Below, one piece after another: positions 1 to 64,000 of a DNA stretch of 64,000 nt (the stretch's first letter is position 1; every line of letters begins with the position of its first letter). The stretch covers positions 1 through 64,000 of the IMG/VR virus record IMGVR_UViG_3300042691_043547. One strand, written 5' to 3'. The DNA comes from a virus. Made by a program: the position numbers and the translations under genes. The notes beneath the pieces are model-generated. The model was not told the origin of the DNA. It made no database searches and saw only the letters and a program-made list of their open reading frames with translations.

Positions 1-2
1 CG

Positions 3-263
3 GAACCCGTCAAGTCTGTTTCGACCAATCAGTTCAAGGACGACTTGTCTCTTGAAAAGAGCCACATAGCCACCGACAAGAAGCTGAACCGGAAGATGCG
101 TCCGGCAGCCCGCAGACCCCCGTCGCAAAACCAGAGGATGGTTGATGTGGTCTGTCCCAAGTGCAACAGGACACATCAGGTTGCTGCCGTCCAGGCGGCG
201 CTGCGACGCGAGATCGATTCCGGGGTGGTTTGCGCTGGCTGTCTGAAGAGGGGAAGGTCATGA
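3..263 (+). CDS. C-terminal part of a small zinc-knuckle protein (5' end outside window)
   Basis: The frame is open from the left edge, so the real start lies outside and 86 residues are visible. The visible part is basic and carries two Cys pairs, VVCPKC and VVCAGC, about 29 residues apart, which is the layout of a small zinc-binding knuckle. A TTG at 45 could start a 72-residue version, but no convincing Shine-Dalgarno precedes it. Its TGA overlaps the helicase start as ATGA (260-263), so it is co-translated with the replication genes. I do not recognise the family; a nucleic-acid-binding accessory role is inferred only from position and the Cys pairs. Confidence 0.6.
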   Translation, partial: EPVKSVSTNQFKDDLSLEKSHIATDKKLNRKMRPAARRPPSQNQRMVDVVCPKCNRTHQVAAVQAALRREIDSGVVCAGCLKRGRS

Positions 264-1711
264 ATCAGGATCCGGCAGCGGAGAGGGCCGTTCTGGCGGC
301 TCTTCTCAAGGGGGGCCACGAGGCCTGGGTGGATGTCTCCGATGTCCTTTCGGCAGACTGTTTCAGTTGCGGCACCAATGCCGTCTATTACCGTTGCCTA
401 GAGAAGGTTCTGGCAGAGCCAAACTCCAAGGCCGACATCCCCTCCATCGTGTCGGCGGCTGGCACTTTGGGATTTGCGGACACATTCAAATCCCAGGAAG
501 AGCAGAAGTACCTGCGGGCTTTGGCGGTCACTCCGGTTGAACCATCCAATTTACGCCGGTTGGCTGCACGCCTGGTGAAATTGCACAAGGCCAACGAGTT
601 CTCGGAAGTGATGAAGGAGTCAGCCCAGAAGCTGGCGAATATTTCCGGGGACGAGACGCTCGGGGAAATTCTGGGCATCGGCGAAGAGGCCGTCTTCAAT
701 TTCGTCGGCAATCTGGGCAACCAGTCGGAAAGCCTGGCGCACATCTCCAAGGATCTGGACGAGTACATCGACTATCTGGCGGCGAATCCGTCAGAGGTCA
801 TGGGAATCAGCTCGGGTCTTCCTCAGTATGACGCAGCCATTGGCGGGGGATTTCAGCGCGGGACAGTCAATGTGATCGGTGCCCGCCCCAAGACTGGCAA
901 GACCCAATTGGCAGACAACATCGCCCTGCATGTGGCTTCCAAGCTAAACATACCCGTGCTCAATCTGGATACGGAGATGTCGGCCAAGGAGCATTGGCAT
1001 CGCATGTTGGCGAACATGGCCAATGTCACTGTGGATGATGTGAAGAGCGGGAAGTTCGGCGCCGACGAGGTGAAGTCCAAGGCGGTCTACGAGGCCAAGG
1101 AGAAGCTCAAGAATATCCCCTACCATTACGCCTCCATCGCCGGTCAGCCGTTTGAGGAGACGGTCGGGTCGATGCGTCGGTGGCTGTATCGGCATGTCGG
1201 GTTTGATGAATCCGGCCAGACCAAGCCGGCACTCATCGTGTTTGACTACATCAAGTTGATGGACGATCGCAGCATCACCAAAAACATCTCGGAGTTTCAG
1301 GCGCTCGGTTTCCTGATGACCAACCTGCACAATTTTGCAGTGCGTTATCAGGTGCCCGTCTTGGCTTTCGTCCAGCTGAACCGGGACGGGATCAATGCTG
1401 AAGATACCAGCACGGCCAGCGGTTCCGACCGGATCATCTGGCTCTGCTCCAATTTCAGCATTTACAAGTGGAAATCGCAGGAGGAGATGGCCGAGGAGGG
1501 GGTTGGTCCGGACGGTGTCAGGTACAACCTGAAACTGATTCCGGTCGTTTCAAGGCACGGGAAGGGGTTGGATGGCGGGGATTACATCAACATTCAGGGG
1601 CAGTACGAATATGGCAGACTCAAGGAAGGACCGACGCGGAACGGACTACTCCGGAGCAGGCCCACGCGGTCAGGCTTCGACAATCCCCCCCAAGAGTCCG
1701 CAGAATTTTGA
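260..1711 (+). CDS. dnaB: DnaB-family replicative DNA helicase
   Basis: A 483-residue replicative helicase that would unwind the phage DNA fork as a ring. The N-terminal helical domain begins with the typical AERAVLAALL stretch. The RecA-like motor follows: Walker A GARPKTGKT at residues 207-215 and a Walker B strand ending LIVFDYIKL with Asp329. Length fits DnaB (about 450-480). The ATG at 260 overlaps the previous stop (ATGA); an open extension back to 161 lies inside the upstream gene and was rejected. It heads a run of replication genes and its 3' end overlaps the primase start. The C-terminal tail is rich in Arg and Ser and poorly conserved. Confidence 0.93.
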   Translation: MNQDPAAERAVLAALLKGGHEAWVDVSDVLSADCFSCGTNAVYYRCLEKVLAEPNSKADIPSIVSAAGTLGFADTFKSQEEQKYLRALAVTPVEPSNLRRLAARLVKLHKANEFSEVMKESAQKLANISGDETLGEILGIGEEAVFNFVGNLGNQSESLAHISKDLDEYIDYLAANPSEVMGISSGLPQYDAAIGGGFQRGTVNVIGARPKTGKTQLADNIALHVASKLNIPVLNLDTEMSAKEHWHRMLANMANVTVDDVKSGKFGADEVKSKAVYEAKEKLKNIPYHYASIAGQPFEETVGSMRRWLYRHVGFDESGQTKPALIVFDYIKLMDDRSITKNISEFQALGFLMTNLHNFAVRYQVPVLAFVQLNRDGINAEDTSTASGSDRIIWLCSNFSIYKWKSQEEMAEEGVGPDGVRYNLKLIPVVSRHGKGLDGGDYINIQGQYEYGRLKEGPTRNGLLRSRPTRSGFDNPPQESAEF

Positions 1712-2732
1712 GCGACTACGGAAAATAGCCGCCGCAGCCACACAGAAGATGGAGACTGTCCTTGACGCCCTTGGTCTTGAGTACAAGCCCGCCGAAAACT
1801 CTTTCTTCACATCCTGTCCCGTGCATGGTGGCGACAATCCGACCGGCTGTCGTGTCTACTACAACGCCTCAATGGGCTATTGGCAATGCTTCACCCGCGG
1901 GTGTGAAAAGGTTTTCCGGGACGACACTTTCGGGTTCGTCCGGGGCGCGCTTTCCCGCCAGCGTTACGGATGGGTGACCGAGGGTGACAAGGTAGCCACG
2001 GTTGTCGAGACCGAGAAGTTCTTGTCTGCCCTGTTGGCGATCACTCCAGGTGCTGACATTCCTCAGGTGGACAAAAGCCAGCGGGAATTTGTCACGGCCA
2101 CCCGCATCATGCAGGTTGAAAGCGGGCCGGTCGGCAAATGGGGGCGCGATCTGGTTCGATCCAGAATGGAAATCCCCAGCAAGTTTTTCCAGGGGCGCGG
2201 ATTTGGCCAGGAGGTCTTGAACCATTTTGACATCGGCGACACGAGACAGGGGCCTTTCGCTGGCCGGGCTGTCGTTCCCGTCTATGACTACACGGGTCGC
2301 ATGGCTGTCGGCTTTTCTGCCAGGGCTATCGGGGACATCCAGCCAAAATGGCGTCATTCCGAGGGATTTTCCCGCTCACGCGTTCTTTACAACCAGTTCA
2401 CCGCCTTTCGGGACGCCCGCCGCAACGGCACCATCATCCTGACCGAAGGCCCCTGTGATGTTTGGCGCCTTTGGGAAGCCGGTTATCACAATGCAGTAGC
2501 ACTGTTTGGTGTCGCCCTGAGCGACGCCCAGCAAGTCCTTCTGGAGTCTTCTGGCGCAAGTCGGGTGATTGTCTTCCTGGATGACGATGAGGCTGGCCAG
2601 ACTGCTTCACAGAAAATTGTCGGTCAGCTTTCCCGATCTTTTCGTGTGATTTCTGCCCGGGCTGGCAAGGGTCGCGACCCTGCCGATCTGTCTGTTGACG
2701 AAGTGAAAGAGATTTTAGGGAGACTCAAGTGA
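1572..2732 (+). CDS. dnaG: DnaG-type DNA primase (CHC2 zinc finger plus TOPRIM)
   Basis: Primase that would make RNA primers for the fork, next to its helicase partner. A zinc-binding set near the N terminus (Cys82, His85, Cys106, Cys111) fits a CHC2 finger. The TOPRIM part has the catalytic Glu at IILTEGPCDVW (Glu293) and the acidic strand VIVFLDDDEAG (Asp338-340). At 386 residues it is shorter than cellular DnaG and has no obvious C-terminal helicase-binding domain. The start is uncertain: ATG 1572 follows a GGAAGGGG sequence but overlaps the helicase by 140 bases; ATG 1611 and ATG 1749 are alternatives. The first 50 residues look unstructured. Confidence 0.88.
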   Translation: MAGITSTFRGSTNMADSRKDRRGTDYSGAGPRGQASTIPPKSPQNFERLRKIAAAATQKMETVLDALGLEYKPAENSFFTSCPVHGGDNPTGCRVYYNASMGYWQCFTRGCEKVFRDDTFGFVRGALSRQRYGWVTEGDKVATVVETEKFLSALLAITPGADIPQVDKSQREFVTATRIMQVESGPVGKWGRDLVRSRMEIPSKFFQGRGFGQEVLNHFDIGDTRQGPFAGRAVVPVYDYTGRMAVGFSARAIGDIQPKWRHSEGFSRSRVLYNQFTAFRDARRNGTIILTEGPCDVWRLWEAGYHNAVALFGVALSDAQQVLLESSGASRVIVFLDDDEAGQTASQKIVGQLSRSFRVISARAGKGRDPADLSVDEVKEILGRLK

Positions 2733-3349
2733 TGCTGATAGGAATCGCTGGGCGCAAAGGTGCCGGGAAAGACACGCTGGCCATGGATTTGGTGAGAAGT
2801 TCCTACCGCATTAACAGCTACTTCGGCGGCGGGAAGGTCTTTCATATGGCCGACACGCTCAAGGAAGTGTGCATCAAGTTGCTTGGCCTCCAGGCCGACT
2901 TGGTCTACGGCACCCAGCAGGACAAGGAACAACCCACCCACATGAAATGGGAGGATATGCCTACTTATCCGCTGATGCCAAATCCCAAACCATCTGGGTT
3001 CATGACGGTGCGGGAGGTGTTGCAATATTTCGGAACTGAAATCTGTCGCAAGATGTACTCAAAAGTTCATATCGATGCCACATTGAACGCAATCGCACAA
3101 TATGACGAAAAGTCCGAATCCAAAGGGATTTATGTCGTTGCCGATCTCCGTTTTCCAAATGAATGTCAAGCCATTAAAGAAGATGGAGGTATCGTCATAG
3201 GTTTAACCCGAGGCGAAAAAGGTGACAATCACACTAGCGAAAATGCTTTAGACGACTATTCTTTTGATGTGTTGATAGACAATATCGGCATGTCTCGTGA
3301 AGAACAACTTGAAGCTGCCATAAAATCCCTAAGAAGGAGCTACCGTTGA
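2732..3349 (+). CDS. Deoxynucleoside monophosphate kinase
   Basis: Predicted dNMP kinase, supplying dNDPs for phage DNA synthesis. The P-loop GRKGAGKDT sits at residues 7-15, and later segments such as VREVLQYFGTE and VADLRFPNE match the phage dNMP kinase/adenylate-kinase-like family (T4 gp1 type). The length of 205 residues is normal. ATG 2732 overlaps the primase stop (TGATG); a GTG directly before it at 2729 would add one residue. The last third becomes clearly more AT-rich than the neighbouring genes. It ends in an overlap with the nuclease gene. Confidence 0.82.
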   Translation: MLIGIAGRKGAGKDTLAMDLVRSSYRINSYFGGGKVFHMADTLKEVCIKLLGLQADLVYGTQQDKEQPTHMKWEDMPTYPLMPNPKPSGFMTVREVLQYFGTEICRKMYSKVHIDATLNAIAQYDEKSESKGIYVVADLRFPNECQAIKEDGGIVIGLTRGEKGDNHTSENALDDYSFDVLIDNIGMSREEQLEAAIKSLRRSYR

Positions 3350-4407
3350 TCGTCACTTTTTTGCGATCCAGCTCAGTTGGATCTTACGGGTGGTGTCCTC
3401 ATAAGTTCTTTATCACAAGCAACTTAGGCCATAAGGAACCATCCGGCAAAAAAGCTGAATCTGGAAATATAGTCCACAAAGCTTTGGAATTGTTGGCCCG
3501 AAAGAAACTGGCGCATCAAAACAAAGAACGGACTTTTTCCGACCCGGAAGTCGAGAAAGAGTTTGATACCGCCACTTTCACTCCAGAATTGGCGATTCAG
3601 GCCGGATGGGATCATTACACGAATCCAGAGCGAACCATCCACCCCTGGACCAAAGGTGATCGCAACAAATGCGAACAATGGACTTGGGATGTCTTGTTGT
3701 TCAATGATGGCATGTTTTCTCCGGTCAATCGTAATGTGGTCATGCCTGAGCAGTATTTTGAGATCACTCTGCCACACGATTGGGCCAAATACGAATATTC
3801 GTTGCCGGATGGCCGTCGCTACGAAGGTCAATTGATCTTGCGTGGGACGATGGATCTTGTCACCAGGGTCAGGCCTGGACTTATTGAGTACATCGATTGG
3901 AAGACAGGCAAGCGTCGATGCTGGGTAAAAGACAAAGTTAAAGAATACGAAGATATGTACGAAGATTTTCAGCTTCGTCTATATCATTATGCATTGTGCG
4001 AGCTTTATCCAGACGATGATATCTTAATGACGATCTTTTTTGTGCAGGACGGTGGTCCTTATTCTCTTTGCTTGCAACGATCCGATCTGCCCGACACCCT
4101 CCAGATGATCCGTCGTGAGTTTGAAAAGATCAAAAGGGACAATGCCCCCAGCCGCATTCTTGACCGCGACCCAAACAACTGGAAATGCAGTCGCCTCTGT
4201 TCTTTTTTTGATGACGAACATCCGGAATCCGGTCTTTCGACCTGTCAGCACTACAGGAACGAGATTGTTCAACTTGGCATCGACCGGGTTGTTGCCAAAT
4301 ACGCTCTGGGCGAACCCTGGGCTGGGTATGGGTCTGGTGGCGGTAGAACAGAAAGGGTTGACGAAACCGCCAATCAAGCCGTACTATCTTCGGGAGTTGT
4401 GTCGTGA
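3346..4407 (+). CDS. Cas4/RecB-like PD-(D/E)XK exonuclease with probable Fe-S cluster
   Basis: A 353-residue nuclease. An early Cys17 (YGWCPHKF), a His in GNIVHKAL, Asp170 in GTMDL, and the DWK core (Asp184, Lys186 in IDWKTGK) follow the RecB/Cas4 nuclease layout. Three more Cys near the C terminus (281, 285, 300), with Cys17, give the four ligands expected for the 4Fe-4S cluster of Cas4/AddB-type nucleases. Such phage proteins process DNA ends in recombination or replication; there is no CRISPR array here. The start is TTG 3346, seven bases after AAGGAG and overlapping the previous stop (TTGA). Exact substrate and polarity cannot be read from sequence. Confidence 0.8.
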   Translation: MIVTFLRSSSVGSYGWCPHKFFITSNLGHKEPSGKKAESGNIVHKALELLARKKLAHQNKERTFSDPEVEKEFDTATFTPELAIQAGWDHYTNPERTIHPWTKGDRNKCEQWTWDVLLFNDGMFSPVNRNVVMPEQYFEITLPHDWAKYEYSLPDGRRYEGQLILRGTMDLVTRVRPGLIEYIDWKTGKRRCWVKDKVKEYEDMYEDFQLRLYHYALCELYPDDDILMTIFFVQDGGPYSLCLQRSDLPDTLQMIRREFEKIKRDNAPSRILDRDPNNWKCSRLCSFFDDEHPESGLSTCQHYRNEIVQLGIDRVVAKYALGEPWAGYGSGGGRTERVDETANQAVLSSGVVS

Positions 4408-4904
4408 CTAACTGCCATTTGAAGATCGGGACTAAAACCACATTAAACGAAGCCGAACAAAGACTGGCTAAGTTTTTGGCAAAGTCCAGATACATGCAGA
4501 ACAGGAAGTCAAACACAAAAGACGGCAAGGTGGGGCCGCAGGATTGCGAGACAACTGATCTGGAAGGAATCGCTGCCGAGATCGCTTTCTGCAAGATGAC
4601 CAATGTTTATCCAGATTTGCAACTGGATGAACGCCCCGACTTTGACGCAACTCTTCCCTGTGGCACCACCGTGGATGTCAAGGCCACCCGCTATAGAAGC
4701 GGTCGCCTTTTGGCTGTCCCTGGCAAGGCCAACAAATCAGACGATCTTGACGCGTATTCGCTCATTGTGGGCGAGTTTCCCGGCCCCTATGAGTTTAGGG
4801 GCTTTATGAGAAGTGACGACCTCTTGCGGCAGGAGAGACTCACCAATTTGGGCCACGGCCCGACCTACGCCGCGGATCAGAAGGAGCTTGTTGAGCAACC
4901 ATGA
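4404..4904 (+). CDS. Putative PD-(D/E)XK-fold nuclease-like protein
   Basis: A 166-residue protein I cannot assign to a named family. It has an acidic helix LEGIAAEIAF, an Asp in RPDFDATL and a VDVKATRY strand, the order (E...D...DxK) of a restriction-endonuclease-like fold. The C-terminal half has no motif I recognise. The GTG start at 4404 overlaps the previous stop (GTGA) and the end overlaps the MazG gene (ATGA), so it is translated with two DNA-metabolism genes. An inactive or non-nuclease role remains possible. Confidence 0.5.
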   Translation: MTNCHLKIGTKTTLNEAEQRLAKFLAKSRYMQNRKSNTKDGKVGPQDCETTDLEGIAAEIAFCKMTNVYPDLQLDERPDFDATLPCGTTVDVKATRYRSGRLLAVPGKANKSDDLDAYSLIVGEFPGPYEFRGFMRSDDLLRQERLTNLGHGPTYAADQKELVEQP

Positions 4905-5227
4905 GTCTTGCCAATTATCAGGTGGATGCCCGCACGACCGCTATCTACCCACCCGAAGCGAAGGTGATCTATCCGGCTCTTGGTCTGGCCGGGGAGGCCG
5001 GTGAGGTCTGCAACAAAACCAAGAAGATTTTGCGCGACGACGGTGGAAGGATGACTGAGGAGAAGCGGACTCAACTGATCGACGAGTTGGGCGATGTCCT
5101 CTGGTATGTTGCCAACCTTGCCACCGATCTGGGAGTGACCCTTGACGAAGTGGCTAGGATCAATCTGGCCAAATTGAACAGTCGCAAAGAGCGTGGCACC
5201 ATCACGGGCAGCGGGGACAATCGGTGA
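4901..5227 (+). CDS. mazG: MazG-type nucleotide pyrophosphohydrolase
   Basis: A 108-residue single-domain MazG-like enzyme, expected to hydrolyse (d)NTPs to NMP and pyrophosphate. The metal-binding signature is present as GLAGEAGEV early and ELGDVLWYV later, with a connecting acidic helix. Phage homologues are thought to clean the nucleotide pool or act on alarmones; which applies here cannot be told. ATG 4901 overlaps the upstream stop and the 3' end overlaps the nucleotidase gene. Confidence 0.88.
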   Translation: MSLANYQVDARTTAIYPPEAKVIYPALGLAGEAGEVCNKTKKILRDDGGRMTEEKRTQLIDELGDVLWYVANLATDLGVTLDEVARINLAKLNSRKERGTITGSGDNR

Positions 5228-5805
5228 CCAAGCTGACCTGCTACCTTGATCTGGACGGGGTCCTGGCGGATTTTACCGCCGGGGCCATCTCCCTCCACAA
5301 GCTCCCGGTCACTCACAAGGATGTGGACTGTTGGGATTTTCACCACAAGTTAGGCTTCCAGGGCGACAACGAGAAGAAGTTTTGGGAGCCTATGGGTTTT
5401 GATTTCTGGGCCAACCTCCCCAAGACCAGAGAGCATGATGCCGTACTGTCGATCGTGGAAGAGGTTTTTGGTGACAAAGTAGTAATAGCTACTTCTCCAG
5501 CATCAACGCCAGGGTGTGTTGAGGGCAAGATTGCCTGGATCAACAAACATCTTCCGGCTTATTCGCGCAGGTTTGTTGTGGGCGCCTCCAAACACCTCAT
5601 GGCCAGTTACGGCAAAATCCTGATAGACGATTACGAAGTCAACACAAAACGCTTTTTTGAGCACGGTGGAACAGCTATTCTTTTCCCTAGGTTGTACAAC
5701 AGTCGTGGTCATCTGACTGTTGACGGTCATTTTGACAAGATGGACACCTTTCATATGTGGCTAAAGGATGCGGTGCGTTACCATAATTTTTTCGGGGATG
5801 CTTAG
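5224..5805 (+). CDS. 5'(3')-deoxyribonucleotidase-like HAD phosphatase
   Basis: A 193-residue HAD-superfamily hydrolase. The catalytic motif YLDLDGVLADF (Asp9 nucleophile, Asp11 acid/base) starts the protein; VIATSPAS gives the motif II Thr/Ser, and ILIDDYEVN near residue 138 supplies the acidic motif IV. The pattern matches NT5C-like deoxyribonucleotidases common in phages, which dephosphorylate dNMPs. The GTG start at 5224 overlaps the MazG stop. A spacer of about 40 bases separates it from the polymerase. Confidence 0.8.
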   Translation: MTKLTCYLDLDGVLADFTAGAISLHKLPVTHKDVDCWDFHHKLGFQGDNEKKFWEPMGFDFWANLPKTREHDAVLSIVEEVFGDKVVIATSPASTPGCVEGKIAWINKHLPAYSRRFVVGASKHLMASYGKILIDDYEVNTKRFFEHGGTAILFPRLYNSRGHLTVDGHFDKMDTFHMWLKDAVRYHNFFGDA

Positions 5806-5847
5806 GGGTAGGGGTTGGTTTTTGTCTTTCAGGGGTGGGGGTTGTCA

Positions 5848-7773
5848 ATGAGTTGGGTTCCGCTGCATTGTCATAGCATGTATAGCTTGCTTGATGGGCT
5901 TAGCAAGCCTGATGCTATTGCTAGCAGATGTGAGAAGTTGGGCTACAAGGCTTGTGCGATCACTGATCATGGCACGCTTTCTGGCGTCGCCGCTTTTTCC
6001 AAGGCTCTCCGCAAGAAAAACATCAAGCCGATTCTTGGATCGGAGTTTTACCTTTGCTCTGGACCCGCACACGACAAGCGTCCTGAGAATGGCTCTCTGT
6101 CGCATCTGTGCGTGCTGGCAAAGGGGGAGGAAGGATGGAAAAGGCTTGTGCAGGCCTCGAGCGACTCCAATGACCCCAACCATTTCTATCGTAAGCCTAG
6201 GCTGGATTTGGAGTTGCTGGCAAAACATGCGGATGGCAAGTTCATTGTTTTTTCTGGACATCCCGGTAGTGACCTCTGCAATGCGCTGTTTGAAAATCCG
6301 AAAGCTGCCTACGGCTGCCAGACATACGAGCAGGCTCGGGCCATGGTGCCATCAGACTGGGAAAAAAGACTGCTTACAGTTACAAACCGTTACAAAAATC
6401 TTTTTGGGGACGAAAATTTTTGGATTGAGATACAAGCGGTTGACCAGGACAACCTTCCAGCTGCTGCGGTGACGGTGAAGGCGTTGCGTCATTTTGCCAA
6501 AAAGCACAACATCAAGACGCTGGCTACTCCAGACGCACATTATCCAGCTAGCGAAGATGCCGCAGACCAGAGGGTTTTGCTTTGTTCTGCTATGCAAACA
6601 ACTTTGCCAACGATACATTCAGCATTAGCTAAGCAAGAAGATGTTTCTCTTGGTGGTTTTTTTAGGTCTAATCGTTATCACATTCCAGATTTTGATGAAG
6701 TCAAAGGCCTGCATCTCGGCCCTGAGATTGAGGCCTCTCTAGAAATCAGCGAAATCTGCGGGGATTACGACATCCTTTCCAAACCACAACTGCCTGAGTT
6801 TGCCTGCCCCAATGGCATGGGGGCTGATGATTATGTCCGCCAACTTTGTCGTGAAGGTTGGAAAAAGAAGCTGAAACATGCTATCCAGGGCAGTCCTGAC
6901 TACACAACCTATGGTGATCGCATCAAGAAGGAGCTTGGCGTCATCACCGAGGCGGGCCTGTCAGCCTACTTCCTGATCGTGTCCGAGTATTGCGATTGGG
7001 CCAGGAGCCAGGGTTGGCTGGTTGGCAAGGGGCGCGGTTCGGGCGCAGGATGCCTTGTCAGCTACCTGCTCGGAATCACCAATGTCGATCCGGTCAAATA
7101 CAATCTGCTGTTTGAGCGTTTCTACAATGCGGGCCGCAACCAGCCTGGGCGGGTGTCGTTGCCAGACATCGATTGCGATTTTCCCATCTCGCACCGCGAT
7201 GAAGTTGTACAACATATGCGGGATCGTTACGGCGAAGACCGCGTTGCCCAAATGGTCACATTTTCAAGATTGCAGGGGCGTGCAGCGATCAAGGATGTTT
7301 TACGCGCCCATGAAAAAGGCACTTTTGATGAAATCAACAAAATTACCGAGCATATTCCTGACGAGGCCGCTATCTCCGACGAACTCCAGGAAATGCGCGA
7401 GGAGACCGGCGAAGCCTCCATCTTGATGTGGGCGCTGGAAAACAATGCCAAGGAGCTTTCGCCCTGGTGCCGGGTCAACGACAGCGGCCAATTGGAAGGA
7501 CCGCTGGCCGTAGAGTTTGCCCAAGCTATCCGTCTTGAAGGAACCAAGCGAAACCAATCAAAACATGCCGCAGGTGTGGTCATTGCGCCTAGATCGTTGG
7601 CCGACTGCTGCCCTATGGTATTTGACAAGTCTACAAACCGTCGCATTTGCGGTGTGGAAATGTCTGACTTGGAAGCCATGGGTTTCGTCAAGTTTGACAT
7701 TTTGGGGGTTGCGGCTCTCGACAAGATGCAAGGGGCCATTTCTTTGTTGAAGGGGGGATCTGTCCGTGTTTGA
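5848..7773 (+). CDS. dnaE: DNA polymerase III alpha, N-terminal part: PHP domain and catalytic palm (split DnaE)
   Basis: A 641-residue N-terminal piece of a C-family replicative polymerase. It begins with a PHP domain (His7 and His9 in LHCHS, ITDHG, GSEFY, PDAHY), then the palm with GRGSGAGCLVSYLLG, the catalytic PDIDCDF (Asp440, Asp442) and the third Asp (Asp617) in VKFDILG. About 20 residues later it stops, just where DnaE would continue into the fingers; that remainder is a separate gene at 8709. ATG 5848 follows an AGGGGTGGGG sequence. The split is a true stop with a new gene starting over it, not an obvious sequencing frameshift, because two further genes lie between the halves. Confidence 0.9.
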   Translation: MSWVPLHCHSMYSLLDGLSKPDAIASRCEKLGYKACAITDHGTLSGVAAFSKALRKKNIKPILGSEFYLCSGPAHDKRPENGSLSHLCVLAKGEEGWKRLVQASSDSNDPNHFYRKPRLDLELLAKHADGKFIVFSGHPGSDLCNALFENPKAAYGCQTYEQARAMVPSDWEKRLLTVTNRYKNLFGDENFWIEIQAVDQDNLPAAAVTVKALRHFAKKHNIKTLATPDAHYPASEDAADQRVLLCSAMQTTLPTIHSALAKQEDVSLGGFFRSNRYHIPDFDEVKGLHLGPEIEASLEISEICGDYDILSKPQLPEFACPNGMGADDYVRQLCREGWKKKLKHAIQGSPDYTTYGDRIKKELGVITEAGLSAYFLIVSEYCDWARSQGWLVGKGRGSGAGCLVSYLLGITNVDPVKYNLLFERFYNAGRNQPGRVSLPDIDCDFPISHRDEVVQHMRDRYGEDRVAQMVTFSRLQGRAAIKDVLRAHEKGTFDEINKITEHIPDEAAISDELQEMREETGEASILMWALENNAKELSPWCRVNDSGQLEGPLAVEFAQAIRLEGTKRNQSKHAAGVVIAPRSLADCCPMVFDKSTNRRICGVEMSDLEAMGFVKFDILGVAALDKMQGAISLLKGGSVRV

Positions 7774-8056
7774 TGAAGAATCAGAAGAAGCTGGACTTTC
7801 CAAGCGTATGGTTGCGCACAACCTGGCCCTGCTTGATGCTCTTGCCGAGGCTTCTGAAGCCAAGAAGCGCATGGCTGAAGAGATGGGGAATGTCATCAAG
7901 GCGATCCTGATCAAATTCGGGGGCGAGATCACTTTGGATGGCACCTTCATCGCCGCTGCCGAATCGCCGACCTGCACTTTGAATCACGAGATTCTGTCCA
8001 ACGGCGAAGCCCTGCGTTTTTGGGTTGAGGAAGTTGAAGAGGGGGACGACGAATGA
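7766..8056 (+). CDS. Unknown small acidic protein inside the split polymerase locus
   Basis: A 96-residue acidic, mostly helical protein with no motif I recognise. The GTG start at 7766 overlaps the end of the polymerase N-part by 8 bases, and its 3' end overlaps the exonuclease start (ATGA), so all four genes of the locus are likely co-translated. The middle (EAKKRMAEEMG) looks like an amphipathic helix; the C terminus ends VEEVEEGDDE. Its conserved-looking place between polymerase parts suggests a polymerase accessory or bridging role, but that is inference only. Confidence 0.65.
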   Translation: MFDEESEEAGLSKRMVAHNLALLDALAEASEAKKRMAEEMGNVIKAILIKFGGEITLDGTFIAAAESPTCTLNHEILSNGEALRFWVEEVEEGDDE

Positions 8057-8709
8057 CCAACAACATCATCATCTGTTTTGATTTTGAGACCGGCGGTTTG
8101 GACATCAAAACCACCGAGCCGATTGAGATTGCTGCGGTCGCCATCAACCCCAGGACGCTGTCGGTGGTGCCGGATGGCACCTTCTACAGCCTGTGCAAGC
8201 CGACCGATTTCTCTCTGCTGCAAGACCAGGCGTTGGCCGTCAACGGCAAAACGCGTGATCAGTTGAAGGCGGCTCCCGAACAGGAAGCGGTCTGGCGTTC
8301 ATTCTGCTCGTTCATCAAGCGTTTCAACCCGAAGGGAAACAGTTTCACGACGGCCCCCATAGCCGCCGGAAAGAATATCCGCGCCTTTGATTTGCCGATC
8401 TTCAGTCGCCTTTGCGCCAAGTACGGCTTTGCCGACAAGAACGGGGATCAAAACCTGTTCCATCGTCGGAAGGTCTATGACCTAGAGGATTTGCTTGAGT
8501 TCTGGTTTCACGACTCCGAGGAGTTGCCGGATCGCAAGATGGATACCTTGCGCAGGTATTTTGGATTGAGCCGGGACGGGGCGCACTCGGCCATGATTGA
8601 CACGAAACAGACAGCGGAGTTGATAGTGCGTTTCCTGAAGGTTCATCGCTATTACGCCGCCAAAATCCCGTTCCGCGGTGCGTGCGCCAAAAACTCGGTG
8701 ATCATCTGA
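8053..8709 (+). CDS. DnaQ-like 3'-5' exonuclease (DEDDh family)
   Basis: A 218-residue exonuclease, probably the proofreading partner of the split polymerase. Exo I is FDFETGG (Asp10, Glu12), Exo II is GKNIRAFDLPIF, and Exo III has the His-x4-Asp of the DEDDh class (His178, Asp183 in HSAMID). This matches the epsilon subunit of DNA polymerase III. It lies between the two polymerase genes, overlapping the unknown gene upstream and the polymerase C-part downstream (TGATG). Proofreading as the role is an inference from the family and position. Confidence 0.87.
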   Translation: MTNNIIICFDFETGGLDIKTTEPIEIAAVAINPRTLSVVPDGTFYSLCKPTDFSLLQDQALAVNGKTRDQLKAAPEQEAVWRSFCSFIKRFNPKGNSFTTAPIAAGKNIRAFDLPIFSRLCAKYGFADKNGDQNLFHRRKVYDLEDLLEFWFHDSEELPDRKMDTLRRYFGLSRDGAHSAMIDTKQTAELIVRFLKVHRYYAAKIPFRGACAKNSVII

Positions 8710-10340
8710 TGGCCGAGCATCACATGCCCTGCGGTTGTTCTTGGCCCGTTGTCGGCGATCCACCACGCCAGGGGGCATTGCCGCTTCTTGATGTCGATGT
8801 CGCCAGCCTGCCGGATTGTCATCTGGCCTGGGATATCATGTCGATCGGCAACACCAAGGGCGTGTTCCAACTGGAGAGCCGGTTGGGGGCGACTTGGTCG
8901 AAAAAACTGAAGCCCAGAAACGACGAGCACCTTTCAGCCTTGGGCGCCCTCTTGCGCCCCGGCTGTCTGGCCGCCAAGGACGAGAACGGCATCAGTCTGA
9001 CCGAACACTACTGCCGTCGCGTCAACAAGGAAGAGCCTGCTGACTCGTTCGACCCCGCCTTGGATGACATCCTCGGGCCTACCGAGCAGATTCTGGTTTA
9101 CCAAGAGCAGTCGATGCAGATCGGGGCCAAGCTGGCCGGCTTCGACCTCAAGCAGGTGGACCGTCTGCGCAAGGCAATCGGCAAGAAGGATCAGAAGGAG
9201 ATGGCCGAGGTCAAGCGGCTTTTTCTGGAGGGTGCTGAAAAAGTCAAGATTGTCTCCATGGATATAGCAGAAACTATCTGGAGTTGGATTGAGAAGAGCG
9301 GGCGCTATCAATTTAATAAATCTCATAGTATGAGTTACGGGTTGACCGGGTACGACACCGCCTACCTCAAATCCCATTTCCCGGTGCAGTTCTACACCTC
9401 GTGGTTGGCGTTTGCTGAGGACAAGGTTGATCCTGACCAGGAAGTCATGGAGTTGGTCGAGGATGCCCGCAGAGCGGGAATCACCGTGTTCCCTCCGGAT
9501 GTGCGTCACAAACAGATGATTTTCTGGACGGACGGAGTCGACATCTATTTTGGCTTGTCCAACATCAAGGGGCTGGGGCAGTCGAATCTGCACAAGTTGT
9601 TTGAGGTCATGGACAAGGCCGAGCAGTCTCTGGCCAAAAAAGCCACGGATTTTACCTGGATGGAATGGCTTGTGCATGTCGCCGCAGAAATCCCCTCCGT
9701 CAACCACAAGTTGATCATGGCCGGAGCCTTGGATTGGACCGGAAGAAAGCGTCAATTGATGCTGGCCGAGATTGATGTCGTGGCTTCGCTCACCAAGAAG
9801 GAGCAGGCCTGGATTCTCAAGAATTGCAATGGCGACGAGCCTTTTGTGGATGTCCTGCGTCGTCTGGCCAAACCCAAAAAGGAAGGGGGCGGCGTGGCCA
9901 ATATCAAGCGTGGTTCGCTGGTGAACGGCCAGGCCACCCTGCTGGAGCATCCGCCGACCCCGTTGAGCGACCATCCGGCGTGGATGGCGTGGGCCGAGGA
10001 GCAGGTCTTCGGATTCGCTCTGACCTGTTCTCGTGTCGACGGCTGTGATTTGGGTGATGCGAACACGACCTGCGGAGAATTCCTGGCGGGCAAGACCGGG
10101 TTCCTGCTGCTGGGCGTTGAGGTGCGCGGCGTCAGGTCGTTCAAGACAAAGAAGGGAACCATGATGGCGTTCCTTTCTCTATCGGATTCGTCCGGGATGC
10201 TGGACGATGTGGTGTGTTTCTCTGAGCCTTGGGAGGAGTACAAACACCTCCTGACTGAGGGGAACACGGTTTTGGTGCAGGGCGAACGAGACCCCAAGAA
10301 AGGTTCGTTGGTCGTGCGCAAGGTTTTTCAGATGTCATGA
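8709..10340 (+). CDS. dnaE: DNA polymerase III alpha, C-terminal part: fingers, HhH and OB domains (split DnaE)
   Basis: A 543-residue C-terminal piece of the replicative polymerase. After a short leader with a CGC motif it enters the fingers at NTKGVFQLESR and LGALLRPGC, keeps the dNTP-binding region (GRYQFNKSHS near residue 200) and ends with an OB fold (VRSFKTKKGTMMAFLSLSD, VLVQGERD). The palm aspartates are absent and sit in the 5848 gene, so it cannot polymerise alone. ATG 8709 overlaps the exonuclease stop (TGATG). No intein-like residues are seen at either edge of the break. Confidence 0.88.
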   Translation: MAEHHMPCGCSWPVVGDPPRQGALPLLDVDVASLPDCHLAWDIMSIGNTKGVFQLESRLGATWSKKLKPRNDEHLSALGALLRPGCLAAKDENGISLTEHYCRRVNKEEPADSFDPALDDILGPTEQILVYQEQSMQIGAKLAGFDLKQVDRLRKAIGKKDQKEMAEVKRLFLEGAEKVKIVSMDIAETIWSWIEKSGRYQFNKSHSMSYGLTGYDTAYLKSHFPVQFYTSWLAFAEDKVDPDQEVMELVEDARRAGITVFPPDVRHKQMIFWTDGVDIYFGLSNIKGLGQSNLHKLFEVMDKAEQSLAKKATDFTWMEWLVHVAAEIPSVNHKLIMAGALDWTGRKRQLMLAEIDVVASLTKKEQAWILKNCNGDEPFVDVLRRLAKPKKEGGGVANIKRGSLVNGQATLLEHPPTPLSDHPAWMAWAEEQVFGFALTCSRVDGCDLGDANTTCGEFLAGKTGFLLLGVEVRGVRSFKTKKGTMMAFLSLSDSSGMLDDVVCFSEPWEEYKHLLTEGNTVLVQGERDPKKGSLVVRKVFQMS

Positions 10341-10349
10341 GGTGAATTC

Positions 10350-10772
10350 GTGAACAATTGCATTTTTATTGGGAACTTCGTCCGCGACCCCGAGCTTCAG
10401 AATGTCGGGGCCGAGCACCGCGTGGCAAAATTTGCCATCGCTGTCAACGGTGGCCGCAAGAACCGCAACGGTGAAGAAGAGGTTGCGTTCATTGAGTGCG
10501 AAGCCTGGGACAAGTCGGCTGACACCATCAGCAAGTATATGAAGAAGGGGTCTAAGATCGCCATCCAGGCGACCGCCCGCACCGACACCTGGACCGACAA
10601 GTCGAGCGGCACCAAGCGTTCGACCCTGAGGTTCCGGGTTAACAACTTCACCTTCCTGGGTGGCAAGGGCGCCGACACGAAAACGGGCAAGGCGGTGGCT
10701 GCCGGTGTCGGAGCCGAGGACGAGGGCGTCGGTTTTGCCAGCGGTGCTGACGGCGAAGAAATCCCCTTCTGA
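10350..10772 (+). CDS. ssb: Single-stranded DNA-binding protein
   Basis: A 140-residue SSB. An OB fold starts with CIFIGNFVRDPEL and continues FAIAVNGG, VAFIECEAWDKSAD and GSKIAIQATARTDTW, all typical. A flexible Gly/Ala-rich tail ends in EEIPF, the acidic tip that binds partner proteins. The start is GTG 10350, nine bases after the polymerase stop. It coats ssDNA at the phage fork and in recombination. Confidence 0.9.
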   Translation: MNNCIFIGNFVRDPELQNVGAEHRVAKFAIAVNGGRKNRNGEEEVAFIECEAWDKSADTISKYMKKGSKIAIQATARTDTWTDKSSGTKRSTLRFRVNNFTFLGGKGADTKTGKAVAAGVGAEDEGVGFASGADGEEIPF

Positions 10773-10780
10773 GAATAGCA

Positions 10781-12382
10781 ATGGCACGCATCCTTTTGGT
10801 TGGCGAGGCGACTTGGTTGCAGACTGGCTACGCCACTTATGCAAGCCAGATTGCGCACAAACTCCAAGCCGCCGGTCATGAGATCGGGGAGTTGGCTTGT
10901 TACGGTGTCCCGAGCGATCCGAGGCGGGCCTCAAGCCCGTGGCCGGCTTTTTTCGTGACCACGAACACGGACAACTACCCGCCTCTGGCCATCAACCAGT
11001 CCAATCCTGCGCTGGGGGCCACGATTTTTGAGGAAACGGTTCTGCGCTTCAAGCCGGATGTCGTGATCTCATTGCGTGACCCCTGGCAGGATGCGTTCAT
11101 TGCCTATTCCCCGTTGCGCCCCTACTACCGGTGGGTTTTCATGCATCCGGTGGATGGGGAACCGCAGGATGACGAGTGGGTTGCGATCCTCAACCAAACC
11201 GATGCCGTGCTCTGTTATTCGGACTACGGCTTGAATGTGCTGAAGCAGTACCCCGGCCTCAATCTGGCCGGGGTCGCTTCCCCGGGCGCTGAACCGGATG
11301 TCTTCTTCCCGCACAGCCAGAAGGAATCTCGGGAAGCCCTGAACATCCCCCAGGACGCCTTGCTTGTCGGCACGGTGATGCGCAACCAGGCGCGCAAGTT
11401 GTACCCGGATCTTTTTGAAAGTTTCAAGAAGCTGCTGGATACTGCGCCGCCCCACATAGCTGACCGGCTTTATCTGTATTGCCACACGGCCTGGCCCGAT
11501 GTCGGCTGGGACATGCCCAAATATCTGTTGCGTCACAATGTCGCTCACAGAACCCTCTTCACATTCGCTTGCAAGAAGTGCGACCGGGCCTCTGCCCTGC
11601 TGTGGCAGCTGCCATCCGGGTACTGTCCGTACTGTGCTAGTGGCGAATTGACCACCCCCGGCGTGGCCTCTGGCCTTCCCCGGTCGTTCATGCGGCCGGT
11701 GTATTCATCCATGGACATATTCGTGCAATACTCGGTGTGCGAGGGATTCGGAATGCCACAGGTTGAAGCAGCCTGTTGTGGTGTCCCGGTGATCTCAGTT
11801 GACTTCACCGCCATGTCTTCTGTGGCCTCGGCTATCGGGGCTGAAACCATCCCAGTCCAACGCGCTTTCCCCGAACTGGAAACCGGGCGCATGATGGCGT
11901 TGCCAGACAACCATGCCCTGGTATCCACCTTGACCAACTTCTTTTCGTCGCCGCCCGCATTGCGTCGGGCGATCGGCCAAAAACATAGAGATATGGCTAG
12001 TGCTAAATTTAGCTATAGTAATGCTGCTTATGTATGGTTAAATGCAATAAATAAATTGCAACAACCAACAAAAAGCTATCAAGATACTAAAACAATATTG
12101 CCTAACTTATCTAGACCAGAAGACTATCTATCAAACAAAGAATGGGTTGACCAAGCTTTTGCGTCGGCTCTCGGTATCTCTTCTGCGCAAGCTGGATATT
12201 TGGCGCAAAGGATGTTGCGTGATCTTTCTCGTGGTTATTGCGACACGACTTTTGTGCCTTCTCAGTACACAAGCTTTGGCCCCGGCGGCAAGCTAGGAGC
12301 TTTCAACCGGGATCATGCCTGGGATCAACTGTGTGCTGAGCGGCGCAGGATTGAGTTCTGGGAGGAGATGCGGACATCATGA
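10781..12382 (+). CDS. GT4-type glycosyltransferase with embedded zinc knuckle and extra C-terminal domain
   Basis: A 533-residue GT-B enzyme. The N-terminal Rossmann half opens with ILLVGEATWLQTGYATY; the second half has the donor-site motif CEGFGMPQVEAACCGVP with its E-x7-E. Between them is an unusual insert with Cys pairs FACKKC and YCPYC, a probable zinc knuckle. After the GT domain come about 110 extra residues (IPEF-like motifs absent, FAsAL and RMLRDLSRGYCDTTF visible) that I do not recognise. The DNA at 11,985-12,160 is strikingly AT-rich against its surroundings. It opens the glycan-type cassette, 8 bases after SSB; acceptor unknown. Confidence 0.8.
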   Translation: MARILLVGEATWLQTGYATYASQIAHKLQAAGHEIGELACYGVPSDPRRASSPWPAFFVTTNTDNYPPLAINQSNPALGATIFEETVLRFKPDVVISLRDPWQDAFIAYSPLRPYYRWVFMHPVDGEPQDDEWVAILNQTDAVLCYSDYGLNVLKQYPGLNLAGVASPGAEPDVFFPHSQKESREALNIPQDALLVGTVMRNQARKLYPDLFESFKKLLDTAPPHIADRLYLYCHTAWPDVGWDMPKYLLRHNVAHRTLFTFACKKCDRASALLWQLPSGYCPYCASGELTTPGVASGLPRSFMRPVYSSMDIFVQYSVCEGFGMPQVEAACCGVPVISVDFTAMSSVASAIGAETIPVQRAFPELETGRMMALPDNHALVSTLTNFFSSPPALRRAIGQKHRDMASAKFSYSNAAYVWLNAINKLQQPTKSYQDTKTILPNLSRPEDYLSNKEWVDQAFASALGISSAQAGYLAQRMLRDLSRGYCDTTFVPSQYTSFGPGGKLGAFNRDHAWDQLCAERRRIEFWEEMRTS

Positions 12383-13509
12383 ACGATATCCTCTACATCG
12401 GCAATTTTCATGACGGCACCGGCTACGCCAGAGCCTGCTGTGAGACGGCTGTTGCGCTGGAAGAAGCAGGGGCGAGGGTGGTTTGCCGGCCGATCACCTT
12501 CAACGGCGGCGCCCAGCCCTGCCACGACAAGATCTACGAGCTGGAAGAGCGCAGCATGCCCGCCAGGTTCGACGCGGTCATCCAGCACACCCTGCCTCCC
12601 GTCATGAAGTTTGACCGCAGGCTCGGTTTGAATGTCGCGAATTTTTACTACGAGGCGAGCAGGTTCACTAGCGCCGGCTGGGATCTGCGCCTGAACATGA
12701 TGGATGTCGTCGTCACCACGCCGGGAATCTCCACGGCGGCCTGCTCCAACAGCCGTGTCAACAAGCCGACCATCAGCCTGCCCCTCCCCAGCGATGCCCA
12801 TCGCTATCTGAAAAAGTACCCGGTGCCAGAGTTCATCCGGCAATACGTCGACGAGAAGAAGTTTGTCTTCTACACGATCGGCGAGAATGTCCGCCGCAAG
12901 AATCTTGGCGGTCTGATCAAGGCCTACTACAGCGAGTTCTTGCCAACTGAAGATGTCGTGCTGGTCATCAAGACAAACGGTGACCCGCGCCATGTCCAGT
13001 CGATGATGCGTGAGATCGGGCAGGGAATGAAGCTGCCTTATCTGCCGGAGATAGTCGTGATCACGGAACGATTGGGAGAAGACCAGTTGATGGGTCTTCA
13101 CGCCCATGGAACATGTTTTGTCCAGGCCTCTTGCGGTGAAGCCTGGTCTTATCCGGCCTTTGACGCAATGGCGATGGGCAGGACTCCGGTGGTCCCAGAC
13201 ACCGGAACCTATCGCTCTTATATCTCGGATGAGACTGGCTATCTTGTTCCTGTTTACGACGAGCCGTGCTCGGGCGGTCAGGACGAGTCGGCTGAGCTTT
13301 ACCGTGGAGACGAACAATGGGAGGTTCCTTTTACCAAGGATCTGTCCCATGCGATGCGAAGGGCTTACAGGGAGGACGACCAGCGTCGAGCGAAAGCTTC
13401 GCTTGGTCTGGAAGTGGCGTACCAATTCATCCCCCTGAAGGTCGGTAAGACCTTCCTGGAGGCTCTTAGCCATGAGACGCAAAAACAAGTTGTGGACCGA
13501 TTTGCTTGA
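12379..13509 (+). CDS. GT4-type glycosyltransferase
   Basis: A 376-residue GT-B enzyme. It opens with ILYIGNFHDGTGYARA, and the C-terminal half has YTIGENVRRKNLGGLIKA, a frequent feature of the GT4 donor domain, and the region ASCGEAWSYPAFDAMAMGRTPVV with the Glu and following acidic position. It uses an NDP-sugar by family; donor and acceptor cannot be read. The start overlaps the previous stop (ATGA), and the 3' end overlaps PhoH by 38 bases. Confidence 0.8.
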   Translation: MNDILYIGNFHDGTGYARACCETAVALEEAGARVVCRPITFNGGAQPCHDKIYELEERSMPARFDAVIQHTLPPVMKFDRRLGLNVANFYYEASRFTSAGWDLRLNMMDVVVTTPGISTAACSNSRVNKPTISLPLPSDAHRYLKKYPVPEFIRQYVDEKKFVFYTIGENVRRKNLGGLIKAYYSEFLPTEDVVLVIKTNGDPRHVQSMMREIGQGMKLPYLPEIVVITERLGEDQLMGLHAHGTCFVQASCGEAWSYPAFDAMAMGRTPVVPDTGTYRSYISDETGYLVPVYDEPCSGGQDESAELYRGDEQWEVPFTKDLSHAMRRAYREDDQRRAKASLGLEVAYQFIPLKVGKTFLEALSHETQKQVVDRFA

Positions 13510-14215
13510 AGATGATAATGATCCAGAACTCATTCCGTGGCAACAAGTTAGGGACGCCGATGTCGAAAAAAGGATAGATGCTAAGAAGGCTGTTAAGAAG
13601 ATCAAAGCAAGGACGCCGAACCAACAGAATTACATCAACAACATCGAGGCCTGCACGCTGACGATCTGCACCGGCCCGGCTGGGTGCGGAAAAACCTACA
13701 TCCCTTGCGGGCTGGCAGCCAATTGGTTGAGCGAGAACAAGATCGAGAAAGTCATCCTGACCAGACCGATCGTGGAATGCGGCCAAAGGCTGGGCGCCCT
13801 GCCCGGCACGCTCGGGGAAAAGACCGACCCCTACATGGCTCCGATGTTCGATGCCTTTGGCGACTTCCTCGACCCGGGCTTCCTCAAGCATTGTCGGAAC
13901 AAGGAGACCATCGAGGTGGTCCCGCTGGAGACCATGCGTGGCCGGACCTTCCACAATTCGGTGATTATCCTGGACGAGGCCCAGAATGTGACCCGTCGAC
14001 AGATGAAGATGTTTCTCACTCGTTTCGGCGAGAACTCCAAAGTGATCGTCTGCGGTGATGTGACCCAGACCGACCTGCCCCATTCCGAGGGTAATCCGCT
14101 CATCTGGGTGTGGGACAGGCTGGGCCATTCTGATATCGCCAAGGTCACTCTGGGGCCGGAGGACGTGCAGCGTCACGGGCTGATCCGGCATATTCTTGAG
14201 CGTTTGGGTGACTGA
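13472..14215 (+). CDS. phoH: PhoH-like ATPase
   Basis: A 247-residue P-loop ATPase of the PhoH family, frequent in marine and freshwater phages. After a basic N-terminal stretch come ARTPNQQNYI, Walker A GPAGCGKT (near residue 68), the family motif ILTRPIVECGQRLGALPG, Walker B VIILDEAQN and CGDVTQTD. The biological role in phages is unsettled; RNA-related and phosphate-stress roles have been suggested. ATG 13472 overlaps the preceding glycosyltransferase by 38 bases. It stands between glycosyltransferase genes. Confidence 0.92.
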   Translation: MRRKNKLWTDLLEDDNDPELIPWQQVRDADVEKRIDAKKAVKKIKARTPNQQNYINNIEACTLTICTGPAGCGKTYIPCGLAANWLSENKIEKVILTRPIVECGQRLGALPGTLGEKTDPYMAPMFDAFGDFLDPGFLKHCRNKETIEVVPLETMRGRTFHNSVIILDEAQNVTRRQMKMFLTRFGENSKVIVCGDVTQTDLPHSEGNPLIWVWDRLGHSDIAKVTLGPEDVQRHGLIRHILERLGD

Positions 14216-14280
14216 TCCCTGTCCGGCATGGGTAAGATCGTTAGCGATGACCATCCGGGTCGTCTCAGCGGATCTTATCC

Positions 14281-15303
14281 ATGCCAGATATTGCCAGCAT
14301 TCTCAAATCTGCCGTTCGCAAGCCTGACAGGATTAATGTCCTCACCTTCGTCACGCACGAACGGTACCAGAGCGCCTGGGGCGGGGTGGACGCCAACTTC
14401 TTTCTGTGGAATGACGAGAAGGCCAAGCCGTGGATGCACCAGTATGCGCCCATGCCAGCCAATCACATCCTGCTGCCCTTCCATCCGTCGACGCCCGATG
14501 TCCCCGTTGGCATAGATATCGATCTGGTGATCACGCACCATCTTAGCCAGTACGACCGGGCTTTACAGGCTGCGACGCATCTGGGTGTTCCGCTGCTGCG
14601 CCTAGAACATTGCCTGCCCGACGAAACTTGGTCGGAGAGAGACCGCAAGTTCGCCGCCTCCAAGTGCGGAGACTTCAATGTTTTCATAACCAATCACCAG
14701 ATGCGGGAATGGGGTGGCCGGGACGGCGATCTGGTTATTTACAACGCCATAGACACGGAGTTGTTCAAGCCCACAGAGGGAGTGCGGCGCGAGCCGGTCT
14801 GCCTGAGCGTGGTCAACGACTGGATCAAGCGCGATTATGTCTGCGGGTTCAGTTTCTGGAAGCTGGCCACGAAGGATCTTCCTGTCCGCGTGCTGGGCGA
14901 CACTCCGGGGCTTTCCAGGGCAGCCGCCAACGTGGAAGAGCTGGCTGGCGCCTATCGCAGTTCGCTGCTGTTCCTCTGCACGGCCACCAACAGTTCCCTG
15001 CCGACAACCGTCCTGGAAGCCATGGCGTCCGGATGTTGCGTCGTTGCTTACAGGGCCACGGCCATCGAGGAAGCCATCGAGCATGGAGCAAACGGTTTTC
15101 TGGTGGACAGCCCCGAAGAGATGAACGCCACCGTCAAGAGACTGATGGCCAACCCGTCGTACTGCGAGATGATCGGCGCAGCAGCCAGACAAAAGGCTGT
15201 CGGTCGCCACAACCTGAGTGTTTTTGTGGAGAAATGGAACCAGGCCCTGCGTCTGGCCGTAGACGCCCCGTGGTGGAGGAAACAATGGTCAAGTTGCGCT
15301 TGA
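14281..15303 (+). CDS. GT4-type glycosyltransferase
   Basis: A 340-residue GT-B enzyme. VLTFVTHERYQS opens the acceptor half; the linker VIYNAIDTELFKP is a classic GT4 motif, and TNSSLPTTVLEAMASGCCVVAY gives the donor-binding region with its acidic residues. ATG 14281 is the first start after an in-frame stop at 14,248; the upstream spacer of 65 bases holds no clear Shine-Dalgarno. Its 3' end overlaps the methyltransferase-like gene. Sugar donor and acceptor unknown. Confidence 0.83.
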   Translation: MPDIASILKSAVRKPDRINVLTFVTHERYQSAWGGVDANFFLWNDEKAKPWMHQYAPMPANHILLPFHPSTPDVPVGIDIDLVITHHLSQYDRALQAATHLGVPLLRLEHCLPDETWSERDRKFAASKCGDFNVFITNHQMREWGGRDGDLVIYNAIDTELFKPTEGVRREPVCLSVVNDWIKRDYVCGFSFWKLATKDLPVRVLGDTPGLSRAAANVEELAGAYRSSLLFLCTATNSSLPTTVLEAMASGCCVVAYRATAIEEAIEHGANGFLVDSPEEMNATVKRLMANPSYCEMIGAAARQKAVGRHNLSVFVEKWNQALRLAVDAPWWRKQWSSCA

Positions 15304-15734
15304 GTGTGGGCGACTCAAAGATGAGCCTGCCCGGGTTTGTCCAGATTGATCCGCTGAGCCAGGAGAATCCCGGTAATCCTGCCGATCTGTCGAGACATGC
15401 CGAGGAAGGTGAGGCCCTTGAGATCGTAGCCGCCGATGTCTTGGATTTTTATCCAGGAGAGTTTCGTCACCGCCTGCTGGGCCATTGGGTCTCCAGGCTG
15501 AGTCGCGGCGGCGTGATTTTGGTCGGCACCCGTGAAATCGTCGAAGTTTGTCGCCATGTCATGCTTGGGGAAGCGAACAGCTTCGGCCAGCTGGTCTTCG
15601 GTTCCGGTGGTCAGCGACGCCAGAGCGCGGGAACACTTCCCGAGTTGAAATCCATGCTCTCGCTGATGGGCACGACCCTTGTTCGTTCCTATGTCAAAGA
15701 CTTCATGAGTTATGTGGAGGCCGTCCGTGATTAG
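15285..15734 (+). CDS. SAM-methyltransferase-like protein with a weakened SAM site
   Basis: A 149-residue protein resembling the short class I methyltransferases found in glycan gene clusters. LRLSVGDSKMSLPGFVQIDP matches their motif I region and the acidic strand end, but the usual glycine-rich loop (GCG) is reduced to VGD. VLDFYPGEFRHRLLGHWVSRL, SRGGVILVG and the late GQLVFGSGGQ match the family's later motifs. ATG 15285 overlaps the upstream gene by 19 bases. Whether it still methylates is doubtful; methylation of a sugar or of a protein would be the family role. Confidence 0.55.
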   Translation: MVKLRLSVGDSKMSLPGFVQIDPLSQENPGNPADLSRHAEEGEALEIVAADVLDFYPGEFRHRLLGHWVSRLSRGGVILVGTREIVEVCRHVMLGEANSFGQLVFGSGGQRRQSAGTLPELKSMLSLMGTTLVRSYVKDFMSYVEAVRD

Positions 15735-16524
15735 TACATCGTGTCACAATTGTCGTTTCATCATCAAGGACGATAAGGGCGACCAGACCGGCTGCCAGGC
15801 AGACATACTCAAGCGTTTTCTGGACGAAGGCAAAGCCGAACTGGAAACGATTGAAGACACCAAGTCCTACAAAACGACCAATTGTTTTTGTCCGATGTTC
15901 CGTCCCGCCGACTGGATGGCGGACCTCGACCACCAACAGGCGGTTGCGGAGGCCCGTCGTGAGCGGACGCTGGCGGTGGCCTCTCTGGTCTCCTGTGAGA
16001 AAGGCGAGTTGTCGGATGTGGCCCGGACAGCCGAGATGCTGGAGCAACAGAAGCTCAAGCCGACCGAGGTTGTTTTCGTGATCACCGCCCGATCCAAGGT
16101 CAAGCCGAAAGATGTCCTCGCAACCCTGCGCGACCTTGATCTTTCCTACCAGTACTCGCTGCGTTTCGTCATGGATTCGTCCTACACCGAGCTGGACGCC
16201 CTCCAGGAAGGGGTCGGCAACAACCTGAAATCGGTTTTCATCCTCTTCGTCGAGGCTGGACAACCTCTGGAGAATTGCTACCTGGCCGATCTGGACTATC
16301 TGATCAATGATCAGAATCAACGGGTCGTATTGGTCGATCCCGGCAAAATCCACGGCATGCTTGTGCAGACCATGGCCTTCAACATGGTGGGCGGATTCCA
16401 TGAGGTGGTCTGGGAGGAAACCGAGGAAAAAATCGCCAGCGTCGCAGAAAAACTGAAACGCATCGCCAAAAGCCAGAATTCGCAGTACCTGATTCTAGAC
16501 GGGGAACTTCCCCATGTCGCTTGA
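15727..16524 (+). CDS. Cys-rich protein with a degenerate GT-A (GT2-like) fold
   Basis: A 265-residue protein. The N terminus has a Cys set (CHNC, TGCQ, NCFCP) that could bind zinc. The rest runs like a GT2 glycosyltransferase without its acidic metal motif: VVFVITARSKVKPKDVL, LDALQEGVGNNLKSVFILFVEAG in the place of the usual DAD strand, and MLVQTMAFNMVGGFHE, which resembles the conserved acceptor-region segment ending GGFDE. The GTG start at 15727 sits six bases after GGAGG, better than ATG 15712. Probably a non-catalytic or altered GT-A protein. Its end overlaps the next GT2 gene. Confidence 0.5.
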   Translation: MISTSCHNCRFIIKDDKGDQTGCQADILKRFLDEGKAELETIEDTKSYKTTNCFCPMFRPADWMADLDHQQAVAEARRERTLAVASLVSCEKGELSDVARTAEMLEQQKLKPTEVVFVITARSKVKPKDVLATLRDLDLSYQYSLRFVMDSSYTELDALQEGVGNNLKSVFILFVEAGQPLENCYLADLDYLINDQNQRVVLVDPGKIHGMLVQTMAFNMVGGFHEVVWEETEEKIASVAEKLKRIAKSQNSQYLILDGELPHVA

Positions 16525-17263
16525 CCGGGTTTCGGTGGTTATAGCCAACCACAACTACGGTCACTTCCTGCCGGAAGCCATCGATTCGGCCGTCGCCGAA
16601 AAGCCGGGTCGCATCGTCATTGTTGACGATGGATCAACTGATGACTCGGTGAGCGTTGTTTTTCGCAAGCTGTCTGACGCAGCCGAGGAGGATCATGCCG
16701 GCGTGCCCTCGCTGGTCGGACATATCGACGGCGTGCAAATCCGCTTGTTTTCAGCGCATGAGTCGCGTGGACCTGCCGCTGCCCGCAACTGGGGGATGCG
16801 TGTCGCCTGGGATCAGACAGATTACTTTGCCGTTCTTGATGCCGACGACAGGTTCCTGAGAGGCAGGCTCACGGCCTGCGTCGAATTGCTGGAAAAGTAC
16901 GGGGAGTCAGCCGGTGCGGTTTATACGGATTATTACCATGTGCGCAATGGTGTTCATTTTCGTCACTGCAAAAAGTCGTTCGTAAAACGCGAACTTGCTT
17001 TTGACAACATGGTCCACTCGGCCTGTGTCATCCGGAAATCCGTGCTGGATGAAACCGGCCTGTATGACGAATCCATGCCGCCAGCCGAAGACTACGAGTT
17101 GTGGATGAGGATCGCCAAGAACCGAGTCATCCTACATTTGCCAGAGGCAATGATGGATGTGAACGAGGGAGAATACCAGCTTTCGCGTCGGACCAAGTCT
17201 GACTTTTACGCCAAGCAACTACAAACTCTCAGGGAGCGACATTGTCAGAGCTTGTTGTCGTAA
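16514..17263 (+). CDS. Family 2 glycosyltransferase (GT-A)
   Basis: A 249-residue GT2 enzyme with an intact core: VSVVIANHNYGHFLPEAIDS, IVIVDDGSTDDS, RGPAAARNWGM and the metal-binding FAVLDADDRF (DAD), followed by ENMVHSA-type and PPAEDYELWMRIA acceptor motifs, the latter with the catalytic ED. This is the clearest catalytically complete GT-A of the cassette. The start at 16514 overlaps the previous gene, and the end overlaps the nucleotidyltransferase by 22 bases. Substrates unknown. Confidence 0.87.
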   Translation: MSLDRVSVVIANHNYGHFLPEAIDSAVAEKPGRIVIVDDGSTDDSVSVVFRKLSDAAEEDHAGVPSLVGHIDGVQIRLFSAHESRGPAAARNWGMRVAWDQTDYFAVLDADDRFLRGRLTACVELLEKYGESAGAVYTDYYHVRNGVHFRHCKKSFVKRELAFDNMVHSACVIRKSVLDETGLYDESMPPAEDYELWMRIAKNRVILHLPEAMMDVNEGEYQLSRRTKSDFYAKQLQTLRERHCQSLLS

Positions 17264-17946
17264 TATCAGCCGCTGGCGCCGGTCGGCGCATGAAGGCCAG
17301 GGGGCCTAAGGCCCTCATTGACATCGGCGGTGGCGAAACCGTGCTGAGCAGGCAGTTGGCGCTGGCAAGAAAAGCCATGCCAAACGCCGAATTGGTCGTG
17401 GTGGTCGGCTACCAGAAAGAAAAGGTGGTCAAGACCCTGCCGAAGGATGTTCGCTGGGTGGACAATACCGACCACGAGCAAACCAATGTGGCCCGTTCCC
17501 TGCTGATGGGCATGTCCGAATGCCAGGCGCGCCGGGCGGTGCTGATGTGCGGCGACCTAGTCTTCGGCCCTGATTTTCTGTCGAGCATGCCGGATGATGG
17601 CTCGGCTGCCGTGATTGACGAGAACCACAACCATCGCTCCTCGGAAGTCGGCTGCAACATCGATCAGGGCCGCATCTGCCATTTCAGCTACGGCGTCTGG
17701 CCAAAATGGGGGCAGGCCGTGATCCTCGGCGACAAGGAGCTTGAGCTTTACCGACGGATCGCCTCCAGAGACCAATGCGCACGCTGGTTCGCCTACGAGG
17801 TGCTGAACGCCGTCATTGATGCTGGGGGCGTGATTTCACCGACCTACCCCAAGAAATCCTATCTGGTCGAAATCGACAGCACCCAGGACATCGACAGGGC
17901 GAAGAGCATGGTTAGTAAATTGCGTCGGAAGGGAGTGGTTGCATGA
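17242..17946 (+). CDS. Sugar-phosphate nucleotidyltransferase (NTP-transferase fold)
   Basis: A 234-residue enzyme expected to make an NDP-sugar from a sugar-1-phosphate and an NTP. The signature VVISAAGAGRRMKARGPKAL has the glycine-rich NTP loop with Arg and the PK pair; the catalytic Asp is in VLMCGDLVFG; VEIDSTQDIDRA closes the active site as in related enzymes. It resembles CTP/GTP-using members such as heptose-1-phosphate guanylyltransferase, but base and sugar specificity cannot be assigned. The start is TTG 17242, six bases after AGGGAG and inside the end of the GT2 gene. It supplies the logical donor for the surrounding transferases. Confidence 0.82.
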   Translation: MSELVVVISAAGAGRRMKARGPKALIDIGGGETVLSRQLALARKAMPNAELVVVVGYQKEKVVKTLPKDVRWVDNTDHEQTNVARSLLMGMSECQARRAVLMCGDLVFGPDFLSSMPDDGSAAVIDENHNHRSSEVGCNIDQGRICHFSYGVWPKWGQAVILGDKELELYRRIASRDQCARWFAYEVLNAVIDAGGVISPTYPKKSYLVEIDSTQDIDRAKSMVSKLRRKGVVA

Positions 17947-18737
17947 ATGTCCTGATTGTCAACGACGACAACGGTGTTGGCAGCGGCGCCTTGGCCCATG
18001 GATTTGCCGCACTCAAGCATGATGTCGCCATGTGGTCTCCGGAAAAGATGCCGGCCTACCAGGCTTTCGACAGACAAAAGCCCGATCTCTTTATCGGGCC
18101 GACCTCCTCCTACACTCCAGCCGTGCAGCGGTCGGTTGGGAAAAGCCGGCTGGCCCTCTGGCAGGACGAGAGCACATTCTTCCAAGAAACGCCCGCAAAT
18201 GTGTTTCTTTTTTCCGTCAGCGAGGAAAACGGCGACCTGCCCTACATCCCGTGGCCCTACCTGCCACTGGCCGAGACCCCCTATCGGGACGAGATGGCCA
18301 CAGACATCCTGTTCCTTGACGAGTACCGTCCCGGGTTCGATGCTTTTTTCATGCCTCTCTTTGAGAAAGAAGGGGTTGTGGCCAGGATTCACAGCAAAAA
18401 ACCTTGGCCCGTACCCTATTATGCTGGCACTCTTGACCAGCGCGAGAGAACCGTCGCCATCGCTTCCACCATCGTTTGCCCAATGTATGCCGACGAGTCC
18501 AGAGACATCCGCAAGATGTACGAAATCGTCAGAGCCGGGGCGGTGCCCATGGCGGTGGGCGACGATAAACTGCTTCCCTACGGTGGCAAGCCAGACGGCT
18601 ACATCGAACTGATGCTTGAGATCATCCACGATCGCGGTTCCAAGGAAAGAATCAACAGCTATCTCGTCGACCTGTTCTCGATGAACAATCCTGTTGACAC
18701 GGCGGAAACCCTCCTGAGGACAATGGTCACATGCTGA
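17943..18737 (+). CDS. GT-B-like protein, possibly a degenerate glycosyltransferase
   Basis: A 264-residue protein I cannot firmly assign. MNVLIVNDDNGVGSGALAHG resembles the first Rossmann strand and loop of GT-B enzymes, and the later RDIRKMYEIVRAGAVPMAV resembles the donor-domain motif in which the acidic pair precedes a glycine-proline turn (ECxxxGxxPV). The intervening LPYIPWPYLPLAETP looks like a shortened linker. At 264 residues it is shorter than usual (about 350-400). It overlaps neighbours by 4 and 7 bases. A CgeB-like or non-catalytic role is possible. Confidence 0.5.
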   Translation: MNVLIVNDDNGVGSGALAHGFAALKHDVAMWSPEKMPAYQAFDRQKPDLFIGPTSSYTPAVQRSVGKSRLALWQDESTFFQETPANVFLFSVSEENGDLPYIPWPYLPLAETPYRDEMATDILFLDEYRPGFDAFFMPLFEKEGVVARIHSKKPWPVPYYAGTLDQRERTVAIASTIVCPMYADESRDIRKMYEIVRAGAVPMAVGDDKLLPYGGKPDGYIELMLEIIHDRGSKERINSYLVDLFSMNNPVDTAETLLRTMVTC

Positions 18738-19354
18738 GCCTTATTCTTGACAAGCCGCACAATCTAGATGTGTTGTGCCGCTGCCTGTCCATGGTTGCCG
18801 CCTACCGCCCGTCCCCTGAGACCGAAGTGATCGTGCCTTGGGACGGTCTGCCCAGGGATATCCTGCCGATCCTGAAGGCGTTCAGCTCACGCTTTTTCTG
18901 GAAGCTAGGCCTGTGCCCGCAGGATTACGCCGGGTACCTTGCTGTCGCACACCTGGCCAAATCCGAGCGGCCCGTGTTCATGAGTCATCGCCTGCTGATA
19001 ACGGGTGAGGCCTTGTCTGTCCTAGAGGCATCCGAGACCGGCAGGGCTTGCGTCTACAGGACGGATGGCATGCTGTTGGAGTACGACCCGTACAGCTACT
19101 GGTTCCCGGAGGGGTATCGGCAAAACTGCCTGAGAATGCCGCACCAGACACCGGAAGTGCAGGCCGATCAAAACCCATACTGCGTGATCGGAGCCGGTTC
19201 GGCAACCGCGGTGGCTGAGCTTCCTTTTGTCGACGCCCAGGTGTTCCTGATGGAGGGACCGCCGGTATCGGTCGGGCAGCCTGTGCCCGGAGAGATTCCC
19301 TTCCTGTCCAGCACCGACACCCCGTGTTTCCCGCCCGATGCAGATCGAGTTTGA
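18731..19354 (+). CDS. Unknown protein, weakly GT-A-like, of the glycan cassette
   Basis: A 207-residue protein with no recognised family. MLSLILDKPHNLDVLCRCLS and SPETEVIVPWDGLP read like the first two strands of a GT-A enzyme, and ERPVFMSHRLLITGEAL falls where a DxD strand would be but has MSH in place of the acidic motif. If it is a glycosyltransferase fold it probably lost metal binding. Its start overlaps the previous gene by 7 bases and its end overlaps the ATE/GNAT-like gene by 17. The C terminus is proline-rich and likely flexible. Confidence 0.45.
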   Translation: MLSLILDKPHNLDVLCRCLSMVAAYRPSPETEVIVPWDGLPRDILPILKAFSSRFFWKLGLCPQDYAGYLAVAHLAKSERPVFMSHRLLITGEALSVLEASETGRACVYRTDGMLLEYDPYSYWFPEGYRQNCLRMPHQTPEVQADQNPYCVIGAGSATAVAELPFVDAQVFLMEGPPVSVGQPVPGEIPFLSSTDTPCFPPDADRV

Positions 19355-20027
19355 CCACATCGAGGGCTGGGGCAAGATCACCCAGCACGACCTGATCCAC
19401 TCCCCCTGCTGGGTCATCCGGGAGGAAGAGTCACACGATCAGATGCTGGAGATGGGATTCCTGCCCTGGGCCGGCAAGTGGTTCCCGGCACGCTCGGTTC
19501 GCTACGATCTGGAACGGATGACCTTCGGGCGCACAGTCGAAAAGAGTTTCCGCAAGGCCCTCAAGACCGCCAGCTGGCACGAGGAGAGGCCCGATATGGA
19601 CGCTTACGAGCGGATCGTGGCTAGTTATCTCGTCCGGCACCAGTTCGCCAGCGGGCATGTCTTTGAGGAGTTGGCGGCCAACCGGGAGTTTTCCTGGCTG
19701 ACCTACAGGGTGGACGGCAGCGCGGTCGCCTTTCTGGCCTACCTGAGTTATCCCCGCTCCTTTGTCGGCGTGCAGTTCGCCTGGGACTATGGCGACCCCA
19801 AGCTCTCCCTCGGCTCGGTTAGTACCTATGTCGAGGCCATGCTGGCCCGGTCAAACGGCTGTCGCTGGTACTACGTCATGGGAGGCTATGAGAATGCCAG
19901 CATCTACAAGGCACGCCACGAAGGTTTTGAGTTCTGGACCGGCAAGGAATGGTCGAAAGACACAGACCTCTACATCCAACTCTGTGAGCGAGACTCGAGG
20001 ATCACATACGAAAATGTTTGTTCTTGA
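19338..20027 (+). CDS. ATE/GNAT-fold acyl- or aminoacyltransferase-like protein
   Basis: A 229-residue protein. The second half looks like the C-terminal domain of arginyl/leucyl-tRNA--protein transferases (ATE, a GNAT-type fold): VAFLAYLSYPRS, FAWDYGDPKLSLGSVSTYVE, then the pattern WYYVMGGYENASIYKARHEG, which mirrors the family's Y-L-G-Y...YKAR sequence. The N-terminal Cys-rich half of true ATE enzymes is not evident. In this cassette it could acylate or aminoacylate a sugar or a protein; a GNAT acetyltransferase is the alternative. It overlaps both neighbours. Confidence 0.5.
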   Translation: MQIEFDHIEGWGKITQHDLIHSPCWVIREEESHDQMLEMGFLPWAGKWFPARSVRYDLERMTFGRTVEKSFRKALKTASWHEERPDMDAYERIVASYLVRHQFASGHVFEELAANREFSWLTYRVDGSAVAFLAYLSYPRSFVGVQFAWDYGDPKLSLGSVSTYVEAMLARSNGCRWYYVMGGYENASIYKARHEGFEFWTGKEWSKDTDLYIQLCERDSRITYENVCS

Positions 20028-20220
20028 GCCAAAGCAATCGCTGGAAGTGGAAACTCCCAAAGGCAAGGGGCGGGTTTGGCTCGTCACCGACTACGGGCCG
20101 GAAACGGAGAAGCTGTTTGCGGTCATCCTTTACGAATCGGGTGAAATCTGGGAGTTCACCAACAAGGATGTCAAGGCCACAAAAAACCTGACCATGGGGC
20201 GGGGGAGCTGGTCGAAATGA
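20014..20220 (+). CDS. Small unknown protein (68 residues)
   Basis: A 68-residue protein, mostly beta-strand by appearance: MFVLEPKQSLEVETPKGKG, VWLVTDYGPETEKLF, VILYESGEIWEFTNKDVKA. It looks like a small barrel or SH3-like fold; no family recognised. ATG 20014 lies inside the end of the ATE/GNAT-like gene, and its stop overlaps the next start (ATGA at 20,217), so it is translated within the cassette. The function is unknown. Confidence 0.65.
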   Translation: MFVLEPKQSLEVETPKGKGRVWLVTDYGPETEKLFAVILYESGEIWEFTNKDVKATKNLTMGRGSWSK

Positions 20221-20951
20221 GAATCGCATTTGCGCCCTACATACTGACCTTGGTCGGCACCGATCAATGCGGAACCGTCGACGGCGAAATCCATACCATC
20301 AAGGTGGCCTTGCGATCCGGCGTCTGGGCCGTCCGTCACAAGGAGCGGGTCCAATGCTTTCAGGATTTCCCGGACGCCCATCTCAGCCAGGATCTGTCCT
20401 GCAACCTGTCCACCAAAATCTTGCAGGATGACAGCTGGTATCCGGGTAAGGTGGACATATCGGAGAGCATCGACGAGATATGCGCTCGTGCCGGAGGCCT
20501 TGTGTCGCTGGCTAAGGACAGCATCGGTGTCAATGGCCCGTTCGTGTTGCCGTTCGGCGAGGGCCTGGAGAAAAACGGCATCCTGCTCCGGGTTGACGGG
20601 AATTCGACCAACTGGCAAAAGCCGATTGAACCCAGGCACGCCACCAGCCTGACCATCATGGCTGGGATGCTGGTCAAGAACATGGCCGCTGGCGATTGGG
20701 AAAAAGCCGGGGATGTGCTGGAGCAGTCCTGGAAGCTCGTCCGGGAGGAGGCACCGGCAGAGATTATCCGCGCCTACGCCGACGCCAGGATGAACGGGGC
20801 GTGGGGGTGTGTCTGGTGCGGAGACAACACATTGTTCTGTCTGGCTTCTCCAGAATGGCACGGTTCGATCTCCGGCATAGTCGGGGTGGAAAAACTGCCG
20901 TTCCAAATCAGCTATCAGGGGGCGGGTCTGAGGGCTGCGCTGAAGCCATGA
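20217..20951 (+). CDS. GHMP-kinase-like protein, probably degenerate
   Basis: A 244-residue protein whose second half resembles GHMP sugar kinases such as heptose-7-phosphate kinase: a helix pair GDWEKAGDVLEQSWKLVRE, then a short helix and ARMNGAWGCVWCGDNTLFCL in the place of the family's GA-x-G-x-K-x-x-GAGGGG loop, and a closing KLPFQISYQGAG. The usual ATP motif (P-x3-G-L-x-S-S) is not found, and the N terminus is short, so catalysis is doubtful. Next to a nucleotidyltransferase it would fit sugar activation. It starts over the previous stop (ATGA). Confidence 0.45.
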   Translation: MRIAFAPYILTLVGTDQCGTVDGEIHTIKVALRSGVWAVRHKERVQCFQDFPDAHLSQDLSCNLSTKILQDDSWYPGKVDISESIDEICARAGGLVSLAKDSIGVNGPFVLPFGEGLEKNGILLRVDGNSTNWQKPIEPRHATSLTIMAGMLVKNMAAGDWEKAGDVLEQSWKLVREEAPAEIIRAYADARMNGAWGCVWCGDNTLFCLASPEWHGSISGIVGVEKLPFQISYQGAGLRAALKP

Positions 20952-21400
20952 GAGTCCAATTCCTCGTCCCGACACTGGCGTCTTCGCATCAGGCACTAGC
21001 CCTTGTCCATTGTGGCAACGAGCTTGTTCGGAAAGGTCACGAGGTGCATGTCTTTGTGGAAGACAAGGGGGCGCCCCCTTCCAGACCCCACTTCCCCGTG
21101 TTTGATGCCGCCTATGCGTACACGCAACCGGGTCCGCTGATCGTCACGACGCTCTCAAGCCTGGCTTTGGCCGTGAACTCGCCGATCAAACGGGATGTCT
21201 GGTTCTACGCCTGGGATATGGAGTGGCTGAATGGCCAAGCCTTCGCTTGGCGAGACCTGCATCCGATGTATACTGCCGTTCCCCTGATTGCAAGATCGGA
21301 TCATCACAGACGCATCCTACAGAACACTTGGGGAAAAAACGTGAGCCATATTGTCGAAGATTTCAGCGCAGATCAGATTGAGAGGCTGTTATGTCCATGA
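20948..21400 (+). CDS. N-terminal half of a GT-B glycosyltransferase, stand-alone
   Basis: A 150-residue protein equal to only the N-terminal Rossmann half of a GT-B enzyme: VQFLVPTLASSHQALALVHC, LVRKGHEVHVFVEDKG, and later MYTAVPLIARSDHHRRIL, typical of the acceptor domain up to the hinge. The donor-binding half is missing, and what follows is an unrelated gene, so it is either a relic or works with a separate donor domain. ATG 20948 overlaps the previous stop (ATGA); its end overlaps the next gene by 10 bases. Confidence 0.6.
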   Translation: MRVQFLVPTLASSHQALALVHCGNELVRKGHEVHVFVEDKGAPPSRPHFPVFDAAYAYTQPGPLIVTTLSSLALAVNSPIKRDVWFYAWDMEWLNGQAFAWRDLHPMYTAVPLIARSDHHRRILQNTWGKNVSHIVEDFSADQIERLLCP

Positions 21401-22173
21401 CCTACGAGTATCTTGTCGAGGAGTACGTCAACAAACAGAGGTCGACCCACGAGATTGCCGAGGAGCTTGGGACCTATCCCAACCGTGTCCGCCGGGCACT
21501 GAACAAGTTCGGCATCCCCGTCCGCAGTCGCTCCGAGGCCCAGCTGGTCGCTCTGGAGCAGGGCCGGCAGGAACATCCCACCAGAGGCAAGAAACTGTCC
21601 CCCGAACGCAAAGTCCAGATCGGCGAGAGGATGGCCGAGCAGTGGGGATCGATGTCCGACGAGGAACGGAAGCGTCGTTCGGAAATTTCCAAGAAACAAT
21701 GGGAGACCATGGACGAGGGGCGAAGGGAATCGTTGCAGAAGAAAGCCCTGGACGCTGTGCGTGTCGCCGCCGATACCGGCAGTCGCCTAGAAAAATACCT
21801 GATCCGCGGCCTGACTCAAGCCAAGTATCCGGTGGATTTCCATGTCCAATTGGACCGCCAGCATATCGACATGGTTGTTGGCCGTAAAGTCGGTCAGTTT
21901 AAGGGGATAGCGATCGAAGTCAACGGTCCTTCCCACTACAAACCGATCTGGGGCGACGATTATTATGAAAAAAGAGCGGCCTCTGATGCGAAGAAGGTAG
22001 GGATGCTCGTCGGAAGTAACTTCCTAGTGATCATTATCAAAGACACCAAAGGAAGTCCTTCTGAAATTCGTATGAGAACTACTTTACAAAAGCTGTTGAG
22101 CATCATAGAATTGGCGAAGACCGACCCCGGGGTGGGGTCATATCACGAGATTGAGGTGGGTGTCGATGGCTAA
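21391..22173 (+). CDS. HTH plus Vsr-like PD-(D/E)XK endonuclease, candidate free-standing homing endonuclease
   Basis: A 260-residue protein. The N terminus (residues 3-50) reads as a helix-turn-helix, STHEIAEELGTYPNRVRRAL. A charged middle, GKKLSPERKVQIGERM and ERKRRSEISKKQW, resembles NUMOD3 repeats of homing endonucleases. The C terminus, HVQLDRQHIDMVV, GIAIEVNGPSH and NFLVIIIKD, fits a Vsr/DUF559-type nuclease core with Asp and Glu. It stands between the glycan and recombination genes. ATG 21391 is used; ATG 21397 is an alternative forming an ATGA overlap. The DNA is AT-rich near 22,000-22,110. A host-type repair nuclease is also possible. Confidence 0.6.
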   Translation: MSMTYEYLVEEYVNKQRSTHEIAEELGTYPNRVRRALNKFGIPVRSRSEAQLVALEQGRQEHPTRGKKLSPERKVQIGERMAEQWGSMSDEERKRRSEISKKQWETMDEGRRESLQKKALDAVRVAADTGSRLEKYLIRGLTQAKYPVDFHVQLDRQHIDMVVGRKVGQFKGIAIEVNGPSHYKPIWGDDYYEKRAASDAKKVGMLVGSNFLVIIIKDTKGSPSEIRMRTTLQKLLSIIELAKTDPGVGSYHEIEVGVDG

Positions 22174-23023
22174 GAAGAAGCCTGTTTCCGTTGCGGATTT
22201 GGACGGCGAAAGTGTGCTGGACACGGTCTCACTTGACACCCCCGTGGTGGTTGAGGACGGCGTCCAGTTCAACAGCGATGTCCTGGTGACCCAGGTTGGC
22301 CAGGAAGTGGCAGTCGAACCCCAGCAGTTTGACGCCGATCTCTACAAAGAACATTGCCCGACTGATCCGGATTGGACGGAATATGTTCTGTCCAAGCTGT
22401 CCCCCGACGAGCTGTCTCCCGAAGGGCGTCCCACCTGCGACGGTCTGCGCCGGGTGGCCGAGCTGGTTCTGGGGCCGACTCTCAAGTCAACCGTGCGGAT
22501 TGTCCAGTCTCCCGCACCCGACAACGGCATGACGGCGGTGGCCGAGTTCAGCTACACCTACCACTCCATTCATACCGACCGCGAGGTCACCTTCACCGCT
22601 GCCGCCGATGTCAATTCCGGCAACACGGACGGGATGTTCTCCAAGTTCGCCACGGCGATGGCCGAAACCCGTGCCGAGGGTCGGGCTTTGCGCAAGGCCC
22701 TGCGTCTGCGTCGGGTGCTGACCGCCGAGGAGCCTTCAGCCCTGTTCCACGACGCCGATCTGTCCAATGGCGGCAAGTCAACGGAAATGCAGCATGCGTT
22801 CATCCAGACCCTGTGCAGCCGCAACGACATCAACATCGACGCCTATCTGGGGTCGTCCAAATCCTTCAAGTGGAACGGCAAGCTGGAGGATATCCCCCAC
22901 AAGAGCGCCACGCTCATCATTGCGCATCTGAACGAGCTTCAGAGGGACAGGAGTAAGGTCGACCCGAGATTCAAAGGGTACGATGCTGACTGGAAGAAGA
23001 ACGCCAACAAGACTACGGAGTAA
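22166..23023 (+). CDS. Putative Rad52/DdrA-like single-strand annealing or recombination protein
   Basis: A 285-residue protein. After a disordered acidic N terminus (about 70 residues) comes a beta-rich core with TAVAEFSYTYHSI and VTFTAAADVNSGN, then a helix AMAETRAEGRALRKALRLR, the kind of segment seen in Rad52/DdrA-like annealing proteins. The C terminus (STEMQHAFIQTLCSRNDINI then ATLIIAHLNEL) resembles the small helical domain found after many phage annealing proteins. ATG 22166 follows GAGGTGGG. The assignment is tentative; another ssDNA-binding role would also fit. Confidence 0.5.
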   Translation: MAKKKPVSVADLDGESVLDTVSLDTPVVVEDGVQFNSDVLVTQVGQEVAVEPQQFDADLYKEHCPTDPDWTEYVLSKLSPDELSPEGRPTCDGLRRVAELVLGPTLKSTVRIVQSPAPDNGMTAVAEFSYTYHSIHTDREVTFTAAADVNSGNTDGMFSKFATAMAETRAEGRALRKALRLRRVLTAEEPSALFHDADLSNGGKSTEMQHAFIQTLCSRNDINIDAYLGSSKSFKWNGKLEDIPHKSATLIIAHLNELQRDRSKVDPRFKGYDADWKKNANKTTE

Positions 23024-23025
23024 CC

Positions 23026-23391
23026 ATGAAAGCCCATATCCCAACCGCTCACGGCACGATTGAAATCGACGCCACCGATGTCAAGGAATTGTTCCGGCAA
23101 ATCGCCGCCACGCACGAGGTTTTTGGAGATCATCGTTGCGGTGCCTGCGGTGAGGATCGGATCGCCCCCCGTGTTCGCCGGGTGACCAAGGGCAAGGTCG
23201 AGTACGAGTATTTTGAGATTTGCTGCAACAATCCGAAATGCCGGGCCAAGCTGGCCTTTGGGCAGTACCAGGATGGTAGCGGCCTGTTCCCCGTCCGCAA
23301 GCTGGACAAAGACGGCCAGCCGGATCGGGAAAACGGCACCTACGGCCAGCACAATGGCTGGAGCCGGTACCGTGGGGAACAGAAAGACTAG
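23026..23391 (+). CDS. Zinc-ribbon protein, partner of the putative annealing protein
   Basis: A 121-residue protein with a four-Cys zinc ribbon: RCGACGED and, about 35 residues later, ICCNNPKCRAKL. Flanking residues are mixed basic and Gly-rich. It starts two bases after the Rad52/DdrA-like gene and is the last gene of the plus-strand unit, 30 bases before its terminator. A nucleic-acid-binding accessory role in recombination is likely from the fold and the neighbour, but the family is not recognised. Confidence 0.65.
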   Translation: MKAHIPTAHGTIEIDATDVKELFRQIAATHEVFGDHRCGACGEDRIAPRVRRVTKGKVEYEYFEICCNNPKCRAKLAFGQYQDGSGLFPVRKLDKDGQPDRENGTYGQHNGWSRYRGEQKD

Positions 23392-23420
23392 GGAACCTTG
23401 GCGGGATTCCCTTGAAGGGG

Positions 23421-23452
23421 GCGGGGGGTGTGTTACCCCCCGCTCTTTTTTA
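23421..23452 (+). terminator. Intrinsic terminator of the plus-strand gene series
   Basis: A perfect 9-bp stem, GCGGGGGGT (23421-23429) and ACCCCCCGC (23435-23443), with a 5-base loop is followed by TCTTTTTTA. It sits 30 bases after the last plus-strand stop and just before the last minus-strand stop, so it ends the plus-strand transcript where the two convergent units meet. Confidence 0.9.
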
Positions 23453-23635
23453 TTCTGCTGCTGGCGGGCTAGGAAGCTCGGTCTCGACCACCACCAGATC
23501 GATCGGGTGGGCGACGACCTGGAACGGCAAAAAGACCCGCGGGTCGATCAGGACGGACTGGTCTACCGTCGCCGTATACTCCGGGGTCGGAGATTCGAGG
23601 GCCGGTGTAATATCGATTTCTTCGGGGCCTGTCAT
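23450..23635 (-). CDS. Small unknown acidic, proline-rich protein
   Basis: A 61-residue protein, last gene of the minus-strand unit. It is acidic and Pro-rich (ITPALESPTPEYTATV, LPSPPAAE) with a hydrophobic middle (VFLPFQVVAHPIDLVVVE) that could be a strand pair. The ATG at 23635 overlaps the upstream stop (ATGA) and a GAGGA sequence precedes it, which supports that it is real. No function can be assigned. Confidence 0.6.
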   Translation of the reverse strand: MTGPEEIDITPALESPTPEYTATVDQSVLIDPRVFLPFQVVAHPIDLVVVETELPSPPAAE

Positions 23636-23868
23636 GGTTGAATCCTCGTTCGTTCATCAGTCACTTCACCTTTAATCGGCCCACCGGCTAGGGCGCCACG
23701 CAAGTTACGCATCAGGCCAGCAACCAGAGGGCCAATCTCGGGTTGATATCCGCCCCACTCACAGAAGGGCAGTCTTTCTTCGAGCGTCGACAGGAAAGCG
23801 TCTGCCGCTGCCCATCCCGCCATTTCCACGGCGTCTCGAATGTCCTTGGGGAAGTCTTCCAGTCGCAT
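23632..23868 (-). CDS. Small unknown protein (78 residues)
   Basis: A 78-residue helical protein (MRLEDFPKDIRDAVEMAG, AAADAFLSTLEERLPFCEWG). No family recognised. The ATG at 23868 overlaps the glycosyltransferase stop (TGATG), and its own TGA overlaps the next start (ATGA), so it is translated between the two. An open extension upstream lies inside the glycosyltransferase gene and was rejected. Confidence 0.65.
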   Translation of the reverse strand: MRLEDFPKDIRDAVEMAGWAAADAFLSTLEERLPFCEWGGYQPEIGPLVAGLMRNLRGALAGGPIKGEVTDERTRIQP

Positions 23869-24905
23869 CAGACTTCCTCGTAGTCGTTGCAGTTTTGACA
23901 GCAGCGAATCCCATCGCCGTAATCCCTGAACGGACGGCATTTCTCGTGAAGCTCGCACTTGTAGACGAACTTGAGCGGGCAGTTGCAGTCCCCCGTGTCG
24001 ATCGGAGTGCTACTCCGGTGGAAACAGGGCAGGGTCCGTCGAACTGTTTTGATGGTGCGAAAGCGTTCAGGAAAAACACCCTGGTTTGGGTCAACGGCTT
24101 CGGCTTCCGCAAGCACATTGTTGAAGTTGGCCTCGGGCACTTTGGGACGGAAATGTTCAACCACATCCTCGTAGGACAGGCCGAGTTCACGGCGACCAAC
24201 GACATAGTTGAAAATTCTGTCTTCCAAAAACAGGCGATAGGGGACACCCTTGGGTCGGCCGAACCGGTGCAGCCAGGTCATCCAGGGAACACACATCGCC
24301 TCGCCGCCGAACTTGCGGACCTTGGAATGTATATACCCCTCCTCGCCACCGAAGCCCCTGAACAGGGTGTTGAAGCCTGGCCACTCCTCCTTGCACATCA
24401 TGAACTGGCCGAGGCCCTGCATGGGGATCGGGAACGGCTCACCAAGCTTCACTCTTTCGTCTGTCGCCCAGGTGCCGTACATGCTGTCCCGCCAGGTCGG
24501 GTTAAAATGCGTGGCCATGTTGATGTGGTCGTCGTACAACAACGGGCCTTGGTAGAGGTTCTTCCTCCCGGCCTCGCCGGAACGGATGAACTCCTTGGTC
24601 TTGGCGACCACCCCTTGCGTCAACAGAACATGGCTGTCAACACACATCACCCACTCGCCCTGAGCCTCTTCAAAGACGAGTTGGCGCGGCAGCGAGGTGC
24701 CGGTGGCGTGGCCCCTGTGCAGGTAACGGGCCTTGGCCCATTCGGCGGCGCTCTTGGTGTGTGGGCAGCCATTGGGCAGATTGTCCACCACCAGCAACTC
24801 GACATCGTTCAGGTCGTGATAGGCCCGCAACGCTTGCAGGGTGAAGTAGACCCCGTCGTAATCGTCGTAGGTCGCCATCCCGATAGTTAGAAGTGGTTCC
24901 GCCAT
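23868..24905 (-). CDS. GT2/GT27-like glycosyltransferase with a Cys-rich C-terminal domain
   Basis: A 345-residue GT-A enzyme. LTIGMATYDDYDGVYFTLQ opens it; DVELLVVDNLPNG is the nucleotide strand; GEWVMCVDSHVLL carries the DxH metal motif of polypeptide GalNAc-transferases (GT27); FRGFGGEEGYI gives the acceptor-region Gly-Glu segment. The last 50 residues hold about nine Cys (CNCPLKF, KCELHEKC, CCQNC), a likely zinc or disulfide domain. It is preceded by GAGGAGAA. It stands alone on the minus strand, downstream of the tail genes and their terminator; the acceptor may be a virion protein or other polymer. Confidence 0.75.
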   Translation of the reverse strand: MAEPLLTIGMATYDDYDGVYFTLQALRAYHDLNDVELLVVDNLPNGCPHTKSAAEWAKARYLHRGHATGTSLPRQLVFEEAQGEWVMCVDSHVLLTQGVVAKTKEFIRSGEAGRKNLYQGPLLYDDHINMATHFNPTWRDSMYGTWATDERVKLGEPFPIPMQGLGQFMMCKEEWPGFNTLFRGFGGEEGYIHSKVRKFGGEAMCVPWMTWLHRFGRPKGVPYRLFLEDRIFNYVVGRRELGLSYEDVVEHFRPKVPEANFNNVLAEAEAVDPNQGVFPERFRTIKTVRRTLPCFHRSSTPIDTGDCNCPLKFVYKCELHEKCRPFRDYGDGIRCCQNCNDYEEV

Positions 24906-24910
24906 AGATT

Positions 24911-24944
24911 CTCCTCGTCATATGGTTCTATGCGCGTCGAGGAG
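24911..24944 (-). promoter_or_regulatory. Inverted repeat over the glycosyltransferase ribosome-binding site
   Basis: CTCCTCG (24911-24917) and CGAGGAG (24938-24944) are perfect inverse copies, 20 bases apart. On the minus strand the second arm contains the Shine-Dalgarno of the gene starting at 24905. The RNA could fold to hide that site; this is an observation, not proof of control, and duplicated purine-rich sequences can arise by chance. Confidence 0.35.
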
Positions 24945-24958
24945 GGTTTGGTTAAACG

Positions 24959-24984
24959 AAAAGACCCGCCGTTTTGGGCGGGTC
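24959..24984 (-). terminator. Intrinsic terminator after the tail gene series
   Basis: Arms GACCCGCC (24963-24970) and GGCGGGTC (24977-24984) with a 6-base loop. Read on the minus strand the stem is followed by TTTTCGTTT. It lies about 25 bases after the stop of the 25011 gene, ending the structural transcript before the glycosyltransferase gene. Confidence 0.85.
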
Positions 24985-25010
24985 TCTCCGTTGCGGTAGG
25001 AGGGGATCGG

Positions 25011-25682
25011 TCAGAGGTATTCCAGTTGGACCCAGAGTCCGAACTGTTTGCTTCCGATCCCGTCCGGTGAGGCCGACAAGGCCAGATACCAGTCGTGGCG
25101 GACATCTGTCGTGTTGGCACCCGACGGACGCAACCCCGAGGTCCCTGGCGAAGCGGTCAATGTAACTGGCTCACGCTGCGCCGGATTGGCCTGGTTGGCG
25201 GTCGTGAAGACCTCCCAGGCTGTCGAACCCGAACCCGTCGGATTGCCTGAATCCTGGACGGTCACGGGATGAATAATTTCGGCTAGATAAGTGGTTACAC
25301 CGGAAGCGGGATTGGTTGGAAGAACTCTGTCATAGATGTAGGCTTTGACATTCTGTGTCTTGACCGCCGAGTCAGCGGTGAAGCGCACATTCAGGCTGCT
25401 TTGCCAGTTGGGAATGGCTCTGAGGGGAATGGCCGAAGTGCCGCGCCCTACCAGCCCGCTTCCTGCGTTGGCGTATTTCACATTCCAAGCTTCGGGGCCT
25501 TGGTTGGTCCCGGTTGAGTTGGTGATGAAGGTCTTGTCTTGTGCTTCGCCGACCGGAACGGATAGACCGAACCCGCCGCCATAAAAGCCCAGACCTGAGC
25601 CAGCCAAGCTGGCTATCTGGAACGTCGAGAACGTGCCACCGTCCTCAAACTGTCCTGCGTAAAACGAAAGCGACGCGGGCAT
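25011..25682 (-). CDS. Unknown structural-type protein at the end of the tail module
   Basis: A 223-residue protein rich in Gly, Ser and Thr, with many alternating hydrophobic stretches (SLNVRFTADSAVKTQNVKAYIY, TYLAEIIHPVTVQDSG, YLALSASPDGIGSKQFGLW). This is the look of a beta-rich virion protein. No signal peptide or named domain. It is the last gene before the terminator of the tail unit, so a tail-tip, fibre or decoration part is likely; the family is not recognised. Confidence 0.65.
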   Translation of the reverse strand: MPASLSFYAGQFEDGGTFSTFQIASLAGSGLGFYGGGFGLSVPVGEAQDKTFITNSTGTNQGPEAWNVKYANAGSGLVGRGTSAIPLRAIPNWQSSLNVRFTADSAVKTQNVKAYIYDRVLPTNPASGVTTYLAEIIHPVTVQDSGNPTGSGSTAWEVFTTANQANPAQREPVTLTASPGTSGLRPSGANTTDVRHDWYLALSASPDGIGSKQFGLWVQLEYL

Positions 25683-25711
25683 GTCTAGTACCTCCTTGAG
25701 AAATTACACCG

Positions 25712-26101
25712 TCACCACTTGCCGTCCGGGCACTTCTGCTCATCCCAGGACGCCTTCAGGTTCATGTAGCAACCACAACCAGAACAGCGATTGTCAGGCC
25801 GAAGTTTAGGACAAGTCTTGCAAATCGCCATTCTTTTTTGATAGGTTTCGCTATCAGCTGATTGCAATCCTCCGGCAACATGCTGAGCGAGGGCGGTGAC
25901 GAAGTTGACCCCCTGCTGAAGCAGGCTGGGCAGTTTGTTTTCCTTGTCCCAGGCCAGCTTGCCGGTACACAAATCCTTGATGAAGGCGATCTGTTCGGGC
26001 TGGGTAACTCCCTCCCCGTTACAGATGCGATATTCCTCTTCGGAAAGGACATAAGCCTTTCCTTGACTGCACGGCACATTGGGTTGACAGGGGCAGTTCA
26101 T
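25712..26101 (-). CDS. Cys-rich protein with a C-terminal zinc motif
   Basis: A 129-residue protein. N-terminal MNCPCQPNVPCSQG, then a helix-rich middle, and a C-terminal Cys-rich motif ICKTCPKL, RCSGCGCYMNLKAS, CPDGKW. The latter resembles a small phage motif often seen at the C terminus of tail-region proteins (C-x-C-x2-K...CP-x-GKW). A zinc-binding knob is likely. Its start overlaps the next upstream gene (ATGA). The function is unknown. Confidence 0.65.
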   Translation of the reverse strand: MNCPCQPNVPCSQGKAYVLSEEEYRICNGEGVTQPEQIAFIKDLCTGKLAWDKENKLPSLLQQGVNFVTALAQHVAGGLQSADSETYQKRMAICKTCPKLRPDNRCSGCGCYMNLKASWDEQKCPDGKW

Positions 26102-26607
26102 GAGTAGTCCGGCATCTCAAAGGTGAAACTGAAAGACTGTCCGCTAAAGCCCGAATAGACCGTGTTCAAGAAGCGGCGACACATCACCCACCTCTGCTGT
26201 GTCTCGTCGAAGTAGACGCCTGCCACCACGACGTTGCCGAAGTTGCCGTTGCCGTTGTTCTGGATGTTTTGCATCACCAGTGTGTTGGTCCTGCCTTCCA
26301 GCAGGTCGCCCGCATCAAGGGTGACCCGGGTCATACCTCGGGGGGTGCCGTTGTCGGGGTTGTTGCCGCAGCAGGAGATGCCAGGCTCCAGCAGGTCGAT
26401 GGTCGGCTCAATGGTGGAGTTGGTCCGGAAGAATTTGCCGATGCAATTGTTGGAGTTGAGGATGATGTCTCCCATGTTCTTGCCGTTGAGGATCAGGCGG
26501 AAGTTGTCATCGGTGGCCGCATTGCTGTTGCAGACATAGATGATGTAGTCGGTTTCGCGGTCGCAACCCAGGCAGCAGGGGGCGCAGTCGATGTATTCAA
26601 TCTCCAT
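26098..26607 (-). CDS. Cys-rich beta-type structural protein
   Basis: A 169-residue protein starting IDCAPCCLGCDRETDY, with more Cys at VCNSN, NNCIG, ISCCGNN and VMCRRF. The middle (RLILNGKNMGDIILNSN, TLVMQNIQNNGNGN) is beta-rich with a jelly-roll look. No family recognised. It lies directly downstream of the large baseplate-type protein, sharing an ATG/TGA overlap at 26607, and upstream of the other Cys-rich gene. A tail-tip or carbohydrate-binding role is possible. Confidence 0.6.
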   Translation of the reverse strand: MEIEYIDCAPCCLGCDRETDYIIYVCNSNAATDDNFRLILNGKNMGDIILNSNNCIGKFFRTNSTIEPTIDLLEPGISCCGNNPDNGTPRGMTRVTLDAGDLLEGRTNTLVMQNIQNNGNGNFGNVVVAGVYFDETQQRWVMCRRFLNTVYSGFSGQSFSFTFEMPDYS

Positions 26608-29600
26608 CAGACAACCTCCACGGCACCCAGAAAGTCGTAAGTCTTCTTGGTGACCTGGAGCAGGCCGCTCTGACAGACAAGGTTGGTGACAACTGTGATG
26701 CGCTTGTAGTCGCTGGCATCAAAGCTGTTGCCGCCGCCACCGCTGTACCACCTGCCCTCGTTGGGCACAAAGTGAGCCAACGCAAAGCCAGCCTTGATCT
26801 GGCCGGAACCGACCGGATGAACCGGAATAGCCTTGTTGACCAAGGAGTTGCCGACATAAGGATAGCCCGAAGCGGGCGCTCCGGAGGCTGCGGCAGCGTA
26901 AATGTAAACCCGGGTAACTCCCGCTCCAGACCAGACTTTCCGGATGTCGTCCCACAACAGATCGGTTGGCCCCGCCTTGTGCTGGTCGGATCGGTACGCA
27001 AGATCGACATTGGTCGGGGCGATCTGGCCCGGGTTATAGAGGTCCTGACCGTAGCCAACAACCATCAAGGGGCCGCGCAGCCCCATACTGCGCCCTTCAA
27101 AGGCCCCGTTGCCAGCACCGGAATTCCAGTTGTTGATCTCACACGGCAATCCGTTCGCCTGTTGGTAGGTGACGATTGAGATGTCTGTTTGGCCAGGGTA
27201 GGCGCTCGGGGTCAAGCTGGTTGCCGTTGTCGTATTAGAAATGTTGACCGGAAGCTCAACCTTCGGCAACAAGGAAGTGCTGGGCAGGGATTTGTAGGTC
27301 AAGCCGTGCTGGTTGACTGTGATGCCGCCATTGACCGTCGGCGTTCGGAAGGGACGGAAGAGGGCGTCCTGACTGGTGATCGCCCTGTTGGCGTAGACAT
27401 CAGGGCTGTCTGCGTCCGTATTCGACATCAATTCATGGAGAGGGGCCGATTTCACATCCAATCGCACGGCGCTGCCGTTGGCGCTGGCAAACCCGGCCAT
27501 GCACTCGTGCGGCGTTTGCACTCGGTGGAACTTGTCGAAAGCCCCGGCTGTCATCGACAAAGAGAATGCCCCGGCACTGGCTCTGACCGCCCCCTGGCGC
27601 ACTTTGTTTTGGTCAATGGCCAGTTTATACAGGTTTCTGCGCAACTGAAGACCGAGCTGGCCTGTCTTGCGCATCCGGTCGATAGTCTGCCTCGGGATGA
27701 CACCAAAGCGCGGACTGTAGTTCTGGAAGGCGTAAGTTGAGGTAACCCCTCCCGTGCCGATGGAAATCTCAATCGATGTCACGGCTGGGCCGCTGGCCTG
27801 AAGAGCCTGACCCAAAGAAACTTTTGGGTAATCCACCTGAGTGATTCGTCCGTGTTCCGTCAGCGCCATGCGGCTTGATCCGTCAAACAATCTCGCCATA
27901 GCCACGCGGTTCATCACATATATTGAGCCGAAATTGCTGGGCACCAGCTCGTTGTCAACTTCCACCTTGACGCGACCAGGCACACCGGAATAAACCCAGT
28001 AAGGGCCGTAGGTGATCCGGTTGCTCTTGAGTGGCACCACAAAAAAAGACGGGTAGACCGGCGGTGGATGGATGCGCGTTTTCGATGATTCAGCGTTGGT
28101 TTGATAAAGTCCTGCTGGTGTCCCCAGAAGTCTGCTGATGACGCTGTGATCCCCCGATGGATCTAGTGTCTTTGAGAAGATAGGTGTTTGGACAGTCATT
28201 CTGACCAGCGGACCACCCAGATAAATCATCCCGGCGCCAGCAAGAACATAACCGATGTACTGGCTGGTTCTGTATGGCGTGGTGAACGAGGGGTAGTACA
28301 TCTCCTCGATCTTCTCTCCCAAAGACGCCTTGACATAGGCGCCCAGCGAATCCATGACCACATCCTGCGGATTGTCGATGGAGGCGCCAGTCTGAATCAG
28401 CCGTTGATAGTTGTAAACGACAAAAGGCTCAAAGCGACTCTGGTCATCAGAAAAATAGGTGCAAGAAAGCGGACTCAGGCCGAAGGGTGCGCCCTCGGCC
28501 TCCATGAAGGCACTCCTGGCGATGTCGAACTCGTAGCGGATGTTGGGACGAAGGTCGGCCTTGAACGGCACATTGCTGTCGAGCGTCGACGCAGAAATAC
28601 CAAGACTGACGATAAATTCCTTGCCGAGATACTGATTGGCCACTCCGGACAGCCAGCTGAAGAATCTACGGCGCGCCTCCGATCTGTCGTAGGTGGCTTC
28701 CAGAGCGCGAGCAAGGATGGCTTGCGGATTGGTCTGGACCAGACTTCCCGTGTTGACGCCGCTCAAAAGAACCTGATTTCCGCGAGTGCTTTCAAAGCCG
28801 GTCATGGCGAAAAAGACATCGGGACGGTATTTCTCGATATACTCCATCCAGCTGTCAATGCCAGCCATGGCGAACTGAAGCTCAAGTGTCGAACAGAAGT
28901 AGTACGATGAGCCGATGATGTCTTCGACCCCCTGTGCGTAGAGGTTCATCATCTCACAGGGGTAGGAAATGGGCGATTCGCCCGGCAGCTTGGGGGCCAG
29001 GATGACGAAGCCGGGATGGCCCAGGATCGGGTTCTTGTTCTGGTCATATCCCCAAAAAGAACAGTAGTTTGCTTTCCCGTACATTCCCTCGTAGGGGCCG
29101 CCGATCAGCATCGCTGCCGTTTGGTGACCCTGTGCCATCTCAATGCCGTGCTCAATGGCGGTGGCGTTTGAGCCTGGCTGGTTGACGATCGCCCCGATAG
29201 TCCCCAGGCTGGGCGCAAACCTTCTGTCTATGACGCGTATCTTGATCGTGTAGCCGACCAACTCAACGACAAAATCAAATCCAGCATCCTGGCAGACCTT
29301 GTTGATGACATCGTACAGGCTGACTACCGAGTTGCCTTCGATCCGATAATAGGGATCGGGGATCGGCAGTTCGCTGAGATCCAACGAGTAGTAGACGCCG
29401 TCTGGAAATTCGCGTGTCGGCAAACCCCACCGCATCGGCCCACCGAATGGGGTTGTGAGGGGCTGATTGCAGATTGATAGCACCGCCCTGAAAAAAGTGA
29501 TCCACGGCATGCCAATTTCATCGGAACCGGAAAAGCCAAAACCAATATTCTCCCAGAAACCATAGGCGTTGATAACATTAGTGACGCCTACCGGTATCGC

Positions 29601-29960
29601 CCCCACATACTGGCCAATGATGACCTGTGTGGCTTGCAGGATTTCCCGCGGATCCACCACGACGATATCGTAGCCCAGACCGGAAACCTGTTTTTTCTGG
29701 GTGACTTTGGACAGAATGCCGCCAAAAAAATAACCGCCCAAACGAAATCGTAGGGGGTGGCCAACCTGACACGGGAAATCATTGTAAGAATAATTAAAGT
29801 CAGAATTTTCTTTAACAAGAGATATATTTAGAGAGCTTCCGTTATCTCCCCAAGAGACACTGCTGCTAGCCTGTTGGACATAAAAGCCCAACAGGGTCCG
29901 GTTGTTGGAACCGTGTGTGATCTGCGGCACAAGGTATTGGAAGTCACTTTCCGTAGGCAT
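26607..29960 (-). CDS. Large baseplate hub or tail-tip protein
   Basis: A 1,117-residue protein, the largest of the tail-tip genes. The N-terminal 150 residues, with FRLGGYFFGGILSKV and YDIVVVDPREILQATQ, resemble the beta-barrel hub domain of gpD/gp27-like proteins (a ring at the end of the tail tube). The middle has long beta-rich stretches and the C terminus (NSGAGNGAFEGRSMGLRG, YIYAAAASGAP) is Gly-rich. Such proteins nucleate tail assembly and carry receptor-binding parts. It follows the 552-residue gene with a 17-base overlap. The family call is an inference; no enzyme motif seen. Confidence 0.55.
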   Translation of the reverse strand: MPTESDFQYLVPQITHGSNNRTLLGFYVQQASSSVSWGDNGSSLNISLVKENSDFNYSYNDFPCQVGHPLRFRLGGYFFGGILSKVTQKKQVSGLGYDIVVVDPREILQATQVIIGQYVGAIPVGVTNVINAYGFWENIGFGFSGSDEIGMPWITFFRAVLSICNQPLTTPFGGPMRWGLPTREFPDGVYYSLDLSELPIPDPYYRIEGNSVVSLYDVINKVCQDAGFDFVVELVGYTIKIRVIDRRFAPSLGTIGAIVNQPGSNATAIEHGIEMAQGHQTAAMLIGGPYEGMYGKANYCSFWGYDQNKNPILGHPGFVILAPKLPGESPISYPCEMMNLYAQGVEDIIGSSYYFCSTLELQFAMAGIDSWMEYIEKYRPDVFFAMTGFESTRGNQVLLSGVNTGSLVQTNPQAILARALEATYDRSEARRRFFSWLSGVANQYLGKEFIVSLGISASTLDSNVPFKADLRPNIRYEFDIARSAFMEAEGAPFGLSPLSCTYFSDDQSRFEPFVVYNYQRLIQTGASIDNPQDVVMDSLGAYVKASLGEKIEEMYYPSFTTPYRTSQYIGYVLAGAGMIYLGGPLVRMTVQTPIFSKTLDPSGDHSVISRLLGTPAGLYQTNAESSKTRIHPPPVYPSFFVVPLKSNRITYGPYWVYSGVPGRVKVEVDNELVPSNFGSIYVMNRVAMARLFDGSSRMALTEHGRITQVDYPKVSLGQALQASGPAVTSIEISIGTGGVTSTYAFQNYSPRFGVIPRQTIDRMRKTGQLGLQLRRNLYKLAIDQNKVRQGAVRASAGAFSLSMTAGAFDKFHRVQTPHECMAGFASANGSAVRLDVKSAPLHELMSNTDADSPDVYANRAITSQDALFRPFRTPTVNGGITVNQHGLTYKSLPSTSLLPKVELPVNISNTTTATSLTPSAYPGQTDISIVTYQQANGLPCEINNWNSGAGNGAFEGRSMGLRGPLMVVGYGQDLYNPGQIAPTNVDLAYRSDQHKAGPTDLLWDDIRKVWSGAGVTRVYIYAAAASGAPASGYPYVGNSLVNKAIPVHPVGSGQIKAGFALAHFVPNEGRWYSGGGGNSFDASDYKRITVVTNLVCQSGLLQVTKKTYDFLGAVEVV

Positions 29961-31602
29961 AGGTCACACTGAAGTTGTAGCGGCCAGTCGTGTAGTTGAA
30001 TCCATCGGTTATTTTTTCAACAAATAACTTTGGATAGATGGCCGTGTTGGGGATGATGTTGAGTTGGGCAAGCGCCGTGAAGGCCTGTTCTCTGGTCGGC
30101 TTGACCGGACGCCCATCCGTTTGATTCACCGTGCCCACTACCACTTCCATGGTGATGTCCCGAGTTGTCTTGGTGATATTCATCAAATTCTGATAGACAG
30201 GACCCTTGCCAAGCGGGTTGGCCCCATCGACCCGCCCCAAGACATCGATGGCGGCAAAAAGTGGCCCGCCACCATTGTCCGTAAAACTAACCTCAAAGAA
30301 CTTGGCGTCAACAAATACAGGTGGGCGGTATTTGTTGTTGAATTCGACATTGTAAGTGATCGTGCCAGCCACCTTGTTGTGGCCGATTGTCACTTGAGCT
30401 GGTTTGTTTGACAAATACTCGGAACCCAAAACCGCTATTACTCGGTCGCGGATCAATCTGTACTCGTTGGCAGCCAGCAAATCCCATTTGCTTTTGGCGT
30501 GTACATATTTGGTTTCCGGCTGCTCAAAAGCCCCCGTTCTGCTGGTTCGCAAAGCGGTGATGGTGCCGTCGATGGAAATCGTCTTCAGCGTGGATTCTGC
30601 CGAGTCCTTGATGCTAATGTTGAATTCTTCCAGAGCCGGGATGTAATTGTTGCCCGACAAGGCCCCCAGCAGATCGGCGTTTGCCTTCGCCAAATCAACA
30701 ATGGTCCAGGACTCGCTGACGCTGAACTTGCCGCCCGCCTCATCGACCGTGACGGTTCGGATGGCATCGTAGGCCCTGACCGTGTCTTGGCCAGCAGAAG
30801 GCTGTTCGCTGAAGGCGTTGGCCAAAGCCCCGCCAAGACCGAAATAACTGAGTCCAGCTGGTTGATCGTTCAGTTTGATTCTGCTGGAGGGTGGTGATGA
30901 GAGAGCGGCATTGTCGGAAAGGTCGGTATCTGACGCCAACTTTTTCAGAACCGCAGCCCGGGCAATCTCAAAGCCGCGCATGTTCCGGTTGGTTGTGCCA
31001 CCCACCCATCGTGTCGTCGCTTGGGCGCTGACCTGATGAGTCAGCTTGTATTTCCGCAGGCTGTCATCCGGCTCCATCGACCAAGATTCTTCGACGCCGA
31101 CATCGTCTTCTGCGTCCATGCCGATGGTGTTGGTGCCGATCCTGAGGTAGTCGGCCTCCAGATTGATCGTGTACTCGAAGTAGTCGGTGAACGGCCCCTC
31201 GGGGATATCGATCGATTTGACGCGAGGATAGCAGAGGATCGTGGAGAGGGAACCCGAAGCGTCCCACGGGGTGATCTGAAGGGTGACGCGTTCGGTCGGA
31301 TTCAGCGGGTTTTTGGGACGAAACAACTCGTTGAGTTGTCCTATTTTCTTTTGGATTTCGGCCTGACGACTGTTTGGCGTAACCACAGACGGTTGCTGGT
31401 TGGCCTGACTGAGCAAATCGGCCGTGCTGGTGTTCGCAAGAACCCCGCCCTTGTAGGCCAGCATCCGCCCTTTGAGGCTGATATTGAATAAGTACTTCTT
31501 GACGCGACCATCTTCAAACCGGTCAATTTGGGTGGAGATGGAGACAAAGGGTCCTGGGGCGAGAACCTTTTCTTGCCCCTGCGGGCCGTAAAGAACTGGC
31601 AT
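29944..31602 (-). CDS. Tail-associated structural protein (distal tail region)
   Basis: A 552-residue protein with regular beta-rich repeats such as LFNISLKGRMLAYKGG, YFEYTINLEADYLRIG, TLKTISIDGTITALRTS and ITYNVEFNNKYRPP. No named domain found. Between the 200-residue repeat protein and the hub-like protein it is in the place of distal tail or tail-tip proteins in siphophages. ATG 31602 overlaps the previous stop (TAATG). Sheath identity is unlikely, since no matching tube/sheath pair is seen. Confidence 0.6.
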   Translation of the reverse strand: MPVLYGPQGQEKVLAPGPFVSISTQIDRFEDGRVKKYLFNISLKGRMLAYKGGVLANTSTADLLSQANQQPSVVTPNSRQAEIQKKIGQLNELFRPKNPLNPTERVTLQITPWDASGSLSTILCYPRVKSIDIPEGPFTDYFEYTINLEADYLRIGTNTIGMDAEDDVGVEESWSMEPDDSLRKYKLTHQVSAQATTRWVGGTTNRNMRGFEIARAAVLKKLASDTDLSDNAALSSPPSSRIKLNDQPAGLSYFGLGGALANAFSEQPSAGQDTVRAYDAIRTVTVDEAGGKFSVSESWTIVDLAKANADLLGALSGNNYIPALEEFNISIKDSAESTLKTISIDGTITALRTSRTGAFEQPETKYVHAKSKWDLLAANEYRLIRDRVIAVLGSEYLSNKPAQVTIGHNKVAGTITYNVEFNNKYRPPVFVDAKFFEVSFTDNGGGPLFAAIDVLGRVDGANPLGKGPVYQNLMNITKTTRDITMEVVVGTVNQTDGRPVKPTREQAFTALAQLNIIPNTAIYPKLFVEKITDGFNYTTGRYNFSVTYAYGK

Positions 31603-32201
31603 TAATTGCCTCCTATAGTCAGATCAAGAGAACCGGTGCCCACGCCAGTACCCGCCGTGATCATGGCCAGCGACCCGCTGCTTCCAGCCGGACCAGCCAA
31701 ATACAATACGCAGCCAGCACTGGCTTCCTGGGCATAGCCGGTCACCGTCAGCGGCAACATGGAAAAGGCTTCAGGCGTGCGCCAGACCACGAGATTCAAG
31801 CCGGTGCCGAAGACTGGGGCTTCCAAAATCAACGGCAATGCGTTTTCCACCAATTCGGTGGCACTATTGACTGTCACCAGAGACAATGAACCCGAAAGGT
31901 TCTTGTTGGCTCCTTCGACAAACAAATTCATGTTTTGTTGGCTATCAGATTTATTACACAAGATATATAAATTTAACCCCTTGCCATAAGCCTTACCACT
32001 AACGACTAGGGGGAGCGTGTTGGCGACGCCGGAAAATACGCCAAGGGTGTGGAGTGGCAGCGAATTCCCACCCGAAGGTATCTCGGTGACCTTCAGGAAC
32101 AGATTCAACGACTCCCAGGAAAGCGACTCGCCGCCAAACCCGAGGACTAGTCCCCCGGGTGTGGCGAGTATGTCCCCCAGCCTGCCCGTGAAGACACTCA
32201 T
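31602..32201 (-). CDS. Structural protein with beta repeats
   Basis: A 199-residue protein built of short repeated strands: NTLPLVVSGKAYGKGLNLYI, NALPLILEAPVFGTGLNLVVW and MLPLTVTGYAQEASAG share the pattern LPL-x3-G...GLNL, about 60 residues apart. It looks like a beta-solenoid or repeated sandwich. ATG 32201 overlaps the tape measure stop; a GTG at 32204 would add one residue. Directly downstream of the tape measure gene is where distal tail proteins usually lie. Confidence 0.6.
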   Translation of the reverse strand: MSVFTGRLGDILATPGGLVLGFGGESLSWESLNLFLKVTEIPSGGNSLPLHTLGVFSGVANTLPLVVSGKAYGKGLNLYILCNKSDSQQNMNLFVEGANKNLSGSLSLVTVNSATELVENALPLILEAPVFGTGLNLVVWRTPEAFSMLPLTVTGYAQEASAGCVLYLAGPAGSSGSLAMITAGTGVGTGSLDLTIGGN

Positions 32202-35200
32202 CACTGCGCCCTCTGCTCAACCGGCTGACTATCCCGGATTGCCTGGGCGATCATCGGCCCGATAGCCTCGGTGACCGCCTTGACGATGGAATCCTGGCCC
32301 ATCAGGTTGACCACGATGTCGTTCGCCCCAGACAGTTCGATCTGGCCTGGAATCTTGCCCACCGCCTCGTCGAACTTGTCCACAAAGGTGCCGAAGTTGG
32401 CCACGGCCCCGTTGAAGGTACTAACCGAGGTGGAGAAGCCGGACAGCCCCTGGCTGATCTGGGTGGCAGCCTGGTTGAAGCGGGCGGCGACGTCGAGAAG
32501 GTCAGGCCCGCCCTGTGCCATTCCTCCGTTGGCGAATCCCTGGATGCCGCCCACCACGCCGCCGTTGGCGAATTTCTGGACCTGTCTTTTGGGCACGACT
32601 AGTTCGCCTGGCTCCAGCAAGGCGGGGACGGTATCTCCAGACCCAACGCCAGGCACTATGCCGCCCGTAGCTCTTTTAACAATGTCTTTTTTGTCAAGAT
32701 AAGGAGAATCTGCCAGTCGAGCATACATCGCAGCATGTATTGGGTTGCGATTGAGGCGCTCGTTGCTTTCTCTATTAAGTTCTTTCAGGCGATTTTCAAC
32801 AAATCCCTTATTCTTTTCATCCCATTCCTTCTGCATTTTTGGCATGTTTTCTTCGTAGGTCGGGGCGTGGGCAAAGACCCGACCTTCAAACTCTTGCCTT
32901 TGCTTATCTTTCTCTGCGTAAAACTTCCTTAGTTTTTCTGCTCCACGCTTAACTCCACCTGGATCTCTAATGTCCTCAATGCCTTCTCGCACATGCCAAC
33001 GAGCTATTTCATTGCCATGTTCTTCGCTTTGTTTTTTGGCGCGATAGTCATCCATCTTGCGTTTGGCTTCAGCTTCTTCTTCAGCCCGAACCTTTTCAGG
33101 ATTTTTTATTTTGTTAATTTCTTGGAGATAGCGTGGATCGCCAGTTTTTAGATAATTTTCTTGGGCAATTTCCAACATCTTTTTAAGATGATTGGCTTCT
33201 GCCTCTTGACGATTTGGTTCGGCTTTATTTTGACCGTTAGCTCTAACTCTTGCGTTGTGGGCTTCGACTGGATTTGAAGCGGATGCCATATTTTCGTTAG
33301 CAAGAGCGGGATTGAGACGCAGCAGGCCACCCTGCAATGGATCGTTCCCGGCAGCAATAAATTGCTGTTGCTGTTTGATTTGTTGATCTTTTTGGGCTGC
33401 TGCTGCCGCTCCTCTAAGTGCGCGAGGATCAATGAACCTAGCAGCATAGTTCATTTGATTAAGTTGTTCTTTAGCTGCTACACGTTCTTCCATTGAGGCT
33501 TTGGTGTTTGCCGCCAACGCCCGAAGTTCTTTCGACCGAGCGATAAAGGCTTTTGGATCCTGCTGAAAAGAAGCGAATGCGTCTTGAGCACCAAGCATTT
33601 GACGCTGCGCATCCATTTGTGCAACTAACGGATTGGTCAAAGTTGCATATAGTTGTCGAAATTCAGCAATTTTTTCTTTGGTTCTATTTCTTGGATTTTT
33701 TAGTTCGTCACGAAGAGAGAAAAATTTAGCTTTGGCACCCGTGATTCCGCCATTGCCACCAATCATTTGGTTCATCGCTTCCATAGCGAGGAACTGTTGT
33801 TCATTTAGATTGCCATTATTATTGTTTGCTAAAGGATTGACTGTATTTTTAACAGTTTGCGGTTGGAACCCCATTTGAATATTTCGGTTCCCGCCCCACT
33901 TCGCAGCGCCAGCAGGAACCAAATTGTATTTGACTCCGTTGATGACAACATCGCCACCTTCTGCATATCCTGGTAATTTTCCGGTAGAGTTAATATGGTC
34001 GAGATTGTTTTTCCCAATCTTGGAAGCTTCGCTTGGCGTGAAAATGTGTTCGCCAGGCATAACCATGGCTGGAACAACCCCGCCCCTAGCCATGCGAGGA
34101 AGAGCAGCTAAGGTGTCAGCACCCAATTTTTGAACGGAAGACTTGCGGACAACATAGCTGCCTACCGGCAAATTGGCTCGGACAGAGTCAGTATTACCAA
34201 CACCAGGCACCAGACCCCCAGAGGCAAATCCAAGAAGACCTTTGCCAGATTTGAATGCTTCAATTAGTCCGTTTGCGACACCAGGCCCTAAAACAGCTTG
34301 GCTAATAGCAATAGCATTTTCCTTTTGGCTCAAAAAATCTTGCTTAACTTTTTCAGCTTCATCAAGTTGTTTTTTGTTTTTTAGGCTTCTGTCCTTAAAT
34401 ACATCAGAGGCCTTTGGTAAGGTGGTGGGTGCACCATAAGCACTAGCTAGAATCTCAAGAAGAGCAGCGTCTTTGGCATAACCAAAAGGACCTTTGTCTT
34501 CAGATTTCTTTAGCATATTGTTGATTGCGCCCGGGTTGGAAGTTATCCACATCCCGATTCGATTTAAGGTCATCGCATTTTTTCGGCCATTAACTTCATC
34601 AAGGGCAGCTGATCGGCCTTCTGCGTCCACAGCAATGAGATAAGCTGCCTTCTCTGCTGAACTCAAACTGTCTGGGTCTTCATTAAATTTGCCTTGAGAT
34701 TGAGCGGCAATTTTGCCCATTAGAACATCTAGAGCTGCTCTTTGGATTAGGGTCATTTTGTTGCGGTTTGCAGCGTAACCGCGAATTTCATCTCCCGTTA
34801 CATCTTCGGTGGAATTAATAAGCTTGTCCAGCCCCATAGCAGTCATTTGGGCTTGTTCAGCAGGACTCAACTTATTTTCAAGTATGCGACGCCTTTTAAT
34901 CTCCAAAAGCTTAGTTTGAACAGCAGGGTTCAATTTATTAAAGGCATCGGCTTCCATGGCCATAAGCTGAAGCTTCATCAACTCCATATCTTGTTTAGGG
35001 CCAAACTGAGCATTATTGCGCTCTTCAAAAATCTTAGCGATACCTTGCTCTGGGGTCTGCAAAGAACCAATTCTACCTTGCTGAATTCCTTTTACCAAGT
35101 CATTAGCTTTAGCAAGCTTTTGACCTTCTGCTTTTTGATTTGCTAAATCATTTTGAGCCTTATCAATAAGGGCCGAAATCGTTTTTTCAAAATCAAAATC

Positions 35201-38200
35201 TAAACCAAGCTTTTTGGTTCTATCTGTTTTTTTGGCCCACGCATCCATGTCTCCAGAAAATTCATTCGGGGAAGTAATTGCTAGACGCTGAAGGGCGTCG
35301 CCATAAATTTTACCAAAAATTCCAGGAGGATAATATTTTTGAAGTATTTTTGTGTCAATTTTTCGTTTTTCTTTTTCTTGCAATTCGCCAATTACAGGCA
35401 AGTTTCCAATTTCGTTATAGTCATTTGCAAAAATGACACTTGATGTCCAATCTTTTGCAGTTTTAGCATATATTTTTGTGTCAGTCCAAAGAGATTCAAA
35501 TTCTCTGCGGAGAGGATCAATATCCCCCAAAAGTTTTAACGCTCCATCTTCGTTTAAGGTATTTGCCATACGATCAACATTATTAAGGAATAAATGCCTT
35601 TTCAAATCTGGCTCTGATTGAATTATGTCATTCAAGCTAGAACCAATTCCAATTTTAAATTTATCATTAACATTATTTGTGAAAATTTCAGCTTCTTTTC
35701 CTACTTCGATAAACTTCTTTACTGCCTCATATATTTCCGAAACGCCGACTTCAATTTTAGTCGGTAGGGTTTTTATCGCCTTTGCGATTCCCATTTTTCT
35801 TTTGCCAACATGATAACTTTCAAGGTCTCGGAAATTTAAAGTTTTATTTTTTTGATCTTCTATTGACATTAATTGAGCTAGGGCGTTCTTGATGCCAAGT
35901 TGCTCATCTGTTTCCTTGCCAGAAATAGATTTGATCCAATCTTTTTGCTTGTTGACAAATTTAAATCGCTCATCAGGCTTCATGTTTCTGAGCTGAAGAA
36001 GGAAAAGAATTTCTGAATTTGCGCGAGCCACTTTGCGAGCTTGCTCGGCAGCCTCCATAGTTTTTACAGGATTTATAATATCCGTAGTATCTGCTCCAAT
36101 ATTTTTTTGTGCGTTAGCAATATTATTTCTGGCTTCTTCAACCGTTCCACCATCTGCATATCCGGCGTTTATTTTCTCTAAAAGCTTTTTGTTTCTTTGG
36201 GCAGGTCCTGCCGCAACAACAAATTCACTAGGGTTAATTCTGGCGTTTACGGTATCAGAAGAATGGGGATTGAGACTGCCGCCCGAACCCCAGCCGCCCT
36301 TGTTGAAATAACGAACCATACCGCCGTTAGCTCTTCCTTCGGGCCTAATAGCTAAGACTTCACCAAATCCCTGGACTTGTTGTCGCGCCTGATCAAGAGC
36401 GCCATTCAGTTCAGAGAACTTTTTGTTCGTGTTTCCGACAGCAGAAACAGATTCGCGCAATGTTTTGACGGTGATGTTGTCTCCTTCTTCCTTTGCGGCT
36501 TTAATAAGATTATCAATGATTTTGTTATCGATGGTGCCTTGATTGCGCAAATCTTTTCCGGCTTGAAAAATATTTGAATTTGTTCGTTCGTTGGATTCTT
36601 TCTGGTATGTGGTAATTGCGTAACGGAAAGCTTCTGCAATATTCTCTTTGTTGCCGCTAAGAGTCGAAAGATATCCCGCTTTCGCATCCATGCTTTCCGA
36701 AAATAATGAAAGCAGTTTTTTTTGGTCAACGGCAGAAGTGAATCCCATGTCACCAAACTTATTCATCAGGATGCCAGAGACATCACTTTTTGCAGTCCCT
36801 CGAGCATAATCGTTGCCTGCTAAAGCAACAATATCATCAACAAAACTATTGGTATTGCCTAATGCCTTATCGGTTTTGCCTTGGACAATTCGTTGGTTCT
36901 TTCCAGCCTCAAAAATAGCATCAATACTCTTATTTTTTGGATCGTTCAAAGTATCTTTCAAGGCTTTGAACTGATCATCGGTTCCAACTCCGATTTTACC
37001 AAGCATGGAAGACTGGCCAACTTGTTTCTCCAAGCCCTCCAGACGACTTTGTGCCTGCATCTGAAGGCTTTCCCGCATGAGCTTTTGATTTTCCATCATT
37101 GCTCGGGAAAGTTCATTGATAAAAGTTTGCTGGCCAGCTTGAAGTCTTGAGAAAAAGTCTGCTTGCAACTTTTGTTGCATTTCAACTTGAATGCGTGATG
37201 CTTCAACAGCAACATCATAATTTGATTGAACAAAATTATCCAAAGCGCGCTCAAGAGCTGCCGTTTGAGGATCAAGGTCAAATGCGCCCCCAAAAGTTGT
37301 TTTCATAAGTTGAGTGGTCAAATCCTTGACATTAATACCACCCAAACCTGGCAATTTCATTTGGGGCGACAACGAAGAAAGCAGACCAAAGATTTGATTT
37401 TGTTGTTTTGTCGAGAAAGTCGCCGCAGTCCCCATGCGGGCAGCAGCCGCAAGCAACCTGAATGAGGATGCTATTTCTGCTCGACCTTCCGTATTTGCCG
37501 TGGCGTAGCGAAGCCCAAGAGCCTGCCTGCCTTCACGGTCAGATTGAATTTTGGAAAGTTTCTCCTGGGCTTGGGATGTCCTTTCGGAAACATCCGTCAG
37601 ATGCTTTAGGGCTTGGCCGAGTTCGGCGGCTTTGGTTTTAAGGGATGACAGTTGAGTGATTGCCGCATTTTGTTCGGCAATGTTGCCACCCTTTGTTGCC
37701 TTGGCTATCTGCTCTTCCGTTCGACGAATTTCGTCAAACACCCCACCCATGGCACTAGCAATAAATTGGGGATTTCCGGAACCGGGTCCGCCAAAACCAG
37801 TCAACCTTTGCTGCCTTGCTTGTTGTAGGCCTTGATTCATGTTGAAGAGACCTGCGTCAGCAGCGTCTTCAGAAATCAAACGCCTTTTGAGTCCAACCTG
37901 GATGCGATTACGCACCGAAGCCATTTCGGCCATATTGGCCTTGTCCATCAACTCTCCGGTGGCGCGTGTCCTGTTGGCGAGTTCCGACAAGCCTTCCGCA
38001 AACATGCGGCCACGCTCATCGAGGTTCTTGGCGATTTCAGTAAAAGATTGCTTAAGAGGTTCGGCCATGGGGCCAAGGAGCTTCTGGATAACCTTGCCCA
38101 TATCCTGGCCGGTTTCACGAAGCATTTTACTGAAATCTTCTGACCCCAACTGACTAGAGACCATGTTTGTAACCATGGCCGCAGAAGTATTATCGACCCC

Positions 38201-41200
38201 GCGGGCAGCAAGACCTTTGCGAAGGTTTTCCCCGATTTGAACGCTCATGTCGGCTCCGGTGGCCAAATTGGCGACCGGTTGAGAACGCACGGCGTTTATG
38301 ATGCCAGGCAAAAGACGTCCGGCAACGGTGACAGCGTCAGCAGTCTTTTCTGCGTCTCCACCCGCTACACCAGCAGTCTTTGTAATAGAACGAACAGCCC
38401 CCATAAAATCTTCACGGTCGGAACCAAGTGGTCTTTGGAGGGATTCTGTTAAGCCAGAACCAGAGAACGGAGTTGTGCTGCCATCCATAAAGTCGGAAAC
38501 ATTTTTAAGGGACGCAGTCATCCGTGTTAATCGTTGAGTGGCAACTTCAACCGCAGAAGACAAACCGCCAAATGTGGCAGCGGAACGATTAATGTCAGTT
38601 TCGGAAGTTTGTTGTCGGCGTTTAAGAACCTCACTTTCTTTGGTTTTTTGGAACATATCAAACAGGGTTTTTCGGAACATCTCAGGGTCTTGTTCCGTGG
38701 CGGTGGCTACCCTTGAAAACAAGCGAGAGCCAATACCACCATTTTGAGAAAGGGCGGCTTCAAAATCTTTGCGAAGTGAAGCCGTATCTTGAATGTCTGC
38801 ATTACCAGTATTACGAACGGCTTGTTCCTGCACTAATTTGGTTAGTGCGTCCATCATGGAGGCGGCTTGACCAGCCATTGCCTCCCGCATATTCTTTGTT
38901 AATTCAGTTTGGAAGTTTTCCTGAGACCCAGAAACTAAACCAAAAAGATAGGATGTATTTCTTCCGGATTTTGCGGCAGTTTCCCGATCAATTGTGTTAA
39001 AATTACCCTCAATAGTCTTAGAGTTTTGAGGGGTAAGGGCATAAGTGCCTTTGGCAAAGTTGGAAAGCGCATCGGTTGTTTTCTTGAGAGCTAGTCCGAT
39101 TTTAGCTTCAGAAATCTCTTGAGCAGCTTCTTTGAAGGAATTAACAAGACCAAAAAGGCCACCTGTCGCAGCACCGATACCAGCTCCGAGAGGACCAAAA
39201 GCAGACCCAACCTGAGCGCCCGTAACAAGGCCAGACAATCCACCACTAAGCACTCTGGCGGTTTTATAAGAACCCTCTCTGCCGTTGACGGCGGCATTGT
39301 CAGCACTTCCAGCAACATTTGACAATGCGTCCGACACATAACTGGCAATTACTTGACCACCCAAAAATCCAGATTGAGAAGAAAAAGCATTACCCAATAC
39401 GCCTTTTGTAGAATTTAAAGCATTTGAAAACTTCTGTTTTAGGCCACCGCCGTAACCTTGCTTTAAGGCTTCGGCATCAAGCAACCTGTTATTTTTGACA
39501 ACGATTTCCGCACCGCTGCGTAGTGCGTGTTCAAACTTTTGAGTGGTAAGAAAGCGAGCGGTTTCTATATCTTTAATTTGATTTTGTTGTTGGACTTGTA
39601 GACTTACGCTGTCTACATACCGTTTCATGACATTGTTTTTGGCGTTTTCGGAGATGTCTTTTTTCTGGGCATCGCTTACATTTTTGCCACGACCTTTAGG
39701 GTCGATGACATCGTACATTTTTTGTATTTCGTCATTTAGTATTTTTCCAAGAGTATTTTTATTAGGATTGGCTCGTGGCGGGATAGTGCCTGCGCCGTAG
39801 GCAGCTTCAGCCCCACGGAAATTGACCTTAACCTGGCCAGAGGCATCGGTGGAAGTAGATATGCCAATTCCTTGGAGTTTCTCTTGATTTTTTTCAAGGA
39901 TGGCTCTTTGACGAACTTCCTCGGCTGCTGCTCCGCGGGCATCGCTTTCATAGCCAGAACGATAACCTTTAAGTAGGTCACGAGCCGACTTTGTAGACGA
40001 TACACGCCCGGATTTGCTAATCTTACCCAGTTCTTTGAAATCAATACCTTCGTTATCTGCAATCCTTTTGGCTATTTCCTGACGGGTTGTCGTTAATCTT
40101 TTTGCTTCGGCAACTGCTTCGGGGTCAAAGTCAGCTCTCTTTTGAAGTCGGTTTATGTTCCGGCTTAACTGCATGTATTGATCGATATCGCCGGCCCGAC
40201 TTGTTGCCTGAGTGCGAATATTACTGACTTGGTTGAGGCGCTCCTGAGCACGGCTAACCTGTTCGGCCGCTTTCATGATGCGGGTTGTCTGCATCGCAGC
40301 AACCTTTTGAACTCCCTTTTCATTCATTCCGGGATTGTTGGTTCGCAAATTCTGTCCAATGGCCTCTTGCAACATTTGAGGCCGATAACCGCCGACTTTA
40401 CGCAATTCACCCAAGAACTGAATTGACTCCGCACCCGAAAATTGTGGCATTTCGGTGGAGTATGCTCCGATCTGATTGCCGGTTTTCATCGCTGATTCGA
40501 TGAGTTCCCGGTATTTCATTTCGGATTTGAAAGCAGCGTAGCCACGCCTTTTTTTAGGGGGCGGTGGAGGGGGTGGAGAAGGAGGACTAGGTGGCAGATC
40601 AGAAGGAGTAGGAGGGCTAGGAGGACTTCCACCACCATCAGTAGGAATGGAGCCTTTGCCAGGAGGTCCACTGCCATCTAGCCTTCCAAAATAATCATTA
40701 AAATCTCGATATTCCTTGACGGAATTAAATCCCCAATACCTTGCTTCTTTTAATTCAGCATATACCTTAGAGTTATAAGCTTCATAACGCTTACGATCTT
40801 CCCTAGTGAGGCCTGGAGGCGCAACACGGGTGCCGGTTATTTTGTCAGTAGCCTTACTTATCGAAACAGTTGCCAATTCATTAGCAGCAATACCTGTGGG
40901 CAAAACAGCTTTGTGGCGTTCTGCGCGTCCCTGATTCATTCTTTCGGTAATGGCATGGGCTGCCAAATACCCTTGGGAGTTTTCTGGAAAAGTGCCGCCA
41001 GGCGTCTTTTCGTTACTGAGAATTTCCCTAATCGGTTCTTTTACAATGACTTCCGGTTTGGCCGGAAGCCCTTCTTTTTTCTTGCGTTTTCCACGAACGG
41101 GAGCAATTCCTTCATCACGCATGGCCTGCCGGACATCGCGTTTGGCGTCTGCTTCTCGCTTTGCGTCCATTTCGGCCCTGCGCCGTATGAGGTACTCACG

Positions 41201-43795
41201 ACTCTCTGCCTTGGTCATGGGCCGGGCAGCTGGTTCAGCAACCGCAACAGGTACTGGGTCTGATTCCGGCTCCTTTACTTTTTTAACTGCTTCCGTAATT
41301 TGTTTGCCAACAGATGCAACTTTCTTCCGGGCTTGTTCAACCTTCTTTGTTGGCCCAGAGTCAGCCTTTGGCTGGGTGGCCCCCATTTTTTCGACAACTT
41401 CCTTGCGGAAAGTCTGATCCACCTCCTTGACCAGAGCCAATAGCTGTGCTTGTTCTTTTTTGGTCACCCCCTGCATATCCTTAAAGGCATCCAGAGGATT
41501 CTCCAAAGACATTGCTTGGACGGATTTTGCCAAAATCTCATGTGGTTGAAGTCTATACTTTATATAGTCTTGTTTGTTTTTGCCTGTATTCTTAAACTCG
41601 TCAGGCTCCATTCCCATCAAGCCCTTTTCAAACAACGGAGCCAATTTTTTAATGATAGTATTTGTTTCTGTTCCTTCTTGATTAGACAGAAAGTTGCGAC
41701 CTGTTTTCTTGCCAGCTATTTTTCGGCCAGCCGCTAGGTCTGCAACATGCGCCATTTCATGAACAACAGTACTCAAAGGGTTCGGTGCATTTTTCAAATT
41801 AGATGTTATATATACTTTATTTTTTTGTTCATTTGCGTCAACAAACCCGTATGCTTTACTTAGAGGTTTTGATGAGACCCCATATTCAACCTTTGTGTCA
41901 GCCAAACTAGGAATAACTTTTGCCAAATCGGCAAAATTACCTGATTTGAACGCCTCTTTCTGTAGGCGACTAGCATACTGCTGGAATTTGGCTTCTTTGT
42001 TTGGATCCTTGCCTTGCTTCAAAATCTGGTCGATCAAGCGAACCGTTGGGCGGGCAGCCGTCTGATTGGCATCCGGCAACGAAGGGGAGCTGAGGTAGGA
42101 TTTCAAATAGTCGAAAAATCCACCCAAAGCATAACCAGGCAATTTCCCGCTGCGATTAATCTGATTGAGGCTGGAGGCACCGATTTTCTTAGCCTGGTCA
42201 GGAGTATAAACATACTCACCAGGTGTCAGCATCACATTTGCTTTATTGCCAAGCCTAGAAAGGTTTTCTGCGCCAAACTTTTGAACGGCAGATTTACGGA
42301 CTACATACGAGCCGGACGGGAGGGACGCAGGAACGGTGTCCTTGTCGCCGACGCCAGGAACCATACCACCGGACGCAAAACCGACAGGACCGCCCTGGTT
42401 GCGAGCCAGCAGAGAACCCTTGTCGTGGTAAGTTACCCCCTGATAAAACCTAGCTGCTACTGGGGCAATGCTTTGGATTATTTTTGCGGAGGCCATTGCC
42501 GTAAGCATGGGGAGGAGTGGCTTTGCCGCCTCCAAAACCATCAACATGCCTTTGGCTAGAGACTCAAAACCCGAAAAAGCCACTTTAAAAGAATTGTTGT
42601 CCAACAACGAGCGGCCGAGCGAAAGGTAACTTTCTTGAAGTTTGGTCAAGCGATTAGCGTAGGATTCTGTTGCTTGCGAAGCATTGACGGTCAAACTCAC
42701 CCGCCCAGCTTCTGCCACCATCAAAGCTCGTTCGGTGGTTGACCATTGCTGAATCAAAGGAATTACTTTAGAGATTTGTCGGTAGCCGCCCAAATCTTCA
42801 ACGATGGCGCTATACCTTGGGTCTGCTTCTGGCAATTGGGTCAGGGCAGACGAAAGTCGCCGGATAGCCTCGTATGCGCCCACGAATTGATTGGTGAGAC
42901 CAAGGTCTCCCGCCTTCATGGCCTCCTCGCGAGTGAACCGCAAGTTAACCCCAAACTCTTTCAAGGCGTTTACGGTATCGTTGCGCTGGATGCGGGTAAA
43001 GATAGTTCGCAAGCCGGTTGCGATGGATTCCGCTGATTCACGAGTTGTTTGACGAACAGAGGTAAACAGGGCAAGTAACTGATTGAGATCGCCACCGGTT
43101 GCCTTAAAGGCACCACCCGTCCTTCGGACGGCTTCGATCAAGTCGCCAGCTTCAACCGCAAAAGCTCCGGCCACCGCATTCATTGAGCCGATGGCCTTGT
43201 CTAGGTCGGCAGCCTGAATTTGAAACTGCTTCATCACCGCAATGGCACCTTCGCCGGTTTGAGCCATTGAGTCAAAGTTGGGGGCGAGGGCAGATTTTGC
43301 TAAGGCCTCAAGAGCATCCCTAGTTTCATTAATGTTGAAGTCTGCTTGCTTCAACGTCACCGCCATCTTGATGAGTTCTTTGCTAGAAACGCCGTAAGCC
43401 GTAGCTAAACGAGTAACTTCCTGGCCAACCTGGGCAACCTCTGATGCCGATTCAACGCTCACTTGGCGTAAACGAACCATTTCTCTGTCAAATTCAATAG
43501 CTTGAGTTACGGCACTGCGAATTCCAGATGCCACCGCAATAAAAGGTACTGCTGCCGAACTGAAGGCGGCAAAACGCTTAAATGCTAAGCCGGACTGCTG
43601 GGCAAACTTGTCCATGGCCGTGCCGGCCCCGCTGATTGCCTCTTTTACCGCCCGAATATTGTTCATGTCGGCCCGGACAGGGACGGACACGCCACGGGTT
43701 GTGCCACGAAGGCCCGTGTTAATTTCGTTGGCGATATTGCGGATTGCCCCGGATGCGAGGCGTAGATTTAGCTGTCCTGTGATATCAAATGCCAT
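32201..43795 (-). CDS. Tape measure protein with internal zincin-like motif
   Basis: A 3,864-residue tail tape measure protein. The N-terminal third matches the TP901-like core (helical, ALAKSALAPNFDSMAQTG, residues about 100-350), followed by Gly-rich GG-x-VPG-x-G modules (about 473, 2,500, 3,195 and 3,710), HEMAH at about 679-683 with VVHEMAHVADLA, a Pro-rich hinge (PPSPPSPPPPPPP, about 1,050), coiled coils and a hydrophobic stretch (AFGPLGAGIGAATGGL). By the usual 1.5 angstrom per residue this is a tail of about 0.58 micrometre. The middle is AT-rich, the ends GC-rich. Follows tube and chaperone genes. Confidence 0.93.
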   Translation of the reverse strand: MAFDITGQLNLRLASGAIRNIANEINTGLRGTTRGVSVPVRADMNNIRAVKEAISGAGTAMDKFAQQSGLAFKRFAAFSSAAVPFIAVASGIRSAVTQAIEFDREMVRLRQVSVESASEVAQVGQEVTRLATAYGVSSKELIKMAVTLKQADFNINETRDALEALAKSALAPNFDSMAQTGEGAIAVMKQFQIQAADLDKAIGSMNAVAGAFAVEAGDLIEAVRRTGGAFKATGGDLNQLLALFTSVRQTTRESAESIATGLRTIFTRIQRNDTVNALKEFGVNLRFTREEAMKAGDLGLTNQFVGAYEAIRRLSSALTQLPEADPRYSAIVEDLGGYRQISKVIPLIQQWSTTERALMVAEAGRVSLTVNASQATESYANRLTKLQESYLSLGRSLLDNNSFKVAFSGFESLAKGMLMVLEAAKPLLPMLTAMASAKIIQSIAPVAARFYQGVTYHDKGSLLARNQGGPVGFASGGMVPGVGDKDTVPASLPSGSYVVRKSAVQKFGAENLSRLGNKANVMLTPGEYVYTPDQAKKIGASSLNQINRSGKLPGYALGGFFDYLKSYLSSPSLPDANQTAARPTVRLIDQILKQGKDPNKEAKFQQYASRLQKEAFKSGNFADLAKVIPSLADTKVEYGVSSKPLSKAYGFVDANEQKNKVYITSNLKNAPNPLSTVVHEMAHVADLAAGRKIAGKKTGRNFLSNQEGTETNTIIKKLAPLFEKGLMGMEPDEFKNTGKNKQDYIKYRLQPHEILAKSVQAMSLENPLDAFKDMQGVTKKEQAQLLALVKEVDQTFRKEVVEKMGATQPKADSGPTKKVEQARKKVASVGKQITEAVKKVKEPESDPVPVAVAEPAARPMTKAESREYLIRRRAEMDAKREADAKRDVRQAMRDEGIAPVRGKRKKKEGLPAKPEVIVKEPIREILSNEKTPGGTFPENSQGYLAAHAITERMNQGRAERHKAVLPTGIAANELATVSISKATDKITGTRVAPPGLTREDRKRYEAYNSKVYAELKEARYWGFNSVKEYRDFNDYFGRLDGSGPPGKGSIPTDGGGSPPSPPTPSDLPPSPPSPPPPPPPKKRRGYAAFKSEMKYRELIESAMKTGNQIGAYSTEMPQFSGAESIQFLGELRKVGGYRPQMLQEAIGQNLRTNNPGMNEKGVQKVAAMQTTRIMKAAEQVSRAQERLNQVSNIRTQATSRAGDIDQYMQLSRNINRLQKRADFDPEAVAEAKRLTTTRQEIAKRIADNEGIDFKELGKISKSGRVSSTKSARDLLKGYRSGYESDARGAAAEEVRQRAILEKNQEKLQGIGISTSTDASGQVKVNFRGAEAAYGAGTIPPRANPNKNTLGKILNDEIQKMYDVIDPKGRGKNVSDAQKKDISENAKNNVMKRYVDSVSLQVQQQNQIKDIETARFLTTQKFEHALRSGAEIVVKNNRLLDAEALKQGYGGGLKQKFSNALNSTKGVLGNAFSSQSGFLGGQVIASYVSDALSNVAGSADNAAVNGREGSYKTARVLSGGLSGLVTGAQVGSAFGPLGAGIGAATGGLFGLVNSFKEAAQEISEAKIGLALKKTTDALSNFAKGTYALTPQNSKTIEGNFNTIDRETAAKSGRNTSYLFGLVSGSQENFQTELTKNMREAMAGQAASMMDALTKLVQEQAVRNTGNADIQDTASLRKDFEAALSQNGGIGSRLFSRVATATEQDPEMFRKTLFDMFQKTKESEVLKRRQQTSETDINRSAATFGGLSSAVEVATQRLTRMTASLKNVSDFMDGSTTPFSGSGLTESLQRPLGSDREDFMGAVRSITKTAGVAGGDAEKTADAVTVAGRLLPGIINAVRSQPVANLATGADMSVQIGENLRKGLAARGVDNTSAAMVTNMVSSQLGSEDFSKMLRETGQDMGKVIQKLLGPMAEPLKQSFTEIAKNLDERGRMFAEGLSELANRTRATGELMDKANMAEMASVRNRIQVGLKRRLISEDAADAGLFNMNQGLQQARQQRLTGFGGPGSGNPQFIASAMGGVFDEIRRTEEQIAKATKGGNIAEQNAAITQLSSLKTKAAELGQALKHLTDVSERTSQAQEKLSKIQSDREGRQALGLRYATANTEGRAEIASSFRLLAAAARMGTAATFSTKQQNQIFGLLSSLSPQMKLPGLGGINVKDLTTQLMKTTFGGAFDLDPQTAALERALDNFVQSNYDVAVEASRIQVEMQQKLQADFFSRLQAGQQTFINELSRAMMENQKLMRESLQMQAQSRLEGLEKQVGQSSMLGKIGVGTDDQFKALKDTLNDPKNKSIDAIFEAGKNQRIVQGKTDKALGNTNSFVDDIVALAGNDYARGTAKSDVSGILMNKFGDMGFTSAVDQKKLLSLFSESMDAKAGYLSTLSGNKENIAEAFRYAITTYQKESNERTNSNIFQAGKDLRNQGTIDNKIIDNLIKAAKEEGDNITVKTLRESVSAVGNTNKKFSELNGALDQARQQVQGFGEVLAIRPEGRANGGMVRYFNKGGWGSGGSLNPHSSDTVNARINPSEFVVAAGPAQRNKKLLEKINAGYADGGTVEEARNNIANAQKNIGADTTDIINPVKTMEAAEQARKVARANSEILFLLQLRNMKPDERFKFVNKQKDWIKSISGKETDEQLGIKNALAQLMSIEDQKNKTLNFRDLESYHVGKRKMGIAKAIKTLPTKIEVGVSEIYEAVKKFIEVGKEAEIFTNNVNDKFKIGIGSSLNDIIQSEPDLKRHLFLNNVDRMANTLNEDGALKLLGDIDPLRREFESLWTDTKIYAKTAKDWTSSVIFANDYNEIGNLPVIGELQEKEKRKIDTKILQKYYPPGIFGKIYGDALQRLAITSPNEFSGDMDAWAKKTDRTKKLGLDFDFEKTISALIDKAQNDLANQKAEGQKLAKANDLVKGIQQGRIGSLQTPEQGIAKIFEERNNAQFGPKQDMELMKLQLMAMEADAFNKLNPAVQTKLLEIKRRRILENKLSPAEQAQMTAMGLDKLINSTEDVTGDEIRGYAANRNKMTLIQRAALDVLMGKIAAQSQGKFNEDPDSLSSAEKAAYLIAVDAEGRSAALDEVNGRKNAMTLNRIGMWITSNPGAINNMLKKSEDKGPFGYAKDAALLEILASAYGAPTTLPKASDVFKDRSLKNKKQLDEAEKVKQDFLSQKENAIAISQAVLGPGVANGLIEAFKSGKGLLGFASGGLVPGVGNTDSVRANLPVGSYVVRKSSVQKLGADTLAALPRMARGGVVPAMVMPGEHIFTPSEASKIGKNNLDHINSTGKLPGYAEGGDVVINGVKYNLVPAGAAKWGGNRNIQMGFQPQTVKNTVNPLANNNNGNLNEQQFLAMEAMNQMIGGNGGITGAKAKFFSLRDELKNPRNRTKEKIAEFRQLYATLTNPLVAQMDAQRQMLGAQDAFASFQQDPKAFIARSKELRALAANTKASMEERVAAKEQLNQMNYAARFIDPRALRGAAAAAQKDQQIKQQQQFIAAGNDPLQGGLLRLNPALANENMASASNPVEAHNARVRANGQNKAEPNRQEAEANHLKKMLEIAQENYLKTGDPRYLQEINKIKNPEKVRAEEEAEAKRKMDDYRAKKQSEEHGNEIARWHVREGIEDIRDPGGVKRGAEKLRKFYAEKDKQRQEFEGRVFAHAPTYEENMPKMQKEWDEKNKGFVENRLKELNRESNERLNRNPIHAAMYARLADSPYLDKKDIVKRATGGIVPGVGSGDTVPALLEPGELVVPKRQVQKFANGGVVGGIQGFANGGMAQGGPDLLDVAARFNQAATQISQGLSGFSTSVSTFNGAVANFGTFVDKFDEAVGKIPGQIELSGANDIVVNLMGQDSIVKAVTEAIGPMIAQAIRDSQPVEQRAQ
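32562..32670 (-). repeat. Tape measure GG-x-VPG-x-G module, copy nearest the C terminus
   Basis: Encodes GIVPGVGSGDTVPALLEPGE followed by VVPKRQVQKFANGG. The same motif occurs near 42,130-42,375 and 33,955-34,215 and, in shorter form, near 36,145-36,300, each followed by a basic Lys/Arg segment and a Gly-rich end. It is a repeated module known in many tape measure proteins, probably a linker or a docking site. Confidence 0.6.
33955..34218 (-). repeat. Tape measure GG-x-VPG-x-G module, third copy
   Basis: Encodes LVPGVGNTDSVRANLPVGSY and then a basic stretch ending KLPGYAEGG. It aligns along about 85 residues with the copy at 42,127-42,375 (both have SYVVRKS-type, QK(F/L)GA and KLPGYA), so an internal duplication of a whole module is visible. 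Confidence 0.65.
42127..42375 (-). repeat. Tape measure GG-x-VPG-x-G module, first copy
   Basis: Encodes MVPGVGDKDTVPASLPSGSY and a following segment ending KLPGYALGG. Together with the copy at 33,955-34,218 it shares the order: VPGVG, (D/S)(S/T)V, a basic SYVVRKS-type stretch, (K/E)(F/L)GA, TPGE(Y/H) and KLPGYA, over about 85 residues. Confidence 0.65.
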
Positions 43796-43806
43796 ATTAA
43801 CCCCGC

Positions 43807-43857
43807 AAAATAAATGGGCGGCGGCCCCACCTCACGAAGGAGAAGAGACCACCGCCC
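43807..43857 (-). terminator. Stem-loop with T-rich tail before the tape measure gene
   Basis: On the minus strand, GGGCGGTGG (43849-43857) pairs with CCGCCGCCC (43816-43824), counting one G-T pair, and is followed by ATTTATTTT (43807-43815). It lies in the 88-base gap between the chaperone-like gene and the tape measure gene, where a partial terminator would lower tape measure expression relative to the tail tube. Read-through must occur because no promoter is visible after it. Confidence 0.65.
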
Positions 43858-43883
43858 GCAAAGCCTGTCCGGTTCAACAGGAA

Positions 43884-44720
43884 TTACACCGCGGCGGGAG
43901 CCGGGGTGGAGGTAGAAGCTTCGGTCAAAACCGGGTTTCCTTCATCGTCCAGGAAGGGCTTTTCATCCACCAGATAGTTGCCATCGGCGTCCACCCGGTT
44001 CCCCTCCCTATCCACATATTCCCCGGCTTCGTTGATGTACCGGCCCTCTTCGTCAACGAGTCGGCCATCGGCATCGATCTTCCGGCCCTGCTTGTCGATG
44101 AGGTGAAGACTGTCATCGGCAAACTTGAACTTGAGAAGGAACTGGTTTTCAGGCAGCTTCTTCTCGTAGTCGTCCTCAAGGTTGTAGATGATCTTCGCTA
44201 GGGCGCTGGCGGCGGGGCCGACGGCGGGGTCATCCTCCTTGGTCATGTAGTCCTCGTAGGACTTGAAATAGGGCTTCCCATCGTTGGCGTGGACAGTACA
44301 CGCCGACACGAAGAAGTTGAACTGGGCGTTGTCGGCCTGAGCCTCGCAAGAGTTGTTGTCCAGGCTCATCCGCTCGGAATTGAGGGCGCGAAGTTCACCA
44401 CGGTCCCGGCGAAGCTGGATGGCCATTTCTCGGGCCTCCGAAAGCTTGATGCCACCCCCGCGGATTTTGCGTTCCTTTTCGGCGATTTGACCTTGCAGCT
44501 TGCGGAGTTCTGCCTCTTTGGCATCGTCCCAGAGCTTTTGCTCACGCATCACCGACTCAATCTTGGCCCGGAGAATAGCCCCGGACTCAACAGCATCCCG
44601 GAAAGCCTTGTTGTAGACCTTCTGGGCATCCTGGCGAACCTTGGCGTTCGGGCGAAGAACAGCCAGCTCGACTTCTTTTCCACCAATCTCAACCTTAACC
44701 ACTTTCTTGTTGGCGCTCAC
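43884..44720 (-). CDS. Tail-chaperone-like protein with Asp-x-x-Gly heptad repeats
   Basis: A 278-residue protein with a coiled-coil body (KLWDDAKEAELRKLQGQIAE) and an acidic C terminus (residues 208-262) built from seven-residue units such as IDADGRL, VDEEGRY and VDREGNR. Its first 70 residues align with the product of 45,096-46,139 (AQKVYNKA and LWDD at the same 31-residue spacing), so the two are paralogs. Position just before the tape measure gene suggests a tail assembly chaperone. GTG 44720 overlaps the previous stop (GTGA). No slippery frameshift site was found. Confidence 0.6.
   Translation of the reverse strand: MSANKKVVKVEIGGKEVELAVLRPNAKVRQDAQKVYNKAFRDAVESGAILRAKIESVMREQKLWDDAKEAELRKLQGQIAEKERKIRGGGIKLSEAREMAIQLRRDRGELRALNSERMSLDNNSCEAQADNAQFNFFVSACTVHANDGKPYFKSYEDYMTKEDDPAVGPAASALAKIIYNLEDDYEKKLPENQFLLKFKFADDSLHLIDKQGRKIDADGRLVDEEGRYINEAGEYVDREGNRVDADGNYLVDEKPFLDDEGNPVLTEASTSTPAPAAV
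43931..44099 (-). repeat. Acidic heptad repeat region (about eight units)
   Basis: Encodes about eight units of seven residues with consensus (I/V)D-x-x-G-(R/N)-x, for example IDADGRL, VDEEGRY and VDREGNR. Asp-x-x-Gly loops can bind calcium or form short turns; here their function is unknown. Confidence 0.6.
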
Positions 44721-45085
44721 GATTCATCCTCCACGGGTAGGGTCTTCTGACAACGGTTCCAGCTAACCGTGTATTGGGCCAATTCTGATTCGACGGCACG
44801 CAGCTGGGCGTTGCCGTTGTTCAGGATTGAGGAGCGACAGGTTTCCCAAATCTGCTTCCATTTCTCCTTTGCTGCTTCCCGCTGTTCCGGCGTGGCGTTG
44901 TGGCCCCACAACTCGCCGAAACTTTGTTCCACGGCACTCAAGGCACCAATGAAAGCGGTTCGCATTTTCGTGGAGAGAATCCTCTGGAGACGAACGCGTG
45001 AATTGCGCTCGTGATTCCTAGCGGCTTCTTCCTCATTACGACGGGCTGCGTCCGCAGCAGCCTCTATCTGGTTATAAGCATCCAC
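44717..45085 (-). CDS. Small helical tail-assembly-region protein
   Basis: A 122-residue helical, charged protein (NQIEAAADAARRNEEEAARN, TPEQREAAKEKWKQIWETC) with no recognised domain. The GTG start at 45085 lies five bases after an AAGGAGG sequence. It sits between the two chaperone-like paralogs and overlaps the next gene (GTGA), so it is part of the tail assembly set. The function is unknown. Confidence 0.6.
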   Translation of the reverse strand: MDAYNQIEAAADAARRNEEEAARNHERNSRVRLQRILSTKMRTAFIGALSAVEQSFGELWGHNATPEQREAAKEKWKQIWETCRSSILNNGNAQLRAVESELAQYTVSWNRCQKTLPVEDES

Positions 45086-45095
45086 TTGATCCTCC

Positions 45096-46139
45096 TTACT
45101 GGCCTGGCAAAGACCGTTGAGCCATTAGCATGATTTCCCGACGGGAATCAGGCATGTGTTGCTCCTCGACTTCGCCCTTTTTAGCGATGTGCGCCAGTCT
45201 CTCTCTTTTAATCGCAGCAGCCTGGGGGCTGTTCAAAGATTCAATATTTTGTAAATCTTCATCTGTTTCTGCCATCAAGAAAATCTCGCCGGATTCAGGC
45301 AAATTCATACCGGAAAGCATGCCTTCAGCAGTCGCTTCCTTGCGTTGACGCTCTCTTTCCCTGCGTTGGATAACCAACCAGCCATCAAAGGCGTCATCAT
45401 CCCGTATGATGTCATCGTGCGGTGGGTTGGGGTGTTCGGCGATGCTGTCGTACAACTGTGACCAAGACAGCAAATTGCGCTGCTCCTCGGTCAAATCGAC
45501 GGCACACCGACCAAATATATCCAGGCAATTATCCTTGCAGTTCCATACCGAACGCCATTGATCGGAACGAGCCAAAGCACGCATGACCACATCTGAAATT
45601 TGAGCTTCCGAATAAGCAGTAACTGCCTCATCAAGCAGGGAATCATTACCCTTGTAAAACTCATCATCTTTCCAGACGCGCTTACCTTTATCGTTCAGCA
45701 AGCCGCTACCAACCAAATAGCGGGTGCGGGCGACCTGGGCAAAGCCGGTTGCTCCCATCGGCGAATAAATGTTTTTTTGTGCGTAAAGGGAGGCGAGTTC
45801 CTGTTTGGCGGCAGAAAGTGCCTTCCGGATGACATCTCGTTCCTTGGACTTGAAGAATGCCCTAAACAACCCGACCTTGAGCTTTTCAATATCCTTGTCT
45901 AAGGTTGCCGTCTGTTTTTGTCGCTCGTCATCCCAGAGTCCATTGGATCGCAACAGATTTTCTATTTCACTATCGCTGTAAAGTTCGTCTTCCAAAGCTT
46001 CAGTTAAGGCTTCTTGGTAAACCTGCTGGGCTTTATAACGACGGAGACGGCCTGGCTGGCGGATCAGATACCGCTTGCCGTCAACGGAGAAGCGCAGACA
46101 GCCCGCAATGATACGGGCGATCAGAAGGTCAAAATCCAA
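45096..46139 (-). CDS. Tail-chaperone-like protein, paralog of the 43,884-44,720 product
   Basis: A 347-residue helical protein. AQQVYQEA and LWDD (residues 37 and 68 from the TTG start) have the same spacing as in the downstream paralog, which shows common origin. The rest is coiled-coil and charged (RKALSAAKQELASLYAQ). The start chosen is TTG 46139, five bases after GGAGG. An ATG at 46187 was rejected because the added codons run through a terminator-like stem-loop. Position between tube and tape measure genes supports a tail assembly chaperone role. Confidence 0.6.
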   Translation of the reverse strand: MDFDLLIARIIAGCLRFSVDGKRYLIRQPGRLRRYKAQQVYQEALTEALEDELYSDSEIENLLRSNGLWDDERQKQTATLDKDIEKLKVGLFRAFFKSKERDVIRKALSAAKQELASLYAQKNIYSPMGATGFAQVARTRYLVGSGLLNDKGKRVWKDDEFYKGNDSLLDEAVTAYSEAQISDVVMRALARSDQWRSVWNCKDNCLDIFGRCAVDLTEEQRNLLSWSQLYDSIAEHPNPPHDDIIRDDDAFDGWLVIQRRERERQRKEATAEGMLSGMNLPESGEIFLMAETDEDLQNIESLNSPQAAAIKRERLAHIAKKGEVEEQHMPDSRREIMLMAQRSLPGQ

Positions 46140-46147
46140 GGTGTCCT

Positions 46148-46177
46148 CCAAAGAGAAGAGGGGGCCTTGCGGCCCCC
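46148..46177 (-). terminator. Stem-loop with T-rich tail after the tail tube gene
   Basis: Arms GGGGGCC (46160-46166) and GGCCCCC (46171-46177) with a 4-base loop; on the minus strand they are followed by TCTTCTCTTT. It lies about 30 bases after the tail tube stop, and probably lowers the transcription of downstream assembly genes relative to the abundant tube protein. It also argues for the TTG start of the next gene. Confidence 0.7.
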
Positions 46178-46208
46178 CCTCCGTCATTCCTTACTAACCG
46201 GGCAAGGC

Positions 46209-47195
46209 TTAGACCTTGTTCACGGTCAGGTCGTTGAAGGTGCGGAAGCTGTAGGTCACCGTGCGGTTGGCGCCGTCGGTTCCGCCACCCTGGTAGTTGG
46301 CGGATTGCAGCTTGCACTTGTCGCCGAGGTCGATGTCGGTGCCGTCGGCGAAGAAGATGTGGATCGACTCGTCGTTCAGCTGGTCGGCATTGCCGTCATT
46401 GGCCTGGGCGAAGTCGCCGGATTGGGTCAGGACCTCAAATTCCGCAGTCACTTCCACGGGGAACTTGACATAGCGGAAGAAGGGACCCTTGCGGCCCAGC
46501 TCCATCAGCTGCTCACGACCCAGGTTGCAGTTGATGCTGACAGACTGGATGTGGGCGCTGTAGCCGCTGCCGGGGATGTCGGTCAGCTTGCCGGTGCCGC
46601 TGTTGACGCCGGGGATCACCTTGGGGAAGATGCAGTCGTCCATGAGGACGTGTTGCCGACGCACGATGCCGGAAGCGGCGGTGGGGGCCTCAGAAGCCGG
46701 GGCGTTGGGGGTCCAGTAGCCGCCGCCGGAAGCCCAGATCTTGTTGTTGCCCACCACGGTCATCGACTCGGTGGCATTGCCGTCCATCGCGCTCTTGAAG
46801 CTGATGGCCGAGGCGTAGGCGCCGGACACCAGACACTGGGCGACAGGCGTGCCGCTGGCGGACACGGCGGTGTCGGCGTGGACCGACAGCACCAAGTTGC
46901 AGCGGGAGTTGGCGCGGCCGATGAGGGTGTTGTTGACGCGGCCGGAGGTGGCCAGGTCGAACATCAGCGGGGTGCCGTCCAGAACGCGCTCGAGCTGGAC
47001 TTCGATTTCCGGCACGCCTTCGATGTTCTGGTACAGGGAGAGCATACCCAGTTCGTAGGCAGCTTCCAGATTGTAGTTGGTGGTGATGGTTGCGCTCTGA
47101 AGGCCACGAACGCGGGTGTAGGTGCCCGCATTAGCGCCACTGTGTGGGCCGATTCCAACAGCAGTGATGGCGTAGAATACGCGATTGTTTGCCAC
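46209..47195 (-). CDS. Major tail (tube) protein, probable
   Basis: A 328-residue beta-rich protein in the position of the major tail tube protein, after connector genes and before the chaperone/tape measure genes. The N terminus (NRVFYAITAVGIGPH) and strands such as ATITTNYNLEAAYELG, PEIEVQLERVLDGTPL and VEVTAEFEVLTQSGDF, ending in VTYSFRTFNDLTVNK, fit a tube fold. A GTG at 47195 follows AAGGAGA and a 58-base spacer. It is followed by a stem-loop, as expected of a highly expressed gene. No sequence family is certain. Confidence 0.7.
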   Translation of the reverse strand: MANNRVFYAITAVGIGPHSGANAGTYTRVRGLQSATITTNYNLEAAYELGMLSLYQNIEGVPEIEVQLERVLDGTPLMFDLATSGRVNNTLIGRANSRCNLVLSVHADTAVSASGTPVAQCLVSGAYASAISFKSAMDGNATESMTVVGNNKIWASGGGYWTPNAPASEAPTAASGIVRRQHVLMDDCIFPKVIPGVNSGTGKLTDIPGSGYSAHIQSVSINCNLGREQLMELGRKGPFFRYVKFPVEVTAEFEVLTQSGDFAQANDGNADQLNDESIHIFFADGTDIDLGDKCKLQSANYQGGGTDGANRTVTYSFRTFNDLTVNKV

Positions 47196-47253
47196 GGTGT
47201 TCTCCTTGATTCGGGAATTGGCCCAATGGGCTTACCGCAATCAAGTACACCGG

Positions 47254-48234
47254 CTAGGGTAGATCGACAGACAAAGTAGCTCGGACAACAGCCCGAAAAA
47301 GAGGGGGTTTGGACGGCATCTCGGCAGACTTTATTTCTTCCCAAGTTATTTTGCGCCAAGTATAGGCTCCGGATCCGGCTGGTTCGACCATTTGCGGGTA
47401 GGTGTAGCCAGACGGGTTAATTTGGCCATCGTAGGTAAGAGGGAAACGATTGTCGTTGGCTAGTCTCTTCTTATCGATGCCCTCAATCCTGCGTTGCCAT
47501 TGATTAACAATGATGTCGTGAAGCTGCTTCCGGTCAAACTTGGTTTCGGCCAAGATGTGGAAAACAACATCCTGACTGTGGATTCGCGACAGATTGCCCA
47601 TTTGCAGGCCTTCCATGTCGACGCGGGGAGCGGCTCCGATGACGATGGCGGGCAGCTGAACCCGGTTGGCCGACAGGACGTCCCAGGCGCCCGAGCCAGC
47701 TGGCGACTTGAACTGGGGGTCCGCCGGATTGAAGCTGTCAAACTGCACAGCCTTGAACCACTGGGCCTCGTCCATATCCAGCCGGACATTCTTGAACGAA
47801 AACTCGCAGGCGATCCGGGTGCCGGTCGGCACGGGGGTATTCAGAACGACTCGCCCCTCCGGATAATTGATCCGGTAGCCAGAAACCCCGACGCTGGTGT
47901 TGGGCCGGAAGATGCCGCCAACATAGATGCCGCTGACCTGTATCGGTTGGCGGTTGTAGTCGACGCCGGACTCGTAGACCCAATTGGAGCGAAACCCCTC
48001 CCAGACCGTCCCTGCCGTGTAACGCGGGTCACGCGCTGGCCTCAGGACATATGGCTCGGCCCCGTGCGAACCCACCCCGGATGGATAGGTCCCGGACGGG
48101 AAAGTCACATTAGTGAAGGCGCCGACGCTGAGAAGCCCCCAATCAAGGAACTGGTAGCAGGACCACTCCAGAAGGTCGCTAACAAGGGGATCGCCATACT
48201 GGCTAACGCCGGATAATCTCGTTAAATTGCTCAT
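47254..48234 (-). CDS. Tail-connector region protein (unknown family)
   Basis: A 326-residue protein with beta strands and a helical middle (AETKFDRKQLHDIIVNQWQR). Motifs are not recognised; WEGFRSNWVYESGVDYN and TRIACEFSFKNVRLDM are typical of virion parts. The gene is just upstream of the tube gene, where tail completion or terminator proteins lie. ATG 48234 overlaps the previous stop (ATGA). Tail terminator or neck protein is a guess. Confidence 0.5.
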   Translation of the reverse strand: MSNLTRLSGVSQYGDPLVSDLLEWSCYQFLDWGLLSVGAFTNVTFPSGTYPSGVGSHGAEPYVLRPARDPRYTAGTVWEGFRSNWVYESGVDYNRQPIQVSGIYVGGIFRPNTSVGVSGYRINYPEGRVVLNTPVPTGTRIACEFSFKNVRLDMDEAQWFKAVQFDSFNPADPQFKSPAGSGAWDVLSANRVQLPAIVIGAAPRVDMEGLQMGNLSRIHSQDVVFHILAETKFDRKQLHDIIVNQWQRRIEGIDKKRLANDNRFPLTYDGQINPSGYTYPQMVEPAGSGAYTWRKITWEEIKSAEMPSKPPLFRAVVRATLSVDLP

Positions 48235-48914
48235 GACAAGGCGTCCCTAATTTTCTGGACAAGAATTTCCTTGATTCTCTCTTCCGCTCTTACTCCTGCT
48301 CTAGTGATCCAGTTATTTCCAGCAGTACCAGCATAAAAGGGAGCAATTCGGAAGTTTTTCTTGGATTCTCCGCTTTTCACCATGATGGCATCGTTGGTTC
48401 TAGAAGCTGGGCTGTTGTGGCCGTACATTACATAGTAATCGCTAATGATTACTTCTGTTCCGCTGTACAATAACCAGGAAAGCCACTCAACTTCACCGCC
48501 GTAGCTGCTGTATGAGGCTTCACCCAGATTTAATAAGAATTTCAAGTCTTGAGGAACGATAACCACACGCAAGCCACCTAACGAAGAAACGGTGCCGAAA
48601 TAATATTTGCCTGTGGATTTAATCACATCGACCCTCAATGCACCGACTACCGCCTCGATAATCGCATTAACAGTAGATTCGGGGTCTTCAATACCTAATT
48701 CACCCTGTAGGCCCATTTCTCGGGCCGATTGGACTTCCATGAATAGGGCTTTATATTCTCTGCTGGTTTTTAGGGACTGGCGAAGAATTCTTCTGCATTC
48801 ATTCCGGGCATTTTTTGCGGCCCTAGAAAGAGCAAAGTTAATCCGGATTGCCCAACGCTCCATGAGTGCTGGCCCAAACTCTTCCGGATTAACCTTTATG
48901 TCAAAACCGATCAC
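48231..48914 (-). CDS. Connector/neck-region protein (unknown)
   Basis: A 227-residue protein with a helical, basic N-terminal part (LSRAAKNARNECRRILRQSL) and a beta-rich end. It resembles, by position only, HK97-gp10-like tail completion proteins. The GTG at 48914 overlaps the upstream stop (GTGA); an ATG at 48944 would overlap by 34 bases and lacks a clear advantage. The DNA is more AT-rich than its neighbours. Confidence 0.5.
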   Translation of the reverse strand: MIGFDIKVNPEEFGPALMERWAIRINFALSRAAKNARNECRRILRQSLKTSREYKALFMEVQSAREMGLQGELGIEDPESTVNAIIEAVVGALRVDVIKSTGKYYFGTVSSLGGLRVVIVPQDLKFLLNLGEASYSSYGGEVEWLSWLLYSGTEVIISDYYVMYGHNSPASRTNDAIMVKSGESKKNFRIAPFYAGTAGNNWITRAGVRAEERIKEILVQKIRDALS

Positions 48915-49432
48915 GCCCCGATCCTCGTCCAGGTGGCCGTCCAAAACTTGCCCTGAGCGATATTGTTGGTATCGACTGGTTCGCCGTACATCTCGTAGGT
49001 CAGGCGAAGGGCGTTGGAAAGATCACTCTGAACGATGATTTTGCGGGTCTGGAGCACATCTGCCAGGTCAGCCATCATCCCCTTAGTGGTGATAACTCCA
49101 TCTGGCACTTGATATCTTGTTGGCATATTCTGCAAGAATCTTGCAGGAACTGTGCTGACCAACAGCTTGATCGATTTGGTGATCTCTCTGGAATGCAATC
49201 CCTGACCATTGCAGGATGGGCAAACGGAACCGTTCGGGAAGGGGAGGGGGCCACCCGTGCGCCAATGATTGGAGGACTTGTTGCCAATCTCGTCGAACAA
49301 GCAGTTGGCGCACGGTTCCCAAGTCGGGGGATAAACCAGGAGACAGGTCTTCCCCAACTGATCGATGAGATCCGTGATGGCTTGCTCAGCCACCGTGCGG
49401 ATCTCCTGGTCGATCGAAAAGAGGTAGGCCAT
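48911..49432 (-). CDS. Head-tail connection region protein with a zinc knuckle
   Basis: A 173-residue protein with a four-Cys zinc site: EPCANC and, about 30 residues later, VCPSCNGQG (the latter like DnaJ zinc fingers). The rest is mixed helix and strand. ATG 49432 overlaps the previous stop (TAATG). Zinc knuckles are unusual in connector genes, but the position between decoration-type and neck-type genes fits a virion protein. Confidence 0.55.
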   Translation of the reverse strand: MAYLFSIDQEIRTVAEQAITDLIDQLGKTCLLVYPPTWEPCANCLFDEIGNKSSNHWRTGGPLPFPNGSVCPSCNGQGLHSREITKSIKLLVSTVPARFLQNMPTRYQVPDGVITTKGMMADLADVLQTRKIIVQSDLSNALRLTYEMYGEPVDTNNIAQGKFWTATWTRIGA

Positions 49433-49959
49433 TACTGGATCCGGCGTCCGATGATGTTGATGTCGCCCGTCACGCCCGCCCCGCCTGCCGACAGCGTGAT
49501 GATGACGGCGGTGTTGGGGGAGCAGACCTTGGGCGGATAGAAGTTGACCGACTCAAAGCCAGCACCAGTGATGGGGGCCTTGTAGACCACATTGCCGGAG
49601 CCGTCTTCAATCTTGACGATGGCGCCGGAGGCGGGGGTGGCGTTGTAGCCAAAGGTGAGGCCGGTGATCACATGGTTGCGACCCGGGCCGGCAGCCGGCA
49701 AATTGATGACCGCGGCGGCATTGGTGCCGGTGGCGTAATCTCCGGACGCAACGGGCAAAGTCTCAAACTTGTCCTCGTTCCAGGACAGGTAACGCTGGTC
49801 AAGCGAGACGCCGACTTTGCCGGTGTTGATGTCAGCCACGACATTGGCGCGGCGGTCGAGGGTGGTGACCAGGCCGGAGGGATTGCTCTGGGGGACGGCG
49901 CAAATGACCGCCGAACCGTCCTTGATCGGGTTGCCGCCGGGTTGGTATGCGATTGCCAT
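49432..49959 (-). CDS. Beta-rich decoration-type structural protein
   Basis: A 175-residue protein rich in Gly, Ala, Thr and Val with Ig-like or jelly-roll character (HVITGLTFGYNATPASGAIV, VIITLSAGGAGVTGDIN). There are no enzyme motifs. It follows the small membrane protein by one base and its stop overlaps the next start. A head or tail decoration role is likely but not established. Confidence 0.5.
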   Translation of the reverse strand: MAIAYQPGGNPIKDGSAVICAVPQSNPSGLVTTLDRRANVVADINTGKVGVSLDQRYLSWNEDKFETLPVASGDYATGTNAAAVINLPAAGPGRNHVITGLTFGYNATPASGAIVKIEDGSGNVVYKAPITGAGFESVNFYPPKVCSPNTAVIITLSAGGAGVTGDINIIGRRIQ

Positions 49960-49960
49960 G

Positions 49961-50170
49961 TCAGTTCTTCTCCTTGATTCTCATTGGCCAGAAAAGGTGC
50001 CCTAGGACAACGCCGACGAGCAAAGGCACCACAGGCTCTCGTTGCGCCAAATCCAGAATGACCGTGCTGAAGGTGTAATCGCTGCCCCAGGCGAGGATGG
50101 CAAAGAGGTCGTAGCAGGCGATGATCAGGACGATCAGGCCGATCATGATGTAGGTGGGTGTTCCCTTCAT
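49961..50170 (-). CDS. Small membrane protein with two transmembrane segments
   Basis: A 69-residue protein: MKGTPTYIMIGLIVLIIACY opens the first hydrophobic segment (about residues 6-27) and PVVPLLVGVVLGHLFW the second (about 46-62), with charged residues in between and a basic tail (RIKEKN). The C-terminal GHLFWP ending occurs in a family of small phage membrane proteins of unknown role. A holin-like function is possible but no endolysin is near. It lies in the structural gene series. Confidence 0.65.
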   Translation of the reverse strand: MKGTPTYIMIGLIVLIIACYDLFAILAWGSDYTFSTVILDLAQREPVVPLLVGVVLGHLFWPMRIKEKN

Positions 50171-50181
50171 GGCGACCTCCC

Positions 50182-50721
50182 TTAGCGGATGAATGTCTGG
50201 CGACCTTCGGGGACCGGGTAGTAGTTCTGATCGCCGTAACCGGCGAAGATGCGGAAGGGGCTGAGGATGGCGGCACCAGCAACGACCCCGGCCCGGCCAG
50301 CCTTGTATTCCAGTTTGGCGTCGTCGTAGGCCTTGCAGTAGCCCTCCTTGAGCAGGGCGATACGTCCCTGGAGGGGGCCTCTAAGATCGATTGCCGAAGA
50401 GCCGTCTCGGATGGAGATGCCCTGTCGTACCGCGTTCCGGGCCTCGCCGCGCTCGGTGATGCAAGCAGCTTTGAGACAGACTAGGTTGATGAAGTTGTCA
50501 TCCCTTGTGGGGCTGGCCTCGTCACGGTCGGTGGGGTCGGGGGTGATGGACAGAGCCTGGACATCGGCCTCGTAAACGAGGGGGAAATTCAACTCGCTCA
50601 ACACCAGCTGGGCGGCGGCACAGATCGTCTGATAGACCCTTTGGTCCGAAAACTGGTACGGAACCGTGAAGTCGTTCAGCAGAACCCTCAAGAGGGTTCC
50701 CATTTCTGTTTGCCAGCTCAT
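50182..50721 (-). CDS. Head-tail connector/adaptor-like protein
   Basis: A 179-residue mostly helical protein: MGTLLRVLLNDFTVPYQFSD, YQTICAAAQLVLSELNFPL, then NFINLVCLKAACITERGEAR and a helical end. The look and size fit connector (gp6-like) adaptors that join portal and tail, supported by position at the head-proximal end of the visible tail series. No signature residues can be shown, so this is an inference. Confidence 0.55.
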   Translation of the reverse strand: MSWQTEMGTLLRVLLNDFTVPYQFSDQRVYQTICAAAQLVLSELNFPLVYEADVQALSITPDPTDRDEASPTRDDNFINLVCLKAACITERGEARNAVRQGISIRDGSSAIDLRGPLQGRIALLKEGYCKAYDDAKLEYKAGRAGVVAGAAILSPFRIFAGYGDQNYYPVPEGRQTFIR

Positions 50722-50753
50722 CAGCGCACCTCCTACTGGAGATACACCGCAGG

Positions 50754-51059
50754 CTATTCGACCAGATAGACTGAAATGTGGCCGGTGGCCGGGGTCAGGA
50801 CATGCCCGTTGGACAGGGTGGTGCGGATTTCAAAGGGATGGAAGCCGTTGCCCAAAAAGTACATGGTGGCCCGGGCAATCATGATTTCCAGTTTGCCGTT
50901 GACGAAGGGAAGGGGCTTGGAGAAGTCATCTCGAAATAAAATGATAGCACTTGATGGCTCGGGTGAATCAACTGTGAAAACCAGCGGGTCGGTATACCTG
51001 TCCACCCTCAGTCCAAAGTCGAGGTGGGGAACGGTGAAATCGGGCAGCTGGATCAACAT
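50754..51059 (-). CDS. Small beta-type structural protein, paralog of the next gene
   Basis: A 101-residue protein whose C-terminal half (GNGFHPFEIRTTLSNGHVL, then ISVYL) matches the end of the 212-residue protein from 51059 (GSGRWPFEINTRLPNDHLL, then IFQIV). Together they form a pair with a shared Ig- or FN3-like domain. Its start overlaps the upstream stop. A decoration or adaptor role is possible. Confidence 0.5.
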   Translation of the reverse strand: MLIQLPDFTVPHLDFGLRVDRYTDPLVFTVDSPEPSSAIILFRDDFSKPLPFVNGKLEIMIARATMYFLGNGFHPFEIRTTLSNGHVLTPATGHISVYLVE

Positions 51060-51697
51060 CAGTTGAACGGGGCCACAATCTGGAAGATACCTTTGAGCAG
51101 GGTCAACAGGTGGTCGTTGGGCAACCGGGTGTTGATCTCAAAGGGCCATCGCCCACTCCCCATCTGGGCCAGTTCCAAGCTGGATAGCTCAACCCTGACG
51201 GTATTGTCAGGCAGGACGGGGAGAGTCTTGGTGAAGCCGGTCCTTTTGGATTTGACGGTCAGTCGGACGATGGACTCGGCCAGCGGTGGCCAGGCCTCGC
51301 TGATGACATCGATGGATCGGCCCTCGGCAGCAAAGTAATCGTCCGTCTGGCGGAACACGACTGGCGTTCCCTCGTCGGCGACAACGGGAATGCTGAAGGT
51401 CGGGACTTTGATGGCAGAGGTCAGGCGGGAGGAGATCGGGGCATCGACATATTCCAGCAACTCGGGATTAATGGTCATGAAAGCCATTAAGTTGTTGCCA
51501 GAAAAGAACTTAACGCCACCCCGGAAGCTGGCCGGGAACTGGTCGTAAGTCCACATGTAATTCCCCTGGCCAATCTCCACAAAGCCAGAGGAAATCAGGC
51601 TACCGACCGGCGTGCCGCTGGGGCTGACAAGTTGAGCCGAAAGGCTCTGGCCCGTCTTGGATACCCCCAGGACGACGCCGATCGTCGCCTTGTACAT
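51059..51697 (-). CDS. Structural protein with a domain shared with the 101-residue paralog
   Basis: A 212-residue beta-rich protein. The N-terminal domain (SKTGQSLSAQLVSPSGTPVG, GNYMWTYDQFPASFRGGVKF) precedes a central linker and the shared PFEINTRLPNDHLL domain. The gene is flanked by overlaps at both ends. Its function is unknown; a head or tail decoration or neck part is likely. Confidence 0.5.
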   Translation of the reverse strand: MYKATIGVVLGVSKTGQSLSAQLVSPSGTPVGSLISSGFVEIGQGNYMWTYDQFPASFRGGVKFFSGNNLMAFMTINPELLEYVDAPISSRLTSAIKVPTFSIPVVADEGTPVVFRQTDDYFAAEGRSIDVISEAWPPLAESIVRLTVKSKRTGFTKTLPVLPDNTVRVELSSLELAQMGSGRWPFEINTRLPNDHLLTLLKGIFQIVAPFN

Positions 51698-52047
51698 CAG
51701 ATGACGCCTTTGGCTTTGGCGACTTTATCGAGAGCAGCCACGACCAGACCAAAAGCCTGGGCCACATCAGCGTCCTCGGCGGCCAGTTCGTACAGGTTGG
51801 GCACGAACAGGTTGGTCTTCATGTTCGGGTTGACTTCGATCTTCTCAACCGTGGTGGCCTCGCCGGTCTCGGGATTGGTCACCGTCTCGCTGTAGACGCG
51901 ACTTTTCACGAAGATCACATGCAGCTGGACAGGAGAGGTCGAGCCGTCCCCAACCGTGCTGAACTGCTCAATCCGCCACTTGTCGAATACCTTCTCGGCA
52001 ATCGAGGGAACAACGCTGGGTTCGGTCGCTTCAATCCACTGTGCCAT
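51697..52047 (-). CDS. Small unknown structural-region protein
   Basis: A 116-residue protein, beginning MAQWIEATEPSVVPSIAEKV, with beta-rich middle (QLHVIFVKSRVYSETV) and a helical end (VAQAFGLVVAALDKVAKAKG). ATG 52047 lies eight bases after AGGAG; an open extension from 52089 runs through a poly-T stretch and was rejected. The family is not recognised. Confidence 0.55.
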   Translation of the reverse strand: MAQWIEATEPSVVPSIAEKVFDKWRIEQFSTVGDGSTSPVQLHVIFVKSRVYSETVTNPETGEATTVEKIEVNPNMKTNLFVPNLYELAAEDADVAQAFGLVVAALDKVAKAKGVI

Positions 52048-52095
52048 GTCAAAACTCCTAAAAAAAAGAGGAACCACAAGATAATACACTTACCA

Positions 52096-53088
52096 CTACA
52101 GACCAAATCTGCTTTTCGTTTTATTGAATGTGTTACTGATTTGCGTTCCTGTCATAACAGAGTTATAAAAAGCTATATTTGTTAAGTAGCAGTTAGTGAG
52201 TGGATAGGAGGACAACTGGGTCGATCCGGTGGCCCCGCCCCGCGCTATTTGCAGGGTGGAGTGGGTGATGGCCGATCCGTAGGACTCTGTCCCTTTCTGC
52301 ACTCCGTCGATGTAGACTGTCTGGGTCTTGGTCGAAAACTTGTAGGTCAGGGTGAACATATGCCAGCCGTTCCGGACGGAGGCTGTGGTTGCCCAGTTTA
52401 GACCCCCACCCCCGCCGTTGTTCGTCCACGAGCGGATGTTCGCCCCAGTCCCGCCGGTCGCAATGGCAAACCCATTCCAGCTGGTATCCCAGGTCGAAAG
52501 AATACCCTGTTCGGTCGCATTGTTGCTGATGTAGTACATCCAAAAATTGACGCTGAAATCGGCGTTGTTGGTCAGGCCGGAGTTGCCGTAAGCATAAGAC
52601 GCAGTTCCGTCAAAAATAAAATAGCCATCATTATTGATGGAATAGGTGGGATTGCTGACAAAGGTGGCGTCGTTGCCGCTGTAGCTTAAATCGTTCCAGG
52701 TCCCGCTGTTGGGTCCGAAATTGGTGGCATACTGATCTAGGAAAAGTGTCGCTCCCACGCAGTTGAAAACATCCGTATTGTTGAAAGTCTGTCCTGTGAC
52801 AAAAGCGCCGTCGACGGCAGACTGGATGGTATTGTCGGCAATCGTGATCGAAATCGTGTCACCAGGCGAAACGGTGACTCCAGACAAAGTGAAGACCACC
52901 GCTTCATCGTTATAGGCGGGATCGCTGGTGGCTAAGGTGAGGGTGGCGTTGACCGGAGCAGCCGTCGTGGTCGTCGGCGTCAGGGTAGTCGTGGTTGTCG
53001 TGGTGGTCGTGGTGGTCGTGGTCGTTGTCGGCGTGGTTGTCGTAGTCGTGGTCGTAGTGGTTGTTGTTGGAAAAGGCGTCCCGGACAT
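52096..53088 (-). CDS. Poly-threonine LamG-like lectin protein
   Basis: A 330-residue protein. Residues 8-42 are almost pure Thr (32 of 35), a flexible spacer. Then a beta-rich stretch (LTLATSDPAYNDEAVVFTL) and a concanavalin-like LamG domain with ADFSVNFWMYYIS, GWHMFTLTYKFSTKTQTVYI and a C terminus of TKSRFGL. This ending resembles the RGRFGL/RGRFGI ends of three LamG proteins at 58,777-61,447, so all four are one family. It lies in the fibre series and probably binds a cell-surface glycan. Confidence 0.7.
   Translation of the reverse strand: MSGTPFPTTTTTTTTTTTTPTTTTTTTTTTTTTTTLTPTTTTAAPVNATLTLATSDPAYNDEAVVFTLSGVTVSPGDTISITIADNTIQSAVDGAFVTGQTFNNTDVFNCVGATLFLDQYATNFGPNSGTWNDLSYSGNDATFVSNPTYSINNDGYFIFDGTASYAYGNSGLTNNADFSVNFWMYYISNNATEQGILSTWDTSWNGFAIATGGTGANIRSWTNNGGGGGLNWATTASVRNGWHMFTLTYKFSTKTQTVYIDGVQKGTESYGSAITHSTLQIARGGATGSTQLSSYPLTNCYLTNIAFYNSVMTGTQISNTFNKTKSRFGL
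52962..53070 (-). repeat. Thr-codon simple repeat
   Basis: On the minus strand a run of ACN codons (mixed ACA, ACC, ACG, ACT) with one Pro, then Leu and Pro, codes for 32 Thr in 35 residues of the LamG protein. Mixed codons show that the protein tract, not only a DNA slip, is conserved. It is not a CRISPR array. Confidence 0.9.
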
Positions 53089-53098
53089 GATACCCTCC

Positions 53099-53365
53099 TT
53101 AGACCTTCGTCACCGTGACTGTTATACCGGAAGCGGTGGGTACTACTGGTCCCGTGAAGGGAATGACAATCGTGGTACTTGATTTGACCACGGGTTTTGG
53201 GGGCGTCCTCGGCGGGGGCGCTGGCGGGTTGGTTGGGCTTCTTTTGATAACCCCCGTCGAGGTTCCACCTGGGTATACCGTAATGGGCGTGCCCGGCCCT
53301 TGGGCGGGACACCCCTGTACACCGCTGTTCGGACGCCTTTTGCACCGACGAGTAATTCCAGCCAT
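53099..53365 (-). CDS. Proline-rich small protein between fibre genes
   Basis: An 88-residue protein starting MAGITRRCKRRPNSGVQGC, with a Pro/Thr-rich middle (SPTNPPAPPPRTPPKPVV) and a hydrophobic end (TIVIPFTGPVVPTASGI). ATG 53365 overlaps the long fibre's stop (TGATG). Likely a flexible connector or adhesin part; the family is not recognised. Confidence 0.55.
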   Translation of the reverse strand: MAGITRRCKRRPNSGVQGCPAQGPGTPITVYPGGTSTGVIKRSPTNPPAPPPRTPPKPVVKSSTTIVIPFTGPVVPTASGITVTVTKV

Positions 53366-56300
53366 CAGTGGACTCTCCAGCATGGGTTATTCTGACCACC
53401 AACGAGACCCCCGTCCGTCCCGTCGTAGATCAGTTCGGCATAGTCACGCGGGGCGAGAACGATATCCACGGCCTGCACACAGCAGAACCGATTGGCGATT
53501 GCGGAACTGGTGCTGTTGTGCTTCAGGGTGAGATTGGCTGTGCCCACATTGTAGATACGCATCATACGACCATCGATGTGGGAACCGCTGGGCGGGGCAA
53601 CGCCCGTCAGGTTGCAGGCGGTCGTGCAGTTCAGCCTCTGGAAGGCGCTGCCATTCAAAACCAAATCGTTGGTGGGAGCAGAAATGTTGGTGGTGTTGCT
53701 CTTGTACGCAAGCGATCCACCGCCAGTCGAGCCGTTGGTTACACTCAGTACCCCGACCCCATCCCGCCTTAAACCGATGTCGCCGTACCATGCGATATGG
53801 CCGTCCTGACGCATCCAGATGTAATTGATGTTATCAGTGCTGGTGCCGTTGGAAGAACCAAGCTGAACACTTGCTCCAAATGTTGAACGCAAAGTAGTTG
53901 AAGAAAGATAAAAAGAGCCAGCAAAAAGGGCAGAAGTATTTACAGTTCCCAACCCTCTTATGTTTGTGCCGTTGAAATTGATACCGCCAGTATTAACATC
54001 ATTGGAAATACCAACCAAACCAATGTCGAGCGCAGAAGTGCTGGGTGCAATATAAAAATACTGAGCGGTATTGGACGGGTTAATAAACCGGATCGACCCG
54101 TTCCCTCCCGTGGTCGCTTGCGCACCTGGCTGAAGGATAATCGACCCACCAGCACCACTGGTGGAACCATTATTCGCAAGGATGGTAAGACTCACGCCTG
54201 CGCCAGAAGTGTAGGGATTTGGTGCTGGCGAAATTGTTGGGTTTAGATAGTCGCGCCCATACAGATAACCACTTAAAGCCGAAGTACCTGTGCCGGTGCT
54301 TTCAGTAATGCCATTAGCCGTGCCTATGCTTCGGATGACACAATAAAATGTGCCAGCATCAGTACCAATAGTGCGTTTAATCCTAAACATCGATTGATAG
54401 GTATTAAACTGCAAGGTTTCTAGCTCAAATCCCAAACTAGAATTATCTTGGCTGTCAGACACCATGTTTGGAGCTACAACACCATTTTGAATTCCCCAGA
54501 CGGTCGAATATCGATACTTCTTTGTCAAGGTACGAGACGTACTGTTTATGGCATGTAACTCAATCTCGACAGTTGTCGCCACATTACCTTGAACATAGAA
54601 TATTTCGCGATAATTACCGACAACGGTTGGAATTGATCCTGTGAAATATCTCTGTCGTGTTAAAGAACCCGTATATTGCTCGGCATTAGCGGTAGTGGTT
54701 AGCGTTCCTGTAAAAGAACCGGAGTGCGTAGCATTTATGACGCCAGACGCATCAACACTTGCAAGCACAGTCCCACCGCTGTTCTGCCACTCCTGCAAGT
54801 TCGCACTCTGCGAGGCTGCGCCACGAACAATCAGACCTTTAGTTGCTGCTGCCGACGGGACAACCAACACCTGTGCCCCAGGTGAACTATTGGTGCCAAA
54901 CGACATGCCATCCAGAATCCAACCATTTCCTCCAGCGTAAATTTGGCAACGAATTGTTCCGTTGTGCATCAACTGAAGAAGACCGTACTCATTACCACCT
55001 GTGGTTCCCGAGTTACTGTTACTGCTGCCAGTTCCAAGTACCGCAATTTGTTGAGCCGAGTTAATCGAGCCATCAGGCGACTTGTAAATGGTGATTTGGG
55101 GGGTGGCGGCATTACCAGCAATAGTCAAAAGCTTGTCAGGCACTTTTGTGCCAATGCCAACATTGCCGTTGCCGCCCAAAATACGCATACGCTCTGTTCG
55201 CGCAGATGGGTCGCCACTGTTTCCAGTCTTGAAGTACATGTCCCATCTGGCACTGCTGCTGTTGTAGGTTCCAGCAATGTCGGCAAAGCCGACAGAAATT
55301 AGACCAGCATCGCCGTTGGACCAGAAAGATTTGTGGCCAAAATTCGCAACGCTTTCTTCAAGACCGCCTTGAGCGCCATCGCCAGCTTGTAGGACATTTA
55401 ATTTACAAGCAGAGCTAATCCATGAACGCGCACTACCGGTGCTATCTTGCCACTCTTGTAGGTTGACGCTCTGCGAGGCTGCGGCACGGACAACCAAACC
55501 TTTTGTTCCAGAAGCTTGTGGTGCAATGTAAACTTGCCCACCACCAGCAGCAGTTGTTGCGCCGACAGCCAGAGCGCCACCAGTAAAATAACTGGTTCCG
55601 TTCGGATTTAGGCTCACCCTCCACTGCGTGGATGTATTAGCGATATTAAACGAATTGTCTACACTATAAAGATATGCTGCATACCGATCAGATACTGAGA
55701 AATAGATACTTCCATCTGATCGCAGGGTTGGGTAACGATTAGCTGCATAACCAGGAAGGTCGCCAGTCAAAGCTAAATAGGTTCCATCACCGCCACCTGT
55801 ATAGCCACTAGAACGAATCGCCCCAACAACATGTAGTTTTGTGGCTGGCGAAGATGTGCCGATACCAACATCACCACCATTTGGCTGAAGAACAACATTA
55901 CCAAAGTTTGCGCCCCATCCAGAAGCATTAAAGCCCGTTCCGCCCTGGATGAAAACCCGTCCGCCGATCTTCCCGGTCGTATTATCGGATTTGCCACCCA
56001 ACAACATGATATCGCGGCCATTTCCTGCGCCCTGATCAGATGGAGTCTGGCCACCCGCTCCCCAAGGCATCAGGACAACACGACCCGTGTAATACTCTCC
56101 AAATTGAATAAGGTTGGTTGTACCAGTGCCAGCAGTCGCCGTTCCACCGTTGCCGCCATCAGTGAACAAAGCCGTCAGGCGGGCGTGGGTTTGGGTATCT
56201 GGTTCGTAAGTCGGCCAAGCCGCAACAGCGGTAGCCACCGCAGTAGTAGGACGGGTGACATGTAGTGGGGCCGCAGGTCCCGAAGGGAAATAGGTTGTGC

Positions 56301-58767
56301 TAGGAACGCCGACAGCTAGGTCGCCAGTCGAGTCCACATAGACCAGATTCGTGCCCGAACTGTTCTGAATCTCTAAAAGATTTGCTGTTTGTGAAGCTGC
56401 TGCCTTTACGACAAGACCCTTAGTCGAAGCCGATGTTGGGTTTGCCTGAATCATTCCCGTAACATCTGCTGTTGCGCTCGTGCCAACACCAAATCGTCCA
56501 CCAGAAGTTAACATCGCCTGAACGCTACTGCCAGCATTCATAGAGAATAGGATATTCACATTGTCAGCCCGGAATCCGAAGTCCGAGGCGCTGGGTGGGT
56601 TGAGAATGTAGGCGTTGGTGGTCCCGCAGATGCCGAATGCGGCACGCTGAACACCATTTTGCTGCATCGTTACTTCGACAGATTCTGTAGCAACCGTATT
56701 GTTCAATACGATGTAGCTTGGACGAGTGCCGCTTTTTGCAATGGACAGCGTACCAGCCGAACTGACAGAAATCGGGACATTTCCAGCACTATCCTGCCAC
56801 TCTTGGAGATTGGCGCTTTGCGAGGCTGCGCCTTTTACAATTAAACCCTTCGTGCCAGCAGCCAATGCGGTTACTTGCAGCTGCGCTCCTGGGTCGGAGG
56901 AATTGTTTCCAATTCCAAAATTTCCATTGGCTAACAAATACAAACGAGTAGCATCTGAAGCATTTGCATCTGCGACCTGAAAAGCACCATTATTGGCAGA
57001 GTTAATTATAAAGGTTCTGCCAGTTGTAGCAGTCGTATTGGTTAAATAAATACTTGGAGAAGTAGCAGTATTATATCCTGTGCCGGCAGATTTAATGGTT
57101 CCGGCGACATCTAGTCTGTAAGACGGCGAAGTTGTGCCGATACCGACATTTCCACCGCTAGAAATTGTGACGCGGGTTGCTGCGGTTCCAGCACTATCCC
57201 GAGTCTGCAACTTCATAACAGATTCATTATTGGCACCAACACGTTGGCCCACTATGATGGCGCCAGCAGTTCCATTTGCTCCTAAGCCTATCGCTGAACC
57301 TGCGTTGGTGGTCGCATTACTGTTCAAAAAGAGAGAATAAACGCCGATATCCGACTCAGGATTTGTTAGGGCGCTATCAGCAACAACATGTAGCTTGGCA
57401 CTTGGCGAAGCCGTACCAATGCCAACATTTGTGCCATTGTCAAAAATTTGGCTGTTGCCAACCGCACTCGTCCCAGTAAACTTCGTCACATAATTGGTGG
57501 TGCCACTCCCGCTGACCCCACCAGAAGAAGTCGCCCAGGAGAGAGTGCCACTGCCGTTGGTCGTCAGAACTTGACCATTAGTGCCGTCGGTGGTGGGGAA
57601 GTTGTACGGATACATCTCACCGTTGACGCGCCACTTAGTAGAAGTCGAGTCATAAGTACATTGGACGATCCGGTTGGGGCCGAGAACAATGTCGCCGCCG
57701 CCTTCGTTGATGAATTGGTTGGCTGCGGTACTGGTCTGGCTGTGCTTCAGGGTGATGTTGAAGGAGCCGACATTGTGTAGCCACATGACGCGGCCATCGA
57801 CATGGGCGCCACCGGATGGGGGGGCGATGCCAGTCACGGCTAACGCCGACGAAGAAGAGAGGCGCTGGAAGGCAGAGCCGCTTAGCGCAAGATCATTGGT
57901 CGGATTAGTAGAGAGCGCAGATGGCGTCGAAGAAGTGTAGCACAGCGACCCACCGCCCGAAGAATAATTACCTACAACCAGCTGTCTAACTGATCCGCGA
58001 TAAAAACCAACATCGGTCCAGTTGATGGGATAAGTCGAATTACTTGGTTCCCAAGCGCCAGAATAAAAATTTGAATACCACCAACCAGCATAAACGGTCT
58101 GACTGCTTGGATTGCCAATAGCAATTGTGCTTGTGCCAACTGGATAAACCCCGACAGTGCTAGGACCAACACGACCGATTTGTACGCCGAAATCATTTGA
58201 AGATTTAAGTATGATTGAGCTGGATGTTCCGTAGTCGGCGACAGCCGTGAAATTCTTAATGTGGAACTGCGACCCATCATGCCACATCTGCACTTCGTTC
58301 GTGCCAGCCGTACCACCAGGCTGACGAACAATGATCTTGCCATCCCCACCCGTTGTTGCCTGCAAACCCGGCAACAGAAGAATGTTTCCGCCCGCACCAC
58401 TCGTCAATCCGTCAGCGGCACGAACAGTGACGCTGTTGCCTGATCCAGCCACCGTCCTCGGCACCGCATACAGCGTGTTGCTGTAAACAGTCCCTCCCAA
58501 CGGAGCCAGTCGGACAAGGCCGGAGGCATCGACATCGATCATCGGGATGCCGGACACATCGTTGACGGAGAAGATTGTGCCGGAGGCTAGATTATTGTTG
58601 ATGCTAAAAAGCTGGCCTGCCGACCCCTCAAAGCTCAGAGTGCCAGTGGAGTCGTCCAGTACGCGAAGCGTAATCGGTATATTGCCCTTGCCGGTAAAAG
58701 CAATGCTGGGTTGCGCCGTTTGGGAACGGTTGGGGGTAATAAGGATATTCTTGTCCGAATCTGCCAT
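53365..58767 (-). CDS. Long repeat-rich tail fibre protein
   Basis: A 1,800-residue fibre. It has about six copies of the hydrophobic-turn motif (GNVGIGTTSPSYRLDV type) and four of a TKGL-IV-x-GAASQSANLQEWQ-type module. An N-terminal block (about residues 122-317) is repeated near the C terminus (about 1,529-1,725): both have SGAGG-x-I-x-L-x-PG and, about 175 residues later, AFQRL...(A/C)-x-x-TG-x-APPSG. Shared modules with the 61,437 fibre show domain exchange. It has no Ser/Lys pair of an S74 chaperone that I can see. It follows LamG genes, and starts ten bases after one. Confidence 0.85.
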   Translation of the reverse strand: MADSDKNILITPNRSQTAQPSIAFTGKGNIPITLRVLDDSTGTLSFEGSAGQLFSINNNLASGTIFSVNDVSGIPMIDVDASGLVRLAPLGGTVYSNTLYAVPRTVAGSGNSVTVRAADGLTSGAGGNILLLPGLQATTGGDGKIIVRQPGGTAGTNEVQMWHDGSQFHIKNFTAVADYGTSSSIILKSSNDFGVQIGRVGPSTVGVYPVGTSTIAIGNPSSQTVYAGWWYSNFYSGAWEPSNSTYPINWTDVGFYRGSVRQLVVGNYSSGGGSLCYTSSTPSALSTNPTNDLALSGSAFQRLSSSSALAVTGIAPPSGGAHVDGRVMWLHNVGSFNITLKHSQTSTAANQFINEGGGDIVLGPNRIVQCTYDSTSTKWRVNGEMYPYNFPTTDGTNGQVLTTNGSGTLSWATSSGGVSGSGTTNYVTKFTGTSAVGNSQIFDNGTNVGIGTASPSAKLHVVADSALTNPESDIGVYSLFLNSNATTNAGSAIGLGANGTAGAIIVGQRVGANNESVMKLQTRDSAGTAATRVTISSGGNVGIGTTSPSYRLDVAGTIKSAGTGYNTATSPSIYLTNTTATTGRTFIINSANNGAFQVADANASDATRLYLLANGNFGIGNNSSDPGAQLQVTALAAGTKGLIVKGAASQSANLQEWQDSAGNVPISVSSAGTLSIAKSGTRPSYIVLNNTVATESVEVTMQQNGVQRAAFGICGTTNAYILNPPSASDFGFRADNVNILFSMNAGSSVQAMLTSGGRFGVGTSATADVTGMIQANPTSASTKGLVVKAAASQTANLLEIQNSSGTNLVYVDSTGDLAVGVPSTTYFPSGPAAPLHVTRPTTAVATAVAAWPTYEPDTQTHARLTALFTDGGNGGTATAGTGTTNLIQFGEYYTGRVVLMPWGAGGQTPSDQGAGNGRDIMLLGGKSDNTTGKIGGRVFIQGGTGFNASGWGANFGNVVLQPNGGDVGIGTSSPATKLHVVGAIRSSGYTGGGDGTYLALTGDLPGYAANRYPTLRSDGSIYFSVSDRYAAYLYSVDNSFNIANTSTQWRVSLNPNGTSYFTGGALAVGATTAAGGGQVYIAPQASGTKGLVVRAAASQSVNLQEWQDSTGSARSWISSACKLNVLQAGDGAQGGLEESVANFGHKSFWSNGDAGLISVGFADIAGTYNSSSARWDMYFKTGNSGDPSARTERMRILGGNGNVGIGTKVPDKLLTIAGNAATPQITIYKSPDGSINSAQQIAVLGTGSSNSNSGTTGGNEYGLLQLMHNGTIRCQIYAGGNGWILDGMSFGTNSSPGAQVLVVPSAAATKGLIVRGAASQSANLQEWQNSGGTVLASVDASGVINATHSGSFTGTLTTTANAEQYTGSLTRQRYFTGSIPTVVGNYREIFYVQGNVATTVEIELHAINSTSRTLTKKYRYSTVWGIQNGVVAPNMVSDSQDNSSLGFELETLQFNTYQSMFRIKRTIGTDAGTFYCVIRSIGTANGITESTGTGTSALSGYLYGRDYLNPTISPAPNPYTSGAGVSLTILANNGSTSGAGGSIILQPGAQATTGGNGSIRFINPSNTAQYFYIAPSTSALDIGLVGISNDVNTGGINFNGTNIRGLGTVNTSALFAGSFYLSSTTLRSTFGASVQLGSSNGTSTDNINYIWMRQDGHIAWYGDIGLRRDGVGVLSVTNGSTGGGSLAYKSNTTNISAPTNDLVLNGSAFQRLNCTTACNLTGVAPPSGSHIDGRMMRIYNVGTANLTLKHNSTSSAIANRFCCVQAVDIVLAPRDYAELIYDGTDGGLVGGQNNPCWRVH
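54772..56860 (-). repeat. TKGL/ASQSANLQEW module, four copies in the long fibre
   Basis: Four copies of a roughly 75-base module lie at about 54,772-54,850, 55,432-55,510, 56,350-56,430 and 56,782-56,860. Each codes for TKGL(I/V)V-x-(G/A)AASQ(S/T)-x-NL followed by (Q/L)E(W/I)Q. The DNA is similar but not identical. Spacing varies from 350 to 840 bases. Confidence 0.8.
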
Positions 58768-58776
58768 GATAAGCTC

Positions 58777-59421
58777 CTATATTCCGAAACGACCGCGCAT
58801 AGCCACATATACTTTGATGACTTCCTCTTCTGACAATACCCGGTTGTAGGCCATGAGGAAGCTGAGTTGGGCTTGACTTCTTTCGTAAGTTGAACTCCAT
58901 GCGCCGACACAGAAGGAGGTGGGGCCATACGCCCCCCCGTTGTTGCTGCCGATCAAAACGCCATTGTTGTAAAGTGCCCATATATCTGAACTATAGTTTC
59001 CTATGCCAGCGTATATGGTCCATAAAGTTCCGTCAGCCGAACCGTTGACCACCCAGCCCTCAGCGTAATACTTGTTGCCCGAGCCGCCATGGTGACCCAG
59101 GAGCCAGTTGCCACCACTGGAACTGACCACCCTGCCGTTGTAGCCAGACCCAGGTTTTCTTCTGGAGCCGGTAATGATCGTGTGGTTTACAGTCTGGAGA
59201 TTGGGGCCGCCGGTAATCTGACTGTCCACACCGTTGGTTTCCAGGATACCCCCAGCAGTATTGCCATCAAAAGTCACCGTATTGACGAGAGTGCCGTTAT
59301 TGCCGTTGCCGCTAAGGTCATAAAGGACCGTACCTGTGCCTGGGTAAGATTGACGATCAGAAACATCCCAGTGCATGACTAGGCCATTGGTGGGAATGGA
59401 AGGTCCAGCGTAAACGCTCAC
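58777..59421 (-). CDS. LamG-like lectin-fold protein
   Basis: A 214-residue protein of concanavalin/LamG character: PTNGLVMHWDVSDRQSYPGT, VLYDLSGNGNNGTLV, AGGILETNGVDSQITG, and an end VYVAMRGRFGI. GTG 59421 overlaps the previous stop (GTGA); an open extension to 59493 lies inside the upstream gene and was rejected. It is the second of three adjacent family members. It may bind glycans as part of a fibre or tail. Confidence 0.75.
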   Translation of the reverse strand: MSVYAGPSIPTNGLVMHWDVSDRQSYPGTGTVLYDLSGNGNNGTLVNTVTFDGNTAGGILETNGVDSQITGGPNLQTVNHTIITGSRRKPGSGYNGRVVSSSGGNWLLGHHGGSGNKYYAEGWVVNGSADGTLWTIYAGIGNYSSDIWALYNNGVLIGSNNGGAYGPTSFCVGAWSSTYERSQAQLSFLMAYNRVLSEEEVIKVYVAMRGRFGI

Positions 59422-60773
59422 AGTCCGAACCTCCCGCGAACAGATGAAAAGTTTTGAGCAACTTGGGCATCGGTCAAGGCAGCGTTGTAACAACGAACCA
59501 GAGCAATTTCTCCCTTGAAGTAATAACTACTCCAAGCAGAGTATCCGACCGTAAAGGCAGTCAAATTTGTCATGAGCGGAGAGCCAGAGGCGTTTCCAAC
59601 GGTTCGTTTCAAGCCATCCAGCCAAATATCATAAGTCGATGTCCCGTTGTTGTAGTTGATCAGAAGGTGGTGGAATCCATATGGGACATTGTCGGTTATG
59701 TAGCTGCCATATGAATTAGGATAATTAGTCCACCAAGAAATGGTTTCGCCAGCGAACGCGCTAGTCCAACTTCCTAAACCAACAGTTCTAATATTTGAAC
59801 CACCAGAGACAAAACCAACAAGACTGTAATAAGGACTGTTGTCAGTCTCAGGGCTTGAAACTAAAGCTTGGTAATTTCTGAAGACAATTTCCAAAGTGTA
59901 AAGCGTTGTGTTGAGTCCAGTAATTGTTGCGCTGCCAGCTCCGTTAAAATACATAGCGTTGGCGTTGACAAAACAACCTCCGCTTAATGTGGCGTTATTG
60001 TTGTTTCCACTCAAGTCTGCCCAGCTGGTCATGCTGTAAGAAGGCATCTGCGAGGTGGGCGGGGTGAAATTGCTCGTATACCTTGCGTACTTAGTTAACC
60101 TGAAGTCGTCTATGTACCCGTTAAAGTTTTGACCGTTAGCGCCGCCGTCAGAGTTTCCAATATAAACAGATTTACCAGAGTCGTATACTGATCCGCTAAA
60201 TGACGCAGAAACGCCACCGTAGATTCCGTTAAGGTATCCTTTAATTGTGTTGCCATTTCGCACTACTGCGACATGATGCCAGGTATTCGGAGTAACTCCA
60301 GAAGCCAGGTTTACGCCACCCAAAGTCCAAGTACCTGCCGTGTTAGTGATTGTTATCCACAAATTGTTGCTGGCGTCAGTTCCAATGCAATACGCATCGT
60401 AAGTTCCTGCGTTCCTTTTGCATATGATTCCGTTCAAAGTGGCTGAAGTTATGTAAACCCAGCATTCAATAGTCCAATCACCGCTACCTAACTGAAAAAT
60501 TGCGTTGTTTGGAGTGCTAAGATAATTGCCGTTTCCGGCAAAATACAAGCTTTTTGTCCCATACTTGTATTGAGTTGAACTCGGCCCAGCCGAACCAGTT
60601 GCGGTCATGGTAACAGCATTTGAGCTGCTGTCTGTTGTCGTTTCTCCTAGAAGAAGAAGCGAGACATTTGAAAAAAGAAAATCTCCTCCGCTATTTGTCG
60701 CTCTTGGATTCGCAGCATCAAGCAAGAGAAACAAATTGTTTGTTGCAATAGACGGGGAGTGCGAGAGTCCCAT
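59418..60773 (-). CDS. Tandem LamG-like lectin-fold protein
   Basis: A 451-residue protein with two LamG-type domains. The first (about residues 50-245) has DWTIECWVYITSATLNG, WHHVAVVRNGNTIKGYLNG and a closing YTSNFTPPTSQMP, a classic end of LamG-type phage domains. The second (about 250-451) has YTLEIVFRNYQALV, YDIWLDGLKRTVGN and RGRFGL. It starts over the upstream stop (TAATG). Virion adhesin role is inferred. Confidence 0.8.
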   Translation of the reverse strand: MGLSHSPSIATNNLFLLLDAANPRATNSGGDFLFSNVSLLLLGETTTDSSSNAVTMTATGSAGPSSTQYKYGTKSLYFAGNGNYLSTPNNAIFQLGSGDWTIECWVYITSATLNGIICKRNAGTYDAYCIGTDASNNLWITITNTAGTWTLGGVNLASGVTPNTWHHVAVVRNGNTIKGYLNGIYGGVSASFSGSVYDSGKSVYIGNSDGGANGQNFNGYIDDFRLTKYARYTSNFTPPTSQMPSYSMTSWADLSGNNNNATLSGGCFVNANAMYFNGAGSATITGLNTTLYTLEIVFRNYQALVSSPETDNSPYYSLVGFVSGGSNIRTVGLGSWTSAFAGETISWWTNYPNSYGSYITDNVPYGFHHLLINYNNGTSTYDIWLDGLKRTVGNASGSPLMTNLTAFTVGYSAWSSYYFKGEIALVRCYNAALTDAQVAQNFSSVRGRFGL

Positions 60774-61447
60774 TAGAGTCCAAACCTCCCCCGCATGGCG
60801 TTGAAGTTCTGAAGAACTTGGGTCGCTGTTAATGCCAAATTGTAAAAGCTTACTTTGCCTATCGAACCAGTAAAGTTATATGAGCCATCATATCTCCAAG
60901 CTATTTTGACTGACTGGCCGGTAGACAAAGAGCCGCTAGCAACATGTGTGCTGTCTAAAACACCGTTTATATATTTGGATACGGTGCCTGAAAGCCTAGA
61001 AATTACTAGGTGATACCAAGTATTAGTGCTTATTTGACTAACACTATTGTTGGCTGTATTGGCGACCCAAGTACGAAAATTATTAGGAGAAGCAGCCAAA
61101 TAATATGTTATTCCAGCACCATTAAGGTTGTCATCTAGAGAAAAAGGTAGCGAGTAAGGAGCAAAAGATGAAACTCTTGCCCAACACTCTACTGTAAAAT
61201 CACCCGTACCGACATTAAAAAGAGATGACGAAGTTGTGGCGGTAGCGCCAACATTGGCTCCCGAATATGTTAGGATGCCGCCGTTCGTAGAACTGAAAGT
61301 GGGACTATTGCCTATGGTGGCACTGAGTCCGTTGCCCGACAAATCACTCCAAGCGGTGCCGCTGCCAGCATAACTTCTTGCGTTCCCAGGGTCTAAACAA
61401 ACAACCAAGCCACTTGTGATGATGTTGGGGTTGTAATTAGTTGCCAT
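60773..61447 (-). CDS. LamG-like lectin-fold protein
   Basis: A 224-residue protein: IITSGLVVCLDPGNARSYAG, AWSDLSGNGLSATIG, TGDFTVECWARVSS, YHLVISRLSGTVSKYINGV, and an end QNFNAMRGRFGL. The start is ATG 61447, after GGAGGTGG and overlapping the fibre's stop by 11 bases; an open extension to 61579 was rejected because it lies in the fibre gene. First of three adjacent family members. Confidence 0.78.
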   Translation of the reverse strand: MATNYNPNIITSGLVVCLDPGNARSYAGSGTAWSDLSGNGLSATIGNSPTFSSTNGGILTYSGANVGATATTSSSLFNVGTGDFTVECWARVSSFAPYSLPFSLDDNLNGAGITYYLAASPNNFRTWVANTANNSVSQISTNTWYHLVISRLSGTVSKYINGVLDSTHVASGSLSTGQSVKIAWRYDGSYNFTGSIGKVSFYNLALTATQVLQNFNAMRGRFGL

Positions 61448-64000
61448 CTGGCTCCACCTCCAGCTTGGCGATATCTTTACGCGTTGCGTAAACAATAAAA
61501 TCACAGCAGACCTGGCGGTCGGATTCGATAACGACCCTCTCTGCGTTGGCGTCAACAACAAAGAGCGAGGGTTGGGCAAACTTCCGGGCAGTCAGGTTGA
61601 CCGTAATGCTCTCGGGATCAACGAGATCGACCCAGTAGTCCGGCAGGATGATGACATTCTCCCCTTCCAGCCTGCCCCTGAAGTAGACGCCGTTTTCTGG
61701 ACCTTCCAATGAGGCGTAGCGGAGCTTCTTGCCTTCGGCGGCCTTTGCAGGAGTCGGGTGGGGGATAAGGAACGACTTGGTCACAGCGGCGAAGTTGCCG
61801 TTGGCGTCCATGTAGGCCAGGGCCGTACCGCCGTTGTTCTGCCATTCCTGGATGTTAGCCGTCTGGCTTGCTTTTGCTCTGAAAACTACAGGCGATCCAC
61901 CAGAAACATCTCTGCCGACTCTTAAGACATAAGTGCCAGCCATGTCCCAATCAAGGCCATAGCCGCTAGCCGTGTAAAAACCAACATTGGAACTGTTGGT
62001 GTTAATTGTAAGCGTGCTAGTTCCAGTAAACCTAAAAGCTTGGCCTACCGAGCTAAAATTTAGGGCTGGTCCAGTATCTGTCCAAATGTCGCTATAGTAT
62101 GCGCTGTTGGTGTTTGTTGACTCAGTAAGTCTAAGCTTGAAGCCGTTTGAATACGGCACCGTAGAAATATAAGCTAAACCAGTTGAAGACTGGATTTCTA
62201 AAGGATTTGCTGTCTGCCCCAGGAAGGCCTTGATAATCTGACCCTTGGTGCCGGTGGCTCCGGTATCAACCTGGAGCTTCGCACCAGGAGAGGTAGTGTT
62301 GATCCCGACATTGCCGTCAGAAATACAAAGGCGCGTAGCTACTGTGCGGGCGTTGTCTGCGGTATCGATGTAAAATTTCGTAGCATTGTAGCCTGAGCCG
62401 ACTTCCGTATAAATCCGAGCCTTATAGTAACCAGTATTTCCGTTGTACCAACTAATGGCCTGACGGCCCGTACCCTGCGCACTCGCTTCGTATAAATAAA
62501 TCGAATCACGAGTGGTCCCATCTGCCACGGTCTGTTCAATGTAAAGCGGGTTGCTTGTACCGTTATTAAGATAAGTTTGACCAGAAACATGCAATCGATA
62601 CGAAGGAGAGTTTGTGCCAATTCCTACATTGCCAGAAGAATCTATGACAGCTCGTTCGCTATTATTAGTATAAAACCTTAATGGAGTGACACCTGCGGTG
62701 CCTATCTGCATTGTTGACGCATTGTTTGCGGCCCAAATTTGAAAATTATTTGCGCCGCCATACACTCCGGCCCCAGCCGTATAGCCTGATCCGGTATAAG
62801 AAATTATGCCATAAACCCCGCCCGACATCGCTCTACCAACGGCCACCACAGCTCTTGCTGCTGTGCCGACATTTGTATTAGCTGTAGCGAAGCCAGAATC
62901 GTTATTGGTGCTAGCGTTTGAATAAATCCCAGCACTGACGACATTCGATGGGGTGGTAGTGCCTATGCCGAGTGACGTACCATCATCATATAAAAGGCTG
63001 TTGCCCAGCGTCTGTTGGCTCGTGAACTTCGGATGATAACCGGCGGTGCCGGAGATGCCGAAGGGCTGGCCGATGGGGCCAAACTGCACATTGTTAATTG
63101 CAGCATTTAAGTTGTAGAAAGAAGTGTCAAAGTACAACGGATTGCCCGTTGAGCGGGCAACCGTCCGCTGAATTACGCCATCTTTCCAGTATTGAACATT
63201 GGAACCGTCGTAAGTGATCGACAACACAGTAGAGGTAGTATAAGCGCCATATGTAGATCCTGCGCCACCACTTTCATATATTTGAAGAATGCCATCGTTT
63301 CTAAAATACCAAGCGTAATCCAAAGTGCCATAATCAGCATTTGTTGTCGGGTCGCTATTAAGCCCAAACATGATGTAGCCGTTTGTCTGCGAGGCTCTAG
63401 CTGCGCAGTAAACATTCTTCGTGTAGCCTTCGCTAGAATAAACCTGCCCATCCCATGTGTTGGCGTTTCCAGTACTTTTCGTATAAGTGCCAGCACTAGG
63501 GGAGGTGACACCTCCGGTGTAATTCGGCGTCCAATAATTATTCCCGAAGATAGTGGTTGTGGAGTTAAACGTCCCGTAGGGCGTGAAAGACGAACCCGTA
63601 AAAGCCCCCGTCGGACTCACCGCCGCAACCACGGCCCCGGTGCTGTCTTGCCACTCCGTCAAGTTCGCAGACTGCGTAGCTGCGCCCTTGACGATTAAAC
63701 CTTTTGTTGCTGCGGCTGAACTAGTTACTTGTAGTTGTGCGCCGGGCGAAGCCGTTCCGATACCAACATTACCAGCAGAATCAATCCTCATTTTTTCGGC
63801 ATTATTCGTATAGAAGGTCATGCCGATGGGATTATAGGTTCCGCCCTGATTTAGCCTAAGCTCACCAGTTCCAGAGGTATTGTTGATTTCAAAAACATAG
63901 ATATCATTACCAGTTGTGCCTTTGTAACCTATCAGAGCGTATTCGCCATCGCCGGAACCACGTTGAAAACCGATCTTGCCTGCCGAAGCACCAATTGACA
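61437..64000 (-). CDS. Tail fibre protein, 5' end outside window
   Basis: The frame stays open from an internal ATG at 63821 to the right edge, so the gene starts beyond the window; at least 850 residues are visible. It has GNVGIGTASPGAQLQV-type turns (about four), three TKG-type modules, and a C-terminal domain with IPHPTPAKAAEGKKLRYASL, YFRGRLEGE and LPDYWVDLVDPESIT, which I know as a common end of fibre proteins in aquatic phages. The module is shared with the 1,800-residue fibre. It is transcribed before the LamG genes, with which it overlaps. Confidence 0.82.
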   Translation of the reverse strand, partial: SIGASAGKIGFQRGSGDGEYALIGYKGTTGNDIYVFEINNTSGTGELRLNQGGTYNPIGMTFYTNNAEKMRIDSAGNVGIGTASPGAQLQVTSSAAATKGLIVKGAATQSANLTEWQDSTGAVVAAVSPTGAFTGSSFTPYGTFNSTTTIFGNNYWTPNYTGGVTSPSAGTYTKSTGNANTWDGQVYSSEGYTKNVYCAARASQTNGYIMFGLNSDPTTNADYGTLDYAWYFRNDGILQIYESGGAGSTYGAYTTSTVLSITYDGSNVQYWKDGVIQRTVARSTGNPLYFDTSFYNLNAAINNVQFGPIGQPFGISGTAGYHPKFTSQQTLGNSLLYDDGTSLGIGTTTPSNVVSAGIYSNASTNNDSGFATANTNVGTAARAVVAVGRAMSGGVYGIISYTGSGYTAGAGVYGGANNFQIWAANNASTMQIGTAGVTPLRFYTNNSERAVIDSSGNVGIGTNSPSYRLHVSGQTYLNNGTSNPLYIEQTVADGTTRDSIYLYEASAQGTGRQAISWYNGNTGYYKARIYTEVGSGYNATKFYIDTADNARTVATRLCISDGNVGINTTSPGAKLQVDTGATGTKGQIIKAFLGQTANPLEIQSSTGLAYISTVPYSNGFKLRLTESTNTNSAYYSDIWTDTGPALNFSSVGQAFRFTGTSTLTINTNSSNVGFYTASGYGLDWDMAGTYVLRVGRDVSGGSPVVFRAKASQTANIQEWQNNGGTALAYMDANGNFAAVTKSFLIPHPTPAKAAEGKKLRYASLEGPENGVYFRGRLEGENVIILPDYWVDLVDPESITVNLTARKFAQPSLFVVDANAERVVIESDRQVCCDFIVYATRKDIAKLEVEPDGN
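61812..63712 (-). repeat. TKG/ASQ-type fibre module, three copies
   Basis: Copies lie at about 61,812-61,880, 62,178-62,256 and 63,636-63,712. They code for AKASQTANIQEWQNNGG, TKGQIIKAFLGQTANPLEI and TKGLIVKGAATQSANLTEWQ. They match the four copies in the 1,800-residue fibre, so the modules are shared between two fibre genes. Confidence 0.75.

What the first reader, a model, noticed from the sequence alone, without database searches (positions are those of the whole stretch)
5848..10340. DNA polymerase III alpha split into two genes with a proofreading-type exonuclease between them
Seen: a PHP/palm gene with all three catalytic Asp (440, 442, 617) stops 24 residues after the last one, and a separate gene resumes at the fingers (KGVFQLES) and runs to the OB domain. 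Between them lie an unknown 96-residue gene and a DEDDh exonuclease, all joined by 4- to 8-base overlaps. Known: cellular DnaE is one chain, and the cyanobacterial split is intein-based near YQFNKSHS. Here that segment is intact and the break is elsewhere. Inference: a multi-subunit phage replicase built from an alpha pair and an epsilon-like partner, co-translated.
Basis: partly seen in the sequence, partly recalled or inferred. Interest (0 to 1): 0.8.

Follow-up and report, generated by a model that had tools for sequence, protein, structure and literature searches.

The report
Phage DNA replicase in two pieces
A large, so far uncultured group of bacterial viruses makes its DNA-copying enzyme, a relative of bacterial DNA polymerase III, as two separate proteins encoded around a predicted proofreading nuclease, so the two pieces must come together to copy DNA.

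Summary
A DnaE-type polymerase is cut into two genes: N (PHP, palm, thumb, all three catalytic Asp; 5848-7773) and C (fingers, HhH, OB; 8709-10340). A 96-aa gene and a DEDDh exonuclease lie between. The break falls between the last palm helix and the fingers (E. coli DnaE ~575-588). It is not an error: 146 of 157 related IMG/VR loci keep the order N-EXO-C on separate frames; none is fused. In four records the halves lie 5.8-10.5 kb apart, excluding frameshift, readthrough or cis-splicing. The split sequences form one clade (SH-aLRT 100). Polymerase residues are 98-99% conserved and EXO DEDDh 134/134, while PHP metal ligands are lost in about a third. Sixteen records show no PolA, PolB, beta clamp or delta', so N+C is probably the sole replicase, with EXO as proofreader and a host clamp. 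The 96-aa gene is not a conserved subunit: three unrelated families fill that slot. Split phage Pol III alpha is known (jumbo phages, Cellulophaga phiST, Microbacterium Chivey), but with other breaks. This is a new, widespread variant; assembly and proofreading remain inferred.

The parts
5848..7773 (+). Alpha-N: PHP + palm + thumb half of a DnaE-type DNA polymerase (641 aa; GRGS, D440, D442, D617)
   Evidence: AlphaFold2 pLDDT 92, Foldseek best hit Taq DnaE 2hpi E 1e-45; conservation
7766..8056 (+). Small 96-aa gene; its family was found in 18 sampled relatives, other lineages have unrelated small genes in this slot
8053..8709 (+). Stand-alone DEDDh 3'-5' exonuclease (218 aa; D10, E12, D113, H178, D183), predicted epsilon-like proofreader
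8709..10340 (+). Alpha-C: fingers + HhH + OB half (543 aa from the ATG at 8709; GTG at 8682 is an alternative start), with an N-terminal CGC...C motif
   Evidence: AlphaFold2 pLDDT 92, Foldseek hits DnaE chains E 4.5e-22
7766..7773 (+). 8-nt overlap N / 96-aa gene
8053..8056 (+). ATGA overlap 96-aa gene / EXO
8707..8711 (+). TGATG stop-start overlap EXO / alpha-C, consistent with coupled translation
10350..10772 (+). SSB gene directly downstream; a homologue is found in 109 of 134 relatives' loci
161..1711 (+). DnaB-type helicase gene of the same replication cluster (long ORF from GTG; true start may be further in)
1572..2732 (+). Toprim (DnaG-type) primase gene of the same cluster (long ORF; true start may be further in)

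Best explanation
The four-gene run encodes the phage's own replicase. Alpha-N (PHP, palm, thumb) and alpha-C (fingers, HhH, OB) are made as two proteins and assemble without a covalent link into a DnaE-like polymerase: the palm with its catalytic metals comes from one chain, the fingers and DNA-guiding parts from the other. The stand-alone DEDDh exonuclease encoded between them is the proofreading subunit, standing in for bacterial epsilon. The break arose once in the ancestor of a large virus clade, between the last palm helix and the first fingers element. Clamp and clamp loader are presumably taken from the host. Shown: the split, its position, conservation of active-site residues, a single origin, co-occurrence and gene order, and no other replicative polymerase found in 16 records. 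Inferred: assembly in trans, polymerase activity, proofreading by EXO, host clamp use.
For: 146 of 157 loci have N-EXO-C in order on separate same-strand ORFs and none is fused. The break position is constant: N ends 15-24 residues after the third catalytic Asp in about 90% of loci (median 21) and C starts a median of 47 residues before KGxFQLE, matching E. coli DnaE ~575/588. In four records the palm and fingers matches, one of each, lie 5.8-10.5 kb apart. The split sequences form one clade, SH-aLRT 100, one change. Conservation: GRGS 131-133/134, DxD 131/134, D617 132/134, KGxFQL 133-134/134; EXO DEDDh 134/134 with a tail Phe 132/134; PHP His ligands only 87-95/134, as expected if EXO has taken over proofreading. 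N, EXO and C diverge together (r 0.73-0.85). Both halves model at pLDDT 92 and match single-chain DnaE structures. No PolA, PolB, beta clamp or delta' Pfam match in 16 records of 69-206 kb. Helicase, primase and SSB genes lie alongside.
Against: No complex could be modelled, so binding of N to C or of EXO to either is untested. No cultured phage of this clade was found. Virus records may be fragments, so the absence of other polymerases or clamps is not proof. The relatives were gathered with split sequences as queries and only the best 80 hits per scan were kept, so the 'no fused form' count applies to this clade. Most N genes keep the PHP ligands, so PHP could still contribute nuclease activity in those.
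Confidence: 0.78

Rival explanations
1. The two halves are joined into one chain after all, by programmed frameshifting, readthrough, RNA splicing or protein trans-splicing.
For: Inteins do occur inside C genes of relatives: L021 at FNK|SHS, the cyanobacterial DnaE intein site, and L063 at RPG|C.
Against: Whole genes lie between the halves, and in four records 5.8-10.5 kb. N and C are in all three relative frames. No intein-sized extension sits at the break: N ends 15-24 residues after the Asp, in the palm helix, and C starts ~18-50 residues before the fingers motif. No group I/II intron found by Rfam.
Confidence: 0.02
2. The split polymerase works as proposed, but EXO is an independent nuclease (for example for recombination or host DNA degradation) that merely sits in the operon.
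For: PDB sequence matches include exonuclease I, RNase T and other DnaQ-fold nucleases as well as PolC-type epsilon domains. No binding data. In a few records the genes are spread over several kb.
Against: EXO is present between N and C in 146 of 157 loci, its active site is invariant while PHP decays, and it diverges in step with C (r 0.85). A named phage (Mansfield) has an epsilon gene overlapping its alpha gene.
Confidence: 0.13
3. The module is a repair or accessory polymerase, and genome replication uses the host replicase or an undetected enzyme.
For: Iyer et al. 2021 (PMC7824862) found a split Pol III alpha beside PolB in some jumbo phages. Records here are not proven complete.
Against: No PolA or PolB matches in 16 large records; helicase, primase and SSB genes alongside.
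Confidence: 0.06
4. Assembly artefact or decayed pseudogene.
For: Metagenomic source.
Against: 175 loci with the same layout, open frames, conserved catalytic residues.
Confidence: 0.01

Closest known systems
Bacterial DnaE (Pol III alpha; E. coli NC_000913.3 dnaE, Taq 2hpi) with epsilon (DnaQ)
   Same: PHP-palm-thumb-fingers-HhH-OB order, GRGS and three catalytic Asp, separate DEDDh exonuclease
   Different: One chain in bacteria; here two chains broken between palm and fingers. C stops after the OB fold, without the ~100-residue C-terminal (tau-binding) region of E. coli alpha
Split Pol III alpha of group 2.2 jumbo phages (Iyer et al. 2021, PMC7824862)
   Same: Phage Pol III alpha homologue in two genes
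   Different: Described there as cut into an NTP-binding and a Mg/template-binding part, in distant genes, minimal, and accompanying PolB. Here both catalytic motifs are in N and no PolB is found. A group 2.2 phage (ME3) has no convincing match to either half
Two-gene DnaE of Cellulophaga phage phiST (gp44/45) and Bacillus phage Jayan
   Same: DnaE in two consecutive or near-consecutive genes
   Different: Break just before the PDIDxD motif, inside the palm; no exonuclease between
Two-gene DnaE of Microbacterium phage Chivey (gp57/58)
   Same: DnaE in two neighbouring genes
   Different: Break after the PHP domain; no exonuclease between
Escherichia phage Mansfield (Wifcevirus) epsilon-alpha pair
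   Same: Phage epsilon gene coupled to alpha
   Different: Alpha is one chain and epsilon is upstream
Cyanobacterial split DnaE
   Same: DnaE in two genes
   Different: Break at the intein site in the fingers with trans-splicing (established knowledge); here that site is intact and no intein lies at the break

Membership tests
C-family DNA polymerase, DnaE type | PHP domain followed by Pol III alpha palm with GRGS and three catalytic Asp | tested here: met
C-family DNA polymerase, DnaE type | Fingers, HhH and C-terminal OB fold (not the PolC arrangement) | tested here: met
   tree places it with DnaE-type, apart from PolC
C-family DNA polymerase, DnaE type | Single polypeptide | tested here: not met
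   so it is a split derivative of DnaE rather than an ordinary DnaE
C-family DNA polymerase, DnaE type | Internal beta-clamp binding motif | tested here: inconclusive
   QATLL/QADLL in the window and near relatives, not kept in most others
C-family DNA polymerase, DnaE type | DNA polymerase activity | not testable with these tools
   needs biochemistry
Epsilon/DnaQ-type proofreading subunit | DEDDh active site | tested here: met
   134/134
Epsilon/DnaQ-type proofreading subunit | Binds alpha (PHP) through a C-terminal segment | not testable with these tools
   only a conserved tail Phe (132/134) hints at a binding peptide
Intein-split DnaE (cyanobacterial type) | Intein halves at the break | tested here: not met
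Group 2.2 jumbo-phage split Pol III alpha | Break between NTP-binding and Mg-binding subdomains, PolB present | tested here: not met

The most novel reading that the evidence does not exclude
A large, monophyletic group of environmental phages replicates with an obligate two-chain C-family polymerase whose palm and fingers are separate proteins, held together by contacts of their own and possibly by the exonuclease encoded between them: a replicase whose active-site half and DNA-gripping half can associate and dissociate.
Probability: 0.6. Interest if true: 0.75.

Novelty: new variant of a known kind. Interest (0 to 1): 0.62.

Why it matters
The core of a replicative polymerase is cut at its palm-fingers junction, and the cut has been kept through deep divergence (relatives down to about 35% identity). 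It offers a natural two-part Pol III whose assembly, exchange and control of proofreading can be tested directly, and a marker for a widespread virus group with no cultured member found here. It also shows that phage DnaE has been split at no fewer than three different points.

Tried and rejected
Frameshift, readthrough, intron or intein at the break: rejected. Assembly error: rejected. Pseudomonas phage Y1 as a cultured member: its hit is a single-chain DnaE beside lpxA/lpxB-like genes, that is bacterial DNA in an 'unverified' record. Chryseobacterium phage MA9V-3: has a weak exonuclease hit, but the neighbouring 673-aa protein is not DnaE. Jumbo phage ME3: no convincing match. The 96-aa gene as a conserved polymerase subunit: not supported. 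The promoter/terminator scan gave nothing above chance that bears on the question.

Full report
What is there. N carries PHP and DNA_pol3_alpha domains with D440, D442 and D617; C carries the fingers, HhH and OB domains; a 96-aa gene and a DEDDh exonuclease lie between. The overlaps are 8 nt, 4 nt (ATGA) and, at the last junction, TGATG if C starts at 8709 or 28 nt if it starts at the GTG at 8682. The window belongs to a 69,421-base virus record with one Pol III palm match.

Where the break is. In an alignment with E. coli DnaE and single-chain phage DnaEs, N ends near E. coli residue 575 and C resumes near 588, between the last palm helix and the fingers. AlphaFold models N to a final strand holding D617, a helix at 622-634 and a short low-confidence tail. 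Both halves model well (mean pLDDT 92), and each matches the same single-chain DnaE structures. Nothing of the core appears to be missing.

Is it real. Related IMG/VR loci were gathered with N, C and EXO as queries. Of 157 loci from the two profile scans (some contigs appear in both), 146 show N-EXO-C in order on separate ORFs and none shows a fusion. Counting all sets there are 175 loci, with 143 distinct EXO+C sequences. The remaining 11 mostly lack one gene in the fetched stretch or have one half broken further. For three records with a half missing from the fetched stretch, and for the record of L016, whole-record searches found one palm and one fingers match each, 5.8-10.5 kb apart. This rules out frameshifting and readthrough as ways to join them. 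Inteins do occur in C genes of relatives, but at other places (L021 at FNK|SHS, L063 at RPG|C). Rfam finds no intron. The scans used split sequences as queries and kept the best 80 hits, so the count describes this clade, not all phage DnaE.

Origin. In a tree with 18 bacterial C-family polymerases and 12 other viral DnaEs, the 21 split representatives form one clade with SH-aLRT 100 and one change of state. The split therefore looks like a single old event. This was a quick tree with a simple model, without bootstrap.

How it probably works. Polymerase residues are conserved in 131-134 of 134 distinct loci and all five exonuclease residues in 134 of 134, while the PHP metal-binding His residues remain in only 87-95. 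That pattern fits a working polymerase whose proofreading has moved to EXO. EXO also keeps a Phe in its tail in 132 of 134, perhaps a binding peptide (inference). Pairwise distances of N, EXO and C correlate at 0.73-0.85. Sixteen records of 69-206 kb contain no PolA, PolB, beta clamp or delta' match, so N+C is likely the only replicase and clamp functions probably come from the host; the records may be incomplete. Helicase, primase and SSB genes lie in the same cluster.

The small gene. The slot between N and EXO mostly holds one of three families without detectable similarity to each other (60, 40 and 18 ORFs). The 96-aa protein has no convincing Pfam, PHROG or PDB match. It is unlikely to be a general subunit. 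C begins with a CGC...C motif in 74 of 134 loci, and the three Cys are gained or lost together; metal binding is possible but untested.

What is known. Iyer et al. 2021 (PMC7824862) described a split Pol III alpha in group 2.2 jumbo phages, cut between NTP-binding and Mg-binding parts, in distant genes beside PolB. A member, ME3, has no convincing match to either half here. Cellulophaga phiST and Bacillus Jayan are split just before the PDIDxD motif, and Microbacterium Chivey after PHP. Escherichia phage Mansfield has an epsilon gene overlapping a one-chain alpha. No named phage with this break was found among the records examined, though the 1,344 DnaE-bearing phage records were sampled, not all inspected; the PHROG families matched include none bounded at this break.

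Verdict. A real, widespread, single-origin split of a DnaE replicase at the palm-fingers junction around an epsilon-like nuclease: a new variant of a known kind.

Noticed in passing
L021:10864-12981: The C gene of a ~70% relative carries an in-frame cis-intein at FNK|SHS, the site of the cyanobacterial DnaE intein (weak Pfam Intein_splicing match).
   Followed up: partly
L063 (C gene): A second intein-like insert, with an HNH-like stretch, at RPG|C in the fingers.
   Followed up: partly
window 8709-8820: N-terminal CGC...C motif of alpha-C, present in 74 of 134 loci; the three Cys come and go together and N-His289 follows the same pattern. Possible metal site.
   Followed up: partly
L027, L192: HNH-endonuclease-like genes sit between N and EXO.
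   Followed up: no
L147:1969-5099; L154:3148-4930: The N half is itself broken into two frames (an ~790-bp gap in L147; probable frameshift in L154).
   Followed up: no
L111: EXO lies upstream of N, the reverse of the usual order, at a contig end.
   Followed up: no
L198-L202: Phage-like contigs with this exonuclease binned into Flavobacteriales, Chitinophagia, SAR202 and Lokiarchaeota MAGs; weak and possibly misleading host hints.
   Followed up: no
Bacteroides phages DAC19 and relatives (MT074139.1, 146320-146895): A distant homologue of EXO lies about 14 kb from a single-chain DnaE, suggesting the pairing predates or is independent of the split.
   Followed up: no
OQ572403.1 (Pseudomonas phage Y1): This 'unverified' record carries a host-type dnaE next to lpxA/lpxB-like genes, so it probably contains bacterial DNA.
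   Followed up: partly
window 32201-43795 and 53365-58767 (-): Very large ORFs (3,864 and 1,800 aa), not identified.
   Followed up: no
L279 and L285 (Marinitoga lauensis contig): A Pol III alpha match interrupted by several stop codons, possibly assembly indels.
   Followed up: no
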